This document shows, in pieces, positions 1 to 64,000 of a stretch of DNA of 64,000 bases. Below the pieces are notes generated by a model. It worked only from the letters and a program-made list of their open reading frames with translations. It was not told the origin of the DNA and searched no databases. Position numbers and translations under genes: made by a program. Position 1 is the first letter of the stretch, and every line of letters begins with the position of its first letter. The stretch lies in contig SKCR01023804.1 in NCBI GenBank assembly GCA_019454045.1, positions 434,001 to 498,000 of the forward strand, read 5' to 3'. The stretch is from Zanthoxylum bungeanum. Taxonomy: Eukaryota; Streptophyta; Magnoliopsida; Sapindales; Rutaceae.

Positions 1-1280
1 CATGGGCTTAGTAAGTGCGATGAAAGGTCCTCTATTTGGAGGGGTTAAAATCCTTTACCACGATGCTTTGTCGCGCCGATTGGTGTATACTCGATTGGAT
101 GCGAGATGAGTTCAATCGGATACGTGAGGTCCCACATTGTGGATTTGTTTGTCTGTGAATGTGTTGCATGCATCAGGTCTGGTTCCGTTCGAACACGTTC
201 TCGAACGCCACACGAACGTGAACCTTCTGTTTACCGTTCGAACGCGTTCTCAAACGCTACGCGAACGCGCACGCATTTTCTTAGTTTCATCATGAATCAG
301 GTCTGGTTCCATTCGAACGCGTTCTCGAATGCCACGCGAACGTGAACCTTCTGTTTACCGTTCGAACGCGTTCTCAAACGCTACGCGAACGCGCACACAT
401 TTTTTTAGTGTTTCATGCACCAGGTCTGGCTCCGTTCGAACGCGTTCTCGAACGCTATATGAACGCGAACCTTCTGTTTACCGTTCGAACGAGTTCTCAA
501 ACGTTACACGAATGCGCACCCACTGAACTGAGTCATTTTCATCAGATTTCATACATAATTGTTCCTAGTAGCTATCCCTTCGTATGATGAATCTGATTGC
601 TTCTCTGTGTTACGCATGATTGTGTAGGTATCATTCATCTGTATTCCTCACATGTATAAGTACAATGTGTTTAACGTATTACAATTCATATATCCATGTC
701 ATGATAGCATTTGAGTATTATTTCTCGTGGTATATCGGATGGAAACCCAGACATAAATTCCGTAGCCGATTTCGAATGGACGGTAGTACGGTCTGTACTT
801 GGGATACAATTCCACGTACCACTTGGAAAATTGCTCACATGTGTGCTTGTGCGGTTAATGTATGTGCTTGTGTTTTTTTTAATACAATATGCCAATGCAG
901 TCGTATGTTCGTTGCTACTTTGATGTATTTTCAAGCATGCAATCTTAGATGTGAAATATATGTAAATTCAGGTGTAAGTTTTATTTTTGTTCATATGGAT
1001 TTAGAAGCATGATACTCTTGGAAATAAGTGTTACTTAAGCTTGATTAAATTATTACACAAATCCTTTCATTACAAGTGACATAAGTAAGGGACCATTCTG
1101 AACCCAACGGTTTGAGGTCTTCCCTTGCGAGGGGTGAGTGCGGCCTTAAATCTCATTTTCCCGGTTCACACCGGGTGGCGACTCCATTATTCTCCGGTTT
1201 AGTCCCCCGTGGCTACTCCGTACTCCCAACCGGGCCGCGAGCCCGGGACAGCATGCGTCGCCCAGTTTGTGTGTCCCACA
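1..1280 (+). mobile_element. 3' portion of a Tat/Ogre-like gypsy LTR
   Basis: The stretch ends in CCCACA three bases before a tRNA-Arg-type primer-binding site, so it is read as the right-hand part of a 5' LTR whose left end lies outside the window. It contains a tandem repeat (174-525) and a GC-rich end (about 1090-1280). That end reappears inverted at 5335-5578. No protein-coding frame is convincing here. The Tat/Ogre assignment rests on the PBS, the gag downstream and the repeat-rich 3' region. Confidence 0.6.
174..525 (+). repeat. Three tandem copies of a ~124-bp unit in the LTR
   Basis: Copies start at 174, 298 and 421 with CAGGTCTGG; the third is slightly short. Each unit is built from short palindrome-rich blocks of the form GTTCGAACGCGTTCTC, with AACGC and ACGCGAACG variants. 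The open frames seen across it are by-products of the repeat. Confidence 0.85.
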
Positions 1281-1283
1281 GTC

Positions 1284-1301
1284 TGGCGACTCCACTGGGG
1301 A
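1284..1301 (+). promoter_or_regulatory. Primer-binding site, tRNA-Arg type
   Basis: TGGCGACTCCACTGGGGA follows the LTR end by three bases. It is complementary to a tRNA 3' end of the form CCCCAGTGGAGTCGCCA, which I take to be tRNA-Arg. Ogre-lineage elements are known to prime from tRNA-Arg. Confidence 0.65.
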
Positions 1302-2298
1302 TAGAGAATCGGCCCTGAAATATTTTCTTATAATGTTTGGATTTATGTTTTAATTGACCGTGCCTATAGTGGATAAAATGGGGGTTTAATCAAAGGCATT
1401 TTAAGGCTAGGTAATGGTTTGGTGTCTTCCTTCATTCACTACCTTTCTAGAAGGAAAAGCTGTGAAGGCACCTATATAGCCATCTACTCGTAGCCTATTG
1501 TGATGGACTAATTTGGAGGACTCGTTGTTTATTCCTGACACCAAGCGATAAGAGCCTAAGAGGCTTGGGTATTTAAGTGAGCCTCGCTCCACCTTCCCTC
1601 TGGGGAATCTACAACGGGAAATCCATTTGACAGTCAGTCACACACCATAGCTCATTGGCACGTACCTTAGTGTATAAAAAAGGGTGCGCTCACTTGGTCG
1701 CTCGAACCCTTGATTGGGGAGACCTAGTTGTGGGCCATCCTTCGCCGATGAGAGCCTTTGTCTACACTCTTGTGAACCCACCCATAGACCGGGATTGTAT
1801 GGTTAAACTAACAATTATTTCCTTGAGTATGTGCTTGTGGACCATGCAGTTGGACCATTGTCAGAAATACGGACTTGCTGTGCCATTTAAACTGGGGCGA
1901 GTTCGTACCTTATGACCATTGGGCCCAAAGCTTCTGAAATGTTGATGGGCCATTTCGTAGAAATTATTGTTTTATGTTTGCACTATCTTTCTTTTATGCT
2001 TGTGTCTGGGAACATCGTCGTTTGGATCCATTTGTCATGAGATATGGGCTTGTTGGGCCATTTAAACTGGGACAAAAACGTATCTTATGACGATTGGGCC
2101 AAAGGCTTCTAAATATTGATGGGCCATTTTGTGCTTGTGTTCGGAGCATTATCATTTGGATACGGTTGGACTCCTTGCCATGAGATGTGAACTCATTGGG
2201 CCATTTAAACTGGGACGAGTTCACTCCTATGACAGTTAGCCCAAAAGCTTCTAAAATGATAACGGGCCAATTTGTTTGAAAATTTTAGTTGATTTAGT
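1302..2298 (+). other. Leader between PBS and gag, with three diverged repeats
   Basis: I see no supported gene. Three imperfect copies of a unit containing GCCATTTAAACTGGG, then a TATGAC block, then AGCTTCTAAA and GGGCCA occur with that core at 1882, 2057 and 2200 (spacing about 175 and 143 bases). Long leaders between PBS and gag are usual in Tat/Ogre elements. Confidence 0.5.
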
Positions 2299-3765
2299 AT
2301 GTTATATATGTTACATGCATCTCATGCACCCCATGCATACATACATCATGCTAACCCTTGTGTTCTGAAAGCCATCATAGATTCCCGTTGGGTTAGGGAA
2401 GAAGGAAGACTCACCAATAGACCGGTAACAAATATGAGTACATCCGATAATGAGGTATCCCGGATAGATCAGTTGGAAAATGGTTTCGCCAAGATTACCG
2501 AACAGTTGCAAGCCTTGACTACTGCCATGACAAATATGGTTGTGCCCCGTGCTGGGGGAAATTCTGAGAATGTAAGACGTGAGGAGCCTCTGAATGGGTT
2601 GGGGGATGATATCCCCACTTTTGATGATGACATGGCAGAGTATGCAACAGGCAGAGTGATTGGGTCTCAGGCAGAATTTCAGAGGCTCCGGGATCAGGTT
2701 GAAACATTTACCCGCAAAATGAGGGGTAAACATGAAGAGTTGTTAGATTATGAGGCAATGACCTTTGGAGAACAGCTGCCAGCTCAGTTTAAAATGCCCG
2801 ACATGGCCAAGTTTAATGGGAATGGAGACCCGAGGGTCCATCTGCAACAATATGTCTCAGTCATGAGTTCAATGGGCCTATCACAACGCCAAGTCCAAAA
2901 GATGTTTGGGATGTCACTCGAGGGGGCACCTGTGGTTTGGTATCATAGCCTTAAGAAGAAGGTTAAGGAAGATTGGAAGGAACTAGCTGATGCTTTTCTG
3001 AAGCAGTATGTTACAAACTTAGAAATTGATTTGTCACTTCGTGATTTGGAGAACACTAAGCAGAAGCCAGAAGAAAGCTTCAAGAAGTATGTAGACCGCT
3101 CGAGAAGCCAGCTTCTGAAAATACAGACTCGGCCCTCTGAGAAAGACCAGATTAAAATGATCATCAAGGGCACCAAACCCTCGATTTATGGTAAGCTGAG
3201 GAGGATGACTTCGATGATTTCTGATTTTCGACAGTTGAGGGAAACTGTCATGGATATTGAGGAAGAGGAGGCTGAAAACAGAAAGTTTTATGGCCAGAGT
3301 AGAAGAACTTTTGGAGGGCATTCTGAGACCAAGCCCGCTACTGCCGAGATTTCTGCCATCAAGAACCGGCGTTTCTCCAACTTGGGAAGACCTTTGTCCA
3401 AGGTACTTGAGAAATTGACAAGGCAAGGATTCTTAAAACCTTTGGAGCCTAAACCTCTTCCAAATCCCCCACCACCACATCTAAGAATAGTCCGCTACTA
3501 TCACTTCCACCAGCAACACGGCCATGATACTGACAGTTGTTCCCACCTCCGGTATGAAATTCAGGACCTCATTGATGCCCACAAAATACCCGATCTTGAA
3601 AAAGAACCGCCTAGCACACACACCAACCCTCTTCCAGATTATCACTCTGTTCCCCCACCGACTTACATGATCAACTCCGGCCTACCCGAAACCTTTATCC
3701 TCCAAACTCTCAATCACCAGGCTTCTTGTATTGAGATAAAGGATAACAGTAGTAAAGAACCGTAG
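2299..3765 (+). CDS. Gag polyprotein of a Tat/Ogre-like gypsy retrotransposon
   Basis: This is an open frame of 488 codons, uninterrupted. The centre (about residues 165-300) has the plant retrotransposon gag core: a MPDMAKFNGNGDPRVHL segment, then GAPVVWYHSL, then a stretch ending in PSIYGKLRRM. The C-terminal third has HFHQQHGHDTDSC, the His/Cys pattern seen at the end of Tat-type gag. The true start may be the Met at 2434 (MSTSDNEV), since the first 45 residues look like leader sequence. The stop at 3763-3765 is not followed by protease or reverse transcriptase; only an integrase tail survives at 4038. Gag would form the cytoplasmic particle that packages element RNA. Confidence 0.85.
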   Translation: MLYMLHASHAPHAYIHHANPCVLKAIIDSRWVREEGRLTNRPVTNMSTSDNEVSRIDQLENGFAKITEQLQALTTAMTNMVVPRAGGNSENVRREEPLNGLGDDIPTFDDDMAEYATGRVIGSQAEFQRLRDQVETFTRKMRGKHEELLDYEAMTFGEQLPAQFKMPDMAKFNGNGDPRVHLQQYVSVMSSMGLSQRQVQKMFGMSLEGAPVVWYHSLKKKVKEDWKELADAFLKQYVTNLEIDLSLRDLENTKQKPEESFKKYVDRSRSQLLKIQTRPSEKDQIKMIIKGTKPSIYGKLRRMTSMISDFRQLRETVMDIEEEEAENRKFYGQSRRTFGGHSETKPATAEISAIKNRRFSNLGRPLSKVLEKLTRQGFLKPLEPKPLPNPPPPHLRIVRYYHFHQQHGHDTDSCSHLRYEIQDLIDAHKIPDLEKEPPSTHTNPLPDYHSVPPPTYMINSGLPETFILQTLNHQASCIEIKDNSSKEP

Positions 3766-4037
3766 GCCGAGGAAGAAGATAATGAAACTGCACTTTCTGG
3801 TTTATTTTCTGCATTTTTAATAAAGACATAAACTCTGTCTACTTGTTTGAACCTTTTCCTGAATAATAATAAAGACATCCAGTTCGCCTACTTGCCTGAG
3901 TCCTTTCCTTTCAACCTGCATAACATGAGTATGTTTAACAAAAGCATTCAACCCTGATACAATGATATTCAGCGACACTCAGAACACGAGGGATTCCCAA
4001 AAGAAGCAAGCAGAAACGACAAAATAACCGTTCAGTA
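3766..4037 (+). other. Deletion-scar region between gag and integrase tail
   Basis: Where some 3 to 4 kb of protease, reverse transcriptase, RNase H and integrase core would be expected, only about 270 bases separate gag from the integrase C-terminus. They are low in coding signal. Two similar CCTTTCC/CTACTTG-type sentences near 3838-3905 hint at a short duplication. Confidence 0.45.
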
Positions 4038-4190
4038 ATGGGAAATGGGGCAGTGAGACTATCAGACTTGGAAGGAAATGAGTTCACTAAGCCGATCAAT
4101 GTGGATAGATTGAAGCAGTACTTTGCCAGAAGAGGAGAAAACCGAGTAGTCACCAAGGGAATTGGTGGACAACCTAACCCAACGGAATAG
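4038..4190 (+). pseudogene. Integrase C-terminal tail remnant of the Tat/Ogre-like element
   Basis: The frame from ATG 4038 to TAG 4188-4190 reads GNGAVRLSDLEGNEF, then PINVDRLKQYF. This resembles the end of Tat-lineage integrases, where a G-x-Y/V-x-L-x-x-L/M-x-G segment precedes a N-x-x-x-L-K/R-x-Y/F-Y/F tail. Nothing of the catalytic core remains. It shows that the element once carried pol and lost it by internal deletion. Confidence 0.55.
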
Positions 4191-4349
4191 AAAATTCATT
4201 TATGCATGCATACACACACGTAATATATTTGCATCCTTTTGTGTTTGTTCTGTTTTTTAATAACAGGTTTCAAAGGAGAGAAAGAGAAAGCGTCAAATGC
4301 AAGCCAACCAGAAGCAGCAACAGTACAATGTCAGCAGTCTTCAGGAATG

Positions 4350-4798
4350 AATCACAGGGGCGAAGCCCATGTCAGTATCCGTCTGGGGGTGAGGCCCAGA
4401 TCAGTATCAGTCTAGAGGCGAGGCCCAGATCAGTATCAGTCTGGGGGCGAGGCCCATATCAGTATCAGTTGGGGGCAAGGCCCATATAAGTATCAGTTGG
4501 GGGTGAGGCCCATATCAGTATCAGTCTGGGGGCGAGGCCCATATCAGCATCAGTTGGGGGTGAGGCCCATATCAGTATCAGTCTGGGGGCGAGGCCCATA
4601 TCAGTAGCAGTTAGGGCCGATGCCCACATCAGCATCAGTTTGGGGATGAGTCCCAGGGCCGAGGCCTACATCAGTATCAGTTTAGAGGCGAGGCCCACAT
4701 CTGCATCAGTTTGAGGTCGAGGTGCCCACTACAGTATCAGTCGGGGGTGAGGCCCATATCAGTATCAGTTGGGGGGCGAGGCCCATATCTGCATCAGT
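4350..4798 (+). repeat. Tandem array, ~29-bp monomer
   Basis: About fifteen imperfect copies of CTGGGGGCGAGGCCCATATC followed by AGTATCAGT, with drift at GGGGGCG/GGGGGTG and at the ATATC/ACATC segment. Tandem subrepeats in the 3' untranslated region are an established hallmark of Tat/Ogre elements. Confidence 0.85.
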
Positions 4799-5111
4799 CT
4801 GGCCGGGTATGGCACTCTCGGGGCGAGGCCTACATCCTTATCATCATCAGTCTAGCCGGGTATGGCAGTCTAGGGGCGAGGTCCACATCCTTATCATCAT
4901 CAGTCTGGCCGGGTATGGCACTCTGGGGGTGAGGCCCACATCCTTATCATCATCAGTCTAGCCGGGTATGGCACTCTGGGGGCGAGGCCCACATCCTTAT
5001 CAGCATCAGTCTGGCCGGGTAGGGCACTTTGGGGGCGAGGCCCACATCCTTATCATCATCAGTCTAGCCGGGTATGGCAATCTGGGGGTGAGGCCCACAT
5101 TAACATCAGAT
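4799..5111 (+). repeat. Tandem array, 53-bp monomer
   Basis: Six copies start at 4799, 4852, 4905, 4958 and at the same 53-base step onward. Each joins CTGGCCGGGTATGGCACTCT to a GGGGCGAGGCCCACATCC block and a TTATCATCATCAGT tail. The middle block is the core of the 29-bp array, so this unit looks like that monomer enlarged by a new GCCGGGTATGGCACTC module. Confidence 0.85.
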
Positions 5112-5340
5112 CAGTTTTGCCGGGTACGGCACTCCGGGTATGGAGATACAAAATCAGTTTTGCTGGGTACGGCACTCCGGGTATGGAGACATCAGATCAA
5201 TTTTGCCGGGTACGGCACTCCGAGTATGGAGACATCAGATCAATTTTGCCAGGTACGGCACTCCGGGTATGTAGATATTACTGCGACGTCTTGGGTATGA
5301 GGTTTAGCACGCCAGGTACGGCACTCCAGGTATGGAGATT
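5112..5340 (+). repeat. Tandem array, ~43-bp monomer
   Basis: Units of TTTTGCCGGGTACGGCACTC followed by CGGGTATGGAGACATCAGATCAA recur from about 5115 at 43-base steps (5158, 5201, 5244) and decay toward 5340. The GCCGGGTA(C/T)GGCACTC core is shared with the 53-bp array. Confidence 0.8.
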
Positions 5341-5578
5341 GTAGGACACAAGAACTGGGCGACGCATGATGTTCTAGGCTCGCGGCCCGGTTGGGAGTAC
5401 GGAGTAGCCCACGGGGGACTAAACCGGAGAATAATGGAGTCGCCACCCGGTGTGAACCGGGAAAATGATTTAAGGCCGCACTCACCCCTCGCAAGGGAAG
5501 ACCTCAAACCGTTGGGTTCGGAATGGTCCCTTACTTATGTCGTTTGTAATGAATAGATTTGTGCAATATTAACCAAGT
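5335..5578 (-). repeat. Inverted copy of the LTR 3' end seen at ~1040-1275
   Basis: Read on the - strand this matches 1040-1275 nearly base for base, including the GACCATTC, AACCCAACGGTTTGAGG and GCGAGGGGTGAGTGCGGCC segments and the GGGCGACGCATG end. The PBS of the left copy is not present beside it. The match fades beyond 5578 into AT-rich sequence. Confidence 0.85.
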
Positions 5579-7640
5579 CTACTCAACATACATGTTGGTC
5601 AAAGTAGTCTAAATTCTTATAAAGTCTAAATCTAGGTCTACATGCTTCAAAAGTAAACTTTCATAATATAATACATTAAATTAATATATACAAAATAAAC
5701 ATGTGGCCCAGGAATTCAGCCGTTCTTAATATAGGACCTCGCATACCCGGTTGGACGTATTCCACGTCAACCGAGCACGCCGTGTCCGGAACAACAAAAT
5801 AAAATATAACAAAGGGTGCCCTCAGGTTTTACCTTTTAAGTCGCTTTTCGGGAGTGCGTTTCACGGTGCCGGAAGGGTTATCATTTCCCTGTTTTCACTG
5901 ATCCACTGTTTTTGTTGTTTTCACTATTCACTATTTTCACGGGTCTGCTGTTTTTGCTGTTTTCACTCGCTGTTTTCTCTGATTCGCTCGAGGTTTCTGC
6001 TCGCTGTTTTCTCTATTTTTCTCACTATTTTCAGGCTATTTTTGGGTCGATTCCGGGACGATTTTCTGGACTGTTTTAGACTGTTTTAGGGTAATTTTTG
6101 GTGCGATTTCAGTGGTGTTTTGCGGCAGTTTGTGGGGTTGTTTTCACGGTAATTTGGCTGGATAGTTTGCGTGGACAGAGAGCAAATTATGTGGGTTGAT
6201 GAAGGGGAGCGTAAGGGCTGTTATTATTGACTGCGTTCTTTGTTATTCGGATTGGCAGGGACGTGTTTGGGGGCAGTGTTCAGGATGGCTTCACGGCAGT
6301 TTTGTTGTTATATAGGGGACTGTTTTGCTCTCGGTGGCTAGGTAAATAAAGGACAGTTCACGTGTGCATGGGAAAGAGAGGAGCTGAGGTGTTTCTTTGC
6401 ATGCGCTGGATCACGTGGGCTGCATGAGGATTCAGGTTTACATGTTTTGTGGTGTGGCAGTGTCTACTTCCATTTGTTGCTGCGTGAGTGGTCGTGTAAG
6501 GGACGGCTGTTACGTGTGGGTTGAATTAACGTACATGCTGCGGCTTTGGAGGAGGCAATGGCTTGCTGGGAATGGTTGCTGCTCTCGATGGCCTGGCAGT
6601 GAGGGTTTTTTGTTTATTGTCAGTGAGCGAGGAGGGTATAAGGAAGAAGAGGATTAATGGCGTGTTGAGTGGACTGGTGCGAGTTGAGGGCTGGTGTTTG
6701 TGAGGGCTGTGAGGGGCTGTTATCGTGCATGAATCAAGGCAGTGTGTTGGGTGTATGGCTGTAGGGGATGGGTGTGTCTTGTGAATGATCAAGGGGCAGT
6801 TAAGGGTCATGGGTTGATTGTGAGAAGAGGCAAATGGGTTGCTAAAATGGCTAGTTTGTGGTCAGTTTGTGGGCAATCTCCAGAGGTCTCTGGCGTGTGA
6901 AGAGGAGGGTTTATTTAAAAGGCAGTGGGTGAGTTACTGGCATGAAAAAATGAGTTAATTTTGGGCATGATTGAAGGAAGAAATGAGGTGTGATTTGATG
7001 AACTTTTCGGTGAGATGATGGAGGATGATTGAGGCAAAACAAAGGAACTTTCGGTGATGGAGGGAAAATAATGGAGTGTGGGGTTGTTTTTTTTGTTTGG
7101 TTTTGTTTGGTGGAAGATGGGAATAGGCGTGTGGGGTTGAAAGGAAATTTGGTGTGTGGTTTTTGTTTTGGTTTGTGTTGGTTTCACGTGAATGATGGGG
7201 AATTATTTGGTGTGTTTATTATTTGTTTATTTGTTTTCTTATTTGTTAGTGTTTGTTTGATTTGTGGAGGATAGGAAATGGAGGTCATAGACGGTTGATG
7301 AGTGAGGAGTTTGGCCTTTTGTGTTTGGTTTGGTTGATGGAAATAGGCGTGTGGGGTAGTTTCTTTGATTTTGGTTTTGTGAAAATTGTTATTAAATTGG
7401 TTTGTATTTTTTAATTGTTTGATTTTCTTTGAATTTGTTTAATTGGTTGGTGTCTTATTATTTTATGTTTGTGCATGGAAGGTGAAGGGTCACAGGGGTA
7501 GGTTTTAAGGTTCGGGGCGAGAATAAATTTTGATACAGAGACTCAACGAGTAAACCCGAGGTTAAGCGAACTTAGCGAATCAAAACCAATAATATGTCAA
7601 TTCTTGACTTCTCCTTTCCGACGACCGTTTTCCGCGACTC
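5579..7640. other. Unassigned G/T-rich region, no supported gene
   Basis: From 5751 to 6130 the + strand is a run of GTTTTCACT / CTGTTTTCTCTG-like phrases. From 6150 to 7450 it is strikingly G- and T-rich with many GTGTGGGGTTG phrases. The open frames here are short and compositionally driven. It may be the body of the LTR whose end is the inverted copy at 5335-5578, but I could not pair it with another copy. Confidence 0.3.
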
Positions 7641-8906
7641 CCGCGACTTAAAAGGTGGTGCCTCCGTACGAGGCTCATCATCGGGCTGATATGGAAATTT
7701 TCTAAATATGGTTTTAAGAGTTTATATATGAAATGAAAAGATGTAATCCTTAAGTGAAGAGTTTAAACCCTTGGGTTTAATGGGAAGGGTATGTCCTTTA
7801 AGGGGAAAGAACATATCTTTTAGGGATTGTCTTATTTGACATAAGGGTACATTTTCAATGATAACCCTCCATGTCTATAAATAAGGCCTTGGATTCCTAT
7901 TGCTATTCACTGAATTTTTCATATACTCTCTAAGAAGTCTTGCATATTAGGAGGTCTTAAGTTTCATAGTCAAGAGAGTTTCCACCATTCCTCCTTATTC
8001 ATGTTCTTGGGTAAGGAGTGCCCCTTCTCAAGAAGAATCCAAGTAATCATGGGAGAACGTTAGCCACAAACAATCCATGGAGCACCGAGGCGGGGCTAAT
8101 AAGTTCTTAAGGATAGAGGCAACTCGACTTCGACTCCAAGTTTCATCTTCTTCATTTTCCAGGTTTTCTCTAAGTTGTAGGATTTTTTGGCATGATAGTA
8201 GATAATTTGTTTGATGCATGTTAATTTCATTTAATGACACTAAAATCACAACAACCCTAAATACTCTAAATGAAAACACATAGTCCTATCAGCTTAGAAA
8301 CATTTAGATATTGACTCACTTACATTGAGATCCCTAAATTATAAGACTTCACATGATATCTTCTTTGAGCTTCATCTTCACATCCATATGTTTCGACATC
8401 TTTTTGTAATGCTCGCGAATCCACGTCGAAATCCCAACGTTGCATCATCAAAATCCTTCATTAAGTGCTATGGCGCTAACATTAGCTTGTACTTGTAGCA
8501 GGTAAAACAGAAACATCTCTCTTTCTTTTATCATATACGTATAATTGGATGCCCAAAGAGTTATACAGATAGTTGAAATAGTCACAACTCGTAATATTAT
8601 AAGTTTTGGAGAGGATTTGGTAGAGAAAGCACTTGATTTTTAATCATTACAAATGTAAAAGCCAAGTCTAACCAATGAGCAACACCACAGAGATAGACTC
8701 TTGGAATTATAATCATCAATGACTATCTTCAAAATTTCTATCACTCTCATGTTATTAACTTTTCTCTAAGCCAGGTTCTTCGTAGCTTACATTAGAATTG
8801 GTTTCGGCTGGGGCGGTAATGGCCAGTATTAAGGTGGCTTTTATGGTCTCATTCTATAATTTTATCAGTTTTCATGCCCACAAATTGATAAAATTGTCAT
8901 GTCAGT
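7641..8906 (+). other. LTR- or promoter-like AT-rich region
   Basis: A TATA-like CTATAAATAAGG lies near 7875, followed by a leader-like stretch and a GAGGCAACTCGACTTCGACTC phrase near 8125. This is the layout of a retrotransposon LTR, but no second copy or PBS is visible. From 8280 to 8906 I recognise nothing. Confidence 0.3.
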
Positions 8907-8914
8907 TAGGGGTG
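8907..8914 (+). mobile_element. Left tip of a hAT-like element, cut off by Athila-1
   Basis: TAGGGGTG directly precedes the Athila-1 LTR. After the Athila-1 right LTR the sequence resumes as GTGGCAAAACGAATC. Joined across the insertion this is the usual TAGGGGTGGCAAA tip of a hAT-type terminal repeat. The right tip is CCACCCCTA at 29718-29726. The 8 bases before (ATGTCAGT) and after (TTGTTAGT) agree at six of eight positions, as an aged hAT 8-bp target duplication would. Confidence 0.55.
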
Positions 8915-8916
8915 TG

Positions 8917-10689
8917 TGATGAGCGGAAAATATATCAATATTTACCGCCCCTTTAACTTAATATTTTATTTAGTTTCTCGGTTTTGATGAACGTTTTGAT
9001 GTGTTTTAGTTTATTTTGCAGATAAAATAATATTGGATCTCAATGAAATCATTTAGGATGAAATATGGGTCAAATAAGGGCAATTATTGGACTTGATATT
9101 TTAATTTTGGAGATTGGAAACTTGAAAGGGCGTTTTTGACGAAGTGCAGTTTTGGAAATTCTAATTTTGCGCATCTGTAGTATTTTGGGCATAACGTTTT
9201 ACTCCGATATCGGATTGAGCTGATTCAAGTTCCAGATTAAAGAAGACTCAAATATCTACAGCTTTGAAAGACAAAATAATTTCGAATTCTGACGATTTCA
9301 TGCCCGAAATTGATGAACCATCCAGAAGTGTGTTGTGTGTAATTATTAAAGTCACTTTCAATCATTTTCAACGCAAAAAATAAATTAATAAATAAATAAT
9401 AAAAATTATCAAATCATCACCAAACATGATAAGAGATTAGTGGAGCAATTAATAATGGATTTGGTGGAGCAATTAGTGGAGCAATTAATAATTGATTTGG
9501 TGGATGATTTGATGGAGGTAAAATTTTGCCTATAAATACCAAGCCATTTCATTTGTAAAATTCATACTTTCTTCTAAGGAATTCCTTAAGAATACTAAGA
9601 AGATTATATCTTGTTTGTTTATTACGGCTTTCAGTAATTAATTTCCACTTTCGCACTTTCTTTTCTTTACTTTTCAGTTTTTACTTTCCGCAATTTACTT
9701 TTACGCACAGTACTTTTCTTTCTTTAATTTTCAGTTTTTACTTTTCAGTAATTTACTTTCAGCAATTTACTTTTCAGCAATTACTTTTCAGCAATTTACT
9801 TTCAGCAATTTACTTTTCAGTAATTTACTTTCAGCATTTAATTTTCAGTATTTAATTTCAGCATTTACTTTCAGCATTTACTTTTCAGTATTTAATTTTC
9901 AGTATTTTACTTTATGTCTTTTATTTTATTTAAGTTTTTTTTTATTACCCGTAAATATGTGTCGTAACTAAGCCAGTTATCTGGGGTTGTGATGAAATCC
10001 AATATCACCAGTTTATAAGGGGTTATTTTATAGTTTGGGTAATTTAAAGGTTTACTTATTAAGTCTTAAGCTTAATACGTCTTGTTAATTGGCCACTAAT
10101 AAGATTGATGTGGTAAATCTAAAATAAACTTGACAAAGGAATTTTAGGTTTCAGCCTTAGACTTAATAGCCCACGATCTTCCTTGAGGATATATAACCCT
10201 TTAATAGATTTCCTTACAGGATAGACATATATCTGTCGGGCGGGGGCAGCCATAATTGGAACTTAAACTTAATGAATCCAGATAATTTGGTTGACATAGA
10301 CATATGGTTCAATTGGGTTAAACTGGGTCTTTGCATCTGATCATCGACAGATGCTTTTGCATAATTTAGTGTTCCAAGTTAGTAAATCGATTTATTACAC
10401 AAACATAAAATAATCACTTCATCTTTAAAATGATATTGGAAGAAATCACAACCCTAAATAGTTTTTAATATTGAATTTTCTTAAAATCTACTTTCGAATA
10501 ATTTTATTTACTTGTTTTTAAATTTATAATCGTCACCATTTCAAATCAATCAAACAACATGTTAAATATTAGTAATCATTTGACCTCATAAAATTAATAG
10601 ATTAGATATTAAGTCCTCGTGGGATCGATTTTTTATACTACTTGAACGATACGTGCGCTTGCGTTATACGCGTGTGTAAGCGCCGGTCA
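8917..10689 (+). repeat. Athila-1 5' LTR
   Basis: It begins TGATGAGCGG, the typical start of Athila LTRs, and ends GCCGGTCA. It is near-identical by eye to 26445-28247. Positions 9640-9910 are a simple tandem run of CTTTTCAGCAATTTA-like units. A TATA-like CCTATAAATACC lies at about 9529. This LTR lacks the ~330-base GGATACCGCC insert of the Athila-2 LTRs. Confidence 0.92.
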
Positions 10690-10695
10690 AGTTTT

Positions 10696-10713
10696 TGGCG
10701 CCGTTGCCGGGGA
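10696..10713 (+). promoter_or_regulatory. Primer-binding site, tRNA-Asp (Athila type)
   Basis: TGGCGCCGTTGCCGGGGA begins six bases after the LTR end. This is the classical Athila-lineage PBS, complementary to plant tRNA-Asp. Confidence 0.9.
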
Positions 10714-10805
10714 CTTATATATCTTTCACTATTAATTTTGGGGTTAGATACGTTCTTTTTACTTATTGTTTTTGTTTTCTTGTGTTTCAGGTTCTCAGAA
10801 ACTAC

Positions 10806-11520
10806 ATGAGACGAACCAGAAGCTTTGAACTCCGATCGCTTGACCCAGAAATTGAAAGAACCATCAAACAGTTGAGAAGGGAAAGGCGAGAAGGCCAAGA
10901 AGCTTTAGTCAACATGGAACCTGAACCGTTGGAGGTTGCACCACCAATTCCCATTCGAGACAGAACCATTCTGGTGGTTGACAGACTCATTTCCTGTATT
11001 GTACTTCCTCTCTTACCAGCAAATACGTGTGACATCAAAACATGCATTCAGATGATTCAGCAGTCAGTTCAGTTCGGGGGGAATGTAACTGAAGATCCTA
11101 ATGCCCACATCAGTAACTTCCTGGAAGTTTGCGGTACTTTCAACTACAACAGAGCATCAGAAGAAACAATGAGACTGCGAGTTTTTCCATATTCCTTGAA
11201 AGAAAGAGCTAAAACTTGGCTACATTCACTACCAGCAGGTTCTATCACAACTTGGAACACTTTAGCCACCAAATTTCTTGCAAATACTTTCCACCAGCCA
11301 GAACCAGAAAGCTGAGGAATGACATCACATCCTTTGTACAACAGATTCAGAATCCCTCTGCGAATCTTGGAAATGTACAAAGATTTGCTCCGAAATGTCC
11401 TCACCATGAGATCCAAATGGCTTCAAGTCCAACATTCTATAATGGGCTTTCTGGAATAATGAGAACCACAATTGATGCTGCTGCTGGAGGAGCCTTGATG
11501 GCAAAAGGACAAGATCAAGC
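10806..11520 (+). pseudogene. Athila-1 gag, N-terminal part, frameshifted
   Basis: The frame from ATG 10806 reads MRRTRSFELRSLDPEIE and continues through an NVTEDPNAHISNFLEVCGTF segment and LRVFPYSLKERAKTWLHSLP, the gag core of Athila elements. It breaks at about 11290 by frameshift (stop near 11315). Matching sequence continues out of frame to 11520, where Copia-A1 is inserted. Athila-2 carries the corresponding region in better condition at 58867-58049. The coding sequence resumes at 21519. Confidence 0.85.
11516..11520 (+). other. Target-site duplication of Copia-A1 (left)
   Basis: CAAGC here is repeated at 21519-21523. Removing the insert plus one copy restores gag continuity with the homologous Athila-2 sequence. 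Confidence 0.92.
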
Positions 11521-13617
11521 TGTTGGTTATAATCTAGGTCCCAAGATTAAACAAGACATGAAAACAATGCGTGAATACATCAACGGAGGTAGCGGAATAC
11601 TCACATCGATTAGTTGAGTCGATTTGAAGACGAATCAAGCCCAAAATACTCACTGCCTTAGGCGCCACTGGTGGCAGTCCACTGCCTTCACAAATCAGAT
11701 TTTGAGCTGAGAAACGGAGCTCCAACCTCGTCTAACGGATCCCGCTCATGGGCGAACCTCCCTACCACCTTCGCAAGACTCGTAAGTGTGCTAGCACTTG
11801 ATTTCTCACCATGAAAAACCACTCTTGCTTCCCTATTGCTCACGCCATTTCTGGTTCAAAACCAGTCCATATTTTTTGTTTTGGGCGTGAGAGAATAGAA
11901 AAATGGAGAGATAGAAATGTGTTGACATGTTACAAAAAGTGTAAAGCCTTTTTGATTATAATTTTTCCAAAATAATAATCAATTTCCATTTAATTTCATC
12001 TAATAAATTAAATGAATTTTGGAGCCAAAAACCAAAAGTTTTCCCTCCACTAGCTTTCACTATTCACATCAACTTTAGTCATATCAACTTTAATAAAGTG
12101 ACATGTCTTTCAATCAATCAATCACATCAATCAATCACATCACTCAAAGTGACATTTGATTTGACGCTTGATGTGATGAATGATTTGACGCTTGATGCGA
12201 CTTGCGATACCGCACTCGAATTCGAAACACGAATGCGCTCGCAATCACACTCGGGCTCGGGTTCGTTAATTCCAAATTAATGATTTTTCCGTCGCGTCGT
12301 AATTAAATGATTACGCCTAGCGAATTCACTATTCACGTCGCTGACGAATTAATTCTAAATTAATTCGTTCGCCCGAATTAAAATCTAATTTTAATTCCGC
12401 GTCGAAATCTAATTTCGTTTAATATATCGAATATATTAATTTATCGATTAATTCCAAATTAATCGTTATCTCTCTCTAGACGATATTTTATCCTAGATAA
12501 AATATCGTCTAATTAATCCTAGATTAATTTGTCTCTCTTCTATATAATCCCAGATTATTCAAGAGTGCGAGTTGTGCGTCATCGGTGGATTATCGGGAAG
12601 AGACCCATGAGATCCCCGGATAAGTTGGCAGTAAATGCGGTCGTCGGAGTATCCGAATCACGTACGTACCAAGTACTACGTTCTACCGATTTACGAGACA
12701 AGGTCGACTCCTAGTAAAGCACCAAGTCTACCCAATTCTCCGGACATATCCATTTAAGAATATTAAGATCTGTATCAAGCGTAGTATACTAATGTATTGT
12801 GCGTATCGGCCCAGTATCGGATAGTCACGTGCTAGGGCTGGGGCTTGATAAGTGTCTACCCCGTCCGAAGCACATATCGGATGTCTGGTAACATAGTCTC
12901 TATAATCGGATATTCATGACCCGGTCACAATATCCCGATTGGTTGCGCAACACTCAAGAGCACTAGTACCATATCCTGCGTGACATCATCTCCAATATGA
13001 CTGAAGTGATACTTCCGTCTTGACATCACACCCAATACACTACGACTCTCTGATAAACCCAGAAGTGGTGTACGCAGAACCGATTAAAGCCCTGTACCAC
13101 CAAGACCAAAGTCTATCGATTATCGTAAGTATTAGCGATGTAAGTCTCAGGTTAAGACTATACACACCTACCTTGATTTCGGCCTCCCATAGACACATAG
13201 TCATAATACCAATGGGATTCCGAAGGGTCTATCCAGAGCGAAGCTGTTTCCCGTACCATCGGTGAAACACGACCTCCTATCGCACTTGCATAAGTATCCA
13301 ATACTTATATATATGAGAACTATGCCGTTGTGCCCTCACAACGCACACAAGTGCAATACTAGCCTATTCCGTATTATCGATGTCCAGTCTCGATAATACT
13401 CCGGCTAGGGATTTTAATGATTAATCCTTCGGGGACTGATACTGTCTCATATCATTCTCAGTCCAGGAACTAATCATAGGGACCTCTCTTCATTTATATA
13501 TCTATGGTGATCTAATCACAAATGATGAGAGTGCAATTTCCTTGTCACATAGTTAATTTGCTACAACAACACAATGATCTGTGCAAATAGTGACGCTATG
13601 GGTCATTTTGTCCAACA
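11521..13617 (-). repeat. Copia-A1 3' LTR
   Basis: Its - strand begins TGTTGGACAAAATGACCC and ends ATTATAACCAACA. It matches 19427-21518 closely with scattered substitutions and small indels. Relatives occur at 42731-47321 (interrupted) and 62148-63754. Confidence 0.92.
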
Positions 13618-13628
13618 ATCCCCCACTT
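13618..13628 (-). promoter_or_regulatory. Copia-A1 polypurine tract
   Basis: On the - strand AAGTGGGGGAT lies directly against the TGTTGG start of the 3' LTR, the usual copia arrangement. Confidence 0.8.
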
Positions 13629-15470
13629 GGCACATAGCGAGTCACTCAAGTGTCCTACACCCGAACTATGTACGGTTCGCTCAAATTGCTGAGGAAAGGT
13701 TTTCGTCAGCGATTTGCTTGATTATCGTTTGACGCGATTTATACGATCATCACATCGCCACGATGTATGATCCGAACGAATCAGACGATATAGAAGTATA
13801 TATCTGGATCGTCGATGAGACCTTTAATTCCTTAGCATGTGCTGACGCCTAGCTCAGCTGCTAAAAGAACTATATCTAATCTAATTAGATTTATTTTCGA
13901 TCCAAATGGCTTCTATTGCTGCCTCAGCTGCAGCAATAATCCGCATTTGTTGTTTATTCGGCAACAGTTATCTTGCTCGGAATATTTCCAGTTCACTGTC
14001 CCGTTATTCAAACTTTATAGTACCGTAGTATTTAATTGTTTGGAAACTTGCAGCAGTGATCCCAGTCACTTCAAGTTCTCCTTCTCCATAGTTTAAGACA
14101 ACATCTTTAGTTCTCTCAGATACTAACAGATGTCCTTAATCTTCAATCCAGTGACTATCACTAGGATTGACCTGATCGTGACTCCATATGCTCGAAGCGT
14201 ATGAGACACCCTATCAAGTACATTTTAAATGTACAATTTCCAAGAGAGTGTTAACCAACTCCAAATCTATCCCAGTAGATCTTTATTCCTTGAATAAAGG
14301 TTGTTACTCCCCAGAATTCTACGGAGAATTTCTATTGAAAGCCAAGCTTTCATCAATTGTTTTATGGGAATTTCACTGTCAGTGCGCTCTCCCACTAACC
14401 TCCTTATATACACAAGAATTATTTCGTTTTGAGTCAAATCATAAATCATTATGATTATTTCAAAACGACAGTTCCAAGAACCTTATGCTTGCATTAATCC
14501 AAACATGGATAGAATAACCCGCAAACCTTGTTTGTCGGTTATACAAAATCGTCAGGATGTTGTAAACATCCTCCAAAAGGTTTCCTTTTCAGGAAAGCGA
14601 TTTTGATCTATAACTGACACATTTCATAAATGAAATACGCAGTTATTAACAAGCATCTTCAAAATGGATTTACCATGGCAACAGGTAAAAGGTTGAACCG
14701 TTATTAACACAATGTTGATAACGATACCTTTCCGTCAAAAGCCCAGCTTTGTACGTTGGTATGTTGCCTTCCATGTATGTCTTCCTTGAAGACGTTAATG
14801 TACCAATAGGCACAATGCCTTGTGGTACAACAACTGGTATCCAAAATAGTTGTTATACATGGAATCCATTTCGGACTCATGGCACTTTGCCATAATAGGG
14901 AGTCGATACCTCGTATCACTTCCTCAAAACGTAGTCGGTGGATATACCTTCATAAGATTGACATCTTTATGAGGTTAGATCAGAAACCCATACCCTAGGT
15001 TGTTTTCTAGACTCTATCCGATCTACGAAGTTCTTGTGTATTTGAAGATTAATGGTACAGATTCATCATTGATGAACTATTTGTGTTCCATTAAGGACTT
15101 CGTGCCCTGAACAGTATTACTCCGATTTTCATCGAGTATCACTATCCTCCCACTGACCACTGCATATCGGTATTCCTCTCAGAAAACCGCATGGTGAGCA
15201 ACAATCACATTGTTCTCATGTGAGATTTATAAGTACTATAGTTAAGGTTTCCCTTAGGATAACCTATATTGGCACTTATCCAATTTGGGTTCTTAGTTTG
15301 GTATCATCCAAACGTTATGCCTGGCATACCCAAATTATTAGGAGTGAGAAACCCTGTTTCTTTCTTGTTTATATCCTATATGATATCTGTCAAACAGATT
15401 TATATGGAACCTTATTCTAAATAAGTTTTGCACTGTTAATACATATCCTATAGAAGGAAACAGTAGCTCA
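13629..15470 (-). pseudogene. Copia-A1 reverse transcriptase/RNase H remnant
   Basis: Next to the LTR the - strand in shifting frames gives the copia pol tail, ending in a segment like FERTVHSSGVGHLSD and then AKWG. Around 14690-14860 another frame gives VPQGIVPIG and TYKAGLLTERY, resembling the copia RT start (a V-P-x-G-C-x-P-I-G segment, then TYKARLVAKGY). The frame is broken throughout and no intact catalytic block can be read. Confidence 0.65.
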
Positions 15471-16010
15471 GAGCGACTCGTGATAAACCTTATCATGTCC
15501 AACAAAATTCGGTTTTTTCGGACACACCGTCTAACTGACGTGTCTAAGTCGTCCGCTCATCATGAAAGAATACCATACTCTTTCATGTACGTATGAAACT
15601 TACTGCTTAAGTATTTTCCATTACGGTCTTACCGTGGGAATAATACTATAGCCGATCTGCTGTTTTTCTATTTCGTGTCGAAACTCTAAAGTTTCCGATT
15701 TGTGTTCTTCAAAAGAAACACATAACCATAACGTGATGCTACATCCGTCAAGGTCACGAAATATTCATGTTCACATCTAGTCTAGCTAGATATGGGCCCA
15801 CTTACTTCACCATGAACAGGGCTAACAGATCAGTGGCCCTTTTACTATTACCAAGTAAATAGTATTTTAGGTATTTTACCTAATAAACTAGATTCGCAGA
15901 CCTTATTTGAATAGTCAAATCAGTCCTAGTACCCACTCTTCAAAAGTGTGGATATACGAGTCTCGTTTAATTGTGTCCTAGACAACATGCCACAAATAAG
16001 TCTCTATTGA
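15471..16010 (-). pseudogene. Copia-A1 integrase remnant
   Basis: The - strand in mixed frames contains HSDVSGPIS, then EYFVTLTDVASRYGYVF. This is the copia integrase core around its first catalytic Asp (HSDVCGP) and the FTDD-x-SR-x-x-x-V/Y motif. The same region in better condition is at 43300-43640. Frameshifts and stops rule out function. Confidence 0.75.
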
Positions 16011-19000
16011 TCAAATCAATTTGAGCTATTTATTTGTCATTTTTATATGTTTGAGATTTTATTATATTCAAAATATAAATTATGTTATTTACATCTAATG
16101 TATTTATCTCAGTATCATCTTTATATAATGAAACACTTAGTGTTCTAGAATATAAAGGTTTTATCCGCAACGGATTAAACACTGATATAGAGATAATGTC
16201 TCTAGTCAAACTAGTTACATTATAACAGTTCCTAATTTAAGTACATACCCAAAGGGTAGTTCCTAAACTTAGGTATCTACGGTCGAAACAGCGACTTTCG
16301 TCCCGTTTCCGATTCGCAGAGAAATCTCGGCTTGAAGTCAGTATCCAGCTCATAGCGGATTCTGAACATCAATACATATATTTTATGTACCACACTAAGT
16401 ATTTAAAATCCAATTTCAATACTAGTAGTGAACATAACTTTGACAAATATTTTAAAGTCAGAGCCTCGCCCTTTCTTTAATTCCTTCGTGTCTTCCATAT
16501 CCAAATGGTAGTCACTTTGGGATATGTCAATTATCTTTTCAATATTTCACAAACCTTTGGCCAAGCCTTGGGTTTCGGAATATCGAAACGATGTGCACCT
16601 TGTGCAACACGCCCAATTGTAAACTTTGACTTTTCTCCACTAGAATAGTCAATTAATTCTCCAAGAATTATTAATTGCAATTTTAATACCTTTTAAATCT
16701 AAAGATAGATTTATTGTCAGGTATATTAAATTAAGCACTAAAGTCATCATCACATAAATCTTCCAAAGATTTATGCTCTACTTATTTGCTTAATTTTGGG
16801 CTTAGATATAACAAGTTATTTTATCCAATAAAGTAACCTATTATTAATTCCCAATAAAATTAAATCATTTAAAACATTTAATCCAAGGATTATATATTTT
16901 AAATATTCAACTTTTCAATTCTTTCTTGATTTCAATAGTCCAACTATTTAATCAATTTAATAAGGTACTATTCATTATAATGATTACAATAATCCAATTA
17001 TTTAATCAACTATAATTTTAATTCAATTATATTGATTACTATAATCCAATTATAAAATCAACTATATATCGAATGAGTTTGTATATAGTCCAACTATATG
17101 TATTTTTAAAACAACATAAAATATTAGTCCAACTAATACTTTTGATTAATATGACGAGTAAAATATAGATGAGCGCGTTTAGCGAGTATTCGAACGAATG
17201 TTGCAAATTCAATACTTGCCTCCCACTATTTTTCGTCGAGCCTCTAACCCTCTGTCGAGTACTCGGGAAACCGTGTTTCCTAGTGGGCTAGGATCCCGTT
17301 AAATATCACACAATCTTGACTTTGGCCAACAAATTGTATGATAATTAACTAGGTAGATCTCGAAGATCAATTGGATCTCATCCAACTCCTAGATCCAGTA
17401 GGTGGACATCCAAGTCCCAAACATATATCTTATATATGCCTATACATCGAATGTATACCCTAACCTTTTTCCTCTGAATCAACTAGGCCTTGGCTTTGGC
17501 ACAACAAACCTAGTGATCCCAGTCAAGCGCGGACCCATTGACATGGAAGCTTCGTAATCAATGTCAATGGACAAGAAGTGGTCTTGACTTTGGCCAACAA
17601 ACCACAACTTGGACACGACACCGATATGGAACAAAGCCTCGTGATTAAAACACATCTTCGACGGACAAGGGCTTGACTTTGGCCAACAACCCCTGCCAAT
17701 CTCGGATCTTGAGTAAGAATCACTCAATGGAAGGAAAATAAACGCTTGATATTTAACGAGGGTTTTTCGCGTGCAAATTGGCTACCAATTTAATTATCTT
17801 TGTTAAGGTCTCATCATCATACACCCTTAAACATGCATTCTAAACACATAATAAAGCGAGTATGAAATAAATAATAATGATATGTGGATGGATACTTTAC
17901 ACATTGATCCTAGATCAAATCTCTCCCTTTCTCACTCAAGCTAGCACTTGTATTACTTCTACCCGTTACACTACACTTCTAAAGAAACCTCATTTACATT
18001 GAGGGGAATAGGTGAGAAGAGAATACAAAGAGAATAGAGGTGATAAGGCTGGACACGCAGGTCCAATTTAATAAATCGAATTTATTACAACAATTTCCAA
18101 AATTGCCCCCCCCATCTAATATCCATCCGATATACATTATTCATACAACACAACCACGTATTCACACACATAAGCATGCTATCAATCAATCTAATCAAAT
18201 TAATTAATCTGATAATTAAGTGATCATCCAATGTTCAAACAACGATTTGATTTTGTTCGAGTCAAACTCGTTTTTGCGAATAAGTACTTAAAGTACGAAT
18301 TCATGAATTAAATTAAACTACATCATTAAATCTAATTTAACATGTATTTAATACTAATTCACTATTCAATTCCAAATTAAACATTACACTTTATTAATAA
18401 ACCTTTTACGATTTAAATTCCAAATTTAATCGTAACGCGTCTCAAAGACCGATTAACGTCCAACGTCAATTCAATTAAAGTCCAATGGGCTTTTAATTGA
18501 TTTCTTAAGGCGTGGACTTTTGGTCAACTCGGGTCAAACCGATAACCAAAGTCCAATCCGGGATTTACCCCATAAGCCCATAAATCAATCTTGGCCCATT
18601 AGGCCCAATTGAACTTTAAAGGTTCATTAGTCGCATTTGGGCTTTATGGTTAAGGTTTTGGGCCCAATTGGATCCAATCCATTCGGCCTAAACCCAACTT
18701 GATAAAATCAAGCCCAATAGGCCCAATTACAACATTAGAAGCCCAAATCCAATTTAAGCCTAAATAATTAAATTTCATGAATCCAATTCCGCAATTTAAT
18801 TACTTAAAGTGCATTACATGATTAATCAACTAAATCAACATTTCCAAAACACTAAATTAGTCCAATTAATCATACTCAATTCATTATTATATGTCCAACA
18901 CACAAATTGAAAAATCAAACCCATTTACATGCTTCAAAGCTCTCGGCCAAGGAGGGATTTTGTGTCCGATTTGGTTCAACACAATCCATCAACAATCCAC

Positions 19001-19412
19001 ATCACAATCCAATTCAATCCATCCTAATGATTATCATATCACACATCCAATGTCACAAAATCAAAATCACCAAGACATTAGGGCAATAATCTTATTCGGC
19101 CAAGGTGATTAATTTAGGGATTTTATGTTCAATTCAAAATCCAATCCAATTAGTTCCAAATTAACATTATCCTTAATGATTCCAACTCATCAAATGAATC
19201 AAAATCAAAAATTTCCAAGCACCCAAAAATCAATACACATTCGGCCAAGAGGAAATATTTGGGAAAATTGTTCTAAACATTTTTTCTTGAAATTGATCAA
19301 ATCAATCTTCAATACAACAACATTTAAACATGCTCAATCATCCAATTTCATAAATCATGCTCAAATCCAAAATACCCAATTTTAAGCCTACATTTTTCAT
19401 GCTTGAACCTAA
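16011..19412 (-). pseudogene. Copia-A1 gag and leader remnant
   Basis: At 16450-16515 the - strand reads SQSDYHLDMEDTKELKK then GRGSD. It aligns with the zinc-knuckle region of the related fragment at 44200-44295, but the CX2CX4HX4C knuckle itself is missing. The phrase CTTGACTTTGGCCAACAA occurs three times between 17310 and 17690. The remainder (about 17760-19412) is AT-rich with many CCCAAT phrases and no recognisable protein. Confidence 0.55.
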
Positions 19413-19425
19413 GCTCTTGATGCCA
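19413..19425 (-). promoter_or_regulatory. Copia-A1 primer-binding site, initiator tRNA-Met type
   Basis: The - strand reads TGGCATCAAGAGC just inside the right LTR, close to the TGGTATCAGAGC site of most plant copia elements. It fixes the minus orientation. Confidence 0.7.
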
Positions 19426-19426
19426 T

Positions 19427-21518
19427 TGTTGGTTATAATCTAGGTCCCCAGATCAAACAAGACATGAAAATAATGCGTGAATACATCAACGGAGGTAGCG
19501 GAATACTCACATCGATCGGTTGAGTCTTTTGAAGACGAATCAAGCCCAAAATGCTCACTGCCTTAGGCGCCACTGGTGGCAGTCCACTGCCTTCACAAAT
19601 CAGATTTTGAGCTGAGAAACGGAGCTCCAAGCCTCGTCTAACGGATCCCGGCTCATGGGCGAACCTCCCTACCACCTTCGCAAGACTCGTAAGTGTGCTA
19701 GCACTTGATTTCTCACCGTGAAAAACCACTCTTGCTTCCTTATTGCTCACGCCATTTCTGGTTCAAAACCAGTCCATATTTTTCTGTTTTGGGCGTGAGA
19801 GAATAGAAAGAAATGGAGAGATAGAAATGTGTTGACATGTTACAAAAAGTGTAAAGCCTTTTTGATTTAATATTTTCCAAAATAATAATCAATTTCCATT
19901 TAATTTCATCTAATAAATTAAATGAATTTTGGAGCCAAAAACCAAAAGTTTTCCCTCCACTAGCTTTCACTATTCACATCAACTTTAAGTCAATATAACT
20001 TTAATAAAGTGACATGTCTTTCAATCAATCAATCACATCACTCAAAGTGACATTTGATTTGACGCTTGATGTGACGATGATTTGACACTTGATGCGACTT
20101 GCGATGCCGCACTCGAATTCGAAATACGAATGCGCTCAATCACACTTGGGCTCGGGTTCGTTAATTCCAAATTAACGATTTTTCCGTCGCGTCGTAATTA
20201 AATGATTACGCCTAGCGAATTCACTATTCACGTCGCTAACGAATTAATTCTAAATTAATTTGTTCGCCCGAATTAAAATCTAATTTTAATTCCGCGTCGA
20301 AATCTAATTTCGTTTAATATATCGAATATATTAATTTAATCGATTAATTCCAAATTAATCGTTATCTCTCTCTAGATGATATTTTATCCTAGATAAAATA
20401 TCTCTGTAATTAATCCTAGATTAATTTTCTCTCTCTTCTATATAATCCCAGATTATTCAAGAGTGCGAGTTGTGCGTCATCGGTGGATTATCGGGAAGCG
20501 ACCCATGAGATCCCCGGATAAGTTGGCAGTAAATGCGGTCGTCGGAGTATCCGAATCACGTACGTACCAAGTACTACGTTCTACCGATTTACGAGACAAG
20601 GTCGACTCCTAGCAAAGCACCAAGTCTACCCAATTCTCCGGACATATCCATTTAAGAATATTAAGATCTGTATCAAGCGTAGTATACTAATGTATTATGC
20701 GTATCGGCCCAGTATCGGATAGTCACGTGCTAGGGCTGGGGCTGGATAAGTGTCTACCCCGTCCGAAGCACATATCGGATGTCTGGTAACATAGTCTCTA
20801 TAATCGGATATTCATGACCTGGTCACAATATCCCGATTGGTTGCACAACACTCAAGAGCACCAGTACCATATCCTACGTGACATCATCTCCAATATGACT
20901 GAAGTGATACTTTCGTCTTGACATCACACCCAATACACTACGACTCTCTGATAAACCCAGAAGTGGTGTACGCAGAACCGGTTAAAGCCCTGTACCACCA
21001 AGACCAAAGTCTATCGATTATCGTAAGTATTAGCGATGTAAGTCTCAGGTTAAGACTATACACACCTACCTTGATTTCGGCCTCCCATAGACACATAGTC
21101 ATAATACCAATGGGATTCCGAAGGGTCTATCCAGAGCGAAGCTGTTTCCCGTACCATCGGTGAAACACGACCTCCTATCGCACTTGCATAAGTATCCAAT
21201 ACTTATATATATGAGAAATATACCGTTGTGCCCTCACAACGCACACAAGTGCAATACTAGCCTATTCCGCATTATCGATGTCCAGTCTCGATAATACTCC
21301 GGCTAGGGATATTTAATGATTAATCCTTCGGGGACTGATACTGTCTCATATCATTCTCAGTCCAGGAACTAATCATAGGGACCTCTCTTCATTTATATAT
21401 CTATGGTGATCTAATCACAAATGATGAGAGTGCCATTTCCTTGTCACATAGTTAATTTGCTACACAACAACACAATGATCTGTGCAAATAGTGACGCTAT
21501 GGGTCATTTTGTCCAACA
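19427..21518 (-). repeat. Copia-A1 5' LTR
   Basis: This is the pair of 11521-13617, with the same ends and followed by the CAAGC duplication. Confidence 0.92.
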
Positions 21519-21981
21519 CAAGCCTGGGACCTAATCGAAGAAATGGTCAACAACAATTCCTTGTGGCCAACAGAAAGGAGCATGATCCAAAGAATTGCAG
21601 GAATTTATGAAAGTGGAGCCAATACAGCAATCAACGCCAAGCTAAATCAGATATGCAAATTCATGGAGACTCTTACCACTGGATCCACAAGTTCACCATA
21701 TGGAGGAGCACCAGAGTCGAACCAACTTGAAGAGAAGGTGAATTATGTCAACAATTTCAACAGACAGTGGAAAAATCCATATTCCAACACCTACAACCCA
21801 GAGTGGAGGAATCATCCCAATTTTTCATAGAGCAACAATTCAGGCCAATAGCAGAACTATCCACCACCTGAATTCCAGCAACATAACAAAAGCCAGGAGC
21901 AGGCAAATGAACCAGGAATAACAGAAGTGTTGACCCACTTGAAAAAGATAGAAGCAAAACACGACTCTCAAGCAGCAAGAT
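21519..21981 (+). pseudogene. Athila-1 gag, middle part after the copia insertion
   Basis: The frame from 21524 continues with AWDLIEEM, a RSMIQRIAGIYESGAN segment and NPYSNTYNPEWRNHPNF, all matching Athila-2 gag at about 58500-58190. A stop at 21828-21830 ends it; further stops follow. The Gln-rich stretch after it contains a short duplication (CAAGCAGCAAGATATGAT at 21969 and 22003). Confidence 0.85.
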
Positions 21982-23226
21982 ATGATACTATATTTCAATC
22001 TCAAGCAGCAAGATATGATGCTATGCCAAGCAGAATTAATTCAAAGTCAATCAGCTTCTATTAAAGCATTGGAGAATCAAATTGGACAACTGGCCAATGC
22101 TCAGAGTTACAGACCGCCAGGTACCCTTCCTAGCAACACAGAGCCAAATCCAAGGAACATGGGGAAGGAGCAATGTCATGCCATCATGTTAAAAAGCGGT
22201 ACTGAAATCAACAAAGATGTTGGAATCAATGCAACAACAATTGAAGATTTTCCAAAAGAAACAAAGCAACAGATGGAGGAAAAAGAAGCAAAGGAAAAAG
22301 AACAGATCACTCCACCTCCACCTTTTCCTCAGCGTCTTCAGAAGAATAAACTGGACAAACAGTTTGCTCGATTCTTGGAGGTGTTCAAAAAGTTGCATAT
22401 CAACATTCCATTTGCAGAAGCGTTGGAACAAATGCCCAGCTATGCCAAATTCATGAAAGACATTCTTTCACGAAAGCATAGATTGGGAGATTATGAGACA
22501 GTAGCATTATCAGAAGAATGCAGTGCCATCATTCAGAGAAAACTTCCTCCAAAATTGAAAGATCCTGGCAGTTTCACTGTTCTTTGCACCATAGGAGAAC
22601 ATGACTTCGGTAAGGCTCTGTGTGATTTAGGTGCTAGTGTTAACTTGATGCCTTTTTCTATTTTCAGGAAACTGCAGATTGGAGAAACAATGCCCACTTC
22701 AGTCTCACTACAACTTGCTGATAGAACGCTCGTATTTCCAAGAGGCGTAGTTGAGGATGTGCTGGTCAAGGTTGACAAATTCATTTTCCCAGCATATTTT
22801 ATTGTCCTTAATATGGAGGAAGACGCAGATGTGCCAATTATCCTCGGGAGACCATTCTTGGCTACAGGTCAAACCATTATTGATGTACAAAAAGGAGAAC
22901 TGACCATGAGGGTACAAGACCAAGAAGTAACATTCAATGTTTTCAAAGCCATGAATTTCCCAGATGATGAAAAGAATGAGGAATGTTTCAGACTTGATAT
23001 GATACATAGTACCATTCAGAACTCTGATGAAAGACAAAGTTCTACTGACAAACTTAAAGCATGTCAATTACTTGTGGAGCCTGAAGATAAATCGCACTGC
23101 GTACTGAAGAAGCCTATTCTTGCACTACAAGTAACAGAAGAGAAAAAGTTCCACCAGCTCAACGAACTGGAGGAATTTCACATACAGCCTTTTGAGGATG
23201 CCAAATTGTACAAGGAAAAGACATGA
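21982..23226 (+). CDS. Athila-1 gag C-terminus plus protease, fused to a post-integrase segment
   Basis: This is an open frame of 414 codons. The N-terminal part reads ENQIGQLANAQSYRPPG, a typical Athila gag end. A Lys/Glu-rich linker and PPPPFPQRLQK follow. The aspartic-protease domain is centred on CDLGASVNLMPFSIF (D-x-G-A-S active site, about residue 217) and PIILGRPFLAT (flap/second lobe). At about residue 375 the frame passes without a stop into KKFHQLNELEEFHIQPFEDA, which in Athila-2 lies after the integrase catalytic core. The RT, RNase H and integrase core have therefore been deleted in frame. Protease would process Gag; without RT the element cannot replicate alone. Confidence 0.8.
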   Translation: MILYFNLKQQDMMLCQAELIQSQSASIKALENQIGQLANAQSYRPPGTLPSNTEPNPRNMGKEQCHAIMLKSGTEINKDVGINATTIEDFPKETKQQMEEKEAKEKEQITPPPPFPQRLQKNKLDKQFARFLEVFKKLHINIPFAEALEQMPSYAKFMKDILSRKHRLGDYETVALSEECSAIIQRKLPPKLKDPGSFTVLCTIGEHDFGKALCDLGASVNLMPFSIFRKLQIGETMPTSVSLQLADRTLVFPRGVVEDVLVKVDKFIFPAYFIVLNMEEDADVPIILGRPFLATGQTIIDVQKGELTMRVQDQEVTFNVFKAMNFPDDEKNEECFRLDMIHSTIQNSDERQSSTDKLKACQLLVEPEDKSHCVLKKPILALQVTEEKKFHQLNELEEFHIQPFEDAKLYKEKT

Positions 23227-23488
23227 TGAGAAGATAGTGCGCATACAACTGGAACCAGGGCAAAAGGTACTGTTAAACAAATCAAGGGGGAAATTCTTCC
23301 AATGGAAGCCAAAATCACGGTGGTCAGGTCCATTTGTGATCACCAAGGTTTTACCAGACAGAGCCGTTGAGATACATGATCCTGACTCCAATAAAACTTT
23401 CAAGGTTAAAAACAAGCGTGTTAAGCACTACTGGGGAGAATCATTTGAGCGACAAAAAGAAAGTGTCACACTTTCAGATCTAGCCTAA
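23227..23488 (+). pseudogene. Athila-1 integrase C-terminal (GPF) module remnant
   Basis: After a frameshift at about 23220 the homologous sequence continues in another frame (open from 23192). It reads LEPGQKVLLNKSR, then KSRWSGPFVITKVLPDRAVEI, the GPY/F-type C-terminal module of gypsy integrases, and ends ESVTLSDLA. The same module stands at 54295-53963 in Athila-2. The AGGGAGGCAACC phrase 50 bases downstream is also shared by both. Confidence 0.8.
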
Positions 23489-23594
23489 CGTTCGAGAAGT
23501 CACGTCTAGCTGACGACTTTAAACTTAGCGCTCGCAGGGAGGCAACCGATGCAATTTTTGTATATATTGTGATCTGGTGTGTTTTATTTTTGTG

Positions 23595-23610
23595 TGTTTA
23601 ATTTTTACAG
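23595..23610 (+). promoter_or_regulatory. Splice-acceptor-like site before the Cys-rich ORF
   Basis: The pyrimidine-rich GTTTAATTTTTACAG ends 16 bases before ATG 23627. Athila-2 has the equivalent GTTTAGTTTTTGCAG at the same place. Env-class Athila ORFs are thought to be expressed from spliced RNA. No matching donor was identified. Confidence 0.4.
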
Positions 23611-23626
23611 GTTTAGTTATTTCACG

Positions 23627-24175
23627 ATGGAAGAAGCTCTCGCAAATCTTCACAAGCAATTTCCTTCTCTCCCTCAAAAATCTCTGATGAAAGTCTACAA
23701 AGCTCGCTTGGAACGGATGAGACTACTGATGATCAAAGGTATTCCTAATGACATTCGTTGGGTAATTGAAGCATGAGTCCGATTGGCAGGTGAGTCTTCT
23801 GACTCTTTTATTTCACATATGTCTGGTTTTAGAAGAAGCACCTATGCAAAGAAACGTAGAGCTAAACAAATGGGTGTTTGTTACAAATGTGCACGCTGGA
23901 ATTGCAATACTCGTTGTCGTTCTTTAGGAATGGTGTCTGATAATCGCGAAGACAAAATTAAATTCATTAGGGATGGCTTGAGTAAGGAATCTTTAGATGA
24001 TATATCTTTAACTCTTGAGACGCATCCCAATGGATATGTTCACATAGTCATTCGCAAATTACATACACAATTCCAAAAAGAAAGACAACAATTAAGTCTT
24101 GGGAATCTGACTCAAAAAGACCTTGTTTGCCAGTTTATAAGAAAATTGGATGGGAAGCTTGTCCTTAACGCATAG
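23627..24175 (+). pseudogene. Athila-1 accessory ORF-A: basic Cys-rich protein, one stop
   Basis: The frame has 182 codons from ATG 23627, with a TGA at codon 50 (23774-23776) and otherwise open. The N-terminal half is amphipathic (MEEALANLHKQF, then IPNDIRWVIEA). Residues 75-80 are KKRRAK and are followed by a cysteine cluster C85-x2-C88-x4-C93-x3-C97, then charged helical sequence ending at a TAG. No membrane segment is visible, so it is not an envelope-like protein. A basic block followed by a Cys cluster recalls the small nucleic-acid-binding proteins of betaflexiviruses; that is a weak pattern match only. The homologue in Athila-2 is broken at different positions. Confidence 0.6.
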
Positions 24176-24435
24176 ACTTCAATCAAGCCGTTACTTTTCT
24201 TGTAAATATTATATCTCTTTGTCTTTTCTTAATAATTGTGATTTGTTTTGTTGTTTTCTTTTATTTTCTCCAACAGGATCCAGAGCTTTTTGACTATCAC
24301 GATATTATTTCGCTACTAATCGTCCTCTAAAAGATACTTGTGCTATTTTTACTCACCCTTTTCAGGTACTATAAATTCAGCCCGTCATTGCACTTTTGAA
24401 GGCATCCAGAGTTGAGAAAGAAATACATATAAAAA
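24176..24435 (+). promoter_or_regulatory. Spacer before LOG with two acceptor-like sites
   Basis: TTTTATTTTCTCCAACAG ends at 24276 and CTCACCCTTTTCAG ends at 24365. Both are pyrimidine-rich tracts closed by AG and both are retained in Athila-2 (AG at 53175-53174 and 53078-53077 on the - strand). The LOG ATG follows 70 bases after the second. They could place LOG near the 5' end of a spliced subgenomic RNA. Confidence 0.4.
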
Positions 24436-25089
24436 ATGGAAGCCACTTCAAGAAGACGAGTTGAAAACATCTGTGTGTTTTGCGGTAGTAGTGTTGGTGT
24501 TAAGCCACAATACGTAGAAGCAGCACAAGAATTGGGTCGAGTCTTAGCTGCAAGAAATATGCACTTAATATATGGCGGAGGCAATCTTGGACTTATGGGA
24601 ATCGTTTCAAAAGTTGTACATGAAGGAGGCAGTCACGTTTTGGGAATCATCCCAAAACCTTTGGCAGAAGCAAATCTTATTGAACCATCAAACGGAGAGG
24701 AACTGATCGTGCCAGGTATGTCTGAACGTTTGGTAGAAATGATTAACCGTGCTGATGCTTTTATTGCTTTGCCAGGTGGCTTGGGTAGATTGGAGGAAAT
24801 TTTTATTGTGCTATCTTGGGCGAACTTGAACATACACCAGAAACCAATTGGGCTGTACAACGTTGATGGATTTTATGATTTTCTTTGTGTGTTTCTTGAT
24901 GATGCCCGGAGAAATGTGTTCGTGTCAAAACCTTTGAAAGAACTCATCTTTACTGCCAGAACTGCTCCGGATCTAATAGACCAACTCATAGCCTATGAAC
25001 CACGAGTTGACCCTATCCTTTCAAAGATAAATTGGTCTGATGACGATCGTGGTAAGAGGCGTAGGATTAATCTGGATCTTAACCTTTAA
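24436..25089 (+). CDS. Captured LONELY GUY (LOG) cytokinin riboside 5'-monophosphate phosphoribohydrolase, copy 1
   Basis: This is an intact, intronless frame of 217 codons. LOG enzymes release active cytokinin bases from cytokinin nucleoside monophosphates in the cytosol or nucleus. The Rossmann-like fold is recognisable: ICVFCGSSVGVKPQY (12-26), YGGGNLGLMG (46-55), VLGIIPKPL (68-76), MSERLVEM with R98, and ALPGGLGRLEEIF (111-123) with E121. R98 and E121 are the residues implicated in LOG catalysis. The family motif is PGGxGTxxE; here Thr is replaced by Arg (R118). Plant LOG genes normally have several introns, so this copy came through RNA. The C-terminus is unusual: GKRRRINLDLNL, a basic run followed by LxLxL. 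Position between integrase and 3' LTR, and presence in both Athila copies, make it element cargo. Confidence 0.9.
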   Translation: MEATSRRRVENICVFCGSSVGVKPQYVEAAQELGRVLAARNMHLIYGGGNLGLMGIVSKVVHEGGSHVLGIIPKPLAEANLIEPSNGEELIVPGMSERLVEMINRADAFIALPGGLGRLEEIFIVLSWANLNIHQKPIGLYNVDGFYDFLCVFLDDARRNVFVSKPLKELIFTARTAPDLIDQLIAYEPRVDPILSKINWSDDDRGKRRRINLDLNL

Positions 25090-26432
25090 TTTCCTGTAGA
25101 ATTTCAGCTAACCAAGTATTATTTTCTAAACTCTTCTTCTATTTTTTAAGACATTGGGGACAATGTCTCATTTAGGTTTGGGGGAGGGAATTAGTTGATC
25201 AGTACCTTGTTTTTAGTTTGTGTGTTGTTTTTATTTTTAGTCCAAAATTTTTCGAAAAATACAAAAAAATTGAAAAATTTTCAAAAATTACAAAAATATT
25301 TTGCGTTTTTGTGTTTTTATTTTGACTAAAAGGGTGAAATTGGTAAGAGATAGCTGAGTAAGGAGTTTCCACTCCTGAGACGTATCTCAAGCCTATTTTC
25401 GAAATAAGTTAATTTTTGTTTATTTCCTTTTGAATTATTTAATTTATGAATTCTCCATAAAACGGACTAAAATGGATCTTCATATGCTCAGTTGACAGGT
25501 ATTATCAACATATATAGTAACATACGGACATGAGCTAAAATTGAAAAGTTTGTAATATTCAGTGCTCTAGTTTAATTAGAGGAAGCATCTCAAAAAGCAA
25601 TGAAGTAAAAAAAATAAAAATAAAAATAAAAATAAAAATAAAAAACGTATGAGATCCGAGTTATTAAGTCTGTAAGGGTGTTTTAACACCTAGTGCCCTA
25701 AAACCAACTGGTTTGGGAGTCACTGGCCCAAAGCTCGTTACATGGATCAAAGATGCTGCAAAAATATATATATCTCAAGTCTGAGTAATTAAGTTCCTAG
25801 GGGTGTCTTAACACCTGGTGTCCTAAAGCCAACTGGTTTGGGAGCCACCGACCCAACACTCGCTACATAGATGGAAGATATTGTATATAAATAAAAAATA
25901 GAGAAAAATCAAAGAAAAAATCAGAAAAATCAGAAAAATTATTCCATTGCTACAAAAAGGTGTGAAATCTGATAGAACTTTAGGACAAAAATATTACTCT
26001 CTTATCAACTGCATTTATTACTGTTGTGGGTAAAAATGAGTTGATTAATATTTTATCGACTGTGTATATGGAGAATGGTACAAATAATCGGAGAATTTAC
26101 TTATTCGGTAATTTAGAATGAAACAAAACAACTATTGATTTGGAGTAGAAGTTTCACCTGATTAGTCACTAACTTCTTTATTCTATTTCTCTTGTCTTTT
26201 TGCTTTTGTGTGCATTAGTTTCACTAACTTTTTACTTTTGTAAAACGTTTGTGGGTATCGTTGATGTAAGCCCTCACGAGACTATAACTCGTCCACTAGG
26301 GACACCTAGGGGTTTAAAGGCTTGTTGCATATGCTAAATGCAACTGTGATCCCTACGAAAGTGGCTTAGTTTAATTTTAATTGTTTCTTGTATTTTATTT
26401 TATTGTTTTGCTCGAGGACTAGCAAAATGTTA
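25090..26432 (+). other. Athila-1 3' untranslated region
   Basis: There is no gene. It holds a second polypurine-like tract at 25175-25190 (GGTTTGGGGGAGGGAA) preceded by ACATTGGGGACAATGTC, which is usual downstream of Athila coding regions. It also holds an (AAAAAT)n run near 25605-25645 and a two-copy repeat at 25650-25880. Confidence 0.6.
25650..25880 (+). repeat. Two tandem ~125-bp units with internal palindrome
   Basis: Each unit has a GAGT(T/A)ATTAAGT start, the near-perfect palindrome GGTGTTTTAACACC (25677-25690) or GGTGTCTTAACACC (25802-25815), then AACTGGTTTGGGAG and a GCT(A/C)CAT(G/A)GAT end. Athila-2 keeps both units (51610-51840). Confidence 0.8.
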
Positions 26433-26444
26433 GGTTTGGGGGTG
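26433..26444 (+). promoter_or_regulatory. Athila-1 polypurine tract
   Basis: GGTTTGGGGGTG abuts the TGATGAG start of the 3' LTR; Athila-2 has the same tract at 51060-51048. Confidence 0.85.
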
Positions 26445-28247
26445 TGATGAGCGGAAAATATATCAATATTTACCGCCCCTTTAACTTAATATTTTATTTA
26501 GTTTCTCGGGTTTGATGAATATTTTGATGTGTTTTAGTTTATTTTGCAGATAAAATAATATCGGATCTCAATGGAATCATTTAGGACGAAATATGGGTCA
26601 AATAAGGGAAATTATTGGACTTGATATTTTAATTTGGGAGATTGGAAACTTGAAAGGGCGTTTTTGACGAAGTGCAGTTTTGGAAATTCCAATTTTGCGC
26701 ATCTCTAGTACTTTGGGCATAACTTTTTACTCCGATATCAGATTGAGCTGATTCAAGTTCCAGATTAAAGAAGACTCAAAGCTCTACAGCTTTTAAAGAC
26801 AAAATAATTTCGAATTCTGACAATTTCATGCCCGAAATTAATGAACCATCCAGAAGTGTGTTGTGTGTAATTATTAAAGTCACTTTCAATCATTTTCAAC
26901 GCAAAAAATAAATTAATAAATAAATAATAAAAATTATCAAATCATCACCAAACATTATAAGAGATTAGTGGAGCAATTAATAATGAATTTGGTGGAGCAA
27001 TTAGTGGAGCAATTAATAATTGATTTGGTGGATGATTTGATGGAGGCAAAATTTTGCCTATAAATACCAAGCCATTTCATTTGTAAAATTCCTACTTTCT
27101 TCTAAGGAATTCCTTAAGAATACTAAGAAGATTGTATCTTGTTTGTTTATTTACAGCTTTTAGTAATTAATTTCCGCTTTCGCACTTTCTTTTCTTTAAT
27201 TTTCAGTTTTTACTTTCCGCAATTTACTTTTACGCACAGTACTTTTCTTTTCTTTAATTTTCAGTTTTTACTTTTCAGTAATTTACTTTCAGCAATTTAC
27301 TTTTCAGCAATTACTTTTCAGCAATTTACTTTTCAGCAATTTACTTTCAGCAATTTACTTTCAGTAATTTACTTTCAGCATTTAATTTTCAGTATCTAAT
27401 TTCAGCATTTACTTTCAGCATTTACTTTTCAGTATTTAATTTTCAGTACTTAATTTTCAGTATTTTACTTTATGTCTTTTATTTTATTTAAGTTTTTTTT
27501 ATTACCTGTAAATATGTGTCGTAACTAAGCCAGTTATCTGGGGTTGTGATGAAATCCAATATCACCAGTTTATAAGAGGTTATTTTATAGTTTGGGTAAT
27601 TTAAAGGTTTACTTATTAAGTCTTAAGCTTAATGCGTCTTGTTAATTGGCCACTAATAAGATTGATGTGGTAAATCTAAAATAAACTTGACAAAGGAATT
27701 TTAGGTTTCAACCTTAGACTTAATAGCTCACGATCTTCCTTGAGGATAGATAACCATTTAATAGATTTCCTTACAGGATAGACATATACCTGTCGGGCGG
27801 GGGCAGCCATAATTGGAACTTAAACTTAATGAATCCATATAATTTGGTTGACATAGACATATGGTTCAATTGGGTTAAACTGGGTCTTTGCATCTGACCA
27901 TCGACAGAGGCTTTTGCATAATTTAGTGTTCCAAGTTAGTAAACCGATTTATTACACAAACATAAAATAATCACTTCATCTTTAAAATGATATTGGAAGA
28001 AATCACAACCCTAAATAGTTTTTAATATTGAATTTTCTTAAAATCTACTTTCGAATAATTTTATTTACTTGTTTTTAAATTTATAATCGTCACCATTCCA
28101 AATCAATCAAACAACCTGTTAGATACTAGTAATCATTTGACCTCATAAAATTAATAGATTAGATATTAAGTCCTCGTGGGATCGATATTTTTATACTACT
28201 TGAACGATACGTGCGCTTGCGTTATACGCGTGTGTAAGCACCGGTCA
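26445..28247 (+). repeat. Athila-1 3' LTR
   Basis: It matches 8917-10689 along its length, with the same CAGCAATTTA-type simple tandem run (27230-27475). It ends ACCGGTCA. Confidence 0.92.
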
Positions 28248-29726
28248 GTGGCAAAACGAATCAACGAATCCAATTCGTGACGAATTCTAAACGAATCAAA
28301 TCGTAATGCACTAAATTCGAATCGAATCGAATTTATTATTCGTTTATTATTCGCATCCGATTCGTTTACTATTCGCATCTGATTCGTTTACGCATCTGAT
28401 TCATTTACTATTCATATTCGATTCGTTTACTATTCACATCCGATTCGTTTACTATTCGTATTCGATTCGTTTAATCAAAATAAATTACAAAATCTAAGCA
28501 TCCATTACATAACATATTCAATAACATATTACAAATCAGTTACATAATGATAACAGCTCAAGGAGGGAATCCACCAATTCACTCTCTTTACGTTTTCCTT
28601 GCACGGTTTCAATCTTCTTTTGTTCTTTTGCAGAAGGTCTTTCTCGAAGCTGCATATGGACCTTGCGGAAAAGCTCAACAATCTCCTTCTCCATTGGTCC
28701 TAGGGCTGATGTTGCTTGGAATTTTGGGGAACTGGAGAGAATTAGTAGACGCCCATTTTTGGAAGTTAGCATTTCAAATTCATCATCCAAACTATCCATC
28801 TCTTCATTTTGCATGTTCCTGCCTCGGTAACCATTTCTGTTTTATCTCGAGAAATCAGGACTTCTCCTATTACCACCAGAGCTAGCTCTGCACACAAATG
28901 ATGCTCCATTGGAACCACATTTCACTGCTCCAACCTTGACCTGGGATTGGATTCTGAAGTCACCACAAGAAGAGCAGGAAGACACAGCCACCGCTCTTCC
29001 AGCAACACCCAAACATGGGAGACATCTTCCATCAGATGGCCCATAACCTACAAGAAGAAAAAATATGTACAAGACAGTCGATTAAATAAGACTAATTTGA
29101 TAGATCAATTATTTATTTAAGAACTGAATCCTATTCATTTTTGGCAAGAGTGAAAGACAAACTATATGAAACACATTTTATGGATCTTACTTGATAAGCT
29201 CACGGTAAAGTTTCCCATACAAAATTAGTTACGAACTTGGAATCAGTGAAGCATGGAATGAATCTTACCGGTATAATGATGAGTTGATAACCCTCGTGAA
29301 GGCTGAAGAAGAAGAACTGAAGCGTGAAGGCTGAAGAAGAAGAAGAATTGAGAGAGGCGGCTGGGAAGTGGGAAATATTTTATGAAGTCTAGGTTTAGAT
29401 TTTTAGGTTAAACGTTGATAATTACTAAAATATCCTTCGTGCAGTTAAACACATATTTAAAAATTTTAAGGGTAAATTTGTAATAAAATTAAACAAGTCT
29501 TAAACGAATTCGATTTGGATTCGATTCGTTTATGATTCGTTTAATAAACGAATCATAAACAAATAAACGAATTGATGAACTCAAATTCGGATTCGATTCG
29601 TTTAATAAACGAATCGAATCGAATTGACCCATTTATTAAAGGAATCCATTTTTCCAAACCCGTATTCGCTTTAAAGCGAATCGAATCGAACGAATAAACG
29701 AATCCTGACCAAAATTACCACCCCTA
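28248..29726. mobile_element. Main part of the hAT-like element carrying a gene fragment
   Basis: The left (28248-28490) and right (29480-29726) arms are rich in subterminal AACGAATC / CGATTCGTTT motifs in both orientations. The right tip is TTACCACCCCTA. Between the arms lies a RHON1-like gene fragment with its intron. No transposase is seen, so this is a non-autonomous, gene-capturing hAT-type element. Its left tip is at 8907-8914, beyond the Athila-1 insertion. Confidence 0.6.
28536..29400 (-). pseudogene. RHON1 / BP-73-like plastid protein gene fragment
   Basis: On the - strand a first exon (about 29400-29269, apparently untranslated or lacking its ATG) ends in CCG and a GTAAG donor. An intron (29268-29048) ends TTCTTCTTGTAG. 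The second exon (29047-28536) reads GYGPSDGRCLPCLGVAGRAV, then a GNRRSPDFSR segment, LLTSKN-like and KFQATSALGP, then EKEIVELFRKVHMQLRERP and KRKESELVDSLLELL. This resembles the N-terminal half of RHON1/SAP-like BP-73 proteins (chloroplast RNA-binding, Rho-N domain). A CAA-type codon after PDFSR is now TAA, and the Rho-N C-terminus is absent. Retention of the intron means capture at the DNA level. Confidence 0.6.
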
Positions 29727-29734
29727 TTGTTAGT

Positions 29735-30144
29735 CCTTAAACAAAGCGGAGGACCATATTGGGAGGACGACTAAAAAACAACAAGCTTAAGTGGCTCAAA
29801 CAGTAACATTCCCCCACCAAACTCCACCATCGAAAACCTGATAGCACCTTCCAATCGTCAAGGCCTTGATGGAGCAGACCTTGTTGCTCTTTCATGTATA
29901 CTTAATTGCACTACAATTAAAGAACTAAACTGATAGCATCCTTCAATCTTCAAGAGTTTCTCAATTCTGATGAAGTGCTCTTGATAGGAAATGTGGGAAC
30001 ATTATGCAATTTGTTAAGTCATATGTTGAGGATGAAGAGCTCTTCTTTAAGCAATTCGCTCAATCAATGGCTAAGATGGGGAACATTAATCCTCTCGTTG
30101 GCATTAATGGTGAAGTTAAGAAGAATTGCCGCCGCGTTAATTAA
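29735..30144 (+). pseudogene. Class III peroxidase, C-terminal remnant
   Basis: Starting just after the hAT right flank, one frame reads GGPYWEDD, stop, SLSGSNSNIPPPNSTIENL, then QGLDGADLVALS, matching the peroxidase segment before the proximal-His helix. The His block is deleted. A second piece reads LNSDEVLLIGNVG, then after a frameshift YVEDEELFFKQFAQSMAKMG, NINPL and NCRRVN, ending TAA at 30142-30144, a canonical class III peroxidase end. It is a dead gene; the hAT-like element borders its upstream side. Confidence 0.75.
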
Positions 30145-30209
30145 GAAACTAATTATGTATCTCAAGGCATGTAAATTGTTTATTTGCAAGTGACCTTAAG
30201 ACTAACCAA

Positions 30210-30944
30210 TAGGGGCGGGAAAAAAACCGACCGAACCGAACCGAACCGCAAACCGAACCAAACTGGACCGAATTTACGGTTTTTTTTCTAACGGTTCGGT
30301 TTGCGGTTCGGATTGGCCCACCCCAAACGGTTTACGGTTCAGTTAAGATGCTAAACCGAACCGCACCTGTTAAACCGAACCGAACCGTTATAATAAAAAA
30401 ATTATATATTTTTATAAAAAGATTTGCATTTTTCTTTTAATTTTACTTTATGTTTTCTTTTTATTAGTATGTTAATACTTTTATTCTTAATTTTTTTGTT
30501 AATACTTTTACTCTTAAATTTATTTGTTAATAATTTTATTCTTAAATTTTTTATTTTATGGTTTATTCTTGAAAGTAAGCTGTTGGATTTGTCTCTTAAT
30601 TAGAATGATGGTAGCATCATTATTCGAGGTAATTTTTAAAAATACAAGAATTAATTGTGCCTCATTTTTCAATCCTCTATTGAGTGCATGTGTTATCTGG
30701 AGTCACAGCTTACACCGTAGCACTTCATACTATTTGTTCGCTAGACTAGTTTTTTTTTTTTCTTCACTTAAGTGGATGAATTTTTTTTAAGTAGAATAAT
30801 CCGTAAATCGAACCGAACCAATCCGTAAACCACTGGTTTAAAAAAATTTCAATCCGAACCAAACCGTTATTTAATGGTTTGGTTTTAGAGGTAAAAAAAC
30901 CGGACCGTAAAATATGATTTGGTTCGGTTTTTAGTCTACCCCTA
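30210..30944. mobile_element. hAT-type MITE, 735 bp
   Basis: The termini are TAGGGGCGGG and CTACCCCTA. The subterminal arms are packed with AACCGAACC motifs in opposite orientations (30228-30390 and 30800-30930). The flanking CTAACCAA at 30202-30209 and 30945-30952 is a perfect 8-bp target duplication, the hAT signature. The centre is AT-rich and non-coding. Confidence 0.9.
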
Positions 30945-30952
30945 CTAACCAA

Positions 30953-32623
30953 CTGGAAAATTCACTTTGACCTTTCTAACTGAAAAGCCATTTTCTTTGA
31001 AGCAACAAACCTTAATTTTTTTACAGTTGTGCCGCCACCACAATTCTTGCAGCCCCTTATTCCCAAAGCCTTCCGTTCCCCCTTCCCTTTCCGCCACCCC
31101 ACCACACACTCACATTTTTTTTCCCTTTTTTCATCCTTCTGCCATTCCTCTCCATAATTTCTTCTTGTTTTTCTTTTTTTCTTTTATTCCTCTCTTCCAT
31201 GGAGGAAGTCAGGTGATCCACTCTTCCTTGGAACCACTCGGCAACCCTCCCTCCTCGTGCTCTCTGTTTGTGTGGTTTTTGTTTGTTTTTGGTGTGATTT
31301 TTTTTGATATTCTGATGGATCCACTCTTTATAATGATAGATGTCTAATTTTTGTGTTGGTTTTTATTTTTCTGTTTTATGCAGGATTAATATTTTTTCCT
31401 CAACATATAAAAGATTTGGTGCAGATTATTGTGTAGATCTGAAGTGAAGAATGAAGTTTTTCCGGAGCTTCTCGAAATTTTTACATAAATTTATTATTTA
31501 TTATGTATTAGATTGATCGTCTGTTGTTGTAAAAGTTTATGTACAAAGTATGTATTATGTTGTTTCATTTCTAATTTGGAATATATAGTCACCAATTTTG
31601 CAATGTGGCTGAGGTAGGGAGAATAGGTCGAACATGTAATTCCTCCCGTTCCTATGTAATATTAAGTGTAAATATGTATTTTTATTAGTTACGGGAAACA
31701 CATAATGCATATATTATTTATATTATTAGTTTTATCATAACTAAACTTGAATATTATGATATTTTAAATTTATATTCGAGTTTTTATAACCATGTAATTA
31801 CATTATCTGATGTTTTTATGAATGAATCTCATTTTATCTTTAAAAAAAATAGTTTGTTTGCTTGTAACACAATATATATTTATCATTTTCAAACTCCATA
31901 ATGGTGGAACCTTCTTGCACAATAGATTGTCATTGTTTAATTCATTTTATAATATTATTATTTTTTTTAAAAGGTTGTCTATTAAATTTATTTTTTAATT
32001 TTTAATAAAAAATTTTATTAACAACCAAACAATTAAAAATATTTTTTAATCAAAAACTCTACTTATAAAACTATACTTGAAAAAACTATGTTTGAAAAAT
32101 TATACTAAACAAAACCTATTCATAAAGTAATTCTTAAATACCATTGTTGTATTATTAACATAGTATCACTAACCAATAATATTATCATATATAGAAATTG
32201 TGTTAAATAAAGCTACAATTTATTTACTTTTTTTTTTTTACTATTTAGCACATGTGATAATATATTATTGAGTCGTTATTAATTGATCCACCTATAGATT
32301 ATCAATAGGATAATGATTTTTTTATTCTTAGAAGTTTTGCGCTTTTTATAATTAATTTTTAAAATATTTTTTTAACAATTTACTCTATAATTGAGTAAAT
32401 TATGCCCTATTAATTTTAATCAATTGATCCAAAAAATAATAAGTGTGGCCATTTTTAAAATATGGATAATAATTTTTTTTAATCTTATAAATTTTATGTT
32501 TTTTACAATTAAATTCTAAAAGAATTTTTTTTTATATATATAAATTAGTCTTACATGTGAGTAAATATCACCTATTATAATACTCACTCACTTATAAGAG
32601 TAAATTAAATAAATAATAAATAA

Positions 32624-32666
<43 letters not shown>

Positions 32667-32855
32667 TTTGATGGTAAAAAACGCAAAATTTTAGAGTTAT
32701 AATAATAGAACAGATACGACATCGTATAAGATATTAACCGACGAGATCCCTCCTCCAAGAAAGCATAGCATATGCATATACACAACTCCGAGAAAACATC
32801 GCAGGCTTGAAACTTTACGGAACTGAATTGATCTGCTTTAGCTCCGCCTGCAACA
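30953..32855. other. Intergenic DNA upstream of RPT4
   Basis: I see no supported gene. A C/T-rich stretch (31030-31200) gives one 126-codon frame of low complexity that I do not accept. From 31650 the sequence is very AT-rich. A run of 37 A residues lies at 32626-32662, preceded by (AAAT)n. The last 190 bases should contain the RPT4 core promoter and 5' leader; no clear TATA box was fixed. Confidence 0.6.
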
Positions 32856-35878
<3,023 letters not shown>

Positions 35879-37589
35879 AAAAAAAAACCTTTCAAGTGCC
35901 TAGAATGTCAAGGCAGTGCGGTTATTTTAAATGTAATTGTTTTCATGTTTTTGTTACAACATCTTGCTTTACTTCGTTTAGTTATTCCTTCGTTGAGTGA
36001 TTCAATGCTCTATATAATATGACAGTCTTTCACTTCACAAACTGGTGTTCACAGCTTAAATTTCTTATGATGGTTAAATGATTTCATCCAAATTCTCAGA
36101 CAGCTGCATTTTTTTTGGTGGCAGCCGAGGAAATTGAATTATTCAATGGTTCTTTCTTCATGGTATGATTTTGTGTGACATAGAAGAAGGTCTATACTTG
36201 AAACTTGCTTCCCCTTCTTCAATTAAAAGCATTCGGTTTCTCTCAGTATTGAAAGGAAGAAGAATTTTATTGCTCATTGCTCTGCATGAATGCTTGTTAC
36301 ATGATTTTAGAAGATTTTTATTATTGCTTAGCCATGGATGAAAGCATGGCTAGCGAAGAGAACAGTAGCCTCTTTTAGTTTCTTCACTTTCCAGAAACCT
36401 TCAAGTATAAATATTTGTGCAAGTGATTTTGCGATTTCATTTTTAACCACTGAATTCTATTGAGAAGTCTCATAAAGCTAGATAATGAGTCTACTGTCTG
36501 AGAAGAGAAAATGGCCAGTGTCTCTGACTATTAAGTGTTTTATTATAATATTTTCAAACTTTCGGTATCTTTTAGATGGAAATGCTATAATTTCCCTTAG
36601 AGAAATTTTATAATCTCACGCTGAACTGTAACCAAGCTCTTTCACCATCTCTCTACAATGGAGGAAAGGGCTGGAGGTCTCTGTAATCCATAATGCAGAT
36701 ACTAACTCTGATCCGCGCTGTACATTTTAAATAGCATTAACAGAACCCCATCAAGGATCCAATTAAATAACTTCTTCGTTTTTTTTTTTTTTGGGATAAA
36801 CAAGACCTGCTCCAATTCGTGATGAATAATATTATCAACATTTACTCGTTGATCAAACAAGCAACATACAAGATCATATATAAAAATAAGCAAGACTAAC
36901 TGATAATGTTTGCATCTGCCAGGTTATCAAGATTCACATATTATTATTTATAATAATAGTATTTCACCAACTACTTTTAGTAGGTATTTAATTTTTGTAA
37001 TTATATATTATGTCTTGTTCTTTATGGTTTGCAGAAAATCTCGAAACTAGATTAAGATCTCGAAACTACATAATGGTACAAGATTCATAACGAAAAATCA
37101 ATCTGAATAAAAATTTTGATCGCAATTCATGACGATTTTTTGTTCCGATTGAAAGAACCGGTCGGGAGTGATCAGGATAAGATTGGGATAGGACGAAACA
37201 CCCCGATTTCCATTCTTATTATTGTTCTTATAATAATCATATAAAATATAACAATTATTTTTTTATTATTAGAATAGCAGAGAAATGATGAATAATTATG
37301 AAAAAACAAATAGGAGGCCATTTTCCAATCTTTATTATTTTATTAAGTTATAGGTGGTGGAGTAGGTCAGTAGCCAAATTTGTGCTTACTCTATAAACAT
37401 ATTTACAATAATTTTTCTAGTAATATAATTTTAAATGATGATTAACGATTGAGTTTCATTTGCTAGTGGATCGTTTGGTGAAATTGGCACGCAAATAAAA
37501 TGAAATTGAGAATAATTATTAGTTCATGAGATTTTGCCTACTATATAACAATATAATAATAATTAGGAGGCTTAGTCTACCATTAATAT
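35879..37589. other. RPT4 3' flank and intergenic DNA
   Basis: The 3' UTR begins with an A-rich run after TAA. No gene is recognisable. A T15 run sits near 36779-36793 and the sequence becomes AT-rich after 36930. The 70-codon-class frames here have no protein-like composition. Confidence 0.6.
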
Positions 37590-38015
37590 TAATAATAAAA
37601 TAAAGCAATGAAACACATATTTAATGTGGTAAAACCCCCAATGTGAGGGAAACATCCACGGACAAATGTACAAGGATTTCAATATAGCGGAAATCGGAAA
37701 GAATTTTACAATTTCTCTCTAAACATAAGTAATGAACAATCTCACATTCTCTTAGAATAAGAGAATTACAACTCTCGCACAAACTCTTAAGAAGAAACAA
37801 TATATTTTCTCTCTTAGAATACATAAGATTTGGTTGAGAATGAAATGAAGAAAATAATGAAATGAAACATCTATTTATAGGCATAAGATTCACTGTGTAA
37901 ATAGTGAATTTTAAATTTTTATTATTTTCTTTTTATGCATATGAGACCCACCCACATAATTAATATATTTTATTATTTAATTATTGCACATTTCGATGCA
38001 ATAATTAATAATTCT
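37590..38015 (-). repeat. Probable 3' LTR of a degraded copia element
   Basis: On the - strand AAGTGAGAGAATT (38026-38014) looks like a polypurine tract next to this segment. A TATA box GCCTATAAATAG lies at about 37882-37871. The partner LTR is not in the window, so the outer limit is approximate. Confidence 0.5.
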
Positions 38016-39482
38016 CTCACTTGGAAACTTGATTGATACCAATCAGTTTCCACACCATCCATTCTACTTAGTCGTCTTCAAGTTGCTTACGTTTCTGTTA
38101 AGTCATAAGAAGATCTACACCATACAAACTTGTCTGTATTGATAGACTTGATCATTACGTCTGCAAGGTTCTCATTGATGTGTACCTTCAACAAGTCCAC
38201 ACTGCTTTCTTACACTAATTCACGAACAAAGTGGTATTGCACCCCTATATGCTTTGTTCTTGAATGAAAGTCTGGATCCGTTGCAATAGACAAAGCACTC
38301 TCACTATCACAAAATAATGAAATCTTTTCTTGTTTGTGCCAGAGCTCCTCCAATAACCTTTGAAACCAAATAGCTTCATTGCGGACTTATGTAGCTGCTT
38401 CATAACATAATGTAGCATCTGAGGTTCCGTTGATATATCTAAGGATCCTCTTAACAACATTCTAATTCTTTCTACCTGGATTTGCCATAAAACGACTAAT
38501 TGCTCCCACTGCTTATGCAATGTCTGGTCTTATACAAATCATGACGTACATTAAGTTTCCTACTGCTGATGCATACGGTACTCGAGATATGTTCTTCCTT
38601 TCAGCTTCATTTGTAGGATACATAAATGAAAATAACTTAAAATTAACAGGGGGTGTGGGTTGAAATTGGCTTACAATCTTCCATATCAAACCGCCGTAAG
38701 ATTTTCTTCAAGTAATTTTTTTGAGAAAGCCAAATCTTCATATTATTTATGTCTCGGTGTATTTGCATCCCTAAAATCTTGTTTGCTAGTCCCAGATCCT
38801 TCATGTCAAACTCCCTAGCTAACTATACTTTTAATTATTGGACTCGATCTTTGTTAGGGTTCACTACTAACATGTCTTCCATATACAACAGAAAAATAAT
38901 AAAATCATTATTTCCAAACCTATTATAATATATACAATGGTCTGAATTGAGTCTGTTGTACCCAAGGCAAATAATGAAGGAATCAAATCTCTTATACCAA
39001 TATCTCGGAGTCTGTTTGAAATCATATTGAGTTTTGTTCAACTTGCAAACCAAGTTCTCATTGTCTATTTCAGTAAAACCTTCTGGTTTAAGCATATAAA
39101 TTTATTCTTCAAGTTCTCCATGAAGAAATACAGTTTTTACATCCAACTGTTTCAGATGTAGGTCAAAAGTAGCATACATAGCGAGGACTACTCTGACTGT
39201 TGTAAGTCAAACCACAAAAGAAAATATCTCGTTGAAATGAATCTATTCTTTCTGAGCATATCCTTTTACCATCAATCGTGCACGAGAACACTCCACTTGA
39301 TCATTACTATCTCACTTGATCTTGTAGACCTATTTATTACCAATGGTTTTTCTTCCACATGGTAATGGTACTAGATCTCATGTATTATTTCTATGCGAAG
39401 CTTCTATTTCTTTTTGCATTGCTGTCATCCACAAAGATGCATTTACACATTTTGTAGCGTAATAGAAATTTTATGGCTCTTT
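38016..39482 (-). pseudogene. Copia reverse transcriptase and RNase H remnant
   Basis: The - strand reads, with stops and frameshifts: CVNASLWMTAMQKEIEA, DLVPLPCGRKTIGNK, then LKQLDVKTVFLHGELEE. An open piece (39095-38835) follows with MLKPEGFTEIDNENLVCKL, PRYWYKRFDSF and DFIIFLLYMEDMLV. These are the copia RT blocks; the catalytic YVDD is now YMED. RNase H-type sequence follows to about 38245. The element is truncated at 39482 by the next LTR. Its family differs from Copia-A. Confidence 0.85.
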
Positions 39483-41985
39483 TGTTAGGGTTGGTGCTCG
39501 GAGTGCTAATCCGGATCATATTTATGTCCGATTCATGAATACGAACAATTCTTTTTTCCATAATATTACTTACTTAATGGCAGCACCTCTTGTTTTTATA
39601 TATGTATTCGATCTAATTACGATTAGATTGAAACTAAATATGATTTAGTGATATGTATATATTAGACAAAGACCCTAGAAATTACAACGTAGTGCGCAGT
39701 TACAACGTAGTTTGTAATTGACAATGGGAAGCGTCACTATAAGTTGTATATTCTCAAATAAAATTCCTGGTCAAGATTTACTAACACGGGTCGGTTAGTA
39801 AAATCCGCTGAGACCAGTACATGTCGTATATCGTGACTTGGTCCGATGGTTTATCCCAATGAACCATGAGGCTTGGGAGACTCGTATAGACGTGTAGGTA
39901 TTTATTTGATAAACACTGAACGACTCACCGAAGATTTCCTAATCGATGGTACACCAACGTCAATATGAATTTTCTCAAGTCGAGTAGCATAGTGGTCATT
40001 CGAATTAAGATATCACTGTGGATATATGAGATATCCTCCACACTTTGATGGCAGTCACGTCACCGATCTATTTAGATCAGACCTCCGCCTGTTCATTGGG
40101 CGTGGACTGATGCTCACGATATCCTATGAGTATCAGATAGAATCCGTCAATCATGTGTACAGGGCATAGGTATCAAGTATGTATTTGCGATCTAGTAAAT
40201 CCATGGTTGTGGTATACTTCGGAAGCGAGTTTCGAGTGTTATTTAGAGATCGTAAATTTAAAAGTCAACTATATTATACCTTAGGGATTTGACGTTCTTA
40301 TCTATATCCCCGGTATAATATTGATAGCCTGAGACGGAAGGATTATACGTATGCAATGACCTCGACTTGTATAGTTTAGCGATTATCTGTGGTCGTCATA
40401 ATTCATGAGTGGGTGAATTATGGATACGAAATTAGATTTCGTGACGGATAAACCTAAACTTAGAGAGTCTCACAATATGAAGTGTACTCATTGAGGACTT
40501 GAGCAACACTTTATGAATAATATAGATTATTCATAATACTTCACTGGATTAAATGATTTAATTCGAATCGTTTAATCGGTTAAACGAAAATACATACATT
40601 ATGGGCATTTCGGTCAATTATTAATTAATGTGTATTTGTATTTGATACAAAATTTGATTTGATACATATTAATTAGTTGTTAAATAAGATTTTGACACAT
40701 GCCATTAATATATGTATTTGTTATTTAATGTAAATAAAAATACATATATAATAATAATCGCATTAATTAATTATTTAGATATTTAAATGTTAAATATCTA
40801 GTATTTCAATATTACATAAATATTATACAATATGTTTGATTATTATTGGTTATATGTGACATGATTTTATTAAGCTTAAAGCTTACAAATTAGATTTGTT
40901 TACTTAAAGTTTATTATTATTTAATTAGATAAATTATACAAATGACCATTTTACCCGTAAAAGTCGGTCAAGCCTTGTTTTTAAGTTGGAAAATTTTATT
41001 GTCTTCATTCATTCAGCTCCATGGCCGAAACCTTTACCAAAAGAAAAGCTCCCAAATATTCTTGGACAATCAAGAAAGAAAGTGAAGAAATCAAGAGAAA
41101 AAGTTTGAGGAAATTATAGGATTATGAGGTAATCTTCAATAATCTTAAACTTATAAAGCTTGTTTTTTGTTCTTGAATATCTAGAATAGTTCTAGTTTTC
41201 TTCTTTTCTTATATTTTGGGGCTTTTTGATTCGGATCAGAGGATGGATTTGGAGGCTAGATGCATGTGTGAAGTTAGATTGGATAATATTATTGTAATAT
41301 TACTTCAATTTTTTCATTTGATGACTTGTTGCCATTCTAGAGTGTTATTACCACTCTTGTAACTCCTAGAATTTTTCTTGGGTTCTTCATTTCTGATGAC
41401 TTTGGTTGCTGTGATTATTAATATGATTAATGTTGAGAAAATTGGATTTAATGCATGAAAAATGATATTTTTGGTTACCAAATCAGATCTGGAATTTCTG
41501 TGATTTTGGTGATAAAATTTATGTTGTATGAATGTATTGGATGTGTTTTGGGCATTGGAATAATTTCCGGAAATTGTTTCAGAGTTGAAATATGCGAAAA
41601 CGGTGAAAAACGGTGTTACCGGGTGAGTTTCTGGCTTACCGGGTGTCCGCGGTCCAAACAGTGAATTGGTCACTGTTTGGAATCCCATGAACTTCCAAGC
41701 ACTATTGGAGCTGACCTGGGCAGCCCTCATGTGTGTTGGTTGGTCGGTTCGGACAAAAACGCGTTTTATGCCATTTTACGGAAAAAAATATTTTCGTAAA
41801 AGTTTCGCGATTTTTCTAATCTATTTATGTCATTATTTGATATCGAATAAATATGTTTAGGTGAAATATGTATGAATTATTCATATTGGATATTGAATAG
41901 TTTATTTGGTAATTTTAAAAGTTTTAAAGTTACGATTTCGCCCGAACCGCGAGCTTCCGCTGCGCCCGCGCTAAAACCCCAACTA
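39483..41985 (+). mobile_element. Copia-type 5' LTR, ~2.5 kb, single copy here
   Basis: It starts TGTTAGGGTTGG, cutting into the copia RT remnant, and ends near CCCCAACTA just before a tRNA-Met-type PBS. No second LTR is seen, so both limits rest on the terminal sequence and PBS. It contains no gene; frames at 41314-41860 are not protein-like. Confidence 0.55.
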
Positions 41986-41988
41986 AAA

Positions 41989-42000
41989 TAGTATCAGAGC
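41989..42000 (+). promoter_or_regulatory. Primer-binding site, initiator tRNA-Met type, one mismatch
   Basis: TAGTATCAGAGC differs from the canonical TGGTATCAGAGC at one base and lies four bases after the presumed LTR end. Confidence 0.6.
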
Positions 42001-42725
42001 AGGTCTGATCCTTCATCCATTATATTTGTCATGCTTGATATATGATATATTATTCAATTTTGATATTTACATATGCATGCAATTTAGATTTTTCTTAATT
42101 TTTTGGTTCTACGCTAACGGAAAACATAACAGAGATTTAATAGTTAAGTTAAGTTATGTTTTCCCAGGCAAAATTAAACTGTTGAGAAATTGATCTAGAT
42201 TAAATTTTGCATTTGATGTAGAGTAAAACTCTCCTTAGGATTATCCCCGCTTAAATAAGGCATTAAAGTAACCGGTATTACGAATACTTATTTCTTGGTC
42301 CGCCTTGTCAGTACGGATGTAAATGATTTCGTGATGTTGTAGCTGTATCGTGCCAAAGCTGTGCAGTTATGGCTGATGGTAGTTTATTTGCGCCGTTAGA
42401 ACTTATATGATAAGAGACAAATTCAAGTGAAAGTGGAAATCCTGAACGTACCAAAGCTCTCAGGACTACATCGGTAGCTTGAGTCTGTCATTGACAAGTG
42501 AAGCCTTGATACGCCTCCTTGTGAACGTGCCAAACCTGTCATAACGAGAAATGGTCAGGACGAAAATCATGAGTCACAGTGAGTGTGATTGACAATGATT
42601 TGTCTACTTGTGAATATACGTAGGCGAGAATGTGTCAAAGCTATGAGTTGAAATATATTCATGGGGTCCACTCACTATGGAATTCAATTTAATTATTGGA
42701 TTCCCGTTTTCCGTTGGGGATTACA
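42001..42725 (+). other. Internal region of the copia element, no coding capacity
   Basis: It carries four spaced occurrences of a CGTGCCAAAGCTGT-like motif (near 42350, 42458, 42528 and 42645). No gag frame is present. It is interrupted at 42731 by a Copia-A LTR and may resume at 47327. Confidence 0.4.
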
Positions 42726-42730
42726 GTATT

Positions 42731-45700
42731 TGTTGGACAATTATGACCCATAGCATCACTATTTATCTTTGGAAGTCCGAATGGTATGGAAACAGCTTCG
42801 CTCTGGATAGACCCCTCAGAATTCCATTGGTAGTATGACTATGTGTCTTTGGAAGTCCGAATCAGGGTAGGTGTATTTGGTCTTAACCTGAGACTTGCAC
42901 CGCTAATACTTGCGACAATCAATATACTTTGGTTTTTGTCGTTCAGGGCTTTAACCGGTTCTGTGTACGCCTCTTCTGGGTATATTGAGAATCATAGTGT
43001 ATTGGGTGTGATGTCAAGATGGAAGTATCACTCCAGTCATAGTGGAGATGATGGTCACGTAGGATACGGAACTAGTACTCTTATGTACTGCAGTCATCGG
43101 GATAATATGACAAGGTCATGATTATCCGATTATAGAGACTAGTTACCAGAGATCCGACATGTGTTTCGTACGGGGCAGACACAATTCCAGCCCCAGGCCT
43201 AGCACGTGACATCCGATACTGGATCGCAATACGTAATACTATGTATACTACGCCTGATATCTTTTGTGAAGAGTCCATCATGAAATGATACTATACTCTT
43301 TCATATATTCGAGAAACTTATTGCTTAAGTATTTTCCATCATGGTCAAATCATGATGGTTTAATACTTTAGCCGATCTGTCTGTCAACTTCGTGTCGAAA
43401 CTTTTTGAATTTATCAAAAGTTTCCGATTTATATTTCATAAGAAACACATAACCATAACGCGATACCACATCTGTAAAGGTTACGAAGTATTCATATCCA
43501 CCTCTAGCCTAGCTAGATATGGGTCCACTAACGTCACTATGAACGAGGGCTAACAGATCGGTGGCACTTGCATTTTTACCAAGTAAAAAGTGTTTTAGGC
43601 ACTTTGCCTAATAAACTAGATTCGTAGACATCATTTGAATAAGATCAAATCAGTTCTAGTATCCACTCTTCAAAAATGTGGATATACGAGTCTTGTTTAT
43701 TGTGTCCTAGAAAACAATGCCACAAATAAGTCTAATCTGATTAAATCAGGTTTGAGCTATTTGTTTGTCATGTCATACGTTTGAGATTCATTTATATTCA
43801 AAATATAAATACTGTTATTCACATCTAATGTGTTTATCTCAATATCATCTTTATAAAATAAAATATTTTAGTGTTCTAGAATATAAAGGTATATCCGCAA
43901 CGGATTATACTCTGATATAGAGATAATATTTCTAGTCAAACTAGTTATATTATAACAGTTTCCTAATTTAAGTACACACGAGAATGTAGTTCCTAAACTT
44001 AGGTTTCTACGGTTAAAACAGCGATTTTTGTCCCGTTTCCGACTCACAGGTAAATCTCAATTGAAGTCAGTATCCTGTTTATCAGCAGATTCTACACATC
44101 AGTACATATTTATGTACAATACTTAGTATCAAAATCTAATTTTGAAACTAATAGTGAACATGTTTATGACAAACATACTTAAAGTCGGAGCCTTGCCCCG
44201 CTTTCACTTTCTTCATGTCTGCCTTGTCCATACGGCAGTCACGCATCTAGTGACCCCGTTTGCCACAATTTAGGCAGACATCTTGGGATATATCCTTTGT
44301 CTTCCTAGAAGGCTGTGATGATTTTGCCTTTGCCCCTTTTTAGAAGCTCTGGCTTTGCCTCCTAGAGCATAGCCATTAACTCTCCAAGAGTTTACTCTTG
44401 GTTCATAATGAACCTGCCCCAGCTTTCGGGTAGAGACTATAAGATCAAATCTTTGGTAGTCTCGGCCACGTAGGTAACGCCCAGCTAACCTAGCTGATCG
44501 ATGTCAGCAATCATCTGCGACACCTAGTGCTCGATAGATGTACCCTCCGACATACACGAGCTAAAGAGCTTCTTATGCAATTTGTACTTCTAAGATCTAA
44601 AATAGATCTATGAAGATCTTTAATTTCATCTTCATGGTACAATGATCTAATCCTTAACTCTGATGACGGAATTAAAGTGTCATTACATTAAGCATAAAGG
44701 ATTGAGCACTAAAGTTATCATTACATAAATATTCCAAATATCATGTTCTACTATTTGCTCAACTCCGGGCTTAGGCCCAAGAGGTTGCTCTATCAAATAG
44801 AGTAACTTCTCAGTTCTCAGGACTATCCTGAGGTTTTATTCCCAATCTGAACTTAAAGCTGTTTAAAGACATTTTACCCGGGTTTATGTTTTAAACACTA
44901 ATCTTTCATTTATCTTGATTGCTATAGTCCAACTATCCAATCAACGATTTCAGGTACTATTGAATATAATGATTACTATAGTCTAACTATATAATCAACT
45001 ATAATTTAATTGGTTAAATTCAAATATATTGATTACTATAATCCAATTATATAATCAACTATAATTTGAAGTAGTTTGAATACAGTCCAACTGTTTTAAT
45101 TAAAACAACGATATTAGTCTAACTAATATTTATTTAAGTAATGACGACAAATTTGAAATGAGCGCGTATTGGCAAGTAACTAAACGAATTTGCAAATTTA
45201 ATACTTGCCTCCCACTATTGTTCGGCGAGCCTCTAACCATCTGTTGAGTACTCGGGAAACCTTGTTTCCTAGTGGGCTAGGATCCCGTTAAATAACACAC
45301 AACCTTGACTTTGGCCAACAAGCTGTATGATATTTAACTAGGTAGATCTCTAAGATCAATTGGATCTCATCCAATTCCTAGATCCAGTAGGTGGACATCC
45401 AAGTCCGAAACATATATCTTATATATGCCAATATATCCAATATATTTTCCTAACCTTTTTCCTCTGAATCAACTAAGCATTGGCTTTGGCACAATAAACT
45501 TAATGATTCCAGTTAAACGGGACCCATTGACCTTGGAAAGCTTCGTAATCGATGTCGATGGACAAGAAGTGATCTTGACTTTGGCCAACAAATCACAACT
45601 TGGACAAGACATGCGATATGGAACAAAGCCTTCATGATTCAAACACATCCGCAATGGATAAAGGTCTTGACTTTGGCCAACAAACCAGTGCCAATCTTGG

Positions 45701-47321
45701 ATCTTGAGAATGAATCATTCAATGGAAGGAAAACGCTTAATATATGTTGAGGGTTTTTCGCGTAATTGGCAACCAATTAATTATCTTTGTTAAGGTCTCA
45801 TCATACACCCTTAAACATGCATTCTAAAAAATATAATAAGGCGCGCAAATAAATTTAATAATGATATGCGGATGGATATTTAAAACACATTGTTCCTAGA
45901 ACAAATCTCTCCATTTCCTCTCTCCCGCTAGCACAAATCTTACTTCTACCCAATTACATAACACTTCTAAAGAAACCTCATTTACATTGAGGGGAATAGG
46001 TGAGAAGAGAAATACAAAGAGTCAAGAGGTAATAGGCTGGACACGCAGGTCCAATTTAATAAATTCTAAATTTATTACAATAATTTCCAAAATTGCCCTC
46101 ACCCATCTAATATCCATCCGATATACATTATTCATACATCACATCCATGTATTCACACAAAGCATGTTATCAATCAATCTAATCCAATTAATTAATATGA
46201 AATTAATGACCATCCAATGTTCAAACAACCTTTAAGAATATGTCTGGAGAATTGGGTAGGCACGGTGCTTTGCTAGAAGCCAACCATGTCTTGTAAATCG
46301 GTAAAAACGTAGTACTAGGTACATATGTGTTCGGATAGTCCGACGACCGAATTTACTGCCAATATATTCGGGGATCATGGGTCGCTTCCCGAAGATTCAC
46401 TGATGACGTATGACTCGCACATTATTAATCTGGGATTAATTAAAGAGAGAGAACGATTAATTTGGAATTAATCGATAAATTAATATATTCGATATATTAA
46501 ACGAAATTAGATTTCGACGCAGAATTAAAATTAGATTTTAATTCGGGCGAACGAGTTAATTTAGAATTAATTCGTTAGCAACATGAATAGTAATTTTGCT
46601 AGGCATAATTATTTAATTAAATTTGATTTAATTATGTCGCAACGGAAAATTCGTTAATTCGGAATTAGCGAACCCGAGCCCGGGAGTGTTTGCGGGCCCA
46701 CTCGCATTTCGAATTCAAGTGCGGCCCACAAGTCACATCAAGCGTCACATCATTAGTCATTCAAGTGATGGATGTCTTGTCACTTTAAGTGATGTGATGT
46801 CTAGTCACTTTTGAGTGATGTGAGTTGTTGAGGGCATTAATTGCCATTTTGGCTCCAAAAGTTGTTTGACTTTTTGAAAGGCATATACCAAATTTTGGAA
46901 ATCAATTTTTGGTAATTGTTTTAGAAACACAAACCAACTCACTTCTTCTCTCTCCCTCCTCTCCCATATTCGGCCTTGGGCCATTTTTTTCTCTAAAAAT
47001 TCCTTCATTGTCGTGAGCAAGAAGAAGACCAAATGAAGATTTGTGGCAAATTTTTCTTATGCTAGCACATAAAGAGTCATCCAAAGGTGATAGGGAAACA
47101 AACCCTTGAGCATGGAATCTCATCTTAAAGCTTGGAGCTTGAAGAACACAAATGGAGCACAAAAGAGGAGAAAGCCGAGAACTTCATCAAGGGAGCAAGA
47201 ATTTTTTGTTGTTCCTCGCATCGCAAAAGCCGATCAAAGTGAGTATTCCGCAACTTAACTTTGATGTATTCACATATTTAAATGCTTAAATTGATCTTGG
47301 TTTGACCTAGAAATCCCAACA
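42731..47321 (+). mobile_element. Solo Copia-A LTR interrupted by an antisense copia fragment
   Basis: TGTTGGACAATTATGACCC at 42731 and AAATCCCAACA ending at 47321 are LTR ends. GTATT at 42726-42730 and 47322-47326 is the target duplication. The two LTR pieces (42731-43260 and 46229-47321) align to the - strand of 62148-63754 and leave out only about a dozen bases at the break. Between them lies a 2.97-kb internal piece in the opposite sense. Confidence 0.85.
43261..46228 (-). pseudogene. Copia-A gag-to-integrase fragment inside the LTR
   Basis: It is homologous to Copia-A1 positions about 15555-18236. On the - strand a zinc knuckle is legible at 44225-44290: VCLNCGKRGH, stop, MRDCRMDK (CX2CX4HX4C). 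Further along, the integrase core reads TDLLALVHSDVSGPIS, then GGYEYFVTFTDVVSRYGYVF and LMKYKSETFDKFKKF in shifting frames (about 43640-43380). Several frameshifts and stops make it inactive. The fragment has no LTRs or target duplication of its own. Confidence 0.8.
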
Positions 47322-47326
47322 GTATT

Positions 47327-48185
47327 ATGTAAAGTAGTGGGAGGCATTATTGGGTTAAAAATCCATAACCAAGGCAGTGTGTAATATTATGAAAAATGCC
47401 GCTAATGTTTTCCTTATTCTATTATGTTAATAGTAATAAACTTCTAATCCACTGCATGCATATTATTTGTATATTTTTCTGACTTTCCTTATGGTTACAA
47501 ATTTCTAGAATAGGTTATAGATTTATAGTAGGTTTGGATATTGTTAGATTAGTCAAACCCATCAGGAACTGTTGTTCCGATTTTCTTGAAAAATCAAGAT
47601 GGTTAGTGAGTTAGTTTCTAAGTCACGATAGGTAATCTAAATAGATATCCGTTTTAGGATATAATAGGCTAGAGAGAATAATTTCTTTTGCAGTAAGAAT
47701 TGAACTGAATTAGTTCATGTCTCGAGATTCTTGACTGGCATTAAGAAAACCTCATTAGGTATTTGTTTATCTGATAATGACGTTTCTTGGCTTTAGTGAC
47801 CTTTAGAGGTAATGTGTCTGACACAATTTGCTAATCAATTATTTACAATTGTTGTGAATAGTTTAAGGCAAATGATAAAGCTAAAGAAATGAGATATGTA
47901 TAGTTGTGTAGAGAATATTGATTCTCACAATACGACAACTATAGGTATTGGATACCAGATCTCCCATCTAGTTATTTAAAATAGTGTTTAATGATTGTTT
48001 TGATATTTGATATCAGAACTTGTGACTATTTGATAATTACTTGTTCTTTATAAACAGTTGTTACATATTTTAATACGACTAGTAGTGTCATTAACGAAGA
48101 GATAAACATTAAGAAAATATTCGGTTAAGTAAATAACTTAGAACAGTGCTTTATGAAATTTTATCACATAAACATTAGATGCTTG
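47327..48185. other. AT-rich DNA with no recognised gene
   Basis: It begins with GTATTATGTAAAGTAGTGGGAGGC, possibly the continuation of the element interrupted at 42730. No motif, repeat or frame stands out. Confidence 0.4.
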
Positions 48186-48770
48186 TATAGGCCAATGGCA
48201 TTTTTGACTTTTCGCTTCAGGCCCTACACCAGTGGTTGCCTAATCCCTCCAAACAGTACCCATAATAGACTTGGGCCAAGGACCCAGTTACCTTCTCAAT
48301 CCCACACATAAAGAGAGGCTACCAAGCAAACCTTTGACCGATCAGTTACCCAAATCCAAAACGCCTAAATCAAGGCTTGTAACTCCCCCACATAGTTAGT
48401 CATTTCAGACACCCAACTGACAAGCAATTAATAGAGGAATTAAATCCGACCTCGAAAGAATCTATAAAAAGGGAGAGATGATTCACTGTTCAAGGAAGGT
48501 CTTAGCTCTCATACTTGAGCTCTCTAAGCTTCTTACTTTCTAAACATCGGCCACCGCCCTCACAGAAGTCAACAGAAGTCAAGGTAACATCAAGCCTTGC
48601 TCTTTCATTATTTACAGCTCGTCTTCACTACTGACTTGAGCGTCGGAGTACCTACGGCACCCACCATACCAGTGGGCAATACTCCCCGCTCATTCTACCT
48701 TTGTTTTGCAGGATCGCTAGTGCCTCATACTACAAATTTTTTATTGTGGACCTCGGGCGAAAACCAACAT
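48186..48770 (+). mobile_element. Probable LTR of a third gypsy element
   Basis: A TATA box CTATAAAAA (48462-48470) and a leader precede a PBS. The region ends around CCAACA at 48770. The start at a TGTATAGG is a guess, because the partner LTR is outside the window. Confidence 0.5.
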
Positions 48771-48778
48771 CCACGATT

Positions 48779-48797
48779 TGGCGCCCACCGTGGGGCC
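48779..48797 (+). promoter_or_regulatory. Primer-binding site of the third gypsy element
   Basis: TGGCGCCCACCGTGGGGCC matches a PBS type common in plant gypsy elements. Confidence 0.75.
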
Positions 48798-48830
48798 TTA
48801 GCGATTCATAACAGGCAAAGATCTCACGGT

Positions 48831-48906
48831 CTATGGTTCCTAAAACACAGCCAATCATGGCTTATAGCAGTGAGCAACCACCGGATTGGCAGATCCTATG
48901 ACCACG
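48831..48906 (+). pseudogene. Start of gag of the third gypsy element, cut by Athila-2
   Basis: The frame from ATG 48834 reads MVPKTQPIMAYSSEQPPDW and ends in a stop. The sequence resumes at 61522 after the Athila-2 insertion. Confidence 0.5.
48902..48906 (+). other. Target-site duplication of Athila-2 (left)
   Basis: CCACG here is repeated at 61517-61521. Confidence 0.92.
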
Positions 48907-51047
48907 TGACCGGTGCATAATCACACGCGTATAACGCAAGCACACGTATCGTTCAAGTAGTATAAAAAGTATCGATCCCACGAGGACTTAATACCTAATC
49001 TATTAATTTTATGAGGTCAAATGATTACTAGTATCTAACAGATTGTTTGATTGATTTGAAATGGTGATGATTCTAAATTTAAAAACAAGTAAATAAAATT
49101 GCACGAAAGTAGGTTTAAGAAAATTCAATATTAGGAAACTATCTAGGGTTGTGAATCTTTCTAATATCTTTTAAAAGATGAAGTAGTTATTTCATGTTTG
49201 TGTAATAAATCGGTTTACTAACCTGGAACACTAAATTATGCGAAAGCCTCTGTCGATGGTCAGACGCAAATACCCAGTATAACCAATTAAACCATATGTC
49301 TATGTCAACCAAATTACCTGGATTCATTAAGTTTAAGTTCCAATTATGGCTACCTCCGCCCAACAGATATATGTCTATCCTGTAAGGAAATCTATTAAAG
49401 GGTTATCTATCCTCAAGGAAGATCGTGGGCTATTAACTCTAAGGCTGAAACCTAAAATTCCTTTGTCAAATTTATTTTATATTTACTAGATCAATCTTAT
49501 TAGTGGCCAATTAACAAGACGCATTAAGCTTAAGACTTAATAACTAAACCTTTAAATTACTTAAACTATAAAATAACCCCATATAAACCGGTGATATTAG
49601 AATTCATCACAACCCCAGATAACTAACTTAGTTACGACACATAACTAGGGCTAGTAAAAACTTAAATACAATAAAAGTCATAAAGTAAAATGCTGAAAAG
49701 TAAATTGCTGAAAAGTAAATGACGGAAAGTAAATGCTGAAATTAAATACAGAAAATTAAATGCTGAAAGTAAATTACTGAAAAGTAAATGCTGAAAGTAA
49801 ATTGCTGAAAGTAAATTGCTGAAAAGTAAATGCTGAAAGTAAATTGCTGAAAAGTGAATAAAGTAAAGTACAATAAAAGAAAATGCTGAGGTAAAATGAT
49901 CCACTTTTATTACTTCTATTTTAGATATCTCCCTTAATATAATATATTAACTTTGCATGATAATTATCAACCAGCCATATAGGCGGTATCCAGATTAAGT
50001 CAAATTAATAATTAATTATCAACCGACCAATCAGGCGGTATCCAGTTTAGTCAGGTTAAAACCAATTTAAATAATTACCAACCGACCATTATGGCGGTAT
50101 CCTCGTTAAGTTAGGTTTTAACTAGTTTATATATTATAATTAAGGGAGATTAATCTAAATATTAGTAATAAAAGTTTTACCTTTTACCCCAGCAAAGGGG
50201 AGTTACCTCCTCATTACTGAAAAGTAAAAACTGAAAATTAAAGAAAGAAAAGTACTGTGTGTAAAAGTAAATTGCGGAAAGTAAAAACTGAAAAGTAAAG
50301 AAAAGAAAATGCGAAAGCGGAAATTAATTACTGAAAGCTGTAAATAAACAAACAAGATACAATCTTCTTAATATTCTTAAGGAATTCCTTATAAGAAAGT
50401 ATGCATTTACAAATGAAATGGCTTGGTATTTATAGGCAAAATTTTGCCTCTATCAAATTATCCACCAAATCCATTATTAATTACTCCACTAATTGCTCCA
50501 CCAAATCTATTATTAATTGCTCCACTAATTGTTTATCATGTTTGGTGGTGATTTGATAATTTTTATTATTTATTTATTAATTTATTTTTTGCTTTGAAAA
50601 TGATTGAAAATGACTTTAATAATTACACACAACACACTTCTGGATGGTTCATCAATTTCGGGCATGAAAGCTTCAGAATTCGAAACTATTTTGTCTTTCA
50701 AAGTTGTAGATATTTGAGTCTTCTTTAATCTGGAACTTGAATCAGCTCAATATGATATCAGAGTTAAAGGTTATGCCCAAAATACGACAGATGCGCAAAA
50801 CTGGAATTTCCAAAACTGCAATTCGTTAAAACGCCCTTTCAAGTTTCCAATCTCCAAAATTAATATGTCAAGTCCAATTTTTGCCCTTATTTGACCAAAA
50901 TTTCGTCCTAAATGATTTCATTGTGTCCCAATATTATTTTATCTGCAAAATAAACTAAAACACATCAAAACGTTCATCAAACCCGAGAAACTAAACAAAA
51001 TATTAAGTAAAATGGGCGGTAAATATTGATATATTTTCCGCTCATCA
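48907..51047 (-). repeat. Athila-2 3' LTR
   Basis: It pairs with 59362-61516. Compared with the Athila-1 LTRs it has an extra ~330 bases (about 49885-50215) holding three copies of GGATACCGCC...GGTTG.TAATTA (- strand) placed inside the CAGCAATTTA-type simple repeat. Confidence 0.92.
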
Positions 51048-51060
51048 CACCCCCCAAACC
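51048..51060 (-). promoter_or_regulatory. Athila-2 polypurine tract
   Basis: On the - strand GGTTTGGGGGGTG abuts the LTR. Confidence 0.85.
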
Positions 51061-52370
51061 TAACATTTTGCTAGTCCTCGAGTAAAACAACAAAATAAAA
51101 TACAAGAAACAATTAAAATTAAACTAAGCCACTTTCATAGGGATCACGGTTGCATTTAGCATATGCAACAAGCCTTTAAACCACTAGGTGTCCCTAGTGG
51201 ACGAGTTATAGTCTCGTGAGGGCTTACAGCAACGATACCCACAAACGTTTTACAAAAGTATAAAGATAATAAAACTAATGCATACAAAAGCAAAAAGACA
51301 ATAGAAAATAGAATAAAGAAGTTAGTGACTAATCAGGTGAAACTTCTACTCCAAGTTACTAGTTGTTTTCTTTCTTTCTAAATTACTGAATAAGTAAATT
51401 CTCCGATTATATTTACCATTCTCCATATGCACAGCCGACAAAATATTAATCAACTCATTTTTGCCCACAACAGTCACAAGTGCAGTTGATAAGAGAGTAA
51501 TATTTTTGTCCTAAAGTTTTATCAGAATTCACACCTTTTTGCAGCAATGGAATAATTTTTCTGATTTTTTTCTTTGATTTTTGATTGTTGATTTTATTTA
51601 TATACAATATCTTCCATCTATGTAGCGAGTGTTGGGTCGGTGGCTCCCAAACCAGTTGGCTTTAGGGCACCAGGTGTTAAGACACTCCTACGGACTTAAT
51701 TACTCAGACTTCAGATATATATATTTTTGCAGCATCTTTGATCCATGTAGCGAGATTTGGGCCAGTGACTCCCAAACCAGTTGGCTTTAGGGCACTAGGT
51801 GTTAAAACACCCTTACAGACTTAATAACTCGGATCTTAGACATTTTTTTTTACTCCATCACTTTTTGAGATGTTTTCTCCAATTAAACTAGAGCGCTAAA
51901 TATTATAAACTTTTCAATTACAACTCATGTTTGTATGTTACTATGCATGTTGATAATACCTTCCAACTGAGCATATGAAGATCCATTTTAGTCAGTATTA
52001 TGGAGAATTCACAAATTAAATAATTCAAAAGGAAATAAATAAAAATTAACTTGTTCCGAAATAGGTTTGAGATACGTCTCAGGAGTGAAAACTCCTTACT
52101 CAGCTATCTCTTACCAATTTCACATTTTTAGTCAAAATAAAAACACAAAAACGCAAAATATTTTTCTAATTTTTGAAAATTTTGCAATTTTTTTTTGTAT
52201 TTTTCAAAAAAAATTGGACTAAAAATAAAAATAACACACAACTAAAAACAAGATATTGATCAACTAATTCCCTCCCTCAAACCTAAATGAGACATTGTCC
52301 CAAATGTCTTAAATAGTAGAAGAAGAGCTTGGAAGATAGTACCTGGTTAGCTGAAATTCTACACGAAAAG
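51061..52370 (-). other. Athila-2 3' untranslated region
   Basis: This is collinear with 25090-26432: the two palindrome-bearing units (51610-51840) and the second polypurine-like tract with ATTTGGGACAATGTCTC near 52268-52310 are kept. There is no gene. Confidence 0.65.
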
Positions 52371-53024
52371 TTAAAGGTTAAGATCCAGATTAATCCGACG
52401 CCTCTTACCACGATCGTCCTTGGACCAATTTATCTTTGAAAGGATATGGTCAATTTGTGGTTCATAAGCTAAGATTTGGTCAATTAGATCCGGAGCAGTT
52501 CTGGCAGTAAAGATGAGTTCTTTCATAGGTTTTGACACGAACCTAATTCTCCGAGCATCATCAAGAAACACACAAAGAAAATCATAAAATCCTTCAACGT
52601 TGTACAGTCCAAGCAGTTTCTGGTGTATGTTTAGGTTCGCCCAAGATAACACTGTAAAAATTTCCTCCAATGTACCCAAACCACTTGGCAAAGCAATAAA
52701 TGCATCAGCACGATTAATCATTTCCACTAGTCGTTCGGACATACCTGGCACAATAAGTTCCTCTCCGTTTGATGGTCCAATAAGATTCGCCTCTGCCAAA
52801 GGTTTTGGGATGATTCCCAAAATGTGACTGTCTCCCTCCTGTACAGCTTTTGAAACGATCCCCATAAGTCCAAGATTGCCTCCTCCATATACTAAGTGCA
52901 TATTCCTTGCAGCTAAGACTCGACCCAATTCATGTGCTGCCTCTACGTATTGTGGCTTAACACCAACACTAGTACCGCAAAACACACAGATGTTTTCAAC
53001 CAATCTTCTTGAAGTGGCTTCCAT
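52371..53024 (-). CDS. Captured LONELY GUY (LOG) phosphoribohydrolase, copy 2
   Basis: This is an intact, intronless frame of 217 codons, the same length as the copy at 24436-25089, with roughly two dozen amino-acid differences and no indels. Key blocks: ICVFCGTSVGVKPQY, YGGGNLGLMG (46-55), MSERLVEM with R98, and ALPSGLGTLEEIF (111-123) with E121. Here the Thr of PGGxGTxxE is kept but the first Gly is Ser (S114), a different substitution from copy 1. The C-terminus GKRRRINLDLNL is identical in the two copies. It lies 250 bases downstream of ORF-A with two conserved acceptor-like sites between. It should bind nucleoside monophosphates; activity is uncertain because of S114. Confidence 0.9.
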   Translation of the reverse strand: MEATSRRLVENICVFCGTSVGVKPQYVEAAHELGRVLAARNMHLVYGGGNLGLMGIVSKAVQEGDSHILGIIPKPLAEANLIGPSNGEELIVPGMSERLVEMINRADAFIALPSGLGTLEEIFTVLSWANLNIHQKLLGLYNVEGFYDFLCVFLDDARRIRFVSKPMKELIFTARTAPDLIDQILAYEPQIDHILSKINWSKDDRGKRRRINLDLNL

Positions 53025-53274
53025 GTTTTACTCTGGATGTCTTCAAAAGTGCAATGATGAGTTGAATTTATAATACCTGAAAAGGGTGAGTAAAATAATA
53101 GCACTAGTACATGCCAAATGACAATTATTAGTTAACAGTGAAATAAATTGTGATAGTCAAAAAGGTCTGGATCCTGTCGGAGAAAGTAAAAGAAAACAAC
53201 AAAACAAATCACAATTATTAGGAAAAGACAAAGAGATATAATATGTACAAGAAAATTAGCGGCTTAATTGACGT

Positions 53275-53824
53275 CTATGCGACAGGGACAAGCTTCCCAT
53301 CCAATTTTCTTATAAATTGGCAAACAGGGTCTTTTTGAGTCAGATTCCCAAGACTTAATTGTTGTCTTTCTTTTTGGAATTGTGTATGCAATTTGCGAAT
53401 GGATATATGAACATATCCAATGGGATGCGTCTCAAGAGTCGAAGATATATTATCTACAGACTCCTTACTCAAGCCATCCTTAATGAATTTAATTTTGTCT
53501 TCGCGATTATCAGACACCATTCCTAAAGAACGACAACGAGTATTACAATTCCAGCGTGCACATTTGTAACAAACACCCATTTGCTTAGCTCTACGTTTCT
53601 TTGCATAGGTGCTTCTTCCAAAAACCAGGCAGATGTGAAATAAAAGAGTCAGAAGACTCATCTGCCAATCAGACCCATGCTTCAATTACCCAACGGATAT
53701 CATTAGGAACACCCTGGATCGTTAGTAATCTCATCCGTTCCAAGCGAGCTTTGTAGACTTTCATCAGAGAGTTTTGAGGGAGAGAAGGAAATCGCTTGTG
53801 AAGATTTGTGAGAACTTCTTCCAT
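53275..53824 (-). pseudogene. Athila-2 accessory ORF-A: basic Cys-rich protein, broken
   Basis: From ATG 53824 the frame reads MEEVLTNLHKRFPSLP and stops near 53671. The remainder (to 53275) is in another frame because of an extra T in the GGTTTTT run near 53624. It contains STYAKKRRAK and the C-x2-C-x4-C-x3-C cluster identical in spacing to Athila-1. The nonsense codon is two codons away from that of Athila-1, so the two lesions arose independently. Confidence 0.65.
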
Positions 53825-53962
53825 CCTGAAATGTCTTAATCTGCAAAAACTAAACACACAAAATTAAATCACACCAAATCACAATATATACACAAATTGC
53901 ATGGGTTGCCTCCCTGCTAGCGCAAAGTTTAACGTCGTCAGCTAGACGTGACTTCTCGAACG

Positions 53963-54295
53963 TTAGGCTGGATCTGAAAGTGTGACACTTTCTTTTTGTC
54001 GCTCAAATGATTCTCCCCAGTAGTGCTTGACACGCTGACTGTTAACCTTGAATGTTTCGTTGGTGTTGGGATCTAGTAACTCAACAGCTCCATATGGTAA
54101 AACCTGAGTGATCACAAATGGACATGACCACCTTGATTTCAACTTTCCAGGGAAAAGTTTCAACCGTGAATTGTACAACAACACTTGATGCCTTGGTTCC
54201 AACTGTCTGTGCACTATTTTTTGATCATGCCATTTCTTGGTCTTTTCTTTGTACAATCTGGCATTCTCATAGGCCTGTAAGCGAAATTCCTCCAA
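53963..54295 (-). CDS. Athila-2 integrase C-terminal (GPF) segment
   Basis: The frame of 110 codons reads MEEFRLQAYENARLYKEKTK, KWHDQKI, LEPRHQVLLYNSR and KSRWSCPFVITQVLPYGAVEL. It ends ESVTLSDPA. This is the integrase tail of the pol polyprotein, separated from the catalytic core by a stop at about 54322. The Gly of the GPF motif is Cys here. Confidence 0.75.
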   Translation of the reverse strand: MEEFRLQAYENARLYKEKTKKWHDQKIVHRQLEPRHQVLLYNSRLKLFPGKLKSRWSCPFVITQVLPYGAVELLDPNTNETFKVNSQRVKHYWGESFERQKESVTLSDPA

Positions 54296-54322
54296 TTCGT
54301 TAAGTTGGTGGAGTCTTTTCTC

Positions 54323-55066
54323 TCATGAAGCTTGTGAATCAAGATTCAACTTCTTCAGTGCCCAGTACGCCTTGTGTTCAAGCTCAACTGGTAGATGGCA
54401 TGCTTTCCCAAACACCAATCGATATGGGGACATACCAATGGGTGTCTTGTAAGCTGTTCGGTAGGCCCATAATGCATCATCCAGTTTTGTTGACCAATCC
54501 TTCCTTGTTGATCCAACGGTTCTCTCCAAGATTCTTTTGATTTCTCTGTTTAAAACTTCAACCTGTCCATTTGACTGTGGATGATAAGCAGTTGTAACCT
54601 TGTGAGTAACTCCGTATTTGGATAGGAGTGCATCAAAGTATCTGTTGCAGAAATGTGAGCCACCATCACTGATAATTACCTGAGGTGTTCCGAACCAAGT
54701 GAAAATATTCTTTTTCAGGAATTTGATCACTACTTTTGAATCATTGGATGGTAGTGCAATTGCTTCAACCCATTTGGAGACGTAGTCTACAGTAACCAGG
54801 ATGTACAGGTTTCCGAATGATGGAACAAAGGATCCCATGAAATCTATACTCCACACATCGAATATCTCCACCTCCATAATGTTTTGCAACGATTTTTCAT
54901 TTCTCCTCGAAATATTCCCCATTCTCTGGCACCTGTCACATTGAAGAGTAAAAAGATAAGCATCTTTAAAAAGAGTGGGCCAGAACAAACCTGATTGTAG
55001 GACTTTGGCTGCAGTTTTATTTTTGCTGAAGTGTCCGCCATATGGTGATGAATGACAGTGTTGCAA
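54323..55066 (-). CDS. Athila-2 integrase catalytic region
   Basis: The 247-codon frame holds the zinc-binding HHCC domain ([11 protein letters not shown], then [10 protein letters not shown]) and the D,D35E core. The first Asp is in WSIDFMG, the second in [11 protein letters not shown] and the Glu in [13 protein letters not shown]. It ends in [16 protein letters not shown]. All catalytic residues are present. Integrase would insert element cDNA, making the 5-bp target duplications seen here. It is an internal part of pol whose flanks are broken, so the start Met is not a native start. Confidence 0.9.
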
Positions 55067-55406
55067 AACACTGTTGACCTCCTACTGTGGAACACACCGT
55101 CTCAAAATTGATCAGCACACTGTTTGAACAGGTACGGCTCATCCCAGACATAGTACTTGACTTCTTTGAAGAATTTCTTCCGTTGCTGAGTTGTCCATTC
55201 CAACAGCCATTTTCCTGACACAATATAGTTGACATAGTCAGCATACCAAGGGGCATCTTACTGTTTCATGGCGAACAGCTGTTCATCTGGAAAAGTTTCT
55301 TTGATTGACAGTTCTTTGCCAGCTGTTTCTCCACTCTCGAGCCTCGATAAATGATATGCCACCTGGTTTTCTGTCCCTTTCTGTCTCAAATATCCACGTC
55401 AAAATC
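55067..55406 (-). pseudogene. Athila-2 RNase H to integrase linker, frameshifted
   Basis: Homologous pol sequence continues in different frames (for example NGCWNGQ at about 55200), with a stop near 55083. No single frame is intact. Confidence 0.6.
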
Positions 55407-55688
55407 TTACAGAAGAAGTATCCAATGGATCAATCTGGGTTTGGCATCTTTCTTCGTGATCAGATATTTGATTGTTGAATGATCTGTGTAGACCACCACT
55501 TTGGGACCCAGCAGATAGGAGCGGAATTTGTCAAAAGCGTACATAACTGCGAGCAACTCCTTTTCAGTGGTTTTGTAGTTGAGTTGAGCTTCATTCAGAG
55601 TTCTGCTAGAGTAGTAAATGGTGTGGAAAATCTTTGTTTTGCCTTGTCCCAAAACTGCAGCTACAGCAAAATCACTAGCATCGCACAT
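55407..55688 (-). CDS. Athila-2 RNase H domain
   Basis: The 93-codon frame begins MCDASDFAVAAVLGQG, the RNase H first catalytic Asp block. It continues with YYSSRTLNEAQLNYKTTEKE and VVYTDHSTIKYL (the second and third acidic residues). It is part of the pol polyprotein and is isolated by frameshifts on both sides. Confidence 0.85.
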   Translation of the reverse strand: MCDASDFAVAAVLGQGKTKIFHTIYYSSRTLNEAQLNYKTTEKELLAVMYAFDKFRSYLLGPKVVVYTDHSTIKYLITKKDAKPRLIHWILLL

Positions 55689-55692
55689 TACT

Positions 55693-56073
55693 TCAAATGG
55701 AAGGATTCAGTCTGGTGCTACAATGATGGGGGCAGAAATCAACTTTTTTTAAGATCTCAAAAGCTTCCTGGCATTTTTTGGTGAAGTTAAAAGGCACATC
55801 TTTCTCCAGAAGATTGCACAGAGGTTTAGCAATCTTGGAAAAGTCTTTGATAAATCTCCTGTAAAAACCTGCATGTCCGAGAAAGCTCCGAATCCCTTTG
55901 ACAGTTGTCGGCGGAGGTAGTTTTTCAATTGTTTCAATCTTTGCTTTGTCTACCTCGATTCCCTTTTGTGAGATCCGGTGTCCAAGAACAATGCATTCAT
56001 GTACCATGAAGTGGCATTTCTCCCAGTTGAGTACCAGGTTGGTATCTTCGCATCTTTGTAACACTTGTTCCAA
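55693..56073 (-). CDS. Athila-2 reverse transcriptase thumb/connection segment
   Basis: The 126-codon frame reads LEQVLQRCEDTNLVLNWEKC, HFMVHECIVLGHRIS and GIRSFLGHAGFYRRFIKDF, the conserved gypsy RT end. A frameshift at about 55740 separates it from RNase H; a stop at about 56075 separates it from the RT palm. Confidence 0.85.
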   Translation of the reverse strand: MEQVLQRCEDTNLVLNWEKCHFMVHECIVLGHRISQKGIEVDKAKIETIEKLPPPTTVKGIRSFLGHAGFYRRFIKDFSKIAKPLCNLLEKDVPFNFTKKCQEAFEILKKVDFCPHHCSTRLNPSI

Positions 56074-56076
56074 ATT

Positions 56077-57387
56077 TTACAAGCAATGGTCAAAAGAATC
56101 TCCAAACACAGAAAAGTCATCCATGAAAACCTCCATACTCTGCTCCAGCATGTCTGAGAATATGGCCATCATGCAACGCTGAAATGTGGCAGGAGCATTA
56201 CATAATCCAAATGGCATCCTGCGGAAAGCAAAAGTACCATAGGGACATGTAAAGGTAGTTTTCTCCTGATCTTCTGGTGCGATGGAAATCTGATTGTACC
56301 CTGAATATCCATCCAGAAAATAATAGAACTCATGTCCCGCCAGTCTGTCCAGCATTTGATCAATGAATGGTAGCGGAAAATGGTCCTTCCGTGTTACTTT
56401 GTTCAGCTTTCGGTAGTCCATGCATACTCTCCATCCAGTCACCATTCTGGTTGGGATTAGCTCGTTCTTTTCATTAGTAAACACAGTGATTCCTCCTTTC
56501 TTCGGCACACACTGCATAGGACTCACCCAAGTACTATCTGAGATGGGGTAAATGATGCCATCATCCAACCATTTGATGATTTCTTTCTTTACGACCTCCT
56601 TCATGATTGGATTGAGTCTACGTTGATGATCCACTGTGGGTTTGTACTCATCATTCATCAAAATCTTGTGCATGCAAAATGATGGACTAATGCCTCGAAT
56701 GTCTGCTATAGTCCAGCCAATGGCTTTTTTGTGCTCTCGTAATACTTTCAACAACTTTTCTTCCTGCTCCAATGTTAGTGAAGAAGAAATAATAACAGGT
56801 AATTCAGAAGAGTTTCCAAGAAATACATACCTGAGATGGCTCGGAAGTAACTTCAGCTCCAACTGTGGTGGTTTTTCAATCGAAGGCTTGATTCGATCTT
56901 TCTTTGGCAGTTCCAGGCTTTCCATTTGTGGTGTCGATTTGAATCGGAATGGTTTGTCAAGGTAGTTGATACATTCCAGGATTTCAGCATCTAGCTCGTT
57001 GTCAGTCATGTTGGTGATGCAAGCTTCAAGTTTGTCCGTGGGATTTGGCTCAGTATCCTGAATGATACTATCAACAACATCAATTCTGAAGCATTCTTCT
57101 TCCTTTTCATCGCTTGGGAATTTCATGGCTTTGAAAACATTGAAGGTAACTTCTTGGTTCTGCACTTTCATGGTCAGTTCTCCTTTTTGCACATCAATCA
57201 TAGTTTTACCTGTAGCCAAGAATGGTCTTCCAAGGATGATAGGTACATCTTTGTCTTCTTCCATGTCAAGGATAATGAAATCTTCTGGAAGAATGAGTTT
57301 GTCGACTTTGACCAGCACATCTTCAACAACACCTCTTGTAAATACGAGTGTTCGATCAACAAGTTGTAATGAGACTGAGGTAGGCAT
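56077..57387 (-). CDS. Athila-2 protease C-terminus plus reverse transcriptase palm
   Basis: The 436-codon frame begins in protease (PTSVSLQLVDRTLVF, then PIILGRPFLATG). After a linker of about 150 residues the RT fingers and palm follow: WVSPMQCVPKKGG, WRVCMDYRKLNKVTRKDHF, PLPFIDQMLDRL, YSGYNQI, FAFRRMPFGLCNAPATFQRC and the catalytic EVFMDDFSVFG (FMDD form of YxDD). All RT motifs are in order. The protease active site lies upstream at about 57456-57440 (DLGAS), separated by a TAG at about 57413. Confidence 0.92.
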   Translation of the reverse strand: MPTSVSLQLVDRTLVFTRGVVEDVLVKVDKLILPEDFIILDMEEDKDVPIILGRPFLATGKTMIDVQKGELTMKVQNQEVTFNVFKAMKFPSDEKEEECFRIDVVDSIIQDTEPNPTDKLEACITNMTDNELDAEILECINYLDKPFRFKSTPQMESLELPKKDRIKPSIEKPPQLELKLLPSHLRYVFLGNSSELPVIISSSLTLEQEEKLLKVLREHKKAIGWTIADIRGISPSFCMHKILMNDEYKPTVDHQRRLNPIMKEVVKKEIIKWLDDGIIYPISDSTWVSPMQCVPKKGGITVFTNEKNELIPTRMVTGWRVCMDYRKLNKVTRKDHFPLPFIDQMLDRLAGHEFYYFLDGYSGYNQISIAPEDQEKTTFTCPYGTFAFRRMPFGLCNAPATFQRCMMAIFSDMLEQSMEVFMDDFSVFGDSFDHCL

Positions 57388-57555
57388 TGCTTCTCCAATT
57401 TGCAGTTTCCTCTAAATAGAAAAAGGCATCAAATTAACACTTGCACCTAAGTCATATAAAGCTTTACCGATATAGTGTTCTCCAATGGTGCATGGGACAG
57501 TGAAACTGCCAGGATCTTTCAACTTTGGGGGAAGTTTCCTCTGAATGATGGCACT
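57388..57555 (-). pseudogene. Athila-2 protease active-site segment with stops
   Basis: The - strand reads KLPPKLKDPGSFTV, then ALYDLGASVNLMPFSI followed by TAG, where Athila-1 has Phe. A second stop precedes it near 57554. Catalytic DLGAS is intact but the frame is not. Confidence 0.8.
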
Positions 57556-59240
57556 TCATTCTTCCGTCAATACTACTGTCTCGTAATCTCCCAATCTTCG
57601 TTTTCGTGAAAGAATGTCTTTCATGAATTTTACATAGCTGGGCATTTCTTCCAAGGCTTCTGCAAATGGAATGTTGATGTGAAGCTTTTTGAATACCTCC
57701 AGGAATCGAGCAAACTGCTTGTCCAGTTTGTTTTTCTGAAGTCGCTGTGGAAAAGGTGGAGGTGGAGTGATTTGATCTTTTTCTTTTTCCTTTGCTTTTT
57801 TTTCCTCCATCTGTTGCTTTGTTTCTTTTGAAACTTCCTCAATTGTTGCCTTGATTCCAACATCTTTGTTGATTTCAGTACCGCTTTTCAAGGTGATGGC
57901 TTGACATTGCTCCTTCCCTCGGTTCCTTGGATTGGGTTATGTGTTGCTGGGAAGATTACCTGACGGTCTGTAACTTTGAGCATTAGCCAGTTGTCCGATT
58001 TGATTCTCCAGTGCTTTGATGGAAGCAGATTGGCTCTGAAAGATAGCATCATATGCTGCTTGTTGCTTTTTGAACATCTCTGCAATCCATTCTTTCTTTC
58101 TGGTTGTTTTTCATGTTCTGGCCTTTGTTCTGTTGTTGAAATCCAGGTGGTGGGTAGTTCCTTTGCCCTGAATTGTTGCTCCATGTGAAATTATGGTGAT
58201 TCCTCCACCCTGGGTTATATGTGTTGGAATATGGATTGTTCCCCTGTCTGTTGAAATTGTTGACATAGTTCACTGTCTCTTCTTGTTGGTTGTAAAATTC
58301 TGACTCAGGTACTCCTCCAAATGGTGAACTTGTGGATCCACCATTAACTTTCATGTTAAGAGTTTCCAGATTTTTGCAAATCACATCGAGCTTGGAATTC
58401 AGTGATGTGTTGGCTCCAACTTCATAAATTCCTGCAATTCTTTGGATCATGCTCCTTTCTTTTGGCCATAATGAATTGTTGTTGGCCATTTCTTCAATTA
58501 AGTCCCAGGCCTGATCTTCTCCTTTTGCCATCAAATCTCCTCCAGCAGCAGCATCAATTGTGGTTCTCATTATTCCAGAAAGTGCATTGAAGAAGGTTTG
58601 GACTTGTAGCCACTTTGCGATCTCATGATGAGGAAATTTTCGGAGTAAATCTTTGAATTTTTCCCAAGCTTCGCAAAGGGATTCTGAATCTTGTTGCACG
58701 TATGATGTGATTTCATTCCTTAACTTTGCAGTTATGGCTGGTGGAAAGTACTTTGCAAGGAATTTGGTGGCTAGAGTGTTCCAAGTTGTGATGGAACCTG
58801 CTGGTAGTGAATGTAGCCAAGCTTTAGCTCTGTCCTTCAAGGAGTATGGAAAAACACGCAGTCTCATTGCTTCTTCAGCTGCTCGGTTGTAATTGAAAGT
58901 ACCGCAAACTTCCAGGAAGTTGCTGATGTGGGAATTAGGATCTTCAGTTGCATTTCCCCTAAATTGTACTGACTGCTAAATCATCTGGATGCATGTTTTG
59001 ATGTAACACGCATTTAATGGTAAAGGAGGAAGTACAATACATGAAATGAAGCCATCGACCATCGGAATGGTTCTGTCTCGAAAGGGTATCGGTGGTGCAA
59101 CTTCCAAAGGTTCAGGTTCCATGTTGACTAAAGCTTCTTGGCCTTCTCGCCTTTTCCTTCTCAACTATCTGATGGTTCTTTCAATTTATAGGTCAAGCGG
59201 TCGGAGTTCAAAGCTTCTGGTTTGTCTCATGTAGTTTCTG
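57556..59240 (-). pseudogene. Athila-2 gag
   Basis: Pieces in order on the - strand: MRQTRSFELRPLDL then a stop, a RRKRREGQEALVNMEPEP segment, and a stop at about 58976. A long open frame of 272 codons follows (58867-58049): LRVFPYSLKDRAKAWLHSLP, a FPHHEIAKWLQVQTFFN segment, GIMRTTIDAAAGGDLMAKG and NPYSNTYNPGWRNHHNF. After a frameshift near 58085 comes the C-terminal part (57891-57556) with KETKQQMEEKKAKEKE and PPPPFPQRLQKNKLDKQF. It is the full Athila Gag with at least four lesions. Confidence 0.88.
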
Positions 59241-59337
59241 AGAACCTGAAACACAAGAAAACAAAAACAATAAGTAAAAAGAAATTAGATACAAGTAACG
59301 TATCTAACCCCAAAACTAATAGTGAAAGATAAATAAG

Positions 59338-59355
59338 TCCCCGGCAACGGCGCCA
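59338..59355 (-). promoter_or_regulatory. Athila-2 primer-binding site, tRNA-Asp
   Basis: The - strand carries TGGCGCCGTTGCCGGGGA, identical to the Athila-1 site, six bases inside the LTR. Confidence 0.92.
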
Positions 59356-59361
59356 AAAACT

Positions 59362-61516
59362 TGACCAGTGCGTAATCACACGCGTATAACTCAAGCGCAC
59401 GTATCGTTCAAGTAGTTTAAAAAGTATCGATCCCACGAGGACTTAATACCTAATCTATTAATTTTATGAGGTCAAATGATTACTAGTATCTAACAGGTTG
59501 TTTGATTGATTTGAAATGGTGATGATTCTAAATTTAAAAACAAGTAAATAAAATTGCAAGAAAGTAGGTTTAAGAAAATTCAATATTAGGAAACTATCTA
59601 GGGTTGTGAATCTTTCTAATATCTTTTAAAAGATGAAGTGGTTATTTCATGTTTGTGTAATAAATTGGTTTACTAACCTGGAACACTAAATTATGCGAAA
59701 TCATCTGTCGATGGTCAGACGCAAATACCTAATATAACCCAATTGAACCATATGTCTATGTCAACCAAATTACCTGGATTCATTATGTTTAAGTTCCAAT
59801 TATGGCTACCCCCGCCCGACAGGTATATGTCTATCCTGTAAGGAAATCTATTAAAGGGTTATCTATCCTCAAGGAAGATCGTGGGCTATTAACTCTAAGG
59901 CTGAAACCTAAAATTCATTTGTCAAGTTTATTTTAGATTTACCAGATCAATCTTATTAGTGACCAATTAACAAGACGCATTAAGCTTAAGACTTAATAAG
60001 TAAACCTTTAAATTACCCAAACTATAAAATAACCCCTTATAAACCGGTGATATTAGAATTCATCACAACCCCAGATAACTAACTTAGTTACGACATATAA
60101 CTAAGACTAGTAAAAACTTAAATAAAATAAAAGACATAAAGTAAAATGCTGAAAAGTAAATTGCTGAAAAGTAAATGACGGAAAGTAAATGCTGAAATTA
60201 AATACCAAAAATTAAATGCTGAAAAGTAAATGCTGAAAGTAAATTACTGAAAAGTAAATGCTGAAAGTAAATTGCTGAAAGTAAATTGCTGAAAAGTAAA
60301 TGCTGAAAGTAAATTACTGAAAAGTAAATAAAGTAAAAGTACAATAAAAGAAAATGATGAGGTAAAAGGATTCATTTTTATTACTTCTATTTTAGATATC
60401 TCCCTTAATATAATATATTAACTTTGCATGATAATTATCAACCAGCCATATAGGCGGTATCCAAATTAAGTCAAATTAATAATTAATTAACAACCGACCA
60501 ATCAGGCGGTATCCAGTTTAGTCAGGTTAAAATCAATTTAAATAATTACCAACCGACCAATATGGCGGTATCCTCGTTAAGTCAGGTTTTAACTAGTTTA
60601 TATATTATAATTAAGGGAGATTAATCTAAATATTAGTAATAAAAGTTTTACATTTTACCCCAGCAAATGGGGAGTTACCTCCTCATTACTGAAAAGTAAA
60701 AACTGAAAATTAAAGAAAGAAAAGTATTGTGCGTAAAAGTAAATAGCGGAAAGTAAAAACTGAAAAGTAAAGAAAAGAAAGTGCGAAAGCGGAAATTAAT
60801 TACTGAAAGCTGTAAATAAACAAACAAGATACAATCTTCTTAGTATTCTTAAGGAATTCCTTAGAAGAAAGTATGAATTTACAAATGAAATGGCTTGGTA
60901 TTTATAGGCAAAATTTTGCCTCCATCAAATCATCCACCAAATCCATTATTAATTGCTCCACTAATTGCTCCACCAAATCCATTATTAATTGCTCCACTAA
61001 TTTCTTATCATGTTTGGTGGTGATTTGATAATTTTTATTATTTATTATATTTATTTTTTTCTTTGAAAATGATTGAAAATGACTTTAATAATTACACACA
61101 ACATACTTCTGGATGGTTAATCAATTTCGGGCATGAAATATTCAGAATTCGAAATTATTTTGTCTTTCAAAGTTGTAGATATTTCAGTATTCTTTAATCT
61201 GGAATTTGAATCAGCTCAATCCGATATCGGAGTAAAAATTTATGCCTAAAATACGATAGATGCGCAAAACTGGAATTTCCAAAACTGCACTTCGTTAAAA
61301 CGCCCTTTCAAGTTTCCAATCTCCAAAATTAATATGTCAAGTCCAATTTTTGCCCTTATTTGACCCATATTTCATCCTAAATGATTTCATTGTGTCCCAA
61401 TATTATTTTATCTGCAAAATAAACTAAAACACATCAAAACGTTCATCAAACCCGAGAAACTAAACAAAATATTAAGTAAAAGGGGCAGTAAATATTTATA
61501 TATTTTCCGCTCATCA
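59362..61516 (-). repeat. Athila-2 5' LTR
   Basis: It pairs with 48907-51047 and includes the same extra block with three GGATACCGCC units (about 60440-60660). It ends CCGCTCATCA before the CCACG duplication. Confidence 0.92.
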
Positions 61517-61521
61517 CCACG

Positions 61522-62147
61522 CAACTGGCCATACTCAAAGAATAATTACACTCCTTAGAAGAAGAGAGTCAAGCCATTCAAAGCTCCAATATAACCCTCC
61601 AGAAGCAACTGGAGCAAATCTCCTCAACTTCCCAACAATGTGATACTCCGAACAATCCCAACAATCATACAATCTCTTCCAATCTCTTGGGGCATTCAAC
61701 GATATGCCAAATGATGATCCACCGCCAGAAGACCACCCCCGGAATGATCAAAGAAATGAACCAATTTCCCTAGTCGACCAAGCGCAACAAATCGCTTCCA
61801 ATATGCACAAAGAAATGTTAGAATTCAAGGAAGCAATTTTGTCCAACCTCCCCAATGTCAGGCTACCAATAAGGAAAAGTTGGGCTGAAACAATTTCTGA
61901 TACTCCATTTTTGGAGACATCACTTCCATCGAACTACCAAGGAAGTTCAGTCCTCCATATATGAAGATGTATAATGGATCAACTGACCCAGACGACCATG
62001 TTGTCCATTACAAATACAAGATGATGTCAACGAGTCTGGCCCCTCACCAATGGGAGGGTGGAATGTGCAGAGGATTTGGAGAAACATTAGCTGGTCCTGC
62101 CCTCACCTAGTTCATCAATCTCCATACAGATCCATCGAGTCTTACCT
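61522..62147 (+). pseudogene. Gag of the third gypsy element, continued
   Basis: Across frames the + strand reads PKFSPPYMKMYNGSTDPDDH, then HYKYKMMSTSLAPHQWEGGM and CRGFGETLAGPAL, the plant gypsy gag core. The open piece 61704-61964 covers the preceding Asp/Glu-rich part. It is truncated at 62147 by a Copia-A LTR. Confidence 0.75.
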
Positions 62148-63754
62148 GTTGGGTTTCTAGATTAGTCCCAAGATCAATTCAAGCAATGAAACATGTGTTG
62201 GTTATTTTGATTTCAAAAATCAAAAATAAGATATACCAAAATTTTGGTAAATCATCTCCCATCATTACCAACTTGGAGTGTTTAACACACTATCACCAAC
62301 CACCAACTTCTATCACTATAAAGTGATAAAGTTGACTAGTGATGTGACTTGATGTGACTTGTGGGCCCCACTTGATTCGATATGCGAGTGGGCCCGCAAA
62401 CACTCCTAGGCTCGGGTTCGCTAATTCCAAATTAACGAATTTTCCGTTGCGACGTAATTAAATCAAATTTAATTAAATAATTATGCCTAGCAAAATTACC
62501 ATTCACGTCGCTAACGATTTAATTCTAAATTAACTAGTTCGCCCGAATTAAAATCTAATCTTAATTCCGCGTCGAAATCTAATTTTGTATAATATATCGA
62601 ATATATTATTTTATCGATTAATTCAAAATTAATCGTTCTCTCTCTTTAAATAATATTTTATCCCAGATAAAATATCTATGTAATTAATCCCAGATTAATT
62701 TTCTCTCTCTACTAATTAATCCCAGATTAATAAAGTGCGAGTCATACATCATCGGTGAATCTTCGGGAAGCGACCCATGAGATCCCTGGATATATTGGCA
62801 GTAAATCCGATCGTCGGACTATCCGAACACGTACGTACCTAGTACTACGTTTTTACCGATTTACAAGACATGGTTGGCTTCTAGCAAAGCACCGTGCCTA
62901 CCCAATTCTCCAGAAATATTCTTAAAGGAATATGTGATCTATATCAGGCGTAGTATACGTAGTATTGCGTATTACGATCCAACATCAGATGTCATGTGCA
63001 AGGCCTGGGGTTGGAATTGTGTATGCCTTGTACGAAGCACATATCGAATCTCTTGTAACTAGTCTCTATAATCGGATAAACATGACCTAGTCATAATATC
63101 CTGATAGCTGCAGCAAAAAAGAGCACCAGTTCCGTATCCTACGTGATCATCATCTCCACTATGACTGGAGTGATACTTCCGTCTTGACATCACACCCAAT
63201 ACACTACGATTCTCAATATACCCAGAAGAGGCGTACATAGAACCTGTTAAAGCCTTGGACGACCAAAACCAAAGTATATTGATTGTCGCAAGTATTAGCG
63301 ATGCAAGTCTCAGGTTAAGACCAAATACACCTACCCTGATTCGGACTTCCATAGACACATAGTCATACTACCAATGGAATTCCGAGGGGTCTATCCAGAG
63401 CGAAGCTTTTCCCGTACCATCGGTAAACACAACCTCCTATTACACTTGCATGAGTATCCTATACCCAAATATATGAGAACTATATCGTTATGCTCCCACA
63501 ACGCGCACAAGTGTAATACTAGTCTTTTACGCATTATCGATGTCCAATCTCGATAATACTCTGAGTAGGGATGTTTAATGATTAAACCTTTGTGGATTGA
63601 TACTGACTAATCATATGGACCTTTTATTATTTATACATCTAGGTAATCCAATTACAAATGATAAAAGGGCAATTTCCTTTGTCACATAGTTAATTTGTAC
63701 AACAACATCATGATATGTACAAATAGTGATGCTATGGGTCATAATTGTCCAAAA
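62148..63754 (-). mobile_element. 3' LTR of a third Copia-A element that leaves the window
   Basis: It starts TGTTGGGTTTCTAG on the + strand and ends near TTGTCCAAAA, homologous to 11521-13617. The polypurine-like tract (CCAAGTGAGAGAT on the - strand) follows on the right, so the element is on the - strand and its body lies beyond 64000. Confidence 0.8.
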
Positions 63755-64000
63755 ATCTCTCACTTGGCCTATAGCCAATCACTCAAGTGTCCTACACCCG
63801 AACTATGTACGGTTCGCTCAAATTTCTGCTGAGAAAATGCTTTCGTCAGCGGATTTGTATGGTTATCATCTGATGTTATTTATTCGATCATCACATCGCC
63901 ACGATGTATGATCCAAACGAATCAGATGAATATATGAAGTATATATCTGGATCGTTGATGAGACCATTAATTCTTTAGCCTGTGTTGTAGCCTAGCTCAG
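63755..64000 (-). pseudogene. Copia-A pol C-terminal end
   Basis: This is collinear with 13618-13860; the same CCTACACCCGAACTATGTAC segment is present. On the - strand it corresponds to the last residues of copia RNase H. Frames are broken and the rest is outside the window. Confidence 0.6.

Follow-up and report, generated by a model that had tools for sequence, protein, structure and literature searches.

Within the window, the 64,000-nt stretch of the Zanthoxylum bungeanum genome analysed here (contig SKCR01023804.1, positions 434,001 to 498,000), we identified a gene of the LOG family inside each of two Athila-type Ty3/gypsy retrotransposons. We consider it rather probable that LOG is an accessory gene which selection maintains in an Athila-type lineage, and that it would be expressed from spliced RNA as an active enzyme, with a tail directed to the nucleus and to the corepressor TOPLESS, and make the host cell permissive for the element. 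A function is indicated by the codon pattern, by derivatives that keep LOG without RT and integrase, by likely relatives in several eudicot families and by a shared C-terminal motif. LOG inside Ty3/gypsy elements has already been published for Citrus and Populus (PMC9289625). New here are the LxLxL tail, the partner gene CRP, the retention of LOG without RT and integrase, the codon pattern and the copy number.

The first LOG copy (24436–25089, plus strand) is intronless and open from its ATG to the stop codon, encodes 217 amino acids and matches PF03641 with an E-value of 1.4e-33 (116.3 bits; cut-off 27). A previous, sequence-only reading of this DNA had placed an intact LOG frame between the integrase and the 3′ LTR of element 1, and this was confirmed. 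It had also described a second copy of the same place and length. This holds for the frame at 52371–53024 (217 amino acids; PF03641 at 2.2e-30, 106 bits), with the addition that it lies on the minus strand, which had been overlooked; the plus-strand reading is full of stop codons. Both frames are located between the end of the integrase and the 3′ LTR of their respective elements, and the two LOG stretches form a 663-nt inverted pair, 91% complementary. Besides the strand of copy 2, the loss of pol in element 1, a carlavirus-like gene, changes in the active site and the C-terminal tail had been missed. In a search with copy 1, the best match of solved structure was PDB 2a33 (Arabidopsis At2g37210, which we take to be AtLOG3) at 3e-58. 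The structure model of LOG shows the fold at a mean pLDDT of 85 with a disordered C-terminal tail. That these loci might be ordinary host LOG genes, a possibility raised in advance, was ruled out because the frames sit inside LTR elements.

Both elements are assigned to the Athila type of Ty3/gypsy elements, a name that rests on the previous reading, the layout and the primer-binding site. Steinbauerova et al. are said to have tied LOGL4-like ORFs to Athila elements in 2011. Element 2, on the minus strand throughout, extends from its 5′ LTR (59362–61516) to its 3′ LTR (48907–51047; K2P 4.1%) and has the 5-bp target duplication CGTGG at both ends. It contains gag (Retrotrans_gag; 58049–58867), RT (RVT_1; 56077–57387) and then integrase (rve, H2C2; 54323–55066). 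The primer-binding site TTTTTGGCGCCGTTGCCGGGGACT, presumably of the tRNA-Asp type, is located two bases past the 5′ LTR, and the polypurine tract GGTTTGGGGGG lies ahead of the 3′ LTR. Element 1, on the plus strand, has its 5′ LTR at 8917–10689 and its 3′ LTR at 26445–28247 (K2P 2.6%), flanked by GTGTG and GTGGC without a perfect target duplication. The order of gag, RT and integrase is not found in this element: RT, RNase H and the integrase core are missing (~2.65 kb), and the C-terminal end of the integrase remains. The junction of this deletion (23110–23160, plus strand) is common to 11 of 20 long loci fetched from the genome. Nested in the gag of element 1 is a further LTR element, foreign to the LOG element (11518–21518, plus strand), with LTRs of 2.1 kb at 11521–13617 and 19427–21518 (96.8%); it is probably non-autonomous, as there are few frames of at least 90 amino acids inside. 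Using a rate of 1.3e-8 substitutions per site and year, the LTR divergences of 2.6% and 4.1% correspond to ~1.0 and ~1.6 million years for elements 1 and 2, respectively.

Other repeats were also seen in the window. More partial copies (~81–85%) of the element nested in element 1 lie at 42781–46798, there with pieces in mixed orientation, and at 62333–64000. Tandem repeats with a 14-nt step occur in the LTRs of element 2 (49652–49895 and 60108–60337), and the LTRs of element 1 have internal repeats, too. A tandem repeat with a 53-nt step is located at 4730–5153 (159-nt stretches 71–92% alike), and a 488-amino-acid frame with a Retrotrans_gag domain from a different retrotransposon at 2299–3765.

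To count the LOG-bearing copies, we searched the 3.96-Gb assembly containing the window. The LOG protein search yielded at least 150 places, window copy 1 included, all 92–100% identical and 138 of them without a stop codon. A 25-nt pattern from the LOG C-terminus, allowing one mismatch at most, gave 10,071 and 9,979 matches, together 20,050, and none for the control; the same pattern recovers 53 of 62 known copies. The LOG frame is not a product of chance: at least another 149 copies reach 92% identity, and the tail matches stand against a control of zero. From the best 150 places, 60 copies were fetched, 20 with ~10 kb and 40 with 1.75 kb, and the window pair was added to yield a set of 62. 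Because the 60 fetched copies are those whose protein scored highest against window copy 1, they favour intact, conservative ones, and as they were picked for having LOG, they give no frequency of members without it.

An LTR match follows downstream of LOG in 16 of the 20 long loci (the remaining four include three of a layout without CRP), and CRP lies upstream of LOG in 17 of them. When the short loci are included, a CRP match of at least 60 amino acids precedes LOG in 54 of 60 copies, whereas five have no match and one a shorter one; in 20 of the 54, CRP is in one open frame. The proposal that LOG travels with the element family is thus supported. Among the 20 long loci, RT, RNase H and integrase are present in five and, owing to the shared deletion, absent altogether from 11; one has another deletion with part of RT kept, and three have LOG but no CRP, protease, RT or integrase upstream. 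A 25-mer at the deletion junction is present in every one of the 12 rows that have the deletion (the 11 loci and element 1) and in none of the six with RT to integrase, which places element 1 in an amplified non-autonomous subfamily. The three loci L057, L060 and L065 represent a third layout, in which LTRs ~79% like those of the window, a Cys-rich frame and a long leader are followed by LOG; by its appearance, the Cys-rich frame resembles a gag fragment.

The gene between the end of the integrase and LOG encodes a cysteine-rich protein similar to the nucleic-acid-binding proteins of carlaviruses (CRP). In element 1 (23627–24175, plus strand), it contains one in-frame stop, with an open piece at 23783–24175, and in element 2 (53275–53824, minus strand) a frame break and a stop, with an open piece at 53275–53685. 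Matches to PF01623 exceed the cut-off of 20.9 bits in elements 1 (E-value 1.1e-5, 25.7 bits) and 2 (2.1e-7, 31.2 bits); those to PF05515, with 21.6 and 22.9 bits, are both below the cut-off of 23. A protein search with the open piece as query identified 384 relatives. Among the best 120 of these, 58 are 182 amino acids long and 68 range from 180 to 184 amino acids, and the named records include Xanthoceras, Populus, Acer, Rhamnella, Parasponia and Orobanche. Each of the two Pfam families is matched by 17 of 20 aligned CRP members at a maximum E-value of 1e-3. The structure model (pLDDT 57) was too poor for a fold search, and scanning IMG/VR with the CRP alignment gave no matches.

In a scan of prokaryote genomes, a 3.3-kb contig of a bacterial assembly (L029), which is probably plant contamination, was found to carry an open CRP downstream of an integrase. 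This CRP scores above the PF05515 cut-off and just below that of PF01623. No LOG was found among frames of at least 60 amino acids in the remaining 980 bases, suggesting that CRP also occurs without LOG. The sequence-only reading had named members lacking LOG at this position as evidence against its claim, and this single related contig is what was found of that kind. Compared with the cysteine-rich or nucleic-acid-binding proteins of carlaviruses, the element CRP is alike in the PF01623 matches of both window pieces, but it is located in an LTR retrotransposon, adjoins the integrase in L029 and measures 182 amino acids in many relatives. For the CRP of chrysanthemum virus B, roles as a transcription factor, an inducer of hyperplasia and a weak silencing suppressor have been described (PMC12172455; for its function likewise PMC7588395).

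Two candidate 3′ splice sites, both recognized by motif, precede LOG in element 1. The first, TTTCAG/G (24360–24366, plus strand), belongs to the sequence TTTCAGGT, which all 22 copies compared, the CRP-less layout included, have 52–75 nt upstream of the start of LOG. The second (24263–24277, plus strand) consists of a pyrimidine tract and ACAG/GATCC; ACAGGATCC, farther upstream of LOG than TTTCAGGT, is exact in 18 of the 22 copies. These conserved acceptor-like sites before LOG suggest a spliced element RNA.

The active-site motif PGGxGTxxE is not exact in the window copies: copy 1 has PGGLGRLEE and copy 2 PSGLGTLEE, while most relatives have PGGLGTLEE. Of the 62 copies, ranked by likeness to copy 1, 58 have PGGLGTLEE unchanged and all 62 have Arg98; the four that deviate in the motif include both window copies, each with its own change. 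With one changed position in the motif each, the window copies probably yield no full enzyme now. The LOG of the element family, judging by its sequences, is probably an active cytokinin-nucleotide phosphoribohydrolase.

The C-terminus of the element-type LOG proteins combines a basic stretch with an EAR-type LxLxL motif (KRRRINLDLNL in copy 1, with the same tail in copy 2). This tail was found in 80 of 93 database relatives of 210–222 amino acids, in 90 of 120 LOG relatives among the matches listed (fragments included; one count took in the window copies) and in 59 of the 62 copies from the Z. bungeanum genome. None of 120 host LOG1/3-type proteins has a C-terminal LxLxL, and six of 120 host LOGs have it elsewhere in the protein. 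Across 32 aligned rows, 48–88% identical to the first row, each of the three tail leucines is conserved to at least 90%, whereas the residues between them vary. The element LOGs share the fold, the motif and the length of the catalytic part with plant LOG1/3-type enzymes, but the best 150 copies are 47–51% identical to a Dipteronia LOG.

The EAR repression motif has two consensus forms, one of which is LxLxL (PMC9956375). The oomycete effector HaRxL21 is described to bind TPL via a C-terminal EAR motif, but ten other LxLxL effectors showed no TPL binding in yeast two-hybrid assays, so LxLxL alone is no guarantee of TPL binding (PMC7446885). The element LOG resembles HaRxL21-type effectors in having a C-terminal LxLxL on a protein of a plant-cell parasite; it differs in that the motif sits on a LOG enzyme and that TOPLESS recruitment is predicted from the motif. 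A role apart from cytokinin, in which the LOG fold would serve as a nucleotide-monophosphate hydrolase or in connection with RNA or the capsid and the tail in particle assembly or nuclear transport, is conceivable but rather unlikely. It is consistent with a tail that is basic beside hydrophobic, with the predicted nature of TOPLESS binding and with the varying product spectrum of plant LOGs described in PMC11593424, but it leaves the retention of the catalytic Arg and of PGGxGTxxE, as well as the conservation of three leucines amid variable residues, without a ready explanation.

Elements with a LOG domain have been described before. A LOG (YgdH) domain was reported in consensus sequences of Gypsy-type LTR elements from Citrus sinensis and C. 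clementina, and in those of P. trichocarpa only with a filter switched off (PMC9289625, Alvarado-Marchena et al. 2022); this domain in a Gypsy-type LTR element is what they share with the window elements. For LOG-like extra ORFs, the same paper cites Steinbauerova et al. 2011. Its section 12 mentions no LxLxL tail, carlavirus-like partner, pol-less LOG derivatives or copy number, and the titles and abstract openings of the papers found in an open-access library report neither the tail nor the CRP partner. According to PMC9289625, the fixation of extra protein domains in LTR retrotransposons is considered rare. It describes a comparable case in Phalaenopsis, where Gypsy elements carry an AlkB m6A demethylase: here, too, an extra enzyme gene is kept over rounds of replication, and AlkB is of an enzyme kind also present in plant flexiviruses. 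The orchid case differs in the enzyme, the lineage and in activity shown in vitro (PMC9289625), whereas the element LOG is known from sequence.

To place the element LOGs among their relatives, an unrooted tree was calculated from 31 element-type, 19 host (LOG1/3 type and AtLOG8) and 10 bacterial sequences. The named element-type rows stem from Populus, Reevesia, Diplodiscus and Paulownia, the rest are metagenome proteins. Element, host and bacterial LOGs each occupy one side of a branch, with support of 100/97, 100/98 and 100/99, although the bootstrap was not fully settled, and the stems of this three-way fork measure 0.37, 0.52 and 0.4. In AU tests, three placements of the element LOGs were rejected: beside the LOG1/3 types without LOG8 (p 0.008), beside AtLOG8 (p 0.0075) and beside the LOG of PDB 5zbj (p 0.003), whose organism is presumably Pseudomonas. 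With this sampling, the element LOGs make up a single deep clade that lies apart from the host types LOG1/3 and LOG8. A tree of host LOGs and element-borne copies had been proposed in the sequence-only reading; here, the element-type copies are not nested within the host types sampled. The capture of a spliced host LOG transcript suggested there is, as a recent event, not supported, given the separate clade and the AU tests against both host types. Independent captures in each plant were rejected as well, since all 31 element rows belong to one clade (100/97).

Besides the types in the tree, plants hold further LOG groups (PMC11593424), and an ancient plant donor may have belonged to these. 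A bacterial or other non-plant origin is unlikely. The unrooted fork of three groups and the lack of introns would fit such a donor, but the AU test rejects joining the 5zbj LOG, and the plant structure 2a33 is the best solved match of copy 1, with 200.5 versus 154.4 bits for 5zbj, although the gap is smaller for the relative P0003 (191 versus 159).

Similar 217-amino-acid proteins occur in records of Populus, Reevesia, Diplodiscus, Paulownia and Xanthoceras. Based on likeness and one paper, we infer that the database relatives in other species lie in elements, too. From these sequences, LOG is probably an old accessory gene of the element lineage with likely relatives in several eudicot families. 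When the same genome was searched with a host LOG, at least 150 single-exon rows were returned, all of the element kind and 139 without a stop codon. Scanning IMG/VR with LOG gave no matches; with the LOG alignment, 28 distant loci were found, none of them a plant element by identity (27–59%) and coverage. LOG-family genes are present on IMG/VR contigs (L001–L005) and in records that bear the names of Enterococcus, Acinetobacter, Staphylococcus and Listeria phages. For the relatives P0116 (LOG) and P0147 (CRP) alike, the longest contig measures 4511 bases, and the two may share it. P0011, from a Xanthoceras record, has 359 amino acids with two Lysine_decarbox stretches and may be a gene-prediction fusion of neighbouring copies.

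We further investigated the selection acting on the reading frame. For the window pair, LOG has a dS of 0.23 and a dN of 0.054, corresponding to a dN/dS of 0.235 (bootstrap 0.13–0.41), compared with 0.12 for the protease region and 0.39 for the open part of CRP. After removing ~3.3% of neutral post-insertion change, half of each LTR divergence, the LOG ratio is ~0.12. Parsimony counts over the 62 copies yielded 133 synonymous and 43 non-synonymous changes on internal branches (dN/dS 0.12) and 262 and 136 on terminal branches (0.19); as the sample was ranked by likeness to window copy 1, N is lowered and stops are excluded. In the last 14 residues, non-synonymous changes number one on internal and 12 on terminal branches. 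Among 27 rows with ungapped CRP, dN/dS is 0.13 (internal) and 0.26 (terminal) for LOG and 0.36 and 0.69 for CRP, which has one and 13 stops, respectively. The claim that the element family keeps LOG is thus upheld by purifying selection, with an internal dN/dS of ~0.12 among likeness-ranked copies. A lone non-functional cargo was rejected on dN/dS.

LTR elements are well known to capture host genes, and a full-length intronless frame with active-site changes in both window copies could be that of a passenger, a recently captured host LOG cDNA hitch-hiking with no role for the element. This is very improbable in view of the internal dN/dS in the likeness-ranked sample, the single clade not nested in the sampled host types, the presence of LOG in several layouts and the 217-amino-acid proteins in records of five other genera. 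Most improbable is a stretch kept for splice acceptors, packaging or 3′ signals with an incidental frame, as the acceptor-like site in 22 of 22 copies and the retention of LOG in some copies with CRP gone or broken might suggest, because the internal synonymous and non-synonymous changes stand at 133 to 43 against ~1 to 2.7 expected without selection on the protein, and frame and motif are kept in relatives 48–88% identical to the first aligned row.

As a selected accessory gene, LOG would be made together with CRP from spliced element RNA, to which the acceptor-like sites point. The LOG protein would act as an active phosphoribohydrolase that releases free-base cytokinin, and its basic and LxLxL tail may bring it to the nucleus and to the TOPLESS corepressor. 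LOG with CRP would then lead to more free-base cytokinin and to division of the expressing meristem or germline cell, which would thereby become more permissive for new heritable insertions. The share of CRP in this effect is modelled on its viral kin and could comprise silencing suppression and, following one virus, hyperplasia.

It is possible, though we propose this tentatively, that both proteins work as an effector-like pair, in which a virus-type zinc-finger protein and a TOPLESS-recruiting LOG raise cytokinin, promote division or a stem-cell state and damp transcriptional defence. If true, an endogenous retroelement would steer host development similar to gall-formers and effectors, which would help to account for the ~20,000 LOG tails in one genome. 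Whether extra genes of LTR elements serve the element is rarely clear, and the tail offers a testable mechanism, the binding of TOPLESS. The Z. bungeanum genome would be a case of a hormone-activation gene with roughly twenty thousand copies borne by elements.
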